Shown here: positions 1 to 64,000 of the stretch, piece by piece
How the letters are laid out: every line of letters begins with the position of its first letter
Position numbering within the stretch: position 1 is the stretch's first letter
Assembly: GCF_027942865.1 (NCBI RefSeq)
Contig: NC_134520.1
Span: 3,780,501-3,844,500 of the forward strand
Reading direction: 5' to 3'
DNA length: 64,000 nt
Origin: Odontesthes bonariensis
Taxonomy: Eukaryota > Chordata > Actinopteri > Atheriniformes > Atherinopsidae
Notes under the pieces: generated by a model
What the model was told of the DNA's origin: nothing
What the model saw: only the letters and a program-made list of their open reading frames with translations
The model's database searches: none
Made by a program: the position numbers and the translations under genes

Positions 1-555
1 ATTATCTTGCTGAAATATGCACGGTCTTCCCCTGAAAAGACGTCATCTGGATTGATGGAGTCGTTCCAGATATGCAAGTTGCCAGTTTAATGAGCACTAA
101 TGCAAGAATTACCAAGAATTTCAATTCCCCCAGAGCACAGTTTGCTGAAAAAGGTGTCATTTCTGGATCATGTTCACATATGGCTGCCTCTCTGCATGAT
201 ACAGCTGCAATCTGCACTTGTGGAAGACAGAGTCAACTTTGTACACCGAAAATGTTTTCTGGAAGTATTCTTCAACCAAAAGAGTTATTTCAATAACAAT
301 CATGTCAGAGCAATGATTTATTTATCATACTGTATTTTATCATGTTGCAGTATATTGAACGACTGAAGATTTAATTAGACATGCAAATATTCATGAGAAA
401 GAGTCAGTATGTGAAGTTACTGCTGTTGGCAGAAATGACCTGTAACAATTCTTATTGCAGTGGAGCTGAGGAAGCCTCTGGCTGAAGGGAGCGTTATTTG
501 ATCAATATGCTGTGTGGAGGGTGTTCTGTGTTGTCTGTTATGTTCAACAGCCTGT
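1..555. other. unassigned non-coding flank
   Basis: No exon, repeat tail or conserved protein is recognisable. The short open frames on both strands have no familiar motif and no splice context, so I treat this as intergenic DNA. Confidence 0.5.
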
Positions 556-559
556 GCAC

Positions 560-830
560 CATTGTTCTTTGCACAATCCCCCTACAGTGCCCCCAGAGCA
601 GTCCCCAGCACAGAGCCAGCTTTCTTTCTCTATCTGTTTCTTTGAGTCACTGGCTCGGATGCTGCTGCCCCAATAGATGGCTGCAAAGAGAATTGAACTC
701 TCTTTCACAGACTTATGGAAGATATGCAACATCTTGCTGCAAACATTGAGGGATCTAAACTTCCAGGAGAAGTAGAGTTTGCTCTGTCCCTTCTTATCGG
801 CATCCTCAGTGTTTCATCTCCAATGTGAGA
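560..830 (-). mobile_element. Rex1-like LINE fragment (RT C-terminal part)
   Basis: Read on the minus strand, 544-732 gives MLHIFHKSVKESS and IYWGSSIRASD. These align by eye with MLQIFYKSVVES and ICWGSSIRTRD of the larger Rex1-like LINE at 30,150-33,350. The DNA also matches 30,420-30,680 in the same orientation. Only the region after the RT catalytic core is present, and frameshifts and substitutions show it is an old dead fragment. The boundaries are approximate. Confidence 0.75.
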
Positions 831-1059
831 ACTGAAACCTTTTTAGTGATCAGTTAATAATCTCTTAGATCACCGTACTGTATATCCAGTTTGTTGTCAC
901 ACCTACGAACAACATACAATTAAATTGCAACTGTTGTGTCTGCAATATAAATGTAAAGTTCCCCCAAAAAATCACCTGAAAAATCAGGATTCCATATCTT
1001 ATATGTAAACCACGACAAGTTCATCAAAGCCATTTACACACTTCTCTGCAGCTTCCCAC
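831..1059. other. unassigned spacer before the L2 element
   Basis: AT-rich sequence with no recognisable coding or repeat signal. Part of it may be the 5' UTR of the adjoining L2 element, whose 5' end I cannot place from one copy. Confidence 0.4.
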
Positions 1060-1107
1060 CTGCTGCTACCCCCCCAATCGATTAACACAAAAGGAGCAAA
1101 TCCTCTT

Positions 1108-1704
1108 GTGCAAAAAGAAATTATTAAAACAAAAACTTTAACTGAACAAAAACATCAAACTATTAAATGTGGTTTGCTGAATATCAGATCTCTCCTTTCC
1201 AAGTCTCTGTTAGTGAATGAGTTGATTTGTGATCATCATATTGATATATTTAGTCTTACAGAAACCTGGCTGCAGCAGGAGGATCATGTTAGCATTAATG
1301 AAGCAACTCCCTCTGACTGTTTAAATGTTCACGTTCCTCGAACCACAGGCAGAGGAGGAGGAGTGGCAGCTATCTTCAGATCAGGGTTACTAATCAGTCC
1401 CAGACCCAAGATTAGTTTGAGCTCTTTTGAATCTGTGATTCTCAGTTTTTCCCACGCAAAGTGGAAATCACAGAAACCTCTTGTGTTTGTTGTTGTGTAT
1501 CGTCCACCTGGCCCTTATTCTGAGTTTCTGTCTGAATTCTCAGAGTTTTTATCCCAGTTAGTGCTGAGTACAGATAAAGTCATTGTTGTGGGTGACTTTA
1601 ATATTCATGTAGATGTTGAAAATGACAGCCTGAATATGAACTTTAATTCTATATTAGACTCTATTGGATTTTCTCAGTGTTCACAGACCGACTCACTGCC
1701 TTAA
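1108..1704 (+). pseudogene. L2 LINE endonuclease domain (frame-broken ORF part 1)
   Basis: This is the N-terminal part of the L2 polyprotein, the APE-type endonuclease that nicks the target site for target-primed reverse transcription. Visible motifs are LLNIRSL, the catalytic-region [22 protein letters not shown] and [10 protein letters not shown], in the order usual for CR1/L2 endonucleases. The frame is open upstream of 1,108 (which is GTG, not ATG), so the true start is not defined here. It runs into a stop at 1,702-1,704, just after DSIGFSQ, while the next frame picks up the domain's final part ([10 protein letters not shown]). This indicates a single-base indel between about 1,664 and 1,704. 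Confidence 0.85.
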
Positions 1705-4051
1705 TCACACCCTTGATCTTGTGCTGACTTATGGCATTGAGAGTGAACAGTTAACAGTGTTCCCTCATAACCCTGTCTTATCTGACCATTTTCTGATAAC
1801 CTTTGAGTTTACATTACTTGACTATACAGTTTCTGAGAAGAAATTTACGTATAGAAGGTGTCTATCAGAGGATGCTGTAACCAGATTTAAAGAATTAATT
1901 CCATCATCCTTTTCTTCACTGCCATGTGCAGATATGACAGAGGACGACTACATAAACTTTACTCCAGCAGCACTTGACTCTCTTGTTGACAGCACTATAG
2001 TTTCAATGCGTACAGCACTGGACAATGTTGCCCCTCTGAAAAGGAAGGTAATCAGTCAGAAGAGGTTGGCTCCTTGGTATAATTCACAGCTGCGTGCTTT
2101 AAAGCAGACTGCAAGAAAGCTGGAGAGACAGTGGCGTTCCTCTAATTTAGAAGAGTCTCAGTTAGTCTGGAAAGATAGTTTAATAACGTATAAGAAAGCC
2201 CTTCGTAAAGCTAGAACTGCTTATTATTCATCATTGATAGAAGAGAATAAGAATAATCCCAGGTTTCTTTTCAGCACTGTAGCCAGTCTGACTAAGAGTC
2301 CGAGCTCTGCTGAGCCAGTTATTCCTTTAACTCTCAGCAGTGATGATTTCATGAGCTTCTTTATTAATAAAATTGTTTCTATCAGAGAGAAGATTGATGG
2401 AGTCCTTCCCACTATTATCACTGATGTATCATCAAGTACAGCAGCTTTAGAAGTATCTTTAGAACCTGATTTATATTTAGACGGCTTCTGCCCAGTTGAT
2501 CTCTCTGAACTAACAACAGCAATAGTCTCTTCTAAACCATCAACTTGTGTTTTAGACCCAATCCCAAACAGACTGTTCAAGGAGGTTTTCCCCTTAATTG
2601 ACACTTCCATATTGGATTTGATCAATCTGTCTTTGTTGACAGGATATGTACCTCAGACTTTTAAGGTTGCTGTAATTAAACCTTTACTTAAAAAACCTAC
2701 TCTTGATTCAGAAGTGTTGGCTCATTATAGACCTATATCCAATCTCCCTTTTATGTCTAAAGTTCTTGAAAAAATAGTTGCAGCTCAGCTTTGTGATCAC
2801 TTACACAGAAATAATCTGTTTGAAGAGTTTCAGTCAGGATTCAGAGTGCATCATAGCACAGAAACTGCACTGCTGAAAGTTACCAATGATCTCCTCTTAG
2901 CCTCTGATAGCGGACTTGTGTCTGTGCTTGTCCTGTTGGATCTCAGTGCTGCATTTGATACGGTCGATCACAGTATCTTATTACACAGACTTGAACATGT
3001 TATTGGGATTAAAGGAACTGCATTAGGCTGGTTTAAGTCATATTTATCTGATAGATTTCAGTTTGTTCTTGTAAATGAAGAATCTTCCTCACACACCAGA
3101 GTAAGTCATGGAGTTCCTCAGGGTTCTGTGCTTGGACCGATTCTTTTCACTTTATACATGCTTCCATTGGGTAACATTATTAGACAGCATGGCATAAATT
3201 TCCATTGCTATGCTGATGATACTCAGCTGTACTTATCTATAAAACCAGATGAACCCAATAGGTTGGTCAGACTACAAGCATGTCTTAAAGACATAAAGAC
3301 CTGGATGACTCAGAACTGTCTGCTTCTAAATTCAGACAAAACTGAAGTCGTTATCTTTGGACCTGAGCGTTTCAGGGAGAAATTGTCTAGCTATATAGTT
3401 ACTCTAGATGGTATTTCCTTGGCTTCTAGTTCTACAGTGAGGAACCTTGGAGTTATTTTTGACCAGAACTTATCATTTGACTCGCATATAAAACAGGTTT
3501 CTAGGACTGCCTTCTTTCATCTTCGTAATATTGTTAAAATCAGGAACATCTTGTCTCAGAGTGATGCAGAAAAACTAGTCCATGCATTTGTTACTTCAAG
3601 ATTGGACTACTGTAATTCTTTATTATTGGGCTGTCCCACATATTCTCTGAAAAGCCTCCAGCTGATCCAAAATGCTGCAGCCAGAGTTCTGATGAGAACT
3701 AACAGGAGAGATCATATTTCTCCAGTTTTAGCTTCTCTTCATTGGCTCCCTGTTAAATTCAGAATAGAATTTAAGATTCTTCTCCTTACATATAAAGCTC
3801 TTAATGACCGAGCTCCATCATATCTTAAAGATCTCATTGTAAGATATTTTCCTAACAGAGCACTTCGTTCCCAAACTGCAGGTTTACTTGAGGTTCCCAG
3901 AGTTTCTAAAAGTAGAATGGGAGGCAGAGCCTTCAGTTATCAGGCCCCTCTATTGTGGAATAAGCTGCCAGTAAATGTCCGGGAAGCAGACACCCTTTCC
4001 ACTTTTAAGACCAGGCTTAAAACTTTCCTTTTTTATAAAGCTTATAGTTAG
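1664..4051 (+). CDS. L2 LINE reverse transcriptase (ORF part 2, 795 aa)
   Basis: A long uninterrupted frame carries the end of the endonuclease domain ([10 protein letters not shown]...[11 protein letters not shown]), a linker and a complete LINE reverse transcriptase. RT landmarks in order are [45 protein letters not shown] (catalytic Asp), [16 protein letters not shown], and [11 protein letters not shown] with the YADD box at 3,209-3,220. The typical L2/CR1 C-terminal region follows ([16 protein letters not shown], ending FLFYKAYS). All catalytic positions are kept over 795 codons. The listed start is only the beginning of the open frame, because the protein should continue from the endonuclease frame upstream. 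The frameshift makes this copy non-autonomous as read. Confidence 0.9.
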
Positions 4052-4080
4052 GTCTGTTGAATCTGATAGTGTGTCTGCTA

Positions 4081-4500
4081 GTGTGTCTTGTCCTGCCTCC
4101 ACCTCTGGCACCCTCTATACTTTCATTACCCCCTACCCGAACCAGGGTTTGAATCCCATTCCCGCCTATCTTACCTCTTTTATTTCTACCCCTACCCGAA
4201 CCAGGGTTTGCATCCCCACCCCGCTGTGACTGGTGTGCAGTTGGTGAGAGTGAGTTGTATGGCTTTGTTTTTGCTGGTATTTTTAGTGATTATAGGACTG
4301 TTTAGGTGAGTTTGTCTGCTGAATCTGCTAGTGTGTCTTGTCCTGCCTCCACCTCTGGCACCTTCTATACTTTCATTACCCCCTACCCGAACCAGGGTTT
4401 GAATCCCATTCCCGCTTATCTTACCTCTTTTATTTCTCCCTCTACCCGAACCAGGGTTTGCATCCCCACCCCGCTGTGACTGGTGTGCAGTTGGTGAGAG
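4081..4500 (+). repeat. Duplicated ~170-bp block in the L2 3' UTR
   Basis: A block starting GTGTGTCTTGTCCTGCCTCC at 4,081 recurs at 4,331, a spacing of 250 bp with only a few differences over about 170 bp. Inside each block the 19-mer CTACCCGAACCAGGGTTTG occurs twice, 59 bp apart (about 4,133, 4,192, 4,383 and 4,442), followed by AATCCC or CATCCC. It is a tandem duplication within the 3' UTR, and it ends at GGTGAGAG in both copies. Confidence 0.85.
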
Positions 4501-4829
4501 GCTGAGGTAGCTTGTGGCTGTAAAAGATGGTTCTATATATGGATCTATATAGGGAGTATAGGGAATTACTCACTGAGTCTGGTCCTTTATTTATTTATTT
4601 ATTTTCGTTAGCACAAGTTTCTTGTGTTTACCTTGAATAGGGATGGCTCAGGTAATCCTGAAACATCCCATAGTTAAGCTGCTATAGGCCTAGACTGCTG
4701 GGGGGCCTCATCTGTCACACCTTTCCTCACTTTACTCTCTTTATGTATATGTGACATTATTGTGGTCATTAACTCGTGTTTCCCTGTTCCAACAGATATC
4801 CTTTGAATGGTGTTACAGTGCCGCCGCGG

Positions 4830-4858
4830 CCCCCCCCCCCCCCCCCCCGCCCCCCCCC
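4830..4858. repeat. poly-C tract in the L2 3' UTR
   Basis: A run of 19 C, one G, then nine C. Proline-rich and glycine-rich open frames across it on both strands are by-products. Length may be unreliable in an assembly. Confidence 0.9.
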
Positions 4859-5224
4859 TTTCTGTCTTCTCAAACCCCAGCTGGTCGAGGCGGATGGCCA
4901 CCCTTCCTGAGTCTGGTTCTGCCAGAGGTTTCTTCCTGTTAAAAGGGAGTCGTTTCTCTCCACAGTCGCCTCAGGCATGCTCAGGCCGGGAGATTGGACC
5001 GAAAAAACAAAAAGTTTTCAGTGCAATCTGTTGGTTTTCTTAGCTAGGAAATTGTTTTTGAATTGGCTCTATATGAACGAATTGGATTATTTTATGAATT
5101 ATGATTATTATTAATTAATTGAATTCCAATTGGCTTGAATTGGACTTACTATCTAAGTGCCTTGAGATGACATTTGTTGTATTTGGCGCTATATAAATAA
5201 AAATGAATTGAATTGAATTGAATT

Positions 5225-6660
5225 TCAAATATTTTTTTCAAAGCCACATCTAGTGTTCTTTTATGTCGCAAGTGCTCCATAGTTTCTTCTCTGCAGAGCT
5301 TCGACGGACACCAGTGAATCACAAAGGATTCTGTTTACACATGATTGCAGCAATCATCTGCATAGTGAGCTCGTCACATCAAATGCAGACTCCCATCTCA
5401 TGACTAGCGTTCTGATAATTAAGGAAAAGCAACTTGCTCCTCAGATTAACAGGTAAATTACAGTAACATCAGATAGACCATTTAGAAAGATTTTGTTGTT
5501 GGATCAGTCTTGTGTCCCTCACTATAACATAACATGTGCTAATATGTGGAGTCAAAAAGCACCCTTCATGACACATGCTGTAAGGATGTTTGTTTCAGCT
5601 GGGTATGGATATGTCAGATTCAGTACATCTCAATCATCTAAAGACAAAAATCCTTTTGTCAACACTGTGTAATGTTATCAAAAAGTGCATCAGTTTGTTT
5701 ATAGTTGACTAAATGAAGACCATAAGAAAAATGACATGAAATTAAAATGGGCGAAAGACACGGTGGAGGTGTGTATCGTGCTGTGGGGACAACTTATCCT
5801 TTATTCCTGTTGAACTACTTTTTATTTTGTCAAAGTCTGTAGTGTCTCAATGAGTCTTTTGCCATCAATGTTTTAATGCTGCGTCTGTGGCAATGATAGA
5901 GATCAAGAAACAAACACATGTACTGATCAGCAAAGAAAGAAGTGCCTACAAGGAGCATGGAGTTGGGGTGACAAAAAGTCACAGGACTTTGAATCACAAA
6001 ACCTTACTTTGAGGCCAGTTTGGCACAACTATTTTTCATTTCCCTTTTCACTCGCTGTATGGTCAGATTAAGTTGCAGAGCGACTTGGCAGAAAAGAACG
6101 ATTGAAAAGGAAAATTGGGTTTGAAGTCTGCCATTTTGAAAACGATTACCTGCACAAACTAACAGGAGTTAAAATGCAAGAGGTTTTTTGTATTGCTACA
6201 AGAAAGATTAAAAGGCTATACATTCGCTCAGTAACTTTGTAAATTTAAGGAAAGCTTTTAAAAAACTAGTTTCTGTTGATTTCTTTTAGTCATTCCGAAC
6301 AACACTGCACATTGTTATTGTTATTGGGATTAGTGTATATTTTTACCACAGAAACATCATCTCAGGGTGACACACAAATTTGTGGATTTTATGGCCTCAT
6401 TTGCAATCATGTGTTGGCCAAGCAGCTTCCTGCTTTGGCTTTCTGGGGATCAAACCACCACTTGTTTAGAATGATCTGAAGAGGGCTGACTGAACTTGTT
6501 TATCTTTTCTGGTAATTCGTTATAATTTTTAGAGATGAAGCTCCAGTGAAACTCCACAGGTGGTCCCTGACATGACGCTGACCTCTTAGTCAGTTTCTAA
6601 GAAAACATCTCAGGCTCTTGTCTGAAACACTTCACCTCCTACAGGGAGTTTTACGGAAGC
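5225..6660. other. unassigned intergenic DNA
   Basis: AT-rich, with no exon, no reverse-transcriptase trace and no LINE tail recognised. A (CA)n run of 18 bases follows at 6,664-6,681. Confidence 0.5.
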
Positions 6661-6711
6661 GAGCACACACACACACACACAGTTTGTACCGAAAATGGAT
6701 CTTTTTCAGCA

Positions 6712-9540
6712 CATTCTTCACTCTTCTTCACTCTTCACTTTTTATTTTCTCACGACCACATACGTGGTATGGAGCACAAACATATATCAAACAACATTAA
6801 CAAGCAAACGCAGCAAGCAGCGGGGCTGTAGGCTACATACTCATGTCATAGAACAAATATGACAAAATAGAACAAAACAAAACAAAGCAAAACAGAAATG
6901 CAGACAAACAAATAAATAACCCATATAATAAAGTCTCACTTAAACAAAGGGAGGACACACTTCAGGTAGGCACCTAACTTATGAATAACTCTTGTCTTAT
7001 CTGACTGTAGTAACGAAATTAGTTTAAACATGGATGGGTGACTGACATAATATTTGGGGAGATATTTTTCTCTAAGTTGTACAATATCTGTATTTCTACA
7101 CTGAAACAAAACATGGAATTCGTCGCCAAGCTGGCCATCGTCGCAAAGGTTACAGAACCTCTGGCTTCTATCAATTCCTTTATACCTCCCGATAACCTTA
7201 GGTATTCGTGTATTGTTTAATCTGAAGTTGCAAATTGCTTGTTTATACTTTTGATTTGGACACAATAAATACTTTTCAAGTTTAATCTCTTTTTTGAATT
7301 CTACATAGATGTCGCATGATGTCATGCTGCTGAGTTCGCTTTTCCACAGTTGCAAAAACTGGTCTTTCAGTCTCTGCTCGACAGTTAACTTCAGCCAGTC
7401 AATATTGGTACATCTTTGAGCAAGCCAGAGGTACGACAAACCACAATCGTCTAGTATCTGCTTAACCTGCATGATCCATGGGGACACAAATACGCCTGCA
7501 TTATACATACTAAAGAAACAGTTATACATTATTTTATTCAATTTACTTTCTTTACCTTCTATCAATCTCCCCCAGTAACCAATAATTCTTTTTTTAACTG
7601 CAACACAGAGCGGGTACCTCCCCAGCTCTCCATAAACCATATTATTACAGGTTGTTGTTTTAACTTTTAAGACAAATTTAAGAAATTTAAGGTGTAATTT
7701 TTCTAACAAATCACTTTTTCCGTACCCCCAAACCTCGCATGCATATAATAAAACCGGCGAAACCAGCTTGTCAAAAAGATCTAATGTGACATTTTACAGG
7801 GAAGTTAAATGTTCTACATTTACAAAGGAGGGCATACATAGCACGAGATGCTTTCTTGTACAACTCATCGATAGCAGTTTTAAATGAACCGTTATAATTC
7901 ATAGTAATTCCAAGGTATTCAAAACAATGGACAACCTCTAAGTTTTCACCGTTACAGGTAAACTGAAATTTACTGGTGTCCGCTTTTCTATGACCAAAGA
8001 CTGTAACTTTAGTTTTTTCGTTATTGATCTTTAATTTCCATTTCTCGCAAAAACCACACATCGAGTCTAATGCTTTCTGTAGCCCCTCTTTGGAAGTAGA
8101 CATGACAATTGTGTCATCTGCATACAACAGTACAATAAGTTGAAGATAACAGTCAATCATTTCATCGTCAAAATCAATAGTCTGGCAGCCATTGCATTCT
8201 AGGTAATTCTCCAGGTCGTTAATAAATAATGCAAACAACAGTGGGGATAGGTTTTCCCCTTGCCTAACTCCTGCTAAACTTACAAAGAACTCAGATTTAA
8301 TCCCGTTCACTAGTACACATGATTTTATATTTCTATACATGTTTACTACTACATCCAAAAATTTACCCTTAATGCCTACATTTAATAGTTTATACCATAG
8401 GGCATCTCTCCAGACTGAATCAAATGCCTTACTATAGTCAATAAAGGAACAGAATAGTCGCCTCTTTTTAAAACAAAATAGATCAATGATCTGTTTCAAT
8501 AGAAATATATGGTCCGTTGTGGAATAACTTTTTCTAAATCCTGCCTGGGTTTCTCTCAGGATAGAATTATCCTCACAGAACTTAAGTAACCTTACATTTA
8601 GTACATTCGTGAAAAGTTTACCCAGACAACTCAAAAGTGTGATGCCTCTATAATTATCCGGGTCTGTAGCATCACCCTTTCTCTTGAAGATTGGCACAAT
8701 CAAACCAAGTGTCCAGTCTTCTGGGAAGATACCAGAATCAAAAATTTTATTAAATAAAGAGACATATAGTGGCATAAAGATACTCGCTGTACTTTTAATA
8801 TACTCATTTAAGATTTGGTCACTTCCTGCTGATTTTCCAGGTTTTAATTTCAAGATAACCTTTTTTATTTCTTGCTCAGTAAACCTAGAGTTTAGGTCGA
8901 TTATACTACCATCAATGCCTTCAGGACAGGTGTTTTCAGGTATCTTGTCCATCTCCACTTCACAATCTGATAGTCTTTTGAAATGTTCATAAAAAACTTC
9001 AGGCAAAACTGGGCAACTCCCATTAGTTCTGTTAGGGCCATTAAGTATTTTCCAGAAGAGCTTTGGGTTATTGGATTTTATGCTCAACAGCTCTCTATTA
9101 CGTTTGTTCTTATAGGCCCTCTGCGCTTTGTATATTTCTCTCCTATATTCTCTGCTTTTTAACCTTACACCTTCTCTACTGCGCTCAGTTCCATGTACTC
9201 TATGCATTTTCTTTGCTTTCAAATATTCTTGTCTTTTTGATCTACATACCTTATTAAACCATGGCGCATTGTTGCTGGGTTTTTGTGCATTTCTGTTTTT
9301 CACCATTTTTTTAGGAAATGTCATCGCTGCACTGTTAATCATAATATTAGGTAGTTCTTTTGTAATTTCATCTACTGTTAAATCATCAAGGTCATATAGT
9401 AGTTTATCCACTTTAACAAGTTGAATATTTCTTATAAATTCATCTGCATTGCTTTTATCCCATTTTCCAATTAACACTTGTTTTTCACTGTTTGCAACTG
9501 TAGAGTTTAGCTGGTCTATTCTCTGTGTCCGTGAGTCTGC
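6712..9540 (-). mobile_element. 5'-truncated non-LTR retrotransposon (clade not assigned)
   Basis: Minus-strand LINE with reverse transcriptase and a C-terminal Cys/His region. The 3' end (low coordinate) has an AATAAA-like signal followed by a short simple repeat of GAAGAGT type (about 6,715-6,752, read on the minus strand). The endonuclease is missing: coding homology begins about 9,530 with linker sequence (NSTVANSEKQ) and upstream DNA is unrelated. The RT differs clearly from the L2 and Rex1-like elements in the window. Fish LINEs with this RT style and Cys/His end could belong to the I/Nimb or a neighbouring group; I cannot decide without a tree. Confidence 0.8.
6936..7709 (-). pseudogene. 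LINE ORF C-terminal part with Cys/His motif
   Basis: This is the downstream part of the same polyprotein as 7,771-9,651, in another frame. Its N-terminal segment (LEKLHLKFLKFVLKVK) is the usual continuation after an RT thumb. It ends in RFCNLCDDGQLGDEFHVLFQC, a CX2C...HX4C-type pattern common at the C-terminus of several LINE clades, thought to bind nucleic acid. A single frameshift near 7,775-7,785 separates the two parts: the missing stretch between them is readable in the shifted frame. The ORF stops at 6,936. Confidence 0.8.
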
Positions 9541-9651
9541 GAGTTCTGCGAGACCTTCAGCGTCTTCCCAGAAACTGAAGACATGAATATGTGTGTGTGG
9601 GTACTCATTTTTTCTCGTCTCATTTGGGACCTTTACAAGTCTAATAACCAA
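7771..9651 (-). pseudogene. LINE reverse transcriptase, truncated at the 5' end
   Basis: The translation carries an RT with LKPGKSAGSDQI, NYRGITLLSCLGKLFT, TQAGFRKSYSTTDHI, CSFIDYSKAFDSVW, GVRQGENLSPLLFALFINDL and VLLYADDTIVMS (YADD codons lie in about 8,101-8,130), then NEKTKVTVFG and FEYLGI. The catalytic Asp residues are present. About the first 40 residues at the high-coordinate end (from 9,651) do not look like LINE protein and are probably flanking DNA fused by chance to the truncated element. There is no endonuclease. The frame breaks at 7,771 by a small indel. Confidence 0.85.
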
Positions 9652-9850
9652 CCTTTACTGGGATCGTTAGTCCTCATGGGGACCAAAGCGTGGCTCTTAT
9701 GACATAAAAAAAAACATAATTTCTGGGGGCCTTGTTTGAGTTAGGGCCAAGGTATGAATTAAGGTTAAGCTGAGGTTGGAGTTAGGCTGTCCTCAATATA
9801 TGAAGTAAATGTAACATCGTTATAAGAATATCTGTACATAATTGTGTCTG

Positions 9851-9855
<5 letters not shown>
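9640..9855. other. Short interspersed fish repeat beside the (TG)n tract
   Basis: It contains GTCCTCATGGGGACC (9,670-9,684) and GTTAGGGCCAAGG-type text often seen next to TG microsatellites in fish genomes. Recognition is from general familiarity only, so confidence is low. Confidence 0.35.

Positions 9856-9924
<69 letters not shown>
9855..9924. repeat. (TG)n microsatellite
   Basis: About 35 uninterrupted TG units. Open frames on both strands made only of Val/Cys or Thr/His are artefacts of this tract. Confidence 0.97.
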
Positions 9925-9928
<4 letters not shown>

Positions 9929-10182
9929 AAAGACATATCCCGGAAACAGTTTGTCAGCAACAATGTATAGATTTGAATACGATGAGTCTGTTTGTACAAG
10001 GTTATCACACACAGGTTAGTGCGAGGTCTTTGTTTCTTTGCTTCCGAGAAGGAAAGGTCAGCTGAATGATGATGTTTTTCAACAGGCTTATTTCAGCTTT
10101 GAGGGCCAGAAAGTTCATATGAACTTAAGAGTTCATGTAAGAGTGCATATTCTTCTCATACTGCGGACATATATTCAGCCTT

Positions 10183-10488
10183 TGTGGGAGAAGGATGTCA
10201 TGACATGTTCATGACTTCTGGCCTAGTTACATCCTGGGCCTTGTTGACTGGTTCAGAATATTGTTGATAGTTAGAAGGAGCGTGTTTATGATAAACTGCG
10301 AAAGCTAGGCGCCTCCGGAGAGGGCCACGTACACTTGTTATGATAAAACGGTATAAAAGGGTGTCACTAGATGAGCTCGTCGGACATTTTATACATTCTG
10401 TATGCACATTTGCTGTGACGGTTTGTTCAATAAACTCCCCAATGGACGGCTGACCAACGCGGGATTCGACTCTAATTTCTCCACAACA
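10183..10488 (+). repeat. 5' LTR of the provirus
   Basis: It begins TGTGGGAG and ends CCACAACA, with the usual TG...CA ends. A TATA box (TATAAAA, 10,352-10,358) and a polyadenylation signal (AATAAA, 10,429-10,434) about 70 bp further place U3, R and U5. Read against 20,058-20,363, I see no mismatch. The long minus-strand frame crossing it is only an antisense shadow. Confidence 0.95.
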
Positions 10489-10491
10489 TAA

Positions 10492-10503
10492 TGGTGACCC
10501 CGA
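10492..10503 (+). promoter_or_regulatory. Retroviral primer-binding site, tRNA-Trp type
   Basis: TGGTGACCCCGA lies 3 bases after the LTR end. It matches the start of the tRNA-Trp-complementary site known from avian alpharetroviruses; the match stops after 12 bases. Confidence 0.75.
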
Positions 10504-12760
10504 ATTCGTGAGAGTTTGCATCTGGATCCCGGCGGAGCGTGTCCTCTGTGCCCCGACAACCGACATCAGCTGTTACAAGCCGGCAGGTGGGATTTTTGTT
10601 CCTATCATTACGCAGTTAATCTCGGTTAGGGGAGCACAGCTGACGGCTTCCTCCGGCTTCCCCAAATTTAAAAGGACACAGGAGAGAGACGGATCCTGCA
10701 CACGGTAAGCCCTTCCATTGTTTACTTCTGCGCAGAGGGGCTGCTGAAATTGTTTGGGAAACTGTGGGCCAAGAGGTGCCGTATGTGTGAATTTGGATAA
10801 AATTGGGTGAACAGCAGCTTATGTGAGTTGTAAAGCAGACAGCTGTGAGCAGTTGGTCGTGTGGATGTATTGTTGTGATAAAGAAGAAGGACTAGTCGCT
10901 CATGCTCGGGCAGGGAAATAAATCGATGAGTTTAAACTGGAATAGTGGATACGCTTTTAGAGCAGGCAGGGTGGAAATCACCCGCTGATAGTGATGTCAT
11001 AAAGCCGACGGCCGACCTTTAATGCATTGGGGGTTCGGGCTACCGTGGGATTATGGTTCGCATTAGTCATTAATATATGTGAGAATTATTTTCACTAGTC
11101 AAGGAGTAGACGAATGCTGGTATTTGATTGACTTGCGAACATAAAAGTTTGGAGGTGGAATCAAAACGGCAGTTCAAGAAAACTCTGAAAAAGTCAATTC
11201 CAGTTCTATACGGGCACATTTTAAGTATATATGTTTATATCATTTTATATATCTGCTTAGAACTCTTTGGAGTTATCCGAGACCTCAGTATAAAGACATT
11301 TAAGAGAAAATTCGAATTCGTTTATGAAATTGACCACAGGAGATTATTATTGAGAGGTCACAGCGAAGCTGATAAATACACGTCAGCATCTGTTGCTTTG
11401 GTCAGAGACCATATCACAAGGCTTGTAGGGAAAACACATTTTGTATTCCATATATTGCCGACACCAACATCTCCTGAAAAATTAAAAGTCTAAATGAAAG
11501 AAATTGATAATTTAAAAATGTGAAGATTTGAACGGTGACTGACACAAAACTTTTGACCGACTGACTTGAGTGTGTGGGACCGGTCTGTTGTCTGTCAATG
11601 TGTGTGTGAAATCTGATGTTTGTGTGAATCAAGAAAGAGAAGAAAAGAGAAAAGGTTCTGACTCATATCATCCCTTGACTTTTGAGTATTCGTAGTATTT
11701 TAATTCACACTCAGATTTGCTTCATTATTATAACTGGCTTTATGGTCATAATTTGCTTCATTGGTATAATCTGCTTAATTGTGATAGTTGCCGCATTAAT
11801 AACTTGGGGAAATAAGGTGTTGTGCCGAAATGTGCTGTTATTTTTAAACACTGTGGGTTTCTTTCTTTAAGACTCTATATTTTCGTTGAGTGCATCTTGT
11901 TATTATTGAATACTGCTGTGATTGGTGTTAAGTTTCTAAAGTTCTATTCTTAACAGGCGAGTGAATTGTGTTCTGGCTCTCAGGGGGACAGAGGGTGCTG
12001 CGCGTTCCCGCGGCTAGTGTGTGGGTGCGTGCTCTGGCCTTGAGAGTTTCCTGCTGCTTCAAATGTTCGTGTGTGATCACATTTTCTTTCCTTGTGTCTT
12101 CCAGGGGCAATTTATGGTTGAACTGTAATGATTATTAGTTTTCTTTAGGTAATGTGCAAGTTGCGGAGTTGTTATCAGTCGAGTAATGCAGGTTGAATGT
12201 GACATTCCTGATAAAAAAGTTTCTCGCTTATGCATTGTTTCTGTATCTTTTGATTTGTAGTTTCCCTGTCCACAGCGTGTTAAATTGTATTTCTCTCTCT
12301 TTCTTAACAAACGCCATTTTGAGGTGAAGAATAGGGCAACTGTTATTTCTGTGTTAAATTGTATTTCTTCTCTGTCCAGCTGAAAGTTTGTATTTCCTCC
12401 TTTTTCTTAACTTGTTACAAAGTGTGACAAACGCCATTTTGAGTTGGGGTGTGGTTCAATTGTTATGTCTGGTTCAATTGTTATGCTTGGGAGGAGTTAA
12501 TAACAGCCTGGGAGGTAGACTAAGTGGTGTGTTCATATTTGATTGGTTACAATTCACGTGGTTCATTGAAGGCAGGCTTAGAGGTGTGTTCATATTTCAT
12601 TGGTCAAAAAATATTTTTATTTCATTGGTCAGAATTGACGTAGCTGTGACGTACATTGGATCATCTGGATTGGTGGAGAACATTGTGTGTGGATTGGATC
12701 GGAAGCATCCGGAGGTGAGCAAAAGTTGGGGCAACGCCTTTAGCCTGAGTCACTTCATAC
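10504..12760 (+). other. ERV leader, unassigned part
   Basis: About 2.3 kb of untranslated-looking sequence between the primer-binding site and the minisatellite. It contains one 121-codon open frame (11,128-11,493, opening on TTG) with no recognised domain, and a short hydrophobic frame at 11,682-11,870. Neither resembles a known retroviral protein. A GTAAGC at about 10,705 could act as a splice donor, but that is only inference. Confidence 0.5.
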
Positions 12761-12769
12761 AGAGTAAGC

Positions 12770-13650
12770 ATTAACTGAGCTTTTGATTAGCAATAAATTA
12801 ACATTGGGTAGTATTAGCAATACAGCAAGTATTGATTAGCAATAATTAGTATTGATTAGCAATCACTAGCGTTGAATAGCATAATTAGCATTCAATTAGC
12901 ATTGGTCAACAAGGAAGCTAGCATTGATTAGCAATAGTTAGCATTGGTTAGCATTAGTAGCATTTGCTAGCATGTCATTAGCCATAATTAGCATTGATCA
13001 GAAATACAATTAGCATTGATTAGTAATAGTTAGCATTGGTTAGCATTAGTAACATTTGCTAGCATTTCATTAGCCATAATTAGCATTGATCAGAAATACA
13101 ATTAGCATTGATTAGCAATAGTTAGCATTGGTTAGCATGAGTAGCATTCGTTAGCATGTTATTAGCCATAATTAGCATTGATCAGAAATACAATTAGCAT
13201 TGATTAGCAATAGTTAGCATTGGTTAGCATTAGTAGCATTTGCTAGCATTTCATTAGCCATAATTAGCATTGATCAGAAAGACAATTAGCATTGATTAGC
13301 AATAGCAATAAGGCAAATATTGGTTTAAATCTTAATTAGCAATAGGTTAGCATTTATTAGCAACAGCTAGGAAGCTAACATCCATTGGCATTGGTTGTCA
13401 AACATTAACATTAGCAATAATAGTAACCGAACTCCAAACCGGAAGTCAAAAAGCTAAATTAGCCTAACATTGAATTAACATTGGTTTAATTAAAAAAAAA
13501 AAAAACAACCTAGAGCATAAGCTTTCAAAGCTAACATAGGCTGACCTTAACATTAGCATTGACAACATCCAATCCAGTAATTAGCTGCATCTAAGCTAAA
13601 TTTAGCCAAGCATTAAATTAGCATTGATTAGAGTTAAATAATTAGTGCAT
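12770..13650 (+). repeat. Minisatellite with 92-bp period built from TTAGCATT units
   Basis: The string GCCATAATTAGCATTGATCA recurs at 12,981, 13,073, 13,165 and 13,257, exactly 92 bp apart. Within each unit the octamer TTAGCATT and variants (TTAGCAAT, CTAGCATT) repeat many times. The array fades into looser TTAGCAT-rich sequence on both sides, with A-runs at about 13,490-13,505 and 13,666-13,693. It lies between the ERV leader and gag, so it belongs to the element or was captured by it. Confidence 0.9.
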
Positions 13651-13664
13651 TTAAATTGACTTTC

Positions 13665-13696
<32 letters not shown>

Positions 13697-13793
13697 GGAA
13701 TTCGAATAATAAATAAGGGAAATTTAGAAAATAGATAAGTAAATAAAAAGAAAAAGTCAAAAGACAATAGAAGGGAACTAACTAGGTGAAACA

Positions 13794-15265
13794 ATGGATA
13801 TAACACCAACAATAATCATCAGCGCCAAACATCCTGAACATTCCAAAGATATTAAAAAGATATCTCTAAAATGGGAAAAACGAACAAAAAATAACGTCTC
13901 ACCCTGGCCAAAAGATGGCACTTTCAATGTAACTACCTGTAAGATTATGGAACAAAGGATTAAAGCTTACAAACCAAAGGACAAAAGCAAAAAGAGACAG
14001 GAAAAAGAGAGCTTGAATTAAAAGTTTTACATTTCTTTGAAAATGCAGAGCTATTTCCAACACTGGCAGGAGCAGCAAACATACAAGGAGATTCTGAAAT
14101 AAAAGATCATAAAATATCTCATGAACGTCCAGAACCACAAATAGCTACATCAAGCAGTCATGGAGCTCTTGAGCCAGACGCCATCTGTAATTCAGATCAG
14201 GCAAGGGGACAGCTCCCACAATACCAAAAATCACCCGAACTGGCACCTCCAGTTCAAAAGGCATCTTCTGAAGAACATAAGAGTCCAACAGCGTCAGCAC
14301 CGAGTTTGATAGAAATGACGCAGGGACAGTATGTGCCGTGGCAGACGCTCGACCTAGTGGGGCTGGTTGCTCGATTGCCGGACATTCACAGAGGTGCAAG
14401 TAGATGGATAAGAGCGTTTGAACAAGAGACTGTGCATAAACTGTTGTCTGTGGGACACATTAAGGCAGTGTGGGCACTGTGTTTTGGAACTTCTATCATG
14501 GAGGGCATTTTGAGACACAGTGAGAATGACTGGATGTTAAGCCACCGAGCTGATGGAACTGATTTTAATGCATATCGAGCTGCACTCTGGAGAGCGTTAC
14601 GAGCTGAGTTTCCTGCGGGAGTGGACCTCGAAGCATTAAAGGGGGAGCCACTGTCAGGAACAGAGAGTCCGGCTGTGTACATTGCACAGCAATTGAAGAA
14701 ATGGAGACAAGAGTCTGAGGGAGAAATCGAGAAGAGCCCAGCTTGGGTGACATTGTTCAGAGTTTCCATCAAAGAGGCTCTGCCTGCCCCAGTTCAGGGG
14801 AGGCTGGGGGATGTGGTGGGGCTGAATTCAATGTCACATGGACAATTCCGAGACCACGTGGTGCATGCAGTAAACAAATACAGAAAAGAACTGAAACGGA
14901 AGGATCAGGAGAAGGATATGCAAAGGGAACTTGCACGGTTGCAGTTAGAAGAACTGCAAGCAAAGCAAGAGGTACGAAATGAGGCCATGACAGCGGGGGC
15001 CACTGAACAGCCATCACAGGGGCAAGTCCATCGTCGACCCTGTCAAAGGTCAAGAAGAGGCGCACCAGGAGGACGAAGGTCCTCGGGGGCATGTTGGGCC
15101 TGTGGCGAGAGGGGACACTTTGTTTACAGCTGTCCGAGAGCACCGAGAAACCCGAGTGTTCGGCAGGACCGTGGCCAGTCCCTGGGGGGCGGAGCAAGTG
15201 GCCCGGCAGGTCCAAGGCGTTCCTCTGGCAGAGGAATCCCAGTATTGGTTTACATTGACATATAG
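13794..15265 (+). pseudogene. ERV gag (broken by one frameshift)
   Basis: The structural polyprotein gene of the provirus. An ATG at 13,794 opens a matrix-like segment (MDITPTIIIS...PWPKDGTFNV) that stops at 14,021. The rest continues in another frame, so one indel lies near 14,020. The second frame (from before 14,306 to 15,265) holds the capsid-like region (VPWQTLDLVGLVARLPDIH; AVYIAQQLKKW), a highly charged Arg/Glu/Lys stretch, an Arg-rich basic patch and one zinc knuckle, CWACGERGHFVYSC (CX2CX4HX4C). A single CCHC knuckle and this capsid layout fit gamma/epsilon-like retroviruses. The C-terminus runs directly into pol sequence because of a deletion. Confidence 0.85.
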
Positions 15266-17276
15266 AGGTAAGAAGTACACTTACATCAGACGTACTCAAA
15301 AGGGTTTAAAAACCGCCCTCATGTGTGTCATCATTACAAAACAAAATAAAGTTTTTAAGTTAAATGTGTCACGATTACTAAGTTTCTAAAACTTGAATTT
15401 AAATAGGTCACTGTTACTAGGACAAAACAAAACAAAGTTTCTGAATTTAAAATTTAAATGTGCCACTATTACGAAGTTCTAAAATTTGAACGGAACAAAG
15501 TTTCTAATTTAAATTTTAGCATTGATAGTCTGAATTAGAGTATCTATTTAGCCCATAGGGAATTACTGATATCTCTCCATCCCACTTGGAGGGGGTAAGA
15601 AAAGCGCCATGTCCAAATTAAATGAATAAATAACTAATGAATAAATAAGTAAAATTAAAATACAACAAGTATGATCATCTTTGGGGAGGATTATGCAATA
15701 AAATGCGCTTCCTCTGGAAGGAATCATGAAAGATCCAAAGATCAAAGGTTGAAAGCACAACTTTGAAAATTTGAAACGAAATTAGCAAAAGTCATCCAAA
15801 ACGGCCAACACTAGTCTATGAGAAGCCATTTTTCTTATATGTCTCCAATAAAAACCATAAGATTTCAGAACTAATAAATCAGAGTAGGTATGTTGGGACT
15901 CGGACAGGATGTTTGCAGGTTGTGCATCTTTTGACACGTCCAGATGTGAATACAGCAGTGTACTACATCGGGATCTGCAGATGTCATTCCACGTGAGTTT
16001 GAAGGAGAACCACATGAGCGTGTGGCAGAAGCTGTGAGATACATTAGACTGAGACCTGACTTAGGAGCAACTCCACTTGTTCAGGCTGACGTCACTTATG
16101 TGGTGCATGGTTCATGTTGTGAGATCATTTGGGTGATCATGAGGTTTTGCAGTTATGAAACAGGAAGGTGGAGAACTTTGTGACGGTGAAAGCTGAGAAG
16201 TGTGAACGGCCATGTGCGGCACAGTTGGCTGAACTGAAGGCACTAACGGAAGCATGTTGACTGGTGAAAGGTAAGGTTACGAATGTGTACACAGTTTCTG
16301 CATATGCTCATGATATTTTCTCTGCATTTTGAGCAGTTGTGAAGCAGAGAAGGTTCAGGAGGTCAGACGGAAGTCCAGCGCGACAGGAGGTCCAAATGAA
16401 GGAGCGGATTGCGGTCATGAAAATTGTAAATTGGCAGTGATACAATGTCAAATAATCATAGAGGTCACAAAATGGTTGGTAAAGGTAATATCGCGGCTGA
16501 TGAAGCAGCAAAAGTAGCATCAAAGTGCCAGCTTGCTGTTTTGGCACCAATGGTGTTACTGGAGCCAGATGTCACGCCATCACAAGGATATTGGTCATAC
16601 ATATTGGATAAATAGTAGTAAATTTTTTTTGGTAAGGGAATGGATTCATCTGTTTGTCTTTCCATCAGAGATTAGCTCAAATAATGGTTAAGTGTTTGTT
16701 TATAAAGGTGCAAGAGGCATTCTGCAGCAGCTGCGAATCAAGCAGCGCTGTGGGGCCGTTTATCATCCACAAAGTCAAGGGATGCATGAGAGGATCAATG
16801 GAACCTGGAAAGTGAAATTGAATTGAATCTGTGCTTCAACCAAACTAACTAGATGCTTTGCTGCTTGCACTAATGAGATGTCCTATGCAGACTCATAGAG
16901 TCACGCACTAACACCGCATAAAATGCTAACGGGTCGACCCAGGCCGCCACCTCAGTTCCCACTTGAGCAGGTGCAAACAGAGTGGACAGCTTACATGAAG
17001 CAACTAACTGCAGTCCACAGAACAATCTATCTACAGGAGGAGTTCAGAGACTTGAGTCTCAAACAGCTGGTTGAGAGGCCAGTGGTGCCAGGCGACCAGG
17101 TGCACATCGAAGTGTTCCGGAGGAAGTGGCTTGTGCCAAGACGGAAAGGACCGTACACAATGGTGCGAGCAACATCAACAGCAGTTCAAGTGGAAGGTAG
17201 CAACACATGGTACCATTTGAATCACTGCACTAAGGTTCGGACTAAAGACAAAGACGGAGTCCGAGGGAAAGGATGA
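15219..17276 (+). pseudogene. ERV pol remnants (RT, RNase H, integrase pieces)
   Basis: Only pieces survive. At about 15,219-15,335 there is a short RT palm piece (SQYWFTLTYRGKKYTY) joined directly to the gag end, so protease and the N-terminal RT are gone. The rest of RT, including its YxDD region, is not recognisable. At about 15,950-16,540 an RNase H can be followed across frames (ADVTYVVHGSC; AQLAELKALT; GKGNIAADEAA); its first active-site Asp is replaced by His. At about 16,655-16,830 part of the integrase core remains (GAVYHPQSQGM), without the zinc-binding N-terminus. An open frame at 16,923-17,276 is the integrase C-terminal domain (MLTGRPRPPP; GDQVHIEVFRRKW; WYHLNHCTKV). It is not functional. 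Confidence 0.8.
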
Positions 17277-17277
17277 A

Positions 17278-19230
17278 CGAAAGGAAGAGGTTAAGATTTC
17301 TGACACTGTGAGCATCCAGGTGTGGGTGTTGGCCGACAGCATGGGCTCAGGAGAACGAAGCCTGGAGATGTTGGACGGGATCCCGCGGACAGGAGAGGCT
17401 GGAAGGGTCCCGTGATGAAGCCACCCCGCAGGGAAGTAGCCAGCCTGGGTCAGATGAGTATGATGCAACAATACACACCCACTCAGACCATGCCACGCCA
17501 CAAACTTTGCCAGCAATACACACTAGAGCTAGTCGTGAAAAGGCAGATGTTAAGCTTGAATTTAAGTACGTGGGAATAAAGGTTGGTGGAAGTGTGAGGA
17601 AGGATGAGTAAGTATGAGTAAGTAGGGGGAAGTGTGTGGAGGTGTGGATCATGGGTCCGGAGGAGGAGACGACCAGATCACCGCCTCTGGACACCTCGAC
17701 GAAGGGGCAATCTGGTAAGATCATGTCAGATCGGGTCAGAAGGAGTTGTTCACAATGGGTGTAAGAATAGAAAGATTTTTCGGGGAAGACTAGGGGGATT
17801 TGATACCATTAGCACTACAGGACAGAATAATCATGTTAACCCAAGAACAGACGGAGTGTACATGCACAGGTGGAGTCGGGAAAACAGTGTAACTGTGGAA
17901 AATGGGTTGAGGCAGCACAGGATATGTGGTATAGATGGGCATGGTACACTACGAGGGAACTGACAGCAACGGAGTGTCTCATATGCGCAGACGCTCCGGG
18001 GGCATTGCCTGTTGTTGTTCCAGGGCCAAACACCTTCAGGGACTGTGCAGTGGTCCAGCAACGGGAATGCAGAGAAGGTAGGTTCACATCGGCAGAGGAT
18101 AAACGGTTATTGTTTCCTAGGTGTGGTATGAAGTGCAGATTGATGTTCGGGCCAAATAAATTACATAGTTATTTTCAAAATAAGGGAGGGCCACAAATTT
18201 GAGTCTTCTTGTGCGGAATTTAGTCACAGTACATCACAGGAGGGGCCTCCCACTGATTATAGAGTAGATTATGATGGTGAGTTTGGATGCTTTTGGAACT
18301 CGCGTAGGTAGTACTAATGTTAAATGAAAACAAGATTTATTGGGATTTATTTATTTGGATCAAAATGTGAATATATAGAAATGATCATTTTAACTCTATA
18401 TCTTTTTGGGGATCAGACACACCCAGTGGCTGAGAGTTACTGGATGTGTGGAGATGATGTTTTGTTAAATGTGCTACCCAACAGGGAGATAGGTTTTTGG
18501 GCACTGGTGAGGAGGAACACATCAGTTGTGGTAGTGTATGACAAGGTAAACGAGATGCTAGGATTGGATGTGGAAGAAGGGAGAGTTAAAAGATCTAGTG
18601 ATGGCTACATCAGGGATAAGCACGTTTACTTGGATGCAATACGACAGCCGAGAGGGATTCCTTTGAGCTCAAAGCACGCAGGGAGATGGCAGCTGGATTT
18701 GAGGCTGGTTTGCAGGGAATCATATTTAACAAAATGGGGAGTGGACTAATTACATATAATACAACCAACAGAGAATTCTTAGCTACACGAGTGAAGGGTT
18801 TGCAGGCTTTGGAGAACAACGACATGAGACGAGTATGATGGCTTGGTAGAACAGACAAGTTTTAGAAGGTATATTAGAAGGGAAAATGGTGTTGGCCAGA
18901 TGGTTGGGGAAAATGTTGTACATTTACACCCGGGAACACTGCAGCTCATGGAACGGTTACAACGGCCGTGAAGGAGTTCAGAGAACGGAGAGAGGAGCTG
19001 ACGTGTGATGCTGGTGGAGGTGAATGGTAGTGGACTGGTCTGTTTGGGATTTTGGGTAAAGGGGGAGCGATGACAGTTAAGGCGGGAATAGCAATATTGT
19101 TGATAGTGAGGATGGTTTCCCTATTGGTGTGTTGCATTATACCCATTCTGGGAAGGCGTTTGCTGCAAGTGATGTTCAAACAAACAGTGGAAGGAATCTG
19201 GAGGCAGATGACCATGCGAGACCAGGCCTG
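17278..19230 (+). pseudogene. ERV env (degenerate)
   Basis: The envelope gene is split over several frames. The surface-subunit part carries Cys-rich stretches (17,870-18,202: CNCGKW, ECLICADAPG, FPRCGMKC) and 18,324-18,749 (ESYWMCGDDVLL). A furin-type site R-V-K-R lies at 18,582-18,593, marking the SU/TM boundary, and is followed by YLDAIRQPRGIP, a familiar N-terminal TM segment of fish env genes. A hydrophobic span about 19,070-19,150 (AILLIV...LLVCCIIPILG) is the likely membrane anchor. Multiple stops and frameshifts interrupt it, so no envelope protein can be made. Confidence 0.75.
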
Positions 19231-20046
19231 AGGACCAACGCATGGGAAGAGCGGGTCAACGAATGAAGGTTATCAACGGACGGTTCACAAGTTTCTTTCC
19301 TCGAGGGTGGAACCAAGTTTAGTCTGACAGGGAGAAGAGATGCTGAAGATCTCTTTGATTGGGAGTGACGTACTGGCGACCTCTCCTCCCAGAGTTAGCT
19401 TAGCAGTTCCAGACCCAGCCGGACGGATGTTCGGCCAGAAGCAGACGACCCCAGAGCACAGGAGATGGGACGGGACTGGAGGAGCTGCATTACATTGCAT
19501 TTTATTACTATTGTTGTGTGATAATCCATAATTTTATGTATTGTACTTGGTACAAAACTGTGACTAACTGATTTGAAGGTGGTGTATTCAGTCTATGTGT
19601 ATTATCAATCAAAACTGATCACTGATATGTCAATTGCCAATTGTGTTAGTCAACTGTTCGAGTGCGACCTTGGTAAAGTGGTCGGTCGCCAGTGGGGGGG
19701 GCCGTAGGTGAATTTTCCCAAGATAAGAACATGAGTTACGAAAGTAGCAGCCGGTGGGTTTTTCGCACCTATGCACTGCGAACAGTGGACAAGTGTGATG
19801 GCAATGTAAAACTTGTAGTGTTGTTGAAATCAATATCGTGTGATTTAAGTTAATCATTGAATATGATTCGAGTAGACACATATATATATTCCTTCTCATG
19901 AATTCTAAATGGTCCCGTTGATTGATATTGTAGAATTATTAGAATAATTTAGTGTTGATTATGTTAATTAATTCTTAATTAACTATGTGGGATGATTTTC
20001 TTTTATTTTAGATTATTTCTTTATTAAATCACTGATAAGTGATTTC
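19231..20046 (+). other. ERV 3' untranslated region, unassigned
   Basis: About 0.8 kb between the env remnant and the 3' LTR. No conserved reading frame was recognised. Confidence 0.5.
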
Positions 20047-20057
20047 AGGGGGGACTA
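20047..20057 (+). promoter_or_regulatory. Probable polypurine tract before the 3' LTR
   Basis: AGGGGGGGA at 20,047-20,054 lies three bases before the TG of the 3' LTR, the usual place for plus-strand priming. Confidence 0.65.
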
Positions 20058-20363
20058 TGTGGGAGAAGGATGTCATGACATGTTCATGACTTCTGGCCTA
20101 GTTACATCCTGGGCCTTGTTGACTGGTTCAGAATATTGTTGATAGTTAGAAGGAGCGTGTTTATGATAAACTGCGAAAGCTAGGCGCCTCCGGAGAGGGC
20201 CACGTACACTTGTTATGATAAAACGGTATAAAAGGGTGTCACTAGATGAGCTCGTCGGACATTTTATACATTCTGTATGCACATTTGCTGTGACGGTTTG
20301 TTCAATAAACTCCCCAATGGACGGCTGACCAACGCGGGATTCGACTCTAATTTCTCCACAACA
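20058..20363 (+). repeat. 3' LTR of the provirus
   Basis: 306 bp, starting TGTGGGAG and ending CCACAACA, with no mismatch to the 5' LTR found by eye. The downstream flank begins CCTT, repeating the four bases before the 5' LTR. Confidence 0.95.
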
Positions 20364-23300
20364 CCTTCTTCCTCTTTTTTAAATCCCAGTTTGAAAACTT
20401 TTGCATGTCTTTTGCAAATATTAGACCAGTGCACTAAAAATAGCAAAATTCGGGAGTTTTTCTGGAGTAATAACTTCCAGCAATTCCTCATCTGCTAACT
20501 AAACAACCACTCGTGTGCTGGTCTCCCTGTCAGCATTTTATTTCCCACTCTCCCTTAAAACTCTCACACAGGACACTTCACATTTGTTAGTGCAGACTGT
20601 AGACTTCGCAGCTCTTCAGGGTATGCCAAACTAAAATAATATTGATTATAAACTGCACCGTCTATATGCATACGGATAATAAAATGTGTAGCTTGCAGTG
20701 AAGCTGTTGCAAACTTCAAATTTCAGACTTCTTGCAATCCTAAATGGGACATTTATATAAGCTTGCATCAATCAAGTGCCAAATGATGTCTTCATCAACA
20801 CATGCTTAGTCATTCACCAACAAACACTTGTCTATGTGGTGCCTTGATCTAGTTTTCCAACCGACACCTCGCTGACTGCACGTGTGACACGAGCAGCAGG
20901 CTGAGATCTGACCTGCCTCATTTTCCCTGTGAACACAAAATCAAGATGGTGATGCACAGAGTGTGGACTGGGTTAGATAAGAAGTAGCTGAAACACAAAG
21001 TTGCAAGGACAAATCTTTAAGTAGAATTCTGTTTAAATTAGAAAACCAAACAGCCTTTTACTTCTGGTAACCCATTATCTGATGCCAAAGCAGGCTGAGT
21101 TTCAATAAAGCTCAATCCAAAGTGAAAACATCAACAAACATTTTCCTTGATTCAATTTTAGAAAATGTAAAGTCATTACAGTAAACATGCACGGCCTTCC
21201 TGAGAACTCTGGAATGAGGTCTTTTACTGTCTCTGATGACACTTATAGGAAAAGTGGTGGATTGCTTTAAGGCATTAAGACATGATGCAGCAAATGAGTG
21301 TACCAGCTCCCGTGATGAGACGGCGCCTCAGGTCTTAATGGGCTAATGGAGAAATCAAGAAGAGCCTATTGTGCGTCACACAGTGTCTAGCGGACTTAAG
21401 AAATTAACCTCATCTTGTGGGAAGTATGGTGTTACAGTAAATTAGAGCGACACAAATGAAGGATGGGAAATACGGTAGCAACAATTTGAAATATTTAATC
21501 AAATAATTACAGGGGTGGTATGATAGTTTTTGGAAATGAGGTTCCATCCATCCATTATCTTCTGCTTGTCCGGGGATCGGGTCGCGGGGGCAGCAGCTTG
21601 AGCAATGAGGTTGTAATGTTTTTATTTCAATGACTTTCATAATCAGTTCAGTACAGTACATTGAATAAATAACTGAATCCATGAGTGGTCGCTTTAATAT
21701 TCTGGGAATCGAGTTAGCAGTAGGTGTGCTTCACGTCATGAGGACCCTGAAAGTAAGCATGACAGTCACTGAGTTCCGCTGCTGACATGTGCAGCTTCTT
21801 CTCCTGTCAGGTTTCAGGCAGACACAACATGAGCCTGTTCATTAACAATTTCTTATGATCAAAGAGTTCAGAATATCTTCAACAGCCCTGAAGACGGTTT
21901 ATTGATCACTGTCCTTTCAGCAGTTTTACATTACCCTTCTGATCGTGTTTGTTTAACAGAGGATTGTTAAATGCTTTTTTTTTTTTTTTTTTAAAAAGAG
22001 ATTTACAATCATAGCAAGACAGTTATTGCTCACTGAGCTGTACAGTTGCAACCATATTCCAGCTACTGAATGATCTGAACTTAGGAATGAGAAGCTACTG
22101 AGTGGCTGAGATAGGGGTGAGTCATTCATAGGCAGAAAGGAAATGTTGCAGACAATGGAGGGTGAATCAGACTCAGTGAAGCAGTGAAGTTTGTTGCCTA
22201 TGACAGGGCTTAAATAAAAAGGATAAGTGGAAAATTTATCACTCTGAGAATCAGCTTTTTTCACTGCATTTTTCGTCATTACCCTGTTGACATTTATCAT
22301 TTTTTATTTGTCTGTTTTCTGACTGGCAGTACATAGTAATATTAGTTTGTACGGACACACAGTCAACTCTGTGAATGATTCAGTACTTGTTAGTTATGAA
22401 AGAGAAATGCTCAGGATGATCTAAGTTGTGGAGAAACAGTTACGATCGGAAATCATTTTGATGTGGATACTTTCCCTTCTCCTAAAGTTTTGAACATTTT
22501 GTTTCTCCCTACAGGAAAAGCTGTGGTGAGACCCAAATATTTTAACATATAATCTTGAGATTGTTTGACAGAAATCAGAACGCATGCGCATAATATAGGA
22601 TATAGCATATATGGACAAAATAAGGCCAGGAGGCCAGACCCTGGCCCTCTGATCTTTTCAATATAGCCTGCAACATCCTTAGTTGAAAAACGGAAAATCT
22701 CCCAAAATAAAAACAAAGTTGGCATTTTGTTGACTCAAGAGGTGAGTGAGAATATTGCCTTCTCACTTGATTACAGCAGAAAGGCAGTGTTGTGCGTGAA
22801 ATATGCTCATGAGGGGCATTCATATTGTAAATTTTGGATTGAACACGGCTGTTTTTAACTGATGAACGTGAAGTGAGCGCAGCCAGCTCTTGCGGCATTG
22901 ATACTCACTTTCTTTTCGACCGTGTGCGTGTCTTGCTGAATTGTGCCTGCACACAACCCCATGTGCTGTGCCCTGGCAGAAGCCACAGACTTTGCCATGA
23001 TTTCTGCACCGATAAATTCTCTCTCTCTATATATATATATATATACAACCAATGCAACTGCATTAAGACATCTTTAGTTATTAGCATGTAGAAGTATGCA
23101 GCAACATTCCTACAACAAACGACATGAGAAAAACTAACTAAAAAGTGGAGTGGAAGGTTCTGAAAACAGCTATAAAGGCGTGAAAAAAGAGTGAGGCGTG
23201 CTGGCAGAATCTGAAGGGTGTGACAGAAGGCTTTGCACAGCGGAAAACCAGAGGAGGACACCTGTAATGATGCAGACAGCTACCTGTTCACCGACTCTGT

Positions 23301-25589
23301 CCTCACCTGTGTGATGAACTGCCACACCTGAGGTGGTTTTCCCACACCAGATTTTAGTCACATGGTTGCCAGTCTGTTTTCTTAGTGTCTTTAAGGCGTG
23401 TGACATGTTGCTGTTACCGCTTGCTCTAAAGTAGTATTTTGTTTTTCCACTCGCTGCTGAAGTTGCTTTTAGTATGATGTTGACTTTGAGACGGAAGCGT
23501 GTGTCTCTGGCCTTTGCTGACTAATATGCTTTCACCTGTGTGCAAAATGATCAAATAAAGTAGGCTACCTACTGAGAACGTCCTTTTTTTTTTTTTTTTA
23601 AATCAGATTGATTGAGAGTGTTTTGCTAGTTAGCAAAAAGATGCAGGGATGTGCATGTATCTGCTGGTGGTCATGGGGCCCCAAGTTCCAGAGCTTCATA
23701 GCACTCCATGACACCAAGTACCATAAAAGGAGGAGAATTCAGAGGTCACAGGAGAGTGAGAAGTGAATCTGAACTAGTTCAGTTTTAATCTTTGTGAATT
23801 TAATCTTGAAGTATTTCTTGTGAAGCGTGAGCTTGCACAACACTGGCAGAGAGCACGTTCAGACTAGTCGGAGGCTGTATTGGCAGAACCATTCTTTAAC
23901 TCCAAGTTAACTTCAAATGTCGTACTTTCAATGAAGAGAGGACATCTAAACATTTTGCATGGAGTCTTGATTGTGTTGAAAGGCAATATGCTTGATATGC
24001 CAAGAGTAATGATAACTCTGTCAATCGAGAACAGCATCAATAGATATTTATGACAAGGTGTGCTAATTATGCTACAAATTTGTCACTGAGTGAAAAAAAA
24101 AAAGTCCTAGAATTGTCCTCCTATTTAAGTTCTAGGCAGGATATTTTTTCCAAGCAGTCATCCAGAAAGTCTTTCACAAAAGCTTTGTTGCATACCGCCA
24201 TACAAGCTTGTGAAACTGAGAAGGACTTTCTCCAACTGTGATTATTGAATCACTGTGTGATTGAGATGGCTAGCATTCATATTTCAGTTCACATGTCCAA
24301 CATGTGGCCCTTTAAGTACTTAGAACTACTTTTATACAACCCAGTGAAAAAAAAAACACAACGTCAAACTATTTAAAAGATGTTGTGCAGGTGAAAACTA
24401 AGATGAGCAAATTTTGGCATGCTTTACTTTAATGGTTTTCTTTTTTCGGAGACCAGCAAATAAATGGCTCATCTCTTTATCCCAAAACATTTGATTCTCG
24501 TACACTTTCCTCATAAGACATAAAGGGGAATCAACAGACTTTTTACCACTACAGTACACACAGGACAAGCTTCCCTTAAGCATTCCTAACCAAATCATTT
24601 CTGCTTTCACATGTCTTGTTGCTTGTTTCTACTCCAGTCAGGTCAGCCAGGGAACACATATCAGCAGAGTCAAGATCTGTGATTGTGTCCTTTGTATCTG
24701 CTCCATCTCTCTGAATCTTTGCTCTGGGAAAGAATATTTGTCTTACTGCTCCTTCTCTGTGACTGACTCGAGGAAACAGAGCGACAGAAGAGGTCACAGT
24801 GGCCGGTGTTAGTTCAGAAGCACTGAGCAGGGAAACATCCTGGAGATCATGAAGGTGTTTGTCCCACTTGTACAATTAGGAAGTTTATGTTTACTGAGAC
24901 GTTCACCGTAAGTCATTCATTATTCACGAGGTGGTGTTTACTGCAAGCACTGCAGTGGTAGAATGTAACCCAATAAACCCAAGCACTGTGCTAAAGAACT
25001 CCATTATTTCATTTTCCATGTTGCTTTTCTTCCTTTGCGGGAAAAACCTCATACAGTATTTCAATCAGCACAGCGGTGCATGCCATGAACAGTGTTGTTT
25101 TTGACACTTTACATGTTACTCGAAGAGTTGCTCCTTTTTTTTGTGCATTTCACTGTGGGACTAAATTCTAGCACTGAGCTGCCATCTTGTGGCTGAAATC
25201 AGTACAGATGGTACAAACTTGAATAGTGGGCACGTTACGGCAAGCAGTTGAAATAAAGCAGTTGAAACCTCAATTCCAAACCTTTTCATATTCAATATCA
25301 GTAATTCATTATAAACTAATCAAATCTGTCACCAAACAAAGTGACACCTCATCTGAATTTGAATGGCGTCTGATCTCTTCTGCATAACCCATTCATCTTT
25401 GTTTGCTTTGCACCAGTGACGGTTTCAACACCTCACATCTGAAAACATTCTGATATGTCCGGTCGGTACTTGTAGGATGGGTATCTGTCCATCTCTTGGG
25501 TTGCTCACTATCTGTCATATGTTCTAAGTACGTGTGTCTGAGGAGCCCTCTGTCTGATTGAGCGATTAGTTACGTAGGAGCATCACAGG
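20364..25589. other. gene-poor intergenic DNA
   Basis: No host exon found. Small recognisable items are a CCATCCATCCATTATCTTC-type fish repeat scrap (about 21,544-21,600), T-runs near 21,978 and 23,585, and a short (AT)n near 23,029-23,044. Remaining open frames are short and unlike known proteins. Confidence 0.5.
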
Positions 25590-26165
25590 AATCTTCTCTG
25601 TCTCCATTCCTGTTCACTCTGTACGCCTCAGATTTTCAGTACAACTGTGTGGTGCGTGAGTGAGTCTGTATTCAGGATGGTACTGTAGAAGAGAAAAGCG
25701 CTGTATAAAAGCTGTGTACAGGACGGGCATGAGTGGAATATCAGTGCGAGAGAAGCCAGAAGGATAAATAAACACATCCAGGAGGCTGAAAAAATCGTTA
25801 CACAGAACTTGGAGACATTTGAGTCAGTGAAAGAGAGGAGGTTATTGAACAACCTGCTTTCCATCATGTACAAGCCATCCAAACCCCTCTGTTACTGTTG
25901 GAGCTCTTTTCTCCAAAAGACTCTATTAGGTCTGCTGTTAACGCTTCAGAAAATCCCTCTTACCTTTTGCCATTAATTGTAATTAACTCACATATGTGTA
26001 ACAGCTGAAAACACCATTGAACTTCACTTCTGTCTCCTGTTTATATGAATAGGGAAGTTCTCATTGCCATATTTTGCACTACCTATCCTCTGTTCATCAT
26101 TATCTGTAGTTTTTGTTAACTTAGCAAAACAGGTTTCCTCAAGGGATCAATAAAGCACCTACCTA
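25590..26165 (+). mobile_element. Rex1-like LINE 3' fragment
   Basis: Plus-strand translation around 25,597-25,650 reads LSPFLFTLYASDFQYN, matching LSPFLFTLYTSDFQ of the Rex1-like element at 30,150-33,350. The region ends near 26,130-26,160 with a tail of TTTCCTCAAGGGATCAATAAAG type, the common 3' end of such LINEs. Most of the coding sequence between is deleted or unrecognisable. Confidence 0.6.
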
Positions 26166-29100
26166 GTCAAACTAGTAAAAGCAAAGTTTCCATGTCATTG
26201 CAGCTTTCACATTCACTTCACTTTTCATTCTTTCTGTCTTTTCTCTCCCTCGCTAACGTTCCTTTCCTCCATTCCCGTTCAGGGCGGGGGTGTTCAGTGC
26301 CGAGGCCAGGCAGACACAAGTTTGGCGCCAGGTTTGATTGCATGCTTCCGTGAGAGTATCAAATCTGAGTGTAAAAAGCCCCAGTGGAGCAGTGACCTCC
26401 GAAACTCCCACCTGCATCCAGTGACGATTCTACTCCGCCACTGCTGCTCTGTAATGTCAACGGATGGCTGTTATTCACATTAATCACATTAATCACAGCA
26501 CCCAGATGTGTTTTTATATGGAGCATACAAGAGACCAGGGGAGGACAGGGAGCAGGTTAAGTTCACCACAGTGCACCTCTTCACAAAGCAGACTGTGTAA
26601 TTACAGCACAGATTGACGTCTTTACTCAACAGCTGTGAGATTGTCAATCTGAAAGGTAAATAGATCTGTCTTTGCCAAGCCATTGACATCTAGTTGATCT
26701 CATCTACCCTCTTGAAAGAGAAAAGGTCATAGCAGCCTCAGGGGCTTTAATGACTTGTTAAAAAAAAAAGTGGAAAATCCTGATCCAAACCACCTCACTC
26801 TCTGCGCCCTGCTTTTGAATCTCTGATCTTCTATAATCATGAAAGGCAGCACACATTGAAAGCATTGCTGCTGGTTTTATGTGAACCATCATGTTACCGT
26901 TTAAACAGAGACAAATGTTTGTCTGGATTCAGACTCATAATTGAGACATTTTAATGTCCCCCACTCATGCCAGAAAATACAAGTTCATCAATGCTGTTGT
27001 CAGCCTTTGTTTACAACTATTTCAAACAAACTAGTGCAAATCCTTCGACTTCCAGATATTCTTATTTGCTTATGATGGCCCAGATGAGCACGGATGACAG
27101 AGCAGGAAGAAGTCCGGATATATTTTTGCTTGGGGAAAAAGAGAGTCCAAATTTAAAGTTTTTTTTTTATTATTTGATATGATAGTCGTCATGGAGAGAG
27201 GAAGGGAAGTATTAATCCATTGTGCCTCTGGCAGTGAATTTGGTCACTTGCTGTCTGAGCTCACTGGGACTGAGAGGAAGATCAGCAGTCACGCCTGTTT
27301 ATTTCTTAGCATCCATCAGGCTGATGCCTGCAGCAAACCCATCTCTATGACCTCACACACCCAGTCAGTGCCAAGGAAATCGCCCTTGGGTGTTGCGCCG
27401 AGGTAGAAAATGAGAAAAAGGAGGGTGGAGTTTGGTCGTCCATGTGGTGAACTTACACTTAACCACTATTTTGTCCCTTCTGTCATAAATTGTCAAGTCC
27501 TTCTCTGCAAAACCATCATCCTGCTCCAGTCCAGATGTGTTTAATGGCCTTTCTGGGTCACATACAGCCAGAATTCCTTGGAGAGCAGGGGCTTCGCCGA
27601 CCTGTGCTGGCTCACTGACCCCTTCTAACTAGTCGGAAAGATTGACCAGCTCATGTCTAGAAGTTGTGGCTTCGATTTCATTCATTCGTTCTACTCTTTG
27701 TCTGTTTTAGTATTAATTTTGATTTACAAACAGCAGTCTGGTCACCCATGACCATGTCGTCATGCACTGTGACATGCAACCCCATTAATCTTCCCCTGCA
27801 GTTCTGGCTGAGCAGGGTGGGTACTTATCACGTTCAAGATCCAGAAACTCAGAGCACATTAAGCAGAGCCAGAGGAAACATCACATGCTCAAGCAGCATC
27901 CAGTAAGTTCTCTGGCACCAGACTGGAAAATTTAACTCAGACACAGATCAGTAAGGATGAGCTCCAACTACAACCCTACTTCCATTCTGGTTCATAAATG
28001 AAGATTTCATTTTTAGCACCTGCTGAAATCTTAATACTTTGATCACAAAGGAAAATGTAGTTTCATGATTTTTGCTGAGAAAATCAAAATCCAAAAGGCT
28101 TAGACAGTGACAGCAGACATGGGCCTTTAAAGCTCAGCTGTATATACAGCAGACAGAGCAAAACAGCTTCCCCTATTTTCTCCCTTCTTCATCCATCCAC
28201 TCTCTGCAGTCACTTCATGACCAAACTCGGCCACAGCACACCTGAGTAAACAACCCCCCAGGCTCACAGAAGGACAGCTGACACAGTCTGCAGGCTTCTC
28301 CCAGTATTATCATAGTAGCAGACCTGGTCTGCGTCCCAGGAGCCAGGACCTCTGTGAACCATTGCAGACCCAACAATACGCTCATTGTGTGGGAATGCGA
28401 TGAGGAGACATGGTGGAAGTTTCCATGACATGGGAAATTTCCACCTTTTTTTTTTTTTTTTTCCTGTGCGTGTTCTCCACATCTCTCAGGAGTGCTAATA
28501 AAAGGGTTTCATAAGGATATTTTGCATTTTTAAGAGGACACACCTGAATTTGGATGTGTGCTTTTGAGAAAGGAACATATAAGCTTGTGATACATTCCTG
28601 TTTGGAATTAAATTACACTTAAGCCGCAGCAAAGATGAAATTGAGTTAAATCATTCTTGAAATTAGTGATATTTTGTTGCGGCATTTTTTTCATATTATT
28701 CATTCATATATTATTCATTTTTTTCATATTATATATGCGGCATCCTCTGATGTGGGATGCAAATCACTGCAGCTACAAAGGAGACGTGTTATTTTCAATC
28801 AGTGTCCGCACAAAGACAGCCGAGTGTAATCAACGGTGGATGAATATGATTTCCATCTAATTATGCCTGAGCCTCTTTTCCCTCATCAAAAACTGGCAAC
28901 TAGCAAACAGTCGAGCACCACAGAACGCCAGCTGCCCGTGAATGATCCTGTTAAGACTGGTTCACCCTAACCCTTAATCTCCAAGGGGACTGAGAGCTCA
29001 TGGAGACCTGCTCAGTTTCTGCTCAGGAGAACAAATGCCTGATTCCAGATATTAGACATGATCCAAGGAACTGACAAGCCTAATTGGTCTCCCTGGTGAG

Positions 29101-29889
29101 GTAAATGAGTGTGGACGAGACCAGCAGATAAAGAGGCCAAATAACAGACACAGATACAGAAACAATCACGGCTGAGATGTTTGCTGCGGGGGTTTCTTGA
29201 AATAAGTTGTAAGATGTTACACTCACGCTCATGATTACAGCAGAATATCATTACTCTGTTATACAGCTGTCATATATCAAAAAACAAAGTCCGGGTTTAT
29301 GCCATTTTTTCTAAGACATTTAGAAATGTAACATTTAATAGAACATGCTACTTAATAGAACATAAAAGTGCAAACGTTACGATCAATGCTTTATGTTCTC
29401 TTTTTGTATGTTACAACATGTTGTATGTTGCAAGTCATCCAATGAATACAACCAAAGTTTTTTGAACGATACCACTTTGTTTGATGCAAGATCTATACCA
29501 ACGTGTAACAGTTGTTTTTTCACATTCGAGCTACGTTCAGTCAATAACACTTTTCTCACTTCCTGGTTGGGTCGAGACACATTACTTAGGGATAGAAAAC
29601 GGTCACAGTAATAACTGCGTTGTTTTTACGACGTGGACACCGTTTTGCTGGTCGCCTTGGTTACATGTAAACACAACACCTTACACAGAACTGTATTTAA
29701 GGGTATGACCCTATACAGTTGCGCTCACGACCACGAGAGACTGCATTTTTCTCAAAAGCAATTTTAGGCTATGTCGGCTTACATAAACATGACAGGTGAG
29801 CATGTTTTGGGGAAGAAGACAGATTCAGATTGAAACAGGCTGGTAGTAAAACTGTTGGGAAATCTAACTTGTCTTTTTTTTCTTTTTAA
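26166..29889. other. gene-poor intergenic DNA
   Basis: No exon, tRNA or long repeat recognised. There are A or T homopolymers at about 26,760 and 28,446. Short open frames show no conserved motif or splice pattern. Confidence 0.5.
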
Positions 29890-30100
29890 CATTTTCTATA
29901 CCCACTTAATCCAATTCAGGGTCTCAGGGGCCTGGAGCTTATCCCAGCCTTCATGTGGCAAAAGACAGAGGCCGTGCGGAGGCAAACAACTAGGGTCAGT
30001 TTAGAGTTTAACCAAAACAATTAACCTAACATGCATGTTTTTGGACTGTGGGAGGAAGCCGGAGTACGTTGAGGGAACCCATGCATGCCAACAAGTCCAG
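29890..30100 (+). repeat. Common fish interspersed repeat (CCGGAGTA family)
   Basis: It contains the series ATCCAATTCAGGGTCTCAGG, GGAGCTTATCCCAGC, TTAACCTAACATGCATG, GGACTGTGGGAGGAAGCCGG and AGGGAACCCATGCATGC, which I recognise as a very common interspersed repeat of fish genomes. It is internally deleted here. I do not assign a class. Confidence 0.7.
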
Positions 30101-30231
30101 GAGTTTTTTGTTTTTTTTTAGAGGGGTTCTATAAATCAGCCTTTCCAAAACTGTGTTTCAATTCAATTCAATTCAAAATTCAAAAATACTTTATTTATCC
30201 CAGAGGGAAATTAAATGTTGATGTAACTCAA

Positions 30232-32523
30232 TTAAATCAAGGAGTTATTATAGATGCTGATGGCTGTGGGCAGGAAGGATTTCCTGTAGCGGTCCGCTTT
30301 GCATCCAAACTGAAGAAGCCTTTGACTGAAGAGACTCTGTTTTCCGATAACAGTCTCATGGAGAGGATGTTCAGGGTTGTCCATAATTCTCTTGATTTTA
30401 TGCAAAATCCTTCTTTGCATTATTGTCTCTAGAGGTTCCACAGTCGTCCCCAGAACAGAACCAGCCTTCCTTATCAGGTTGTTGAGTCTTTTTAGGTCCC
30501 TGGTTCTGATGCTGCTGCCCCAACAGATGACGCAAGAGGAAATGACACTCTCAACAACAGACTTGTAGAAGATCTGCAACATCTTGTTGCAAACCTTGAA
30601 GGACCTTAGCTTCCTCAAGAAGTACAGTCTGCTCTGTCCTTTCTTGTAGATGGCTTCACTGTTGTGTCTCCAGTCCAGTCTGTTGTCCAGATGAACACCA
30701 AGGTATTTATATTCCTCAACCACCTCCACTTCTTCTCCCATGATGGAAATAGGGTTTGATCTGACCCTGTTTCTCCTGAAATCTACAATCATCTCCTTTG
30801 TTTTGTTAACATTCAAGATGAGATGATTGTTCCCACACCATGCCACAAAGCGGTCCACCAGCTCTCTGTACTCAGCTTCTTGTCCATCTCTGATACACCC
30901 AACAACTGCAGAGTCATCTGAATATTTCTGTAGATGACAGGAGTCTGACTTTTACTGGAAGTCTGAAGTGTACAGAGTGAAAAGGAATGGTGAGAGTACA
31001 GTCCCCTGTGGTGCTCCTGTGCTGCTGATCACCTGGTTAGAAACACAATTCTTCAGTCTGACAAACTGTGGTCTGTTTGTCAGGTAGTCATTAATCCAGG
31101 TGATTGTTGAGGCCTCCACCTGAGTCTTCTGGAGTTTAAGACGAAGCAGATCAGGCTGAATTGTGTTAAATGCACTGGAGAAATCAAATAACATGATCCT
31201 CACAGTGCTGCCTGCTTTGTCCAGATGACAGTGGGTTTGTTGAAGCAGGTGTATGATAGCGTCTTCAACTCCAACTCCATGGCGATAAGCAAACTGCAGG
31301 GGGTCCTGATATGTGCTGGTTTGCTTACACAGGTGGGTCAACAGGAGTCTCTCCAGGACCTTCATGATGTGGGATGTCAGGGCAACAGGTCTGTAGTCAT
31401 TGATGACTGAAGGGTGAGTTTTCTTTGGTACCGGAACCAGACAGGATGTCTTCCACAACAGTTGTACCTTCTCTTGGGTCAAGCTAAGGTTGAAAAGGTG
31501 TTGCAGAATCCCACAGAGCTGCTCTGCACAGGCCTTCAGGACTCGGGGGCTGACACCATCTGGACCTGCAGCCTTGTTCCGGTTCAGTCTCTCCAACTGC
31601 CTCTTCACCTGACTTCTAGAAACAGAAAAGTGGGAGGGGGAGGCAAAGGGGACAGCAGCATCTCCTGATTTGGTTGAAGACAAACTAGTGGAAGCAGAAG
31701 AATCCATGACTGAGGTGGAGGTGGAGATGTTACAGGAAAGCTGTGGGTCAGAGGAGGGTGGGATGTCTCTTTGGCTGGGAACAGGAGGGGAGGATGGTGA
31801 GCTTGTTCCTGAACTGAACCTGTTGAAGAATGTGTTCAGCTCATTTGCTCTGTCCAGACTTCCATCCATCCGATCCTCCCTCTGCTTGAGGCCTGTGATC
31901 TTCTTCATTCCTGACCACACATCTCTGATATTGTTCCTCTACAGTTTACTCTCAAGCTTCTTTCTATACACCTCCTTGCTCTCTCTGATCTTGACTTTGA
32001 GCTGCTTCTGTATACTCCTCAGTAACTCCCTGTCTCGCTCCCTAAAGGCTCTTTTTTTCTTGTTCAATAGTTCCTTTAGCTCACTGGTGATCCAGGGTTT
32101 GTTATTAGGGAAGCATCTCACTGTTCTGGTGGGGATGGTGTTGTCCACACAGAAGTTTATATAGTCAGTCACACACTCAGTCATGGCATTAATGTCCTCT
32201 CCATGTGGCTTACAAAGAGAAATCCAATCGGTTGCATCAAAACAACCCTGTAAGGCTTCTTCAGCTTCCTGTGACCACTTTCTAACAGTCCTTTTTGTGA
32301 CAGGTAGTCTCTGGACAAGGGGTTTATATGCTGAACAGAGAAAAACAAGGTTGTGATCTGATTTACCCAGGGGAGGTCTTGATTTGGAAATGTATGAATC
32401 ATTGACATTTGTGTAAAACAAATCCAATGTCTTGTTTTCTCTGGTAGAGCAGCTGACAAACTGTTGAAAAGTTGGCAGTGTAGCAGAGAGTGAGGCATGA
32501 TTAAAATCACCAGATATTGCCAC
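30232..32523 (-). pseudogene. Rex1-like LINE reverse transcriptase region with in-frame stops
   Basis: One frame runs through three open pieces. The first ends the endonuclease (GDFNHA; SDHNLVFLC) and carries a linker. The second has RT motifs NDYRPVALTSHIMKVLERL, FAYRHGVGVEDAI, MLFDFSSAFNTIQ and GAPQGTVLSPFLFTLYTSDF. A TAA at about 30,949-30,951 then interrupts just before the catalytic box (YSDDSAVVG, where the family usually has Y-x-DD). The third piece (DRFVAWCGNNHLILNVNKTK; ISSCVICWGSSIRTRD; KSFLPTAISIYN) is the C-terminal part. The stops indicate decay by point mutation rather than truncation. Confidence 0.85.
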
Positions 32524-33248
32524 AAAAGAATTGGGGTGTTGTGTCTGATCTTAGCAACAACGGAACTGATGACATCACATGCAGTGTCGGCAACAGCTGA
32601 GGGTGGAATGTAAACAGCCAACAAAACAACACTGGTGAACTCTCTTGGCAAATAATATGGACGAAAACTTACTGCCAATAGTTCAATGTCAGGACTGCAG
32701 AGACGACTCTTCACAGTAACATGTCCTGTGTGACACCATCTGTTGTTGACAAGCACTGCCAATCCACCCCCTTTCCTTTTCCTGCTACTCTTTAAATCTC
32801 GATCTGCTCGTACAGTCAGGAAGCCCGGCAGAGAGACGCTGGAGTCGGGGATATGATCCTGCAGCCATGTCTCAGTAAAACACATAATGCTACATTCCCG
32901 ATATTCTTGCTGAGTCCTTGTCAAGGCTAGAAGTTCATCCAACTTGTTAGCTAACGATCTTACATTGCCCATGATGACGGATGGCAGAGATGGTTTGAAC
33001 TTCTTCTTTCTTTCTCTCCTCTTTGCTCCTGCTCTGCATCCACGACGTCTCCTTTTCAATTCCAGTGGGATTTCTGGCTTCAGTTGTCGAATTATTTCTG
33101 CTTTTCCAATGTTAATCAGCTGCTCCCTGTTGTAAACCACCCTGTTGCTATGGTTATGCATCATAACAAAAGAGCAAAATATACAAAAGTATTGGGAAAA
33201 ATCAATCCAGCTACACAGCATCCAAGGCAGGAAGGAACAGTTGTCCAA
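32181..33248 (-). pseudogene. Rex1-like LINE endonuclease domain
   Basis: An APE-type endonuclease with NVRSLANKLDEL, CFTETWLQDHIPD, RKGGGLAVLVNNRW and VLLAVYIPP motifs in family order, preceded by a basic stretch (RRRRGCRAGAKRRERKKK). After about codon 240 the frame is shifted, so the part below 32,520 is a wrong-frame extension; the correct continuation (ISGDFNHASLS) is in the frame of 31,939-32,523. The true start is not clear. Confidence 0.8.
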
Positions 33249-33359
33249 AAAAATGCAATTTCTTCCAAGAAAAAACAGGAATGAAATTTAGAAAAACAGA
33301 AAATCTCAATGTGAGGTACAGAGCTACTCCAACATGCTGCCACCCTCAGCGGCGCATTC

Positions 33360-34261
33360 TAGAACCAGGGTAGGTTTCAGGGTATTGCCATGTCACTGAG
33401 GTAAGGCTACATAAAAGAACAGATTTTTCTACCAGCTTTGAGTTAGAAAATTGTCAAGTGTTGTTTTATTGTAGAAAAAAAAAATCATAAAAGGTCTAGA
33501 ATATATTCACCATACAAAAAAAGTTTTAATAAAACTGTGAAAACAGCATGCATTTGTTCTATCTATCTGTCCAGCCTTAAACAAACGGGCAAATTAGCTG
33601 CATCCGTATATCAATCCAAAGTGTTGATATACTGTATTGTAAATGAGACTAAATAAATAGGTCTGTCATATTCATTGCATCCAAACATTGCTGCAATATA
33701 ACCAGTTATTGTTGCTCTTCTTGAATGCAACAAGAAAACAAACATTTGGGAAAAAAAATTTAAATTTTAAAAAATTGCTGACCTCAGGGGTTTACACTGA
33801 GGTGAGAGGTCACAAACAGGTTGTTTTGGTATCATTGAAACAAAAACAGCACCAAAAAAATTTAAAGGAGAAGAAATCAAGCAACAGCACTGCAACCTAG
33901 AGCACTACAAACATTGACTAATATCAGTTCCCTAAGCAGTGGGTGTGAGGTTAGCACTGATCACACGAGCACCGTACTGAGTGTCCCACACCAGTCTGCT
34001 ACACAGACATTGCTTTTTTCAGTGAACAATAAGCTTGAATGTGAATAAGCTTTTAGCTGTTTCAGAAGGTGCTACTATTCATTGGATAACAATGAAATAC
34101 TGTTAGCATCTATCAAAAACTCTGTGACTTTCATCAGTGTAAATACATTAAAATGCAACATTTGTTCAGTTCGTAGCTGCCCAACTATTCTCGCCCCTTT
34201 GACTATATCCTGTAACACTTCCCTGTGGCCTCTGTTGGTAACCTAATGCAGGATTTCATTC
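33360..34261. other. intergenic DNA between LINE and spata18
   Basis: AT-rich, with no coding signal seen. It ends at the putative spata18 polyadenylation signal. Confidence 0.5.
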
Positions 34262-34267
34262 TTTATT
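34262..34267 (-). promoter_or_regulatory. Putative spata18 polyadenylation signal
   Basis: AATAAA on the minus strand, about 110 bases after the spata18 stop codon. No other AATAAA is closer to the stop. Confidence 0.55.
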
Positions 34268-34377
34268 TGGTGGAAGCGTAAAAATAGATTCAGAAATTAG
34301 AAATGAGAAAAATTCCAGTGTATTTCAAATACTGTACGTAAATCAGAGATGGACACAGTTGACAAGGAGGTCCAAGC

Positions 34378-37300
34378 TTACAGGTGGCGAGCAGTGAGAC
34401 GTTCGGGAGACAGGCTTCTTTTGCTCCTATATGCCTAAAAAACATGATTGTTTTGATTAAATCAGCAGATCTTTAGTAAGTTTAAGCTCATCATAAATCC
34501 AGCTGAATTAAAATTGGGATCTTGGAATACTTACCCTTAGGGCCATGCATGTGCATGCATGTTGGTAATTTGCAAGAGCGATTAATCATACAGAATCAAA
34601 CATCTTTGTCACTAAAAACCCCAGATCGTGCCTTTCTTTGTGTGTTTGGCCTGACACTCAAACATTATAAGGACTTACAAGACTGCGAGATGGGCTGAGG
34701 GATCGAGAGCGCACGGGGCTGACACTCCTGCTCCTGATCTGGCTCCACTGCGAAAACAGACACAAATTGAGTACCCACATGGGCCCACATCAGACATATC
34801 TCTGTAGAACCGCGTCTGCGTTTATTCTGGTTGTCTTTTTTAAGGTTTGTAAAATCAGTACCGGAGCGCCTCTTCTGGTTACAGCCTCGCCTTTCACAAT
34901 TACAATGTTTCCTTCCACCAAGGCTGGCCACACATGGTACATCACCAGAGGAGCAGTGAACTCAGAGTCATAGCTGCGACGGTACCTGTCAGAGAGAGAG
35001 AGAGAGGGAGCTGTGAGCTGTCTGAGTCCTCTGAGAGTCAAGGGTGACATCTACTGGCAGAGGCTTCACATTGCTGCTATACAGAACTGCTGTTCTGCAG
35101 TAACTCTTCCGTAAGGTTCCATCTTTTCTATGTTACTCTATAATTCCAAATGCATCACTTAGACAATTAAACATCATGCATCCACACAGGACTAACTTGC
35201 TGTCAATGTACAGTTCTCCATCACTTGCAAAGGCCAAGTCAAGTGGCGGGTCCAGAGTCTGCATGGCGAACGCCACCCTGCACGTCTCCCTGATTAAGGC
35301 ACTGATTAGGGTAAAGTCCACTTCTGGCGGGTAGGAGATCCGAGGGTTTACGTTCATAGCGTTGATCACCTCCTGGAGAGATGGAACGCAGAGTGAGATT
35401 CATCTTGCTTCATCCCCAAGCGTCACTCTACAGCCACCGGTTCAAAAATGTTGCACAGGTGAGTTAAAAAGAAGTGTTTTCATCCTACATCGATGCTGGA
35501 TTGAACATCATAGAGGTCCAGGTTTCTGACAATGTAGTCCACAGCCGCATTCTCGAGACTCTCTGGTCCAAAGTGGGACGAGGACAGCGTCTTTCTCACT
35601 CGCAGCTTGAACTGGCGGTAGGCCAGTTTTGCTGTTTGGAAGGATTCCTGAAACAGCGAGAGCACACACAACAACAACAGTATCACAAATGATATTTTAG
35701 AAAATCCTTATTGATTAAATGTTCTCTAAAAATTGTTTTGTACATGAAATGTGCTATACAAATAAATTTGATTTGATGTGATTTGATTTGATAAAAATAA
35801 TGCAACACACAGCCTCCAATGTGGTTAAACGTAACTGCAAAGCATAATATTCTCTCAGCTGACAAACTACACAGCAAGTTGTTAATTCAACAATGGTTAA
35901 ATCATTGCTGTGCTGGAATAACTATTCATCAGATTAAATACTGAAAAAATGTCACTGAATGAGTTTTTGTGGTTTAATTTGGCAATTAACATCCAAATAT
36001 TGGAACAAGATCTAAATGTGATAGCCTATACAGACTGACTTTTATAACAGATAACAGTTGAATTATTCCCTTTTTGTTCGTTAAGGGCTTTCAATTTTTC
36101 TTTTACAGTGTCAGACATCAACATTCAGCACTTCTGCCTGGTGGCATTTTAATGTCCTTTTAGGCTAATCGTGCTGTCTGGGGTATCTTCAGGAAAGGAG
36201 TCAGTGAAAGGATGACAGGGTCTTTTTTTTTCTTTCAGACAATTTAATCCCAAACTTTGAACTTATAACTGCTCCCGAGCAGGTTATGGCTTCAGCCTGG
36301 GTTGCCATGGTAATCTGAAGAGCCACCTGCATGACACTGAAGGCTCAGACTTGCAGCTCAACATTTCTGTCCAAACCATCAGTCATGAAACATTACATGA
36401 AATACTGTTTCATGTACTATTTTCTCTTCTGTTGTTGCATTTTGTGAAAAATTTATTTTTTGGATTTTTCTTTGTGATGTTTTTCATCTCGTGACCGCCA
36501 GAGATTTTAAACGGATCTTCTCACCAACTGAACAGTTGTTGCCAAAAACAGGCAACACTAAAATAACTACAGTCATACCACGGCAGCAGTGAAGATGATT
36601 TTCTGGACCATCTCCGAGTCAGTAATGTAGCGTCGAAGCAGAGACTGGGCCTCCACACGCTCCACAGCGTACAGGTCACTAAAGCGCGATACGAGGCGTG
36701 CGTGGCGAGAGGATTGGGTGAGCTGGGCTCTGGTGGGCGACTCGCTCCTCACAGGGCTGGACGAGCGGCTGAGCCTGGGCAAGGGGCTCGGAGAGCGACT
36801 TCTCACCAACCTGAGAGGTGGAAACAGAAGCATGAAATCAGGTCAGTTGTGGTGTTTGTGCACGTGTGTGAGTACGTACCTCTCCTGCAGCACGGCCTTC
36901 TCTGCGCTCAGATATGACACTTCGTCTCTCAACAAGCGAATCTGTCGTTCGTAGTCATCCAGAGCGTTCGTCCTCCTCTTGTAAGTCTCCATCTGCTCGT
37001 GCGCGGAGCGCAAACTAAAACACAAAGATCACAACAACAAAAAGACTAAATTCAAATAAAAAATAATAAAGATTTACCATGACAATATTCAATTACATAA
37101 CCCACTCTGCTTTTAGTTGTAAGATTTCATCTTCAGTGGCGAGCAGGGTGGTTGCTGATTTGCTTTTTGTCTCATCCAGCTCCCTCTGAGCATCCATCAG
37201 CCTGTTAAAGCAAATGAGCAGCTGAGTCCAAATGAAAGAATTTTTTTCAGCTATCCACACTACATGAATGCTACCGCACTGGACTCACTCTGCTCTGACT

Positions 37301-38228
37301 GACTCCAGTTGTAGGTGAGTGGAGCACAGCTGAGTCTCCACCTTCTGCATGTCACTTTCATGGGAGACAGAGAGCTCCCTGATCTTTCTGTCCTTCTCTG
37401 CTGAATCCTGATAAAAAAAAAGAAGATAAAAACAGAAAGGATAAAGGAGCAGGATTGCAGCACAATACCTAAAACACCAGATTTATTTATGGTGCATTGT
37501 TACACTGGATGAAATGAATGTAGCGGCACCTGGATGAGCTGTAGACTGGTGTTGTCAGAGACTGAGGACCTCGCCACAGAGAAACACGTTCCAAGCCATG
37601 GTAACAGTCGTGTTTTGAGAGTGTCCACTCCAGCATAGTGACCGCCTGATTCGTTACGAAAGATGTTAAAATCACGTTCAAGGTTCGAAAATCAGAGTGC
37701 TGAGCTGCAGATGTGAAGGTTACCCTCAGCAGCCGCATGGTTGAGGATGACAAACAGCTGGCCCTGGATCTTGGCGGTGAGTTCAATCAGCTCGCAACAT
37801 CTGTTCAGATTCTGGTCACAGGAAATCACCTGTGAAAGGAAACAAACTCTTGCATTTATCATTTTAGGAATATAAAGGACTTCAGCTTTTAGACTTTTTT
37901 TTCTTTTCTGTTTCCTGTTGCAGTTACGCGGCTTAATGTTACAGTAACTCTTTTGTCACGATTGACATAAAGACCTTTGAAAATGTTTTAAAACCTTTCT
38001 AAAGTCACTTTAAAAAAGAGATGTGGGCAAATTCTTTCCACTCAATCAAGGAAAAGTAATAAGCTCTGCAAGAGAAGCATTACGTTAGCATAACTTGTAA
38101 GAGACCTTGACATAAAGTGACTATATTTTGTTTGTCCTGTTATGATTGAATATTTGAAGTATCTTAGTCATGCACATGTAAATGCCTTGTTTTGCTTTTA
38201 TTAACCTGGATAAGGTCTTACTTGTTTC

Positions 38229-38259
<31 letters not shown>

Positions 38260-41200
38260 TGAATATTTCAGTGCTCCAACAAAAACATGGTATGTCCAAT
38301 AGGCTCTGATTGTGGCTGAGATGCAATCGTGCACACAGGATCCAGAACCTTGAAGCTCAAATGACCATGTTTGCAGGCATCTGAATAAGGATGCTCAAAT
38401 TCCATATAAACACCAGAATAAGACTCTAAGATCAGATACTAATTTCCATTAGTAACTGCCTGCTTTGACTTCATGCTGTTTTATATCAACAACTAGTGAC
38501 TACCCTTCTTTGTGTTTGTCCACTCTTTCTGCCACACACTCTTATGTTTGCCTTGATGATGGATCTATAGTTGGAAAATCCTGCAGCCCAACATCAACAT
38601 CCGTCCTCAGCACCCTTAAAGTTGTCATATCCTCTTTCCTGTCCATCCCAAGATAAGCTGGCATGCAAAGACAACCAACAGAACCTGCAGTCTCTTCAGT
38701 TTTGTACAATGGTGCCAACAGCTACACCACAAAGTCAAATCAGGTCCCTGACTGGTTGTTTTTCAGTGGCAAGTTGAGTCTGAGTGTATGACTACCCTCC
38801 TCTGTCCACTGTATTACTCTTATTGTGACAACTGGCTTTGTTGCATTATTCTGAAACCCTTTCATACAGTTAGTTATCCTTTACGGAGTAAGGTTCAGGC
38901 ATTTTAAGAGACACAGCTGAATTCTAGGATCAACCACATCACTATAAATTGGGAGGTGATGTTTCCAGCTGTTTTACCCTTTAATCTACACAGATATGTC
39001 ATTCAAATAATTATCTAACACTACTTAAAGTACATGGAACTGGTTACTCTCGCTAATGTAAGTCACACTTGTTGCCAGTAAAGCCAGAATTTGAGTCATG
39101 GTGAAGACCCCAAAACACATTTCCTGTGCTGTAGCCTTTAGTAAGATTTGATGTGGCTGCAATCCCATATGGTGGCTCTGTGGTTTATCGAGTATCCCAG
39201 CCAGCACCTAATGACTTTTCCCAGTGGCAATGCATTACAGTTATCCCTTTGTCACACTTGGCCAAAATCTTTTCGTCTTATTTTAAATAAGTATGGAGAT
39301 GCACTCCCAAGAATTTGAATTGAATAGGGCTCGGGCACGTGACGTCACTACGTGAGCGGCGGCCATACTGGAGGCTCAGAACTGTTTTGTTTACATTGTT
39401 TTCCACTGCGCGCAGACGTACTCCCGCCTGGTCTCGGAACTTTCTTCGTTGGTTTATCTATTTTACTTATTGTCTTTGCCACTATGGTCGCACATTGCTG
39501 TGTCGTGGGGTGCAATAGCGTAAGCCGTGACAGGAATGGGGGGGAAATCGTAAATGGTTTGTCTTTTTACCGGTTTCCTGCTTGGAGGCGCACCCACGGA
39601 GACCAAGTGTCCGAGATAACAAAGCGTCGTCGACTAGCATGGATCGCTGCTGTAAGACGACCAAGCATAACTTTCCACTCAATCCCGGTGTCGATGAGAG
39701 TGTGTTCTCTGCATTTTCATTCTGGTAAGTTACAGACTTTTGTGTGCTGAGGTAAAGATCCCCGCCTTCACAAGAGGACACTGTCAGTTGGAAGCAAGGG
39801 ATGTCTCAATGGGTTAAAAGCGGAGGACAAATTTCGTGTGTATGCATGTATACATGACAATAAATCTGATCTTAATCTTAATTTAATGTGGAAAATACAA
39901 GGAAAATTGCCCATCTCCAAATTCACATGGAAAGGGCGATTGGAACTGTCAGAAACAATACACCTTTTTGTCAGCAAAAGTACCTATCAACATAGTTCTG
40001 CCATGCGAAGGTGAAGACAAAACATTCTTTGACAAGATTGTGTCTGTATGTTGTACTCTGACCACCATGAGCAGGAGTGTTGTGCAAAGTTGAAGTCGTC
40101 TGAAATAAATATGCTTTGAGATACAGCCAAGTGTGTGTGTTTCATTATTTATTTACAAGTAGAGTAACATGACAAAAGTGTAAAGTGTCATTAGAATTGA
40201 AACTGTTGCAAAGTATAAGCACTGACACCACATACTATATACGCAATTATGTCCGAAAGGGTGAACTTAGGCAGTAAATCTTCGTCGACAATCCATTCCT
40301 TGCTCGGTATTTCATAAGGGTCCAGTCCGTTTATAACGCCAATCTTCTGTATGTACCGATCTCTGGCTTCCTTCTGTAATGTATCCCGGTATATCCCACA
40401 TCCTTTCTTCGATTTTAACATGCTTTTCTCTCACTTTTCTCTCACTGTTTGGTCCTTGATCTCCGTCTTGCCTCAGGGTTTGTTTACGAGATTGAGCCTC
40501 CAATATGGCGACCATATCCCAGAATGCAACGCGTGTGCCCGAGCCCTATTGCCTGTCCATAGGACACACATGCTAGATAAACCTTGACTTTCAGTTTTTT
40601 ACTGTAAAAAAGACCGCTTTTTATTCTTTAAATTACATTTTTGGATCATTATGTTACTATAGCACAAGTTCCAACTTATTTCTTCCTATTAAGTTTAGAA
40701 AAATTGTTTCGGCTCCGTGAAACGCGCCGGTTCCGGTTGGAGCGCCCTAGTTCCGGTGTAGTTACCGAGTGGGATTTCTACCGGAAGCAACAGGAAGAGA
40801 ACCATCTTAAAAGTGAAACATCTTTGGAACTGTCCAGCCGTAGCCATGGCGACTGGCGTCCATGGCAACCAAACTCTACTTAAATCAATGTAATCTAAGA
40901 TAGTGCATTCCTTTGCTGTGTTGCTTTGAATTATTAAATGCATTTTTAAAACACTGCAATTCAGCTGTTTGATAAATAACAAAAATGACCATTTTATTTA
41001 AAAGTAAATAAAATGGCACTTTTACGAGACTTCTTTAAGAAATACCTACACAATCACCAAGAGTAAAAGTAAAGTATCATTTTGAAAGGAGGAGGTGGAT
41101 ATCATGTGTATCCTTTTGACGAACATTTCCAACTGAATATTATCGTAATAATGACCAAACACTGATGCCCGGCTAAGGGCAGGTGAAGTGGCTTGGTCAG

Positions 41201-41321
41201 ATTTAGGCCGACCGTGACTTAGTGATGAACTTACGTGGTAGTCTTTGTGCCAGCTCTCAAGCTTGTCCTGCAAGACGCTGAAGGAAGATGTATTGGTCAA
41301 TCTCCTTAAAGTGTCCGCCAT
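34378..41321 (-). CDS. spata18: Mitochondria-eating protein (Mieap), 12 coding exons, 491 aa
   Basis: Mieap acts at mitochondria in quality control and is also abundant in sperm and ciliated cells. Exons (minus strand): 41321-41235, 37829-37724, 37645-37530, 37407-37289, 37201-37106, 37014-36880, 36810-36579, 35647-35489, 35372-35197, 34985-34862, 34747-34679, 34434-34378. All junctions are GT-AG and phases agree, giving 1,476 nt (human protein 538 aa). Residues 1-29 are [11 protein letters not shown]...; exon 2 carries [20 protein letters not shown]; exons 4-6 (104-220) are charged and coiled-coil-like; exon 7 opens with an SR/SP-rich stretch ([17 protein letters not shown]). Exons 7-10 form the conserved C-terminal domain ([65 protein letters not shown]). 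The tail is again SR-rich. The 3.4-kb first intron hosts a DNA transposon. The UTR ends are not defined by the sequence alone. Confidence 0.95.
35735..35795 (+). repeat. L2-type LINE tail fragment in a spata18 intron
   Basis: GTGCTATACAAATAAATTTG followed by TTTGAT repeats, the generic 3' end of fish L2 elements and dependent SINEs. Nothing upstream identifies the body. Confidence 0.6.
38229..39322. other. spata18 intron 1, unassigned part
   Basis: It begins with a T homopolymer (about 38,229-38,254). No exon or repeat body was recognised in the rest. Confidence 0.5.
39484..39750 (+). pseudogene. THAP-domain exon of the transposon
   Basis: An ATG at 39,484 opens [18 protein letters not shown], followed by LSFYRFP, a basic segment with RRLAWIAAV, and VCSLHFHSG. 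This is the C2CH layout (CX4C...CX2H) of a THAP zinc-binding DNA-binding domain, used by P-element-type and other DNA transposases and by domesticated host proteins. The frame meets GTAAGT directly after HFHSG (about 39,724), a good splice donor, so this looks like the first exon of a spliced gene. The following catalytic exons are absent. A possible last exon with AATAAA lies near 39,980-40,109. Confidence 0.75.
40191..40515 (-). pseudogene. Opposing exon of the transposon, function unknown
   Basis: On the minus strand an ATG at 40,515 lies inside the right TIR ([12 protein letters not shown]). A second, overlapping frame from 40,421 reads [20 protein letters not shown], then [11 protein letters not shown] and [19 protein letters not shown]. 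The second style, an ARDRY...DPY...W block ending in an Ala/Tyr-rich helix, recalls first exons of large fish transposons that carry a YqaJ-type nuclease with a THAP gene. That comparison is from memory and uncertain. Two frames suggest an unrecognised splice or a frameshift. Confidence 0.45.
40840..40869. promoter_or_regulatory. Pair of RFX-type X-box motifs in spata18 intron 1
   Basis: GTAGCCATGGCGAC (40,840-40,853) fits the X-box consensus GTNRCC-NN-RGYRAC. GCGTCCATGGCAAC (40,856-40,869) has a perfect right half-site. They start 16 bp apart, about 370-400 bp inside intron 1. ETS-like TTCCGG/CCGGAAG motifs lie just beside them (about 40,730-40,790). RFX factors drive ciliary and sperm-axoneme genes, which suits the known expression of spata18. 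Binding is inferred. Confidence 0.5.
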
Positions 41322-41849
41322 GTCCGTCCAAAATAACTAATCCTCAGAGGTTTAAAATACCCCAGGAGGAGCAGGAGGCGGAGGGTTCGATCTGGAGTAA
41401 GAAATTCCTGGCTCTGCAGCTTTCTCCACCCTCGACACACAGATGCCAAGCACCGCCTCAGTTGTGGCAACCAAGCAAAGAGGCGAGCAGACAACCAGAG
41501 CAGACAACCAGAGCAGACAACCAGGGCGCGTTAGATAAATAACTGCTGACGGTCGGTGTGTGAGCGCGAGCCCCTCAGTCAGTCCTCTGCGGGTGCTGTT
41601 TACTTGTGACACCAAAAGCTACGATTGTAATGTTATACTGTCAAACGAAACCAAACGCCTGAAAAGCAACCCCCAGAAACACGGGTGCTGGTGTATCTGC
41701 TCGCTATGCGACTGTGTTGGATTAAATCCGATTATATTGTAGTATGACACGCTAAACTTTTTCTACCTGCCTGTTTAACATTCCACTCCAACACTCTATT
41801 GACTGCAATTTGCACAGCTGTCAATATTTTCATTATTTTACATTTGTCA

Positions 41850-41923
41850 GTAGCTACAATATTTAATTAATATATTTAATTAACATATATAAATTAAATA
41901 TTTTAATTAAATATTGTAGCTAC
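41850..41923. repeat. Perfect 21-bp inverted repeat (hairpin)
   Basis: The 21-base arm 41,850-41,870 (starting GTAGCTACAATATT) is exactly reverse-complementary to 41,903-41,923, with a 32-base AT-rich loop. It could form a cruciform or be the remains of a MITE. Confidence 0.85.
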
Positions 41924-42159
41924 AATAGCAGTATATATACTGTCTGCTCTTTCATTCATTTGCACTATTTTCACATTTAATTTGTCCTGGTTACTTATGT
42001 ACAACTGCACTGTGTGCCTTTAATTACCCCACGGGGACAAATAATGTTTTCGGAATTTAATTGAATTAAACTGAATTAAGTGTGGGAGCCCTTTGTGAGA
42101 CATTTACTGCTTTTAAAACAGCTGGTGCACAATCAGAGTGACTAACTACATGGTAGTTT

Positions 42160-42165
<6 letters not shown>

Positions 42166-42243
<78 letters not shown>

Positions 42244-42276
42244 CGTGCGTGCGTGTGCGTGTGTGTGTGTGTGTGT
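42166..42276. repeat. (TG)n microsatellite, interrupted
   Basis: About 110 bp of TG units, interrupted by several CG-containing steps near 42,240-42,260. The Val/Cys-rich frame across it is spurious. Confidence 0.97.
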
Positions 42277-42782
42277 ACGTGTGTATTTGCTTGTATAAAC
42301 TTTTTCTATGAACAATACATTGTCATCTCACAAACATTCAGTATCAAGTCTAAATGAACATTCAGTTTTTATAATCTGTCCAAAAGATCTTATACAGCGT
42401 ACAAGGATGAAGTTTTTTTCATTATACACACAATCCACCGAATGTTTATCATAGACTTTTCGCAATCTATGGGGCTTTACTTTACCCATGGAAACTTTGA
42501 ATGGAGGTATTTTTCTATTTTAGGATATCTCCTTCATTGGCTGGTTGAACTTGGGATGGACCATCTCTTCCATCGTCGCCACGGTGCCCTTGACACGCTT
42601 AGCACAAATAATCTCTCGTTCGTCTTCATGTAGCCTTTTTATTCACAAGTATGTCATATCGCTGAATATCACTGTGTCACTCTGTCAACAACTCAACTCA
42701 ACCCTTTTTTTTCTTTTCTCCCTCGACGTGGAACAGTGGTACGTTCCCCGTCAATCCGCTGGCAGAAGAGGGAGGGTCAACA

Positions 42783-45263
42783 TGGCGTCCGAGCAGGTCC
42801 GTTATGATCTCTACTCGCTGTCATTCTTGCATTTTACTACGTTCTTTCGCTATTTCCTGCTTACGGAGTGGCTCGTAATTCATTTTGAATTATAAAAAGC
42901 TTAAATTAAAGGGATTCGTTTAAATGTATCGCGTTTTGTTCTTGTGCCCTTTGGAAAAATCTGTGCAGCCCAATAAATTGTGGCCTCCGCGTCGTTATTA
43001 TCGTTTGGCGTTGTTTGGAAATAATAATGTGGCTGTATTAACAGGCCCGCTGTTTGACAACGAAGCAATAAAAAATAGAACAGAATAAAAAATGGCAACA
43101 GAAACCATAGATTAAGGGAGAAAGTGGAGAGGATATGCCATTTTGCTGCTGAAATGAGTGCAGTTTATTTTTAGTTCTGGTCACAGACCGACTGTCGCGG
43201 AGCATTTAGCAGATGCATTCCGGCGCAGAGAGCTCTTTATGTGTTTTATGGCTTTGGGCAGTAAATGGAGAGAAACCCCTTAAAATATCGCATTGTACAT
43301 ACCTGAGCGATGAATGCACGAGAACACTACCGCTGTGTTAAAATGTGATCAGACCTGTGAGAGATGTGAGGTGAATAAATATTTGTGATAAGGCAGCCTG
43401 TCTCTTAGATTAAGTGTATTAGGAAGAGTGAGCTTCAATTTATTAGTAGAGTTACTTATTGATTATGGGACCTGTTTTGTTAAATGTGCAGATTTAGTGT
43501 CGTTTAGAGGTTTGTTTTGCTTTGTAGGAGAGCTCCAATGGGCCGGTGAAGAAGTCCATGCGAGAGAAGGCCATAGAGAGACGCAACATCAACAAGGAAC
43601 ACAACAGTAACTTCAAAGCGGGCTATGTACCTATCGAAGAGGAGCGCCTTCATAAGACGGGGCTGAGAGGACGCAAGGGAAACATGGCTGTTTGCATCAT
43701 TGTTCTCCTCTTCCTCCTGGCCTTAATAAACCTCATTGTGAGTGGCTCACGCCTCACAACACTTATGTTCATCACACACACCTTGCTAAAGTAATAAAAA
43801 GTGTGACTCGTGGCATTTAAAGTCTGCGACAACTCTGCTGTCCCTCAGATCACACTGGTGATATGGACAGTGATTCGCATTGGCCCGAACGGCTGCGACA
43901 GCATGGAGTTCCATGAGAGTGGCCTGCTGCGCTTCAAGCAGAAGGCGGACATGGGCGTGGTTCACCCTCTGCACAAGAGCACGGTGGGAGGCCGTAAAGA
44001 CCAGGACCTGGTCCTTGTTGGCAACAACAACCCGGTGAGAAAAAGCAGAAATCAAGGGCTAAACACTCAGCTTTTTTAAATGAGGTGATGCGCTGCGGGC
44101 CCACCCTCAGAGCTATTTTCTTTTATGTCATGTGTGTTGCTAACAGGTAGTGTTCCAGCAAGGCACCACCAAGCTGAGCGTAGAAAAGGACAAGACCTCG
44201 GTCGTCAGCGATGTTGGCATATCCTTCACAGACCCTCGGACGCAGAACACCTTCTTCAGCACAGACTTTGAAAACCACGAGTTCCATCTGCCCAAAGGAG
44301 TCAAAGTCCTCAGTGTTAAAAAGGCCTCCACAGAAAGGGTGTGTATGCTAATATATATCTAACAAAAAAGTGTTTCGCAACTTTGGCATCGGGTACTGTT
44401 GTTGCACAATAATCCATCATGACCAAGTGAAACTATTTGAAGTTAAAAAAAAGGGACTAAAAGAAAAAGCCCTCATTAACACCGTTGATGGGGTGAAAAG
44501 GAGAAAGTTCAGACATGGCTGGAAATTCCTATTTAAACGCTGTAGAAGCTGAGGATCCATGATTTAGAGAAAGCTGTTGTTTTCTAAGGACAAATATCTG
44601 AATGCCCTTAATTTGCTTACCTAAAAGAGAGTTTCGTAGCTTGGCTGTCTGTGGAGAGACATGATGAGCTCACAGCTAATTACACAGTTTCAAGACGCAA
44701 AGCTATAATCCCTCACAGTGGCGCTTTCAAAACAGTCCAAATCATTCAAATCATAATCATCATGGTGTTACAGCTTGAGCCTCTGTATCAAATCAAATAT
44801 TTTGCATCTGTTTTTTAGATCACCAGTAGTCCATCATCCGACCTGAACATCAAGGGGGACAGCAAGGCCATCATTCGTGGCAATGAGGGTGTGAACATCA
44901 TGGGACGGACTGTAGAGTTTAAAATGGGTGGAGACATCATGCTCAGGGCTGTAAGTATTCCTTGCAGCACTGCGTGCAGTATGTAGCGTTTGCATGTATG
45001 TACGGACCATCAGGCGCAGAGCTGGAAAATGGGGGGTGACTTGTGGGTTTTCCTCTTTGCAGGAGAACAGCATCGTGCTCAACGGGTCAGTCATGTTCAA
45101 TGCCACACGCATCCCCAACTCCGCAGGAGGCGAGTATTTCAATGACAGTCTGGAGAGGTACAAGCTCTGCATGTGTGAAGATCGGACTCTGTTCCGTGTG
45201 CTGGTGAAATTTCCCAACATGGGGTGCCAGACATCAGACAACCCGTGTAGAAAAGCTCACTAG
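42783..45263 (+). CDS. sgcb: Beta-sarcoglycan, 6 exons, 311 aa
   Basis: A core subunit of the sarcoglycan complex, part of the dystrophin-glycoprotein complex at the muscle cell membrane. Exons: 42783-42797, 43528-43737, 43849-44034, 44147-44338, 44819-44950, 45063-45263. All junctions are GT-AG and all exons start in phase 0. The ATG sits in a tiny first exon (MASEQ), as in mammals where exon 1 is also very short. The cytoplasmic N-terminus has SSNGPVKKSMREKAIERR; one membrane span lies about residues 58-82 (MAVCIIVLLFLLALINLI). The extracellular part has CDSMEFHESGLLRFKQ and VFQQGTTKLSVEKDKTS, three potential N-glycosylation sites in exon 6 (NGS, NAT, NDS), and the C-terminal Cys cluster YKLCMC...MGC...NPC. 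Human SGCB is 318 aa and highly similar. No disruption is seen. Confidence 0.98.
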
Positions 45264-46293
45264 GACCGATCTGCTGTCACACAACCCCTGCAGTCTGTAG
45301 CCACTGAAATCAAACAAACCACTTTGACATTTGTGTGTTTTGGATTGAATATTGTTGCAAAGTTTTGGATATCTTTAATGGCTTGCAAAGAACATCAAAT
45401 TCAGGTGAACTATCTGAGTGCCAAACGCTGATCATGTGACAGATCATTTCCACTTATCCAAAGATATCACTTGTAAGTACTTCTCTTGTTCTGCAGAATT
45501 GCCAACCATCATCTAAAATTCACAACACCTTATGGCTGCACATTACCTTTATGCTTATGAGGGATAGAGTAGTTCACCTTGCCCGTTGGTAGCAATTATA
45601 AGCTGCAGTATTTATTTTTTGCCGTGTTGTCAACTGTCACTAATACACAAACCCTACGGAGGGTTTGTTTAAGATTTGATTATTCCTGGCAGCTGTATAT
45701 ATTATCGCTAGTATATGAACTGAGACATGTGAGACGCTACATGGTAATTATGACGTGTGTAACGCTTCCAGTTGTGCAGAATTTGAGATCATTTGTAATA
45801 TGTAAAATACATTTTAGGCCGTCCAGTGATACGAAAGCAGAGCAGATCTCCTTCTGCACATCTTGGACTTTATATCATGCATGTGCCAACAGATTTAAAG
45901 GGATGATATATTTAATAAATATATTCTAATTTTATTGCAGAAGCTTTTTTACAGCGAGAAAAAATATAATTGTGGTAAAACAGAATGAGAGTGTGCACTA
46001 AATGATACTACAGATAAATGCCTATGTATTTAAATGTTGAGAGATATGAAATAACTCGGGGTGAAGCCTGTGTAGAGTGGTTTGAGTTTTTACTTTGCTT
46101 TGGATCTTCTTGTATGTTGTATCTCAGTATTGATGTTGAGAACATTTGTTGTAGTTCTCAGAGTGCAGACGTGATGCCTTTTGTGAGAGAAACTGTGTTT
46201 TTGATCACCTACATGGAATGACATGTGACATGTGTGAACCAGCCTCATTTGAAAGTTAGTCCAAAATGTCATGAGTTTGTTTGTGTCAATAAA
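45264..46293 (+). other. sgcb: sgcb 3' UTR
   Basis: About 1 kb after the stop, AT-rich, without other features, ending at AATAAA (46,288-46,293). A second AATAAA lies about 36 bases downstream. Confidence 0.6.
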
Positions 46294-46786
46294 GAAACTT
46301 GTTGCCATGCGAAACATTGCGTCAATAAATGCCTCATCGTTTATCTGGTCATTTAAAATCATAAAAATACAATACCCCCCCCCCATGCAACATAAACTTT
46401 AAAGGACCGCTTGCTTATCTGTCATACCTCAAGAGAAAAACAATGACAGTAAGACATTAACTCGACATGTAAATGATTGAATCACGGAGTGGCATCTTTG
46501 GGCAGGTGCTTGTTAAGCAAGGCGCAGCAAAATCCACTTCAGACTTTGATCCGAACATGCTCGAGAGTGCTTTCTGGGTGGGAAAAGAGTCACAAGCTTT
46601 CCTACCTGTTCACTGCAGAGCGTATACACAGGTGAGTTGCTGTATTGATGAATAATATTCTTTGTCATATTCACTGAGGACTTTTAATCTTTAACGTAGA
46701 GATGTGAAAGTCACAACATGTCCTACTATGACAAACTAATCTTGTATTCTTTTTCTATGTTTATGTGTTTCAGGGGGTGGCTTGCG

Positions 46787-49700
46787 ATGGCAGTACCCCG
46801 GGCGTTTTTGACTGCGGCGGTCCTCCTGGTGTCTTTTGGTTCCCGTTGCTCTTCCTTACCTGTCTGTCCGCAGTCCTGCAACTGTCAGAGAGCTCCACTG
46901 CTCAACTGCTCATCATCTGGCCTGTCCTCAGTGCCACAACTCATCCAATACTCTGTCACAGAGCTAGACTTGTCTCATAACCTCCTCGCCTCTGTAACAC
47001 TTCACCGTCCACATCATAATCTCAGGAGCATATGGCTGGGAAACAACAGCATCACACACTTATCTCTCTGCACAGAGAGAAATGTCGGGGGTCGATATCT
47101 CAGACATCGCTTGGGAACTTGGAGTGGAAAGGGGTGCCTGACTTGGGCCCCCACCCTGCAGCTGCTATCTGTTGAGAGGAATCAGCTTGAACAGCTTCCA
47201 GAGGGTGAGTCAGTGCAATATATTGTAGTCATATACCCATAAAAAGATGACCATGTCAGTGCAATTTAAGAATCTAAAAGCATGATCTAATCAAGTGTCA
47301 GGTGCAGCTGTTAACAAAATGATTAAAATTATGTCACGGAAAATGCTAAAGCTAAAAGTGGTCCAACATAACATTAATATGGAGCTATTTTTTGGCCATG
47401 TAGTCAATCATTATCATTGGTATCTATTAAGTGGTATAAAGGTATAAAGGAATGTGAAATGCAAATACTCAATCATTGTTCGGACTGTACACCTTTATTT
47501 ACCCGTAGGAATGTAACTGAAGAATGTCTATGAGTCACTGTGAAAAGATAAGCCAACCTCAAATGCTACCTTGAAAGGTGGCCTCAGGTCTACGCCATAG
47601 TCCACAGCAGAATGAATCTTGGAGGCGTGTGCGAACTGCCTCTACATAAGATTCTCTGATATAAAGAAACCCTCCCACCGATATCTTCTATCTTTAGCAC
47701 TTTGCTCCATGCCCGAAATGACTGAACCTTCCCAGATAATGACACTGTACGCCCAGCCACAGACAGATGTAAATGGGCAACCCAGCGTTTATCTTTACCC
47801 CTGCATCAACATGTTTTCCTTATCACCATCTGAACATGTGTTTTTCAGAAAACTAGCATTGACTATTTTTCTTCTGAAAGCATGTGCCGACAGCCCATTT
47901 ACCTCACCAGTGCTGTGTTGACTGTCATAGGCCTGATGCTATTTGGTATTCAGATCACAGAACCTTCAGTGCCTCCTCAATGAAGCGTTTGTTTCAGACC
48001 AGCCGTCTCAGGGAGATTGTCTCAAGCTAATGAAAAGGAGGAGACGGTGGACAAAACTATTTGCCCAATTGCAGTGGTCACATTGTTAAAGTGTTTCCTA
48101 AGAAAATAAGACAAAAAACTATTCGGATTCATTAGATTAGATTGTACTTTATTTAACCCACAACGGGGAAATTCACTTGTCACAGCAGCAACAACAGACA
48201 TGAAACAAGAAATTAAAAAAGATAAAACATTTTTTTTTTAAAGAAAAAAAGTACTAAAAAGTAAGAAAAAAAAAAAAGTAAGTACTAAAAAGTACTCATG
48301 GATGAGCTGCATTTTGATCTGGACATTTTTACACAATATCCTACCAAAGGTAGAGAGACCCGTTGTTCATATTTTATAATCTCGGCACTCAAAATACAGC
48401 AAACTTCCAAACAAACAATCTTCATAGCTAAGAATAACTTGTGTTAAATTGATTTAATGTACAATAATCTACAGCCGTACTGAACCCGTTATTCTCCCTG
48501 AAAACCTTCAAGATACAGTACATACCTTGCTCCCTTCAAGAAGAACCTACTCGTGACGTTGAGTCCTGATGAAACCTTTTGTTTCTGTCATTAAGGTCTG
48601 GATGGCATTGAGTCCTTACAGGTTCTGCAGCTCTCTTTCAACAGGATCTCAATCCTGAGACCAGAAGAGCTTAGTCACCTTCGACAGCTCAAAGAGCTAG
48701 ACTTACAACACAACCTCATCAGACATATCCAACCACAGATGTTCCAGGATTTAGTCCAGCTCAGGGTAAGACTGGCTTCTGCTGCTTAGAAGTTTGTCTT
48801 TGAGACAGGTATTGTTGTCTAATTAGGCCTTAATAATCTAACTTTTGAAAGAACATATTGAGAGTATCCTCAAATTGAATATAAATGTTGAATGAGTGTG
48901 TTTTTTAATTGTGATAGATAGTCCATCTAATTACTTGTATCAGTATCAGTTATGGTTGTTTTTGTTTTTCTCTCAAAGGTCCTTGATCTGAGCTTCAACA
49001 TGTTGACCAGCCTCCATCCTTTGATGTACCTCACGCTGCGCAACATTGGAACAGATGTTAGGCTCGGTGGAAACAGGTGGCAGTGTGACTGCAGCATGCG
49101 TAGTCTAAGACGGCGGATGGCTTATGACAACAGCAGAGGGCTGCAGGCTTGGACTGTGGTTTGCATTTTCCCCTCCATCCTCTCAGGCAGAGACCTTCGA
49201 CAGCTGAGGGAGGAGGACCTAAAATGTTCAAGCACTGAAGACAACCCAGATCTCCACCGAGATGTGACAGTCTATAGTGGCTCTGAGATACTGCTATCTT
49301 GCTCTGCACAAGGTAAAACAATCAGGAATTATGTCAAAGAATTACATACATGCAGTATTTAACAATGTACGTTTGTCCAACTCCAACTCCAATTGTCTCT
49401 TTTGTAGACTCAGTGTGGTGGACCCCCAGTGGTCAAGCATCTGGGAGCCAGCATCAGGAAGGTCTGGTGATCAGTGACATCTCAGAGAAAGACACAGGAT
49501 TGTATGTATGTGTGTCTGAAGAAAATCAAATTGTGTCTGTTTTTAACCTCCAAATTAGTGAAATAGTAGGTTCAAGAAAATCAAATCTTCCCAGGACCCG
49601 CCGACAAATAATCCCACCACACACCTCAAACAGGATAGCAGAAGAGAAAAACCAGAGAGTAGCACAGTCTGACTTGGCTCTGGCTGTGTGTCTGTCTATT

Positions 49701-52700
49701 TTTTTTACATTTCTGATAGCTTTTATCCTTGGAGTCCTGGCAAGGCCTTGTGTTGATGTGCTTTGGAAAAGGATAACCACCAAGAAAACCCCTCCTCCAA
49801 CCAACGTTGTCGCTACTGTTGAACAAAGGCAATATGACAACATGGCCTTCTCTAGTGCTGAGGAAGCAGAGCAGATAGGACCTCGCAGGGAAAGAAGGGT
49901 CACATTCAGCACGATAGATGTTGGGGAAGACAGCAGCGTGAATTATTATGATACTGTAGCTAGTGAGGATCAGAACAACATGAGAACCAATGCAGTGATC
50001 GAATGTGAAACAGCTGGAGATGCAGGAAGTGAAAACGGCTTACAACAGAGCAGTCCAGTGGATATACAGAGGGATGACAGTGACTCAGATGGCACTACTG
50101 TACGGCGCAACCACAATATGGAGTTTGAACACATCCCAGATCCTGCTGAGCTGGAGGAGAGGACAAGCATGTCATCATGCTCCGATTCTTCTTTATCTGA
50201 AAAAGAATCAAAAGGCCAAATGACAAGGCGAGACCACACAATGCCCAAATCTCCTCAGCTGGCAGAAGACTCATTTCAGCAGAGAGCTGAATGCTCTGCA
50301 GCTACAAAAGGAAAAGTTCCAAAAATTTCCACAAAGGGCAAAAGTGAAATTCCTGGATTTTCTTCTGAGCCTTTTGCAGACTGGTCACCACATACAAATA
50401 ACAGAGAACCAACAGATGCTGATATTTCACAGGACAACGAGGAACTATTTGAATTCAGTGACTCTCCTCAAAGTACATCTGTAAGCTCTAGTGTGCTTGG
50501 TTCTTTTAATCAGTCAAAACAAGTTGTAAAACCCAATTCAGACAAAAATATAAGGGGTGATATTTCCAGCTCCAGTTCAAGTATCAATGAGGATGAGCCC
50601 ACACGTTACGCCAAAAAGCCAGCAATGAGACAAGATGGCTCCTTTTCCTCTGACTCCAGTGACAGTGACGATGGGAGGGAAAAATCTATTTCTGATAATT
50701 TGAACAGCAGGCTAGTTACAGCTGAAGGGGAAACCAGGAAGAGAATTGCACCCATGCCACCACCTGCAACATATGCATCCTCTTCCAGCAGTGACAGTGA
50801 AGAAGAAAACCAAGAAGCAGGACACAACAAAGGCAAAAGAAGCCAAATCAAGAACCGTTTGAACATCAGAGCCCCAATATCACAGAGTGATTCATTCTCT
50901 AGTGATGAGAGTGCAGATAAAGTAAAGGACTACATGAAGCTACAAAAAAAAAAAAAAAAAAAAACGACGAGGATCCAAGAATCTCAACCAGTAAATCCTA
51001 ATTCAAACACACAGTGGCCTGCTGTTGATCTTGAGCGTTCAACACGTGTCAAAAGGCACCTAGATATCAAAGGCTCATCACTAAGTTCTGAATCCTCTTC
51101 AACTAATGACAGTGAGGATGAAACAACAGTCCACAAAAAAGATAATGAGAGATTACACGTGTCAGTAACTCCTGTTAAAGTGTCTCAAACAGGAAGTCAT
51201 GTGCCAGAAATCCAGTGGCCTGCTGTTGATCTTGGGTGTTCAACACGTAACAAGAGGCACCTAGATATCAAAGCACCTTCACCAAGTTCGGATTCATCTT
51301 CTAGTAGTGACAGTGAGGATCAAACAACTGGCCACACAGGGAATCAAAGGCCAGGGAGGTTGGACATTGGACGTCTTCCTTTTCAAGAATCTATAACAAA
51401 AAGTTCTGATCCAGATGGAACGTGGCCTGGTGTTGATCTTCAACATATGTCTCGTGTTAAGAGGCGCCTAGATATCAGAGCACCATCACCAAGTTCTGAT
51501 TCATCTTCAAGTAGTGACAGTGAGGATGAAACAACAGTCCAGAAAAAAGAGAATGAGAGATTACATGTGCCAATAGCTCCTGTTAAAGCGTCTCAAGCAG
51601 GAAGTCATGAGCCAGAAAACCAATGGCCTGCTGTTGATCTTGGGCGTTCAACACGTGTCAAGAGGCACCTAGATATCAAAGCACCTTCACCAAGTTCTGA
51701 TTCATCTTCAAGTAGTGACAGTGAGGATCAAACAACTGGCCACAAAAAAGAGAATGAGAGATTACATGTGCCAATAGCTCCTGTTAAAGTGTCTCAAGCA
51801 GGAAGTCATGAGCCAGAAAACCAATGGCCTGCTGTTGATCTTGGGCGTTCAACACGTGTCAAGAGGCACCTAGATATCAAAGCACCTTCACCAAGTTCTG
51901 ATTCATCTTCAAGTAGTGACAGTGAGGATCAAACAACAGTCCAGAAAAAAGAGAATGAGAGATTACACGTGTCAGTAACTCCTGTTAAAGCACCTCAAGC
52001 AGGAAGTCATGAGCCAGAAAACCAATGGCCTGCTGTTGATCTTGGGCGTTCAACACGTGTCAAGAGGCACCTAGATATCAAAGCACCTTCACCAAGTTCT
52101 GATTCATCTTCAAGTAGTGACAGTGAGGATCAAACAACAGTCCAGAAAAAAGAGAATGAGAGATTACACGTGTCAGTAACTCCTGTTAAAGCACCTCAAA
52201 CAGGAAGTCATGAGCCAGAAAACCCGTGGCCTGCTGTTGATCTTGGGCGTTCAACACGTGTCAAGAGGCACCTAGATATCAAAGCACCTTCACCAAGTTC
52301 TGATTCATCTTCAAGTAGTGACAGTGAGGATCAAACAACTGGCCACAAAAAAGAGAATGAGAGATTACATGTGCCAATAGCTCCTGTTAAAGTGTCTCAA
52401 GCAGGAAGTCATGAGCCAGAAAACCAATGGCCTGCTGTTGATCTTGGGCGTTCAACACGTGTCAAGAGGCACCTAGATATCAAAGCACCTTCACCAAGTT
52501 CTGATTCATCTTCAAGTAGTGACAGTGAGGATCAAACAACTGGCCACAAAAAAGAGAATGAGAGATTACATGTGCCAATAGCTCCTGTTAAAGTGTCTCA
52601 AGCAGGAAGTCATGAGCCAGAAAACCAATGGCCTGCTGTTGATCTTGGGCGTTCAACACGTGTCAAGAGGCACCTAGATATCAAAGCACCTTCACCAAGT

Positions 52701-55700
52701 TCTGATTCATCTTCAAGTAGTGACAGTGAGGATCAAACAACAGTCCAGAAAAAAGAGAATGAGAGATTACACGTGTCAGTAACTCCTGTTAAAGCACCTC
52801 AAACAGGAAGTCATGAGCCAGAAAACCAATGGCCTGCTGTTGATCTTGGGCGTTCAACACGTGTCAAGAGGCACCTAGATATCAAAGCACCTTCACCAAG
52901 TTCTGATTCATCTTCAAGTAGTGACAGTGAGGATCAAACAACTGGCCACAAAAAAGAGAATGAGAGATTACATGTGCCAATAGCTCCTGTTAAAGTGTCT
53001 CAAGCAGGAAGTCATGAGCCAGAAAACCAATGGCCTGCTGTTGATCTTGGGCGTTCAACACGTGTCAAGAGGCACCTAGATATCAAAGCACCTTCACCAA
53101 GTTCTGATTCATCTTCAAGTAGTGACAGTGAGGATCAAACAACTGGCCACAAAAAAGAGAATGAGAGATTACATGTGCCAATAGCTCCTGTTAAAGTGTC
53201 TCAAGCAGGAAGTCATGAGCCAGAAAACCAATGGCCTGCTGTTGATCTTGGGCGTTCAACACGTGTCAAGAGGCACCTAGATATCAAAGCACCTTCACCA
53301 AGTTCTGATTCATCTTCAAGTAGTGACAGTGAGGATCAAACAACAGTCCAGAAAAAAGAGAATGAGAGATTACACGTGTCAGTAACTCCTGTTAAAGCAC
53401 CTCAAACAGGAAGTCATGAGCCAGAAAACCAATGGCCTGCTGTTGATCTTGGGCGTTCAACACGTGTCAAGAGGCACCTAGATATCAAAGCACCTTCACC
53501 AAGTTCTGATTCATCTTCAAGTAGTGACAGTGAGGATCAAACAACAGTCCAGAAAAAAGAGAATGAGAGATTACACGTGTCAGTAACTCCTGTTAAAGCA
53601 CCTCAAACAGGAAGTCATGAGCCAGAAAACCCGTGGCCTGCTGTTGATCTTGGGCGTTCAACACGTGTCAAGAGGCACCTAGATATCAAAGCACCTTCAC
53701 CAAGTTCTGATTCATCTTCAAGTAGTGACAGTGAGGATCAAACAACTGGCCACAAAAAAGAGAATGAGAGATTACATGTGCCAATAGCTCCTGTTAAAGT
53801 GTCTCAAGCAGGAAGTCATGAGCCAGAAAACCAATGGCCTGCTGTTGATCTTGGGCGTTCAACACGTGTCAAGAGGCACCTAGATATCAAAGCACCTTCA
53901 CCAAGTTCTGATTCATCTTCAAGTAGTGACAGTGAGGATCAAACAACAGTCCAGAAAAAAGAGAATGAGAGATTACACGTGTCAGTAACTCCTGTTAAAG
54001 CACCTCAAACAGGAAGTCATGAGCCAGAAAACCCGTGGCCTGCTGTTGATCTTGGGCGTTCAACACGTGTCAAGAGGCACCTAGATATCAAAGCACCTTC
54101 ACCAAGTTCTGATTCATCTTCAAGTAGTGACAGTGAGGATCAAACAACTGGCCACAAAAAAGAGAATGAGAGATTACATGTGCCCATAGCTCCTGTTAAA
54201 GTGTCTCAAGCAGGAAGTCATGAGCCAGAAAACCAATGGCCTGCTGTTGATCTTGGGCGTTCAACACGTGTCAAGAGGCACCTAGATATCAAAGCACCTT
54301 CACCAAGTTCTGATTCATCTTCAAGTAGTGACAGTGAGGATCAAACAACAGTCCACAAAAAAGAGAATGCGAGATTACATGTGCCAATAGCTCCTGTTAA
54401 AGTATCTCAAACAGAAAGTCATGAGCCAGAAAACCTGTGGCCTGCTGTTGATCTTGGGCGTTCAACACGTGTCAAGAGGCACCTAGATATCAAAGCACCT
54501 TCACCAAGTTCTGATTCATCTTCAAGTAGTGACAATGAGGATCAAACAACTGGCCACAAAAAAGAGAATGAGAGATTACATGTGCCAATAGCTCCTGTTA
54601 AAGTGTCTCAAGCAGGAAGTCATGAGCCAGAAAACCAATGGCCTGCTGTTGATCTTGGGCGTTCAACACGTGTCAAGAGGCGCCTAGATATCAAAGCACC
54701 TTCACCAAGTTCTGATTCATCTTCTAGCAGTGACAGTGAGGATCAAACAACTGGCCACACAGGGAATCAAAGGCCAGGGAGGTTGGACATTGGACGTCTT
54801 CCTTTTCAAGAATCTAAAACAAAAAGTTCTGATCCAGATGGAACGTGGCCTGGTGTTGATCTTCAACATATTCCTCGCGTTAAGAGGCGCCTTGATATCA
54901 AAGCTCCATCACCAAGTTCTGATTCATCTTCTAGCAGTGACAGTGAGGATGAAACAACAGTCCAGAAAAAAGAGAATGAGAGATTACACGTGTCAGTAGC
55001 ACCTGTTAAAGCACCACAAACAGTAAGTCATGAGCCAGAAAACCAGTGGCCTGCTGTTTATTTTGTGCATTCAACACGTGTCCAGAGGCGTCTAGATATC
55101 AAAGCACCTTCACCAAGTTCTGGTTCATCTTCAAGCAGTGACAGTGAGGATCAAACAACTCGCCACACAAGAAATCAAAGGCCCGGGAGGTTGGACATTG
55201 GAAGTCTTCCTTTTCAAGAATCTAAAACAAAAAGTTCTGATCCAGATGGAACGTGGCCTGGTGTTGATCTTCAACATATTCCTCGCATTAAGAGGCGCCT
55301 TGATATCAAAGCTCCATCACCAAGTTCTGATTCATCTTCTAGCAGTGACAGTGAGGATGAAACAACAGTCCAGAAAAAAGAGAATGAGAGATTACACGTG
55401 TCAGTAGCACCTGTTAAAGCACCACAAACAGTAAGTCATGAGCCAGAAAACCAGTGGCCTGCTGTTTATTTTGTGCATTCAACACGTGTCCAGAGGCGTC
55501 TAGATATCAAAGCTCCATCACCAAGTTCTGGTTCATCTTCAAGCAGTGACAGTGAGGATCAAACAACTCGCCACACAAGAAATCAAAGGCCCGGGAGGTT
55601 GGACATTGGAAGTCTTCCTTTTCAAGAATCTAAAACAAAAAGTTCTGATCCAGATGGAACGTGGCCTGGTGTTGATCTTCAACATATTCCTCGCATTAAG

Positions 55701-57902
55701 AGGCGCCTAGATATCAGAGCACCATCACCTAGTTCTGAGAAGTTACTTATGTCAATATTAAGTGGTGGGAATACAGGTCATATACAGGAAGGAAAGATTG
55801 AAAAAGCTTATAAAAGTCTGAGTTACTCATCAAGCAGTTCAGATAATGAAGAGGAGGGTATAAAACATTTCAACAACCAGCCAGAAACATCAGCAACGGA
55901 TCCAAATTCAAAATGGCCAAAAGTGGGTTTCAGCAGCAACCTCCATATTAAAAGGCGTCTGGATATCAAAGCACATTTAACTTCTCCTGAGTCATCTTCC
56001 AGCAGTGATGAAAGTGATGTTAAGACAAAGGACCTACCTATGACAAAGAGAGACAGAAGCCATGTGGGGTTTATACCCCAGGTTAATAGACGTTTGGATA
56101 TCAAAGCTCCATTGCTCAGCAGCAAGTCTTTGGACACTCAACAGTCTGAATCACACTCTTCCAGAAGTGAGAGTGAGGATGAGAATAGAGACAATAAAGT
56201 AGAGATGGGAGTAACTGCCACATTAGCGGCTTCAGAGAAGATGTTCATAAAAAATCCAAAAGTGCCAGGGATAAACATTTCTCGCAGTCCAAAGGAAGAC
56301 CCCGTCAAATTAGAAAGGTATACAGTTATTACAGATGGCAACAAACCGACACCTGACACCATCCCCATAACACCTGAGATTAATTCAGAACTTCAGATAA
56401 AGTGGGCCACAATGAAACTTGGCGTTTCCCGCACCCGAAAGCGCCTTGAAATAACATCACATGCAAAAGAACCTCCCGGTTTGCCGTCATCATCCCAACC
56501 CGACTCCCCGTACTCTTCCAGCAGTGAAAGTGGCCCCAGCAGAAAAGCAAGACTAAACAGAAGGGTTGTTGGAACGCATGAAATAATCCACACAGACTCA
56601 TCTTCAATCCTTGAAAACAAATCAGTGAATGTTTCTGCCACACCGAAAAATCTGGATAAATACAGCACCTCAGCAGACGCCAAAGACAGAGTAAGAGAAG
56701 ATTATAACATCCTTGTAAATGAAGAAAAGTCAAAGCCTGACTCTATGTTGGTTGATTTTGGTCCTCCACCTGTTAGAGTCACTGAAAAGGCTCCTGTTAC
56801 ACCATCACAGCAACAGCCTCACTCCTCCTCTAGCAGCAGCAGCAGCGAGGATGAGACCATATCCCACAGTGTTCCTGACCTGAGTGCCGGTGTCCCACGC
56901 ATCAAAAGGCGTCTGCTCATAAAGGCACCATCACCACAGCCAAGTAGTTCTCCATCTTCTTGCAGTGAGAATGAAAATGACGCAATTGCGTACAATTCAA
57001 AACAAAGCATACACTCGTCATATATTTTAGGAATGGCAGACGACTATATAACCCCCTATAAGCGTTCAATTATCAAAGCTTCATCAGTGCCTAGTAACTC
57101 TTTCACCCCAAGTGGCAGGGGTCAACCTGTGGACTTTACAGAACAGAGGCCTACAGGGGTTGATATGCTAACTGGAAAAATGCATGCACCTCTTGAGCCA
57201 ATGAGCAGTCCAAGAATGACCTTGGATGAAATGACAGAAAGGAGGATTGAACAGTCAAGATCTTACGCAGATGTGGACCTTCCACGTGAGATAAGGTGGG
57301 CTGGTGTTGGTCGTCATCTGTCCGACCCTTTGATGTCCAAACCAGCAAGTGTGAATTCAGCGCGGAGGCCTCTGCGCCAGGGTCCACCCGCAGAGCCAAA
57401 ATCTTCAGCTCTTGACCCCTCCAGCAGTGTAAGCATCGCTGAAATAATGCAAGGCAGTGGTATTTCAGGCAGGACAGTGGTACACAAATATTCGTCACTT
57501 CCTGCCACAAGTGTTGCTCCTTTATCCGATGATGCTCTCAACAAGGTTGGCAACTTACCCGGCAGGACACATGAGATGTCAGGGTCTGTGCCTGAGGGCA
57601 ACAAAGCAAGGAGAGGCCTCGGTGCCCTAAAAAACATGGCGTCTGAGAGAAGAACGTGGGAAGCAAATGTGGATAAGGATGCATCTCCTTCATTGGATGG
57701 CCACGGTCCACGAGATGGCAACAGTTTTGAACAGGACATCAAAGTCCAAAAACAAGTACGTCTTGCCTCCGGTTCAGTAGATGAGAGAGAAGCTGGATAT
57801 TTGTTGTACGGAATACCCCTCTACAGGAGGCATAACAGAGACAGTAAGCCACCACAGGAGGCTCCACCTCCCGTTCCAGAAACACCTCCACCAGATTACT
57901 GA
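46787..57902 (+). CDS. lrrc66: LRRC66-like LRR/Ig membrane protein with giant repetitive tail, 3,138 aa
   Basis: Coding exons: 46787-47204, 48596-48765, 48979-49312, 49408-57902. Junctions are GT-AG with agreeing phases (9,417 nt). The first coding exon has an acceptor at 46,773, so a non-coding exon probably ends at 46,631. Signal peptide about 1-25 (AFLTAAVLLVSFG); LRRNT cysteines (VCPQSCNCQ); leucine-rich repeats (TELDLSHNLL; LQVLQLSFNRI; LKELDLQHNLI; LDLSFNMLTSL); LRRCT (NRWQCDCSMRSLRR); an Ig-like segment (EILLSCSAQ...DTGLYVCVSEE); one span about 397-420 (LALAVCLSIFFTFLIAFILG); then about 2,700 cytoplasmic residues. Residues about 842-2,417 are 24 tandem 67-69-aa units; further degenerate copies flank them. 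The C-terminus is Pro-rich (PPPVPETPPPDY). Naming rests on position between sgcb and dcun1d4 plus architecture; human LRRC66 is only 880 aa. Function is unknown. Confidence 0.85.
48133..48192 (-). repeat. LINE tail fragment in lrrc66 intron
   Basis: ATTAGATTAGATTGTACTTT, then ATTTAACCCACAACGGGGAAA, the reverse complement of a common fish LINE 3' end. A-rich simple sequence follows. Confidence 0.6.
51015..55737 (+). repeat. lrrc66: Coding tandem array: 24 units of 201 or 207 bp
   Basis: Counting from each TGGCCT (W-P), units start at 51,015 and the 24th at 55,662. The distance of 4,647 bp equals 23 x 201 + 4 x 6, so four units (2nd, 19th, 21st, 23rd) are 6 bp longer. All lengths are multiples of three, which keeps the frame. 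Each unit encodes WPAVDLGRSTRVKRHLDIK, then APSPSSDSSSSSDSED, then a short variable linker. The 201-bp units in the middle differ by only a few bases. The 207-bp type has GRLDIG(R/S)LPFQES in place of the RLHV...APVK linker. Confidence 0.97.
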
Positions 57903-60473
57903 GTGGGGCTTGCACCGAGATCTCCACGGAGCAGTAAGAAATGAGGAGTGGGAAGGGAACAGATCCCATCAGTAACAAAGAGGAATCTGGCCAATATTCA
58001 CATTAATCAGAAAAACTGGTAGTCTATTATTCCTCAAACATCATCCTTTAGTGATGTTTAAACACTTAGAAGTGAATGTGATTAGTGTTCAGTCCTAAAT
58101 TTGACAATAAGAAATATTGTAATTTTTATATGAGCCAGAAAATGAAATGCAAACTAATAATTGTGAGGAGCTGTTGTAAAGCACAATTGACCATATCATG
58201 TTTATCGTTTATATTTGTCCAACTTAGGCAAATTCCTTTTTAAAAGTTCTTTACGAAAAAAATGTCTTCCTGCAAACAAGTTTACAATGAGAATCCTTCA
58301 TGGCTGCAAATCATTCAAACATTTATCAAATGACATAAATAAACCAGTGTTTCAAAAATGCCGTCTGATCATTTATAAAAATCAGAGCTGTAGTCATGAC
58401 ATGAAATATTATTCTTTTTTTTTTTTTTTTTCTTGTTTAGGACAATCTACTCGCTAAAGATCTGAAAACAAGCCGGTAATAAGTTAATAAACCATTTTAT
58501 TTATGTGTATAGACATAGGTTATAGTGAAAACAGACATGTAGACACTTAGTTTACATACATATATACAGTTGGGACATGGCCGTTCATCCTCCTGCATTT
58601 TCATGGGAGAATACTAAAACATTGACCTATGCACAATATTTGGTAAGCGATCCAACAACTACTTAAATCTTAGAGTTCATCTTGATGGCTGCATCACAAC
58701 GACAGGTGTTTGTGGAGTTCTCAGAAATAGTGGATTTTAATGAATGCTGATGAGGATAATGACTCATTTCAAGGTGTATTTTGTGAGTATCGTGACGGCG
58801 AGCGTGACGGCAAGAGATGCAAAACAAAGGTGGGGTGCGCTTCCGATCAACAAAACGGTTCTCCACATGGTGGCAGCAGCTTGCTGGGGCTTACACTCTG
58901 TATAAAGATGGGTGAGATGGGATAAATGCAGGAGGGAACTCCTGTTCCACCATGAGGTTACAGGTGTGTTCCAGGTCTAAGTAGACACAATCATGTTCTT
59001 TCATTAGAAAAAATAAAATAACATGGTTGCGTGTGTAAAATTAAGCACAAAAAACACGTGGACAAATTCCTGTACAAAACAAAAACAATGTCTGAAAAAT
59101 GTTTTCAAAAAATCTCCTCCATTCACAAAAGGCTCTGTTGGAGCATGCATGCAAATAGTAAATCTGACAGTTCAGCATCACATCACAGCCAAAGACAAAA
59201 AATGTATTCATGTGTTTACAAGAATATTACACTAGGCGAACAGAACGTCATAGCATCGTCACACAGCTCCAAACTGTCAGTGTCCACTGTTTTGATTACA
59301 TCCTACGGGTGGTACAGAGAAATGCTTTCAGCAAACCTACCTCACTAGTTTAAGGGACGCCACCCTCAGAAGGTCTCTGGTGTTCCACTGCAGTTATATT
59401 AACACTGTCAGTTTTGGGAGAGATGCTACTGGTAAGAGGAGACCTGAAACTATCAGTAGACTAAGGAAGACAAACAGATGCCACATACTGAGACAAAATG
59501 GTCACCATCTAGATCTATGTTAACTTATAACACAGCCCAAACAGTCTGAATTCATCCTGAAATAATCCCTGACCACTCGTATGTGCGTGCGTGTGTGTGT
59601 GTGTGCATGTCTTCTATGTATTCTCACATATGTATATACATTTGGGTTTGTTGGTATGTGTGTGGGACACACAAAGTGACTTTCATGTTTTGAGGCACAA
59701 TAATACTCTTACCTACACAACGTGTATACATAAATTGGTCATGAGACCAATAAATGCTGATCAGAGCACTAGTGGCTCACCGCTGTACTGTAATAAGAGT
59801 TAGTAAGCAGCAATGCTGATTTGGTTGGTGTTATGAGGTCTGAAGCCTTTGCAGGGGGACTAGCATGAGCAAAACAGCATGAAGGAACAAAAACTGCAGG
59901 GCGAGTAAGAACTGGCACATACTGAGAGTAAACAGCACAGGCATCAGACACCTGCAATCAACCCTTTGACACAGTGTGCTTCATTAAGTACTACCAAACT
60001 CAAAAAAACAAACAAACAAACAAAAAAATAGTTAGTGCCATCTGTCCAGAGAAGCTCAAGTTCAAGTTCATTGCACAGGTATATAATACTTAAGTGTGCC
60101 CGGGTCCAAGTGACCCTGTTTAAGACTCAAACACGACGCATGAATGGTCATTTCTGTTGGTTTCTCTGTGCTGAAGACAAGGGCTGAGGAGCGGTTCTCC
60201 CACACAATACCGTTTTGTTTCCATCCTAACACAGACAGCAATATGACATGTCGCCGTGGGGATTGCTGCAAGGCTACCCACTGTGCAACTTCGGTAGGGA
60301 GCATAACTCCGCAATGACAGCCTTCCGCACCTGCAGTCTGGGCAGCACACACCAATCCAAAGCCCACCCCCAACCCCACCACACCCCCAACCCCACCCCA
60401 CACCACCCCCCCCCCCCCCCCCCCCCCCTCCCCCCACCCACCCGCTCTCGCCCACCCACAGCATGAACCCCTC
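57903..60473. other. lrrc66 3' UTR and convergent intergenic region
   Basis: lrrc66 likely ends near AATAAA at 58,338-58,343. No exon was found in the rest. A minus-strand AATAAA near 58,495-58,502 could be a distal dcun1d4 poly-A signal. The stretch also holds CAAA repeats at about 60,003-60,025 and a poly-C tract at 60,406-60,428, which gives rise to long Gly/Pro frames that are not genes. Confidence 0.6.
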
Positions 60474-60479
60474 CTTTAT
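60474..60479 (-). promoter_or_regulatory. Proximal dcun1d4 polyadenylation signal (putative)
   Basis: AATAAA on the minus strand about 126 bases after the dcun1d4 stop. A distal alternative lies near 58,500. Confidence 0.5.
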
Positions 60480-60604
60480 TAGGAAGCATCCACTGTCGCT
60501 GCTTTACCATTTTTTTTTTCGTGTGTGTTGTTTACATATTGGTTGTTGATATCGGAGTTGTTGTGGTCACAGTTGAAATATTTTCTCCCGTTTCCCGTCG
60601 GCAG

Positions 60605-63600
60605 CTATGACATCTGTCTCTCCTTGTACCACTCCACAAACTCGTCCAACAAAACCGGCCCTGATAAAAACAGGACGACACAGGGAACAGTTACTGAAAT
60701 AGAAATTCATTTAAGCTCCGTTGTCTCATTTTTTTTGTACAACTAAACAGTCACTCACAGGCACCGTCCTCATCATAGTTACTGAGGTCCAGGTTGATTG
60801 TCCTGCTGAACTCTAAAACATTGCACCATTGGTCTTTGTTGATGACTTTGTACTTGGATTGCTGGGGAACAAAACATGAGCGCCACAGATTAAGACTACA
60901 AGGTGTCCCTCACAGCTTCAGCAATTTGCTAAAACGATGCCACATGCTTACCTCTAAAAACTGATTGAACACTGGGAACAGAGGCCACGTCTTTCCCAGA
61001 AGAAGTCCCAGCATACACTTGGCTGTGTTCAAGTCCAAACTCCTCTGATCTTTTTCCTGTCCAATCAAAACACCAGAGACTTAATTAAATTGATGCAAAA
61101 TGTCAGCTGGTGCAAGAATTTCAATCTTGTGTAACCGTCTCTTACAGGGACTTTTTTTTCCCTGTTCAATTTAAACTAAATCACATGGAATGCCATGTAT
61201 GCAAGCTTCCTTGTAGAGAAAAAAAATTAAAAAAATTAAAAAATACTTTGCTTGACTCACCCGAGCAAAATCAAAGGCATATCTATAAATTAGCTTAAAA
61301 CTGGTGCTGTCGTTCAGGACAGATCTCAGGTAGTCTAGCGAGTTCCTCAGCCTCTCTGTGGAATCGCACCTGACAACAGCAGAAAAGTACTTCAGACGTG
61401 CTCCACATTTCACCACCAACTCTACTGCAACTACCAGCCGCAGAGAAAACACAGCGAGCTAATGAAATCCCTTTCAAAGATAGCATTAAAAGGCAAAAAA
61501 AGGACACAAAGTGGTAGACGTACTGCAGTGAGCCCATGCCTCTCAGCCACTCCTGCAGGGTGAAATATCCCATACTCTGAGCATCCAGCTTCCAAGCAAG
61601 GACCAGCATAACCACCTGGGCAAAAACAACAACAAAAAAATAGTAGCTGCAGAAATTCTTTGGCAGAGGCCATGCCTTGCCAGATTTTTGTCTGACCTCA
61701 GTGACCAGTGGAACAAAGACTGACTGTACGGTGGGGTTTGAAAATCAGGTTAGAATTTTCTATCTCTTTGCATAAATATGACCCCAAAACAAACTTTTAC
61801 ACAAGCACTAAAAGAGAGCATAAAGAGAGCACAATTACATAAACAAGAAATTCAATTCCCTAGCTAATATTAACGTAAATGAGTCCACTATAAGGAGAAC
61901 GTGGAACGAGGGTGTGCACGGCTGCGCTGCAAAGGTAAAGACCACTGCTGCCTGTATTTCCCCCCCCCGAAAAAACAAATAGGATTATCTATATATAAAT
62001 GACCATGTAAATTTACATTTGCACGTTCTCATTCTGCAGACAATTTCATCCAAATCAACATACAAGTGAGGAACAACAAGCCAAGCATAGACGTGAGAGT
62101 ACCAGATCTTTTTAAATGACAAGAGTTCACAAAGGTTCACAAACATTTAAGTTCTTCTATAAGCACACAGTGACCTTCAAGTGCCACGAGGATGACAAAA
62201 TTGTAACTGATTAGTCCTCTTTTTTTTTTTTTTTTTTTAAAGTCAAAAAAGGTGTCTCAGCCTATTAACATGGTATGACTGGCAGCTACCAGGAAACACC
62301 GAAAAGCAAGCCAGCAGGGAGCATGCAAATTCAACCAAACTGCACAAATTGTCTAAATAATAGTAATAAGAAAAATCTTCTTACATTCTCTGGCTCCACT
62401 CCAATGTCTTCACAGAACTTCTCCATCCCCTCTGGACCCACAACATCGTCACAACCTTGTTTAAATGAGTGCACAGCATCAATTTAGCATGTGAGGCTAA
62501 AATGTAACTACGACAAGAATGTCTAACAACGCCCCCACCTGCGTATTCGTAGAACCACTCCAAGCATCTTTTACTGGAAAACGTCTCCTCCTCACGGATT
62601 TGTGACGTTTCGTGTTTTCTGAAAACACTGTGGACCAAAAAAAAACTCTTTTAGCCATTTGCCAAGCAGCAATAGAGACTTTTCCTATTGGAAAACTGAC
62701 ATTCTTTAGGCACATCTTTATTTCCAGAAGCCACAAAAATAAAAGGAATCAAGCAGAAGCTGAAAACTACATTCAAGGACTCTTCAACAATGAGATTTCA
62801 CACCTGTCCTGGCGACTCTTCTTGGCCGACATGTCGTCTCCAGCAGAGGGTCTCCTCTTTTTCCTAGGCGGCATGGCTCTAGAGCAGCAAGCTGGGACGG
62901 TAAGTGGAAAGAGCAAGGATGCATATCAGGAATACAAAAAAAATATGCCAATAGCAAAACATTCATCCAGCAACAGACAGCCCGATTTTGGACTGCCTGT
63001 AAGGCAATAAATGACTGCAATGGTATAACAACCTACCTGATGGGTGGCTATCCTGTCCAACGTCTTCTGCCAGGTTCTACCAAAACAGATGGTTGTGAGA
63101 ATGACCCAAAATTTCCCTGCACACCAACACACATCTAAAGTAAAATACACCATACGCCGATCACTTATATTTACCAGCCTGTGCAAGGTGTGGTGAATCT
63201 TGTGGATGCTGGCCAATGTAGTCAAATGGGAATTCAGCTGAAAATCTATTTTAACAAACAGATTAAAGACAACATAAGAAACGCAAACCGAGGCGTGACA
63301 CACGACCCTATGCTGCATGAATGCAAGGGTACTAGAGGGTGACATCACAAAACCCTGAACACTTAAACCACATGTCATTTTGATCGGTTCTTAACACAGA
63401 CTGTACGGGGCAGGTGACAGTCTCACGTGCTTTCCAGATCATGTTTACGCTTGAGAAAACGGCAGAAAATGTCTCACAGGAATGTCGGAGTGACACCCTG
63501 CACTCCTGCAAAGACATGGAAACTAGAAAACATGCGATCACACAAGCTACCTTGTCCCCAAGTGTCTTCTGTGCATTCCAGATGGTAACTGCAATCAAAC

Positions 63601-63683
63601 ATCCCCGATTTCAATTCATTTCAAGAAGGCAATTCCTGACTAACCCCAGAAACACACTCACGAGCACATAGCACTAGCTGCAT
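60605..63683 (-). CDS. dcun1d4: DCN1-like protein 4 (cullin neddylation co-E3), 11 exons, about 281 aa
   Basis: DCUN1-family proteins promote cullin neddylation by bridging UBC12-NEDD8 and the cullin. Exons (minus): 63683-63662 (tentative), 63245-63175, 63076-63037, 62891-62804, 62627-62539, 62455-62385, 61615-61524, 61369-61261, 61056-60952, 60861-60759, 60660-60605. Junctions are GT-AG and phases agree. Landmarks: [20 protein letters not shown]; the nuclear-type basic patch [24 protein letters not shown]; then the PONY domain with [29 protein letters not shown] and WPLFPVF. The cullin-binding D-A-D patch is present: Asp in NKDQW, Ala in GAWP, Asp in LLDEF, spaced 24 and 30 residues as in human DCN1. 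The first exon is the weakest part: it gives MQLVLCA rather than the human start, though it has an in-frame upstream TAA, a GTGAGT donor and the right phase. Human DCUN1D4 is 292 aa. Confidence 0.93.
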
Positions 63684-63746
63684 ACCTAAAATAGCAGTGC
63701 AGACGCGCAACTTGCACAGAGTTTACAAAGTATCAAGAGAGTTGGA

Positions 63747-63829
63747 CTTATGGGTTATGTAGTCCGTCCGAGTTAAAGAGGCCATTAGAAGTTGCGCTCA
63801 GCTACGCGTACCGAACTACATTTCCCAGG
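63747..63829. promoter_or_regulatory. Two ZNF143/STAF-like motifs at the dcun1d4 promoter
   Basis: ACTACATTTCCCAGG (63,815-63,829, plus strand) closely matches the start of the vertebrate ZNF143 binding element (ACTACA-N2-TCCCAG). A second, weaker match, ACTACATAACCCATAAG, lies on the minus strand at 63,763-63,747. They are about 65-145 bp upstream of the proposed dcun1d4 start codon, a typical promoter position. Confidence 0.55.
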
Positions 63830-64000
63830 CCTTTACAAAACAACTATTTCTTTCAGACTCCTCTACCCCCTACATTTTAGCCTAACTGACTGAATCCGTT
63901 TTTACATTGATTAATAAATGTAAAATTATACTGCTACTGGCACAGTAGCGTTGCGCAGACGTTTTGCAGAAGCTGAAGAGGGTGGCGCAGAACCAGACAG
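63830..64000. other. upstream flank of dcun1d4
   Basis: No further gene or repeat recognised before the window ends. Confidence 0.5.

Follow-up and report, generated by a model that had tools for sequence, protein, structure and literature searches.

A zebrafish infection study in which the LRRC66 transcript was induced calls the gene functionally uncharacterised (PMC9858863), and the human gene order around it is given as SPATA18-SGCB-LRRC66-DCUN1D4 (PMC10497502). Two further systems offer points of comparison, namely the acidic serine stretches of NOLC1 and TCOF1, reported to be CK2-primed and pyrophosphorylated (PMC11427299), and the cyclin-binding peptide of E2F1, PVKRRLDL (PMC4381256).

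We analysed a window of 64,000 nucleotides from Odontesthes bonariensis (NC_134520.1, positions 3,780,501 to 3,844,500), in which the local gene order is SPATA18, SGCB and a gene bearing a large tandem array (Table 1); the SGCB neighbour also has a PDB sequence match to beta-sarcoglycan (E 9.4e-32). Because SPATA18 and SGCB are placed next to the array-bearing gene just as they are next to LRRC66 in the human order, this gene is very probably the LRRC66 orthologue. DCUN1D4 was not found in the 6 kb remaining to the window end, where one ORF was scanned. Splice borders and reading frame yielded a model of four exons encoding a 3138-aa product, with leucine-rich repeats (LRRs), an Ig-like domain, a membrane span and a ~2700-residue tail in that order; the last exon (8.5 kb) houses the whole array. 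Pfam analysis of the spliced product confirmed an LRR ectodomain (LRR_8, E 1.7e-31, above cut-off), and the Ig-like domain was matched under the cut-off of 30 bits (Ig_3, E 9.7e-6, 26.4 bits). The N-terminus of exon 1 is hydrophobic and, judged by eye, resembles a signal peptide. The ectodomain has 413 PDB sequence matches; the 60 listed include LRIG1 (4u7l) and LINGO (2id5, 4oqt), and the top ones among these are generic LRR matches, IGFALS first.

Table 1. Features of the window, with positions counted from its first nucleotide.
Feature	Position	Strand	Basis or remark
SPATA18 / mitochondria-eating protein, neighbour	34790..36842	-	4 of the 5 minus-strand frames tested match Pfam MIEAP above cut-off
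SGCB (beta-sarcoglycan), neighbour	43528..45263	+	Sarcoglycan_1 in 4 of 4 tested frames, 1 of these below cut-off
Coding exon 1, first LRRs	46787..47204	+	Spliced frame open, GT donor; Pfam LRR on spliced product; start ATG picked by eye, extra upstream non-coding exon possible
Coding exon 2, LRRs	48596..48765	+	AG/GT borders and frame; Pfam
Coding exon 3, last LRR, cysteine-rich cap and first part of the Ig-like domain	48979..49312	+	AG/GT borders and frame
Coding exon 4, remaining Ig-like domain, membrane span, entire cytoplasmic tail, stop	49408..57902	+	Frame runs without interruption to a TGA (57900-57902)
Predicted membrane span (SDLALAVCLSIFFTFLIAFILGVLA region)	49668..49745	+	Hydrophobic stretch, judged by eye from translation
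RRVTF, just inside the membrane	49893..49907	+	Pattern match to the PP1-type RVxF docking motif; count alone not above chance
Diverged core copy (SQIKNRLNIRAPISQSDSFSSDESAD)	50841..50918	+	13.0 bits; best of 500 same-segment shuffles 6.5
21-A run in coding frame	50944..50964	+	50 bp 5' of the array
Tandem array of 23 complete units plus a shortened 24th	51015..55736	+	Tandem Repeats Finder; frame split at WP[AGK]V
Longest exact direct repeat, 716 bp (span)	52227..53545	+	Copies 603 bp apart; higher-order repeat of three units
408-bp dimer present twice, as units 20-21 and 22-23	54846..55661	+	3 differences
Diverged copy 25 (WPKVGFSSNLHIKRRLDIKAHLTSPESSSSSDESD)	55914..56018	+	30.1 bits; 500 shuffles reach at most 5.1
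Diverged copy (IPQVNRRLDIKAPLLSSKSLDTQQSE)	56073..56150	+	15.1 bits; 500 shuffles reach at most 5.1
Possible diverged copy (WATMKLGVSRTRKRLEIT)	56403..56456	+	By eye and by a pattern built after seeing the copies; not among the profile-search hits
Diverged copy (VPRIKRRLLIKAPSPQPSSSPSSCSE)	56892..56969	+	26.0 bits; 500 shuffles reach at most 5.1
C-terminal PPDY	57888..57899	+	Pattern match to PPxY-type WW-domain ligand

Within the tail, a slip of one or two bases at the 21-A run ends the frame 16-19 codons on, before the array. The run could thereby keep down the amount of protein made with the array, a point against the docking reading favoured below. GTAAGT donor-like sites occur in units 20 and 22 (9-mers starting at 55020 and 55428) and were considered as a conceivable route by which part of the array may be spliced out. 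The PPxY-type pattern is expected 0.13 times by chance in the C-terminal segment, with up to 2 occurrences in 500 shuffles.

The array is a genuine, recently amplified protein repeat. Its frame contains no stop codon, compared to 45-186 in each of the other five frames, and stays open in the unique flanks (49408-51014 and 55737-57899), so the copying of a single stop-free unit does not by itself account for it. Tandem Repeats Finder reported 51015-55567 with a period of 201, 22.6 copies, 88% matches and 1% indels, and dividing the frame at every WP[AGK]V gave 24 units starting at 51015 and, at 55914, a 25th that has clearly diverged. The first-pass annotation had described 24 in-frame units of 67-69 aa whose lengths differ by multiples of three; frame and lengths hold, since 19 full units of 201 bp (67 aa) and 4 of 207 bp (69 aa; units 2, 19, 21 and 23) all preserve the frame, but strictly there are 23 full units and a stub, unit 24, in which only the first ~25 aa are kept. 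The unit itself is as described there, a basic core consensus followed by an S5-DSED block, and reads W-P-x-V-x-L ... K-R-R-L-D-I-K-A-P and then an acidic serine cluster.

The near identity of the central units at the DNA level, another early observation, was borne out, with 19 of 105 pairs among units 4-18 identical, a maximum difference of 14 of 201 nt, and units 4, 7, 8, 10, 11 and 14 identical across 201 nt, pointing to recent expansion or conversion. Units fall into alternating linker types, and exact repeats of 716 and 541 bp lie within the array. These repeats exceed short-read length, as would suit an assembly artefact in which the assembler piled up units or got their number or order wrong; we consider this decidedly unlikely, given the ordered layout with distinct unit types, private variants (units 16, 17 and 18) and diverged ends, and such an error would alter the number of units, not create the unit or its diverged copies. 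Four of those diverged core copies, flanking the array, outscored all 500 shuffles in a profile search, indicating that the motif is older than the recent amplification recorded by the 716-bp repeat. Host gene, neighbours, linker types and diverged copies are additions to the first-pass annotation.

Across units 4-18 the core is nearly invariant and the linkers vary (1 of 105 compared to 16 of 96 sites), and R-x-L-D-I is invariant in 12 aligned copies (10 of the 24 array units and 2 flanking ones). Among units, pN/pS was 0.43 for the core, 0.30 for its acidic part and 0.66 for the distinct K linkers, values that come from related copies, carry no significance test and could partly be accounted for by homogenisation. 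A possible but doubtful explanation is a neutral coding minisatellite, an unconstrained disordered spacer expanding frame-safely by recombination, with a copy number that has no function; it would fit the very recent homogenisation (the 716-bp repeat and the identical pairs) and the linkers, where amino acids change freely (pN/pS 0.60-0.66). Against it, the core has survived in four diverged copies beyond the array, which together with the core pN/pS argues that the motif is constrained, while saying nothing on copy number. The array serine codons comprise 167 TCN and 115 AGY, and with both codon families in use the serine block cannot be put down to simple triplet slippage.

Counts of kinase-site patterns were compared to composition-preserving shuffles, bearing in mind that the array copies are not independent. 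Strict S/T-x-x-D/E sites in the array were not above expectation (54 compared to 49.9, sd 5.9), nor were SP/TP sites (30 compared to 34.6), both in keeping with neutral expansion; the post-array tail had 28 strict sites compared to 17.2 (max 30). Hierarchically primed CK2-type sites, however, exceeded shuffles in the array (115 compared to 63.6, sd 8.2; maximum of 500, 85) and in the non-array C-terminal tail (41 compared to 21.1, max 34), and were not clearly above them in the pre-array tail (30 compared to 18.6, max 33). The serine blocks are only consistent with the CK2 acceptor character predicted by the earlier likening to such sites. Charge in a 12-residue window swings from +4 to -4 inside one unit, and reaches a computed -12 with four predicted CK2 sites filled. 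The structure model of a unit showed no fold (pTM 0.16, pLDDT 63), with a peak (84) over RVKRRLDIKA that may merely echo the conserved columns supplied.

From these sequence features, we favour with moderate confidence the reading that the LRRC66 tail array would be a disordered, charge-alternating, phosphorylation-tunable multivalent docking platform, amplified from an older unit. LRRC66 would be an LRR-Ig surface protein that crosses the membrane once, with the array midway along its cytoplasmic tail. The old unit would combine a hydrophobic/basic docking motif (W-P-x-V-x-L-x4-R-V-K-R-R/H-L-D-I-K-A-P-S-P) with an acidic serine cluster; several copies were probably already in the tail when unequal crossing-over and conversion amplified one part to ~24 in this lineage. 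The tail would remain disordered, giving a membrane-tethered platform on which every unit may offer one docking site to the same cytoplasmic partner, with avidity set by copy number. Phosphorylation of the serine cluster by CK2-type kinases would turn a mildly negative local charge into a strongly negative one, and this shift would tune binding or clustering. If the tail motif is the working part of LRRC66, the amplification points to a motif for testing (the 20-residue core and acidic serine block) and supplies an allelic series in copy number.

To our knowledge, neither W-P-x-V nor L-D-I belongs to Nopp140/treacle-type layouts, which weighs against a very unlikely alternative, drawn by analogy, in which the basic core would direct import into the nucleus, with the acidic serine blocks working as in those proteins once the tail is cleaved off the membrane. 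What speaks for it is the alternation of a basic block with a CK2-type acidic serine block, as in NOLC1 and TCOF1 (PMC11427299).

As to the partner, VKRRLDI resembles the E2F1 cyclin-docking peptide, differing only in the last hydrophobic residue, a likeness we treat as a lead only. On this basis [KR]R[RH]LDI would be an RxL (Cy) motif and the next SP a CDK site, the tail titrating cyclin-CDK or being phosphorylated by it, a reading that we find improbable. The invariant residues of the unit are R-x-L-x-I, and a pattern defined after the fact finds SP close by in 25 of 29 LDI-type cores. A stricter RxL pattern occurs 6 times in the post-array tail (0.48 in shuffles, max 4) and not at all in the pre-array tail. 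However, RxL is short and promiscuous: the 24 array matches (4.5 by chance) are copies of one, and the loose pattern is not above chance in the post-array tail (8 compared to 3.35, max 9) and has 0 matches in the pre-array tail (0.67 in shuffles). SP/TP sites are not enriched, conservation takes in W-P-x-V and K-A-P, beyond the requirements of an RxL motif, about 15 units carry RHL instead of RRL, and a membrane receptor is an odd site. Neither three array units nor one core matched any PDB sequence up to E 10, in a set that lacks peptides below 20 aa. A bolder form, which we hold to be very unlikely, would make LRRC66 a polymer tethered to the membrane and built of ~24-29 identical kinase-docking units, in which R-x-L-D-I would draw cyclin-CDK, or some similar partner, to the cell surface, CK2-primed serine blocks would act as a phosphate, even pyrophosphate, sponge, strength would follow a repeat number changing fast between individuals, and 21-A slippage would gate output.

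Searches with the repeat gave 4 pattern matches in viral_contigs and 47 in genome_contigs, 0 confirmed in either, and as both collections lack fish they are silent on fish. Pfam matches to PH_SLA1, F5_F8_type_C_2, Cache_WalK and PDZ_5 on the repeat frame were rejected, because the high long-frame totals sum many weak chance matches with no single stretch passing threshold; on one three-unit stretch the same families fell under their curated cut-offs. CtBP-type PxDLS and other short motifs were also weighed and dropped.

Compared to known systems, the gene shares with LRRC66 the SPATA18/SGCB neighbourhood, the LRR ectodomain and a single membrane span, the span here judged by eye. Surface receptors of the LRIG/LINGO kind likewise have LRRs, then an Ig-like domain and one span; we know of no tail among them like the array-bearing one. 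With E2F1-type RxL motifs the unit has V-K-R-R-L-D-hydrophobic in common, but here there are two dozen copies in a membrane protein, with conserved W-P-x-V and K-A-P around them. The array is a clean example of a coding repeat with a homogenised core and varying linkers, remarkable by its size and not as a new kind of thing. With NOLC1/Nopp140 and TCOF1/treacle it would share, in a works-like sense only, a disordered chain on which basic blocks take turns with CK2-type acidic serine ones (PMC11427299), but those proteins are nuclear or nucleolar, whereas the LRRC66 tail is joined to a membrane span.

The array is real. Tandem Repeats Finder gave a period of 201 with 22.6 copies and 88% matches, and the repeat lies in an open frame of 2861 codons that continues across the unique DNA flanking it on both sides; there are no stops in the coding frame of the array, compared with 45 to 186 in each of the other five frames. 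These results bear out the in-frame tandem repeat proposed in the first-pass annotation, and its 24 units of 67–69 aa stand for 23 full units (19 of 67 aa, 4 of 69 aa, after splitting the frame at WP[AGK]V), the last unit being a stub of ~25 aa.

Joining four exons with proper borders yielded 3138 stop-free codons, encoding leucine-rich repeats (E 1.7e-31 for LRR_8), an Ig-like domain (E 9.7e-6 for Ig_3, short of the Ig_3 cut-off), a hydrophobic N-terminus (predicted signal peptide) and one hydrophobic span, both called by eye, and a tail of ~2700 residues. SGCB lies upstream on the same strand (Sarcoglycan_1 in 4/4 frames, 3 above cut-off; beta-sarcoglycan in the PDB, E 9.4e-32), as does SPATA18 on the opposite strand (MIEAP in 4/5 frames). 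Since both lie beside the array gene as in the human order DCUN1D4, LRRC66, SGCB, SPATA18, given in an SGCB haplotype paper (PMC10497502), the gene is very probably LRRC66. A study of pneumococcus-induced zebrafish genes includes lrrc66 and terms it functionally uncharacterised (PMC9858863). A tail repeat was not mentioned in the listed titles and passages of literature naming LRRC66, and LRRC66 was in no paper title among the matches listed, either up to 2021 or from 2022 on.

Units share a 35-residue core, comprising a basic and an acidic serine part, and differ in the remaining linker (K or T type). Near identity at the DNA level, as first claimed, was confirmed: 19 of the 105 pairs among units 4–18 are identical, units identical over 201 nt form one set of six, one of three and one of two, and a scan of offsets 180–2499 for exact runs >450 bp found a longest repeat of 716 bp, offset by 603 bp (three units), and a second of 541 bp. 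A 408-bp dimer is also duplicated (units 20–21 and 22–23, 3 differences). Within units 4–18, variable sites numbered 1/105 in the core versus 16/96 in the linker (Fisher p 4.5e-5, with copied-unit sites non-independent and the border set at the motif end after the units had been inspected). Because synonymous core sites are also invariant, this low variation mainly reflects recent homogenisation rather than protein selection. As descriptive values, pN/pS between units was 0.43 for the core (basic part 0.53, acidic part 0.30), 0.60–0.66 for K linkers and 0.56 for T linkers.

We infer that the core motif predates the array. A profile built from 9 distinct 35-aa cores, run outside the array with 500 shuffles as control, detected three diverged copies after it (30.1, 26.0 and 15.1 bits; best shuffle 5.1) and one before it (13.0 bits; best shuffle 6.5); matches of ≤5.4 bits were serine runs in or near the shuffle range. 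An alignment of 12 copies (10 from the array's 24 units, 2 from the flanks) shows R-x-L-D-I and two serines unchanged in every row, with W, P, V, K and A almost as constant.

Strict S/T-x-x-D/E sites numbered 54 in the array (shuffles 49.9, sd 5.9), 18 in the tail before it (14.9, sd 3.2) and 28 in the tail after it (17.2, sd 3.3, max 30). Allowing for hierarchical priming raised these counts to 115 (63.6, max 85), 30 (18.6, max 33) and 41 (21.1, max 34), respectively. By these counts acidic serines appear clearly clustered beyond composition in the post-array tail and suggestively so in the pre-array tail, while the array signal rests on one unit copied. Serine codons (TCN/AGY) were 167/115, 40/28 and 69/44 in the same order. 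Within each unit, net charge per 12 residues swings between +4 and -4, reaching -12 with the four predicted sites filled. An AlphaFold model of one unit (12 aligned rows) showed no fold (mean pLDDT 63.4, pTM 0.16), with a pLDDT peak of 84 over RVKRRLDIKA, and secondary-structure assignment on it found none. In the array, an older unit combining predicted docking and acidic serines has recently been amplified, on a large scale and within coding sequence, in an uncharacterised receptor's tail. The original interpretation is supported in part: recent expansion or gene conversion holds given the 716-bp exact repeat; its CK2-type sites do not exceed composition in the array in strict form. The tail is a candidate multivalent scaffold, a testable but unproved proposal.

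Positions of features in the window
Feature	Position	Strand	Detail
Array	51015–55736	+	
Exon 4 (last coding exon)	49408–57902	+	
Open frame	49317–57902	+	
RRVTF	49893–49907		adjoins membrane span; pattern match, not above chance by count
21-A run	50944–50964		in coding frame, 50 bp upstream of array
Splice-donor-like 9-mer	55020–55028; 55428–55436		ACAGTAAGT
PPDY	57888–57899		very C-terminus; pattern match, not above chance by count
LINE-like RVT_1 frame	1658–4048	+	reverse transcriptase match
LINE-like RVT_1 frame	7771–9654	-	reverse transcriptase match
LINE-like RVT_1 frame	30952–31938	-	reverse transcriptase match
Direct repeat	10180–10488; 20055–20363		309 bp, 99.7% identical
MLV-type integrase C-terminal match	16899–17273		PF18697, E 2.7e-11; between direct repeats
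Non-coding tandem repeat	12831–13305		92-bp unit, 5.2 copies, TAGCAT-rich; Tandem Repeats Finder

At the 21-A run, a slip of 1–2 bases in either direction ends the frame 16–19 codons on, before the array. Two papers report ribosome stalling and frameshifting at in-frame PolyA runs (PMC7295572, PMC4363877), and the run could possibly act as a switch, as a shift would produce a receptor that lacks the array. The strong donor-like 9-mer is confined to units 20 and 22 among the matches that the pattern NNNGT[AG]AGT has in exon 4. Elsewhere in the window, the region bounded by the 309-bp repeats reads as a young, retrovirus-like insertion. Judging by the compactness of its genes and by its transposons, the window probably comes from a fish, as the first-pass annotation took it to do.

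As for binding partners, RRVTF presumably resembles a PP1-type ligand and PPDY a WW-type ligand. The core VKRRLDI closely resembles PVKRRLDL, the cyclin-binding peptide of E2F1 (PMC4381256); cyclin docking by the array core seems very unlikely, with mixed test results. In the post-array tail the loose RxL pattern stays within chance (8 versus 3.35 in shuffles, max 9) and a stricter RxL pattern exceeds it (6 versus a shuffle maximum of 4); neither pattern occurs in the pre-array tail, and SP/TP is unenriched throughout (pre-array 5 versus 5.9, array 30 versus 34.6, post-array 14 versus 13.7).
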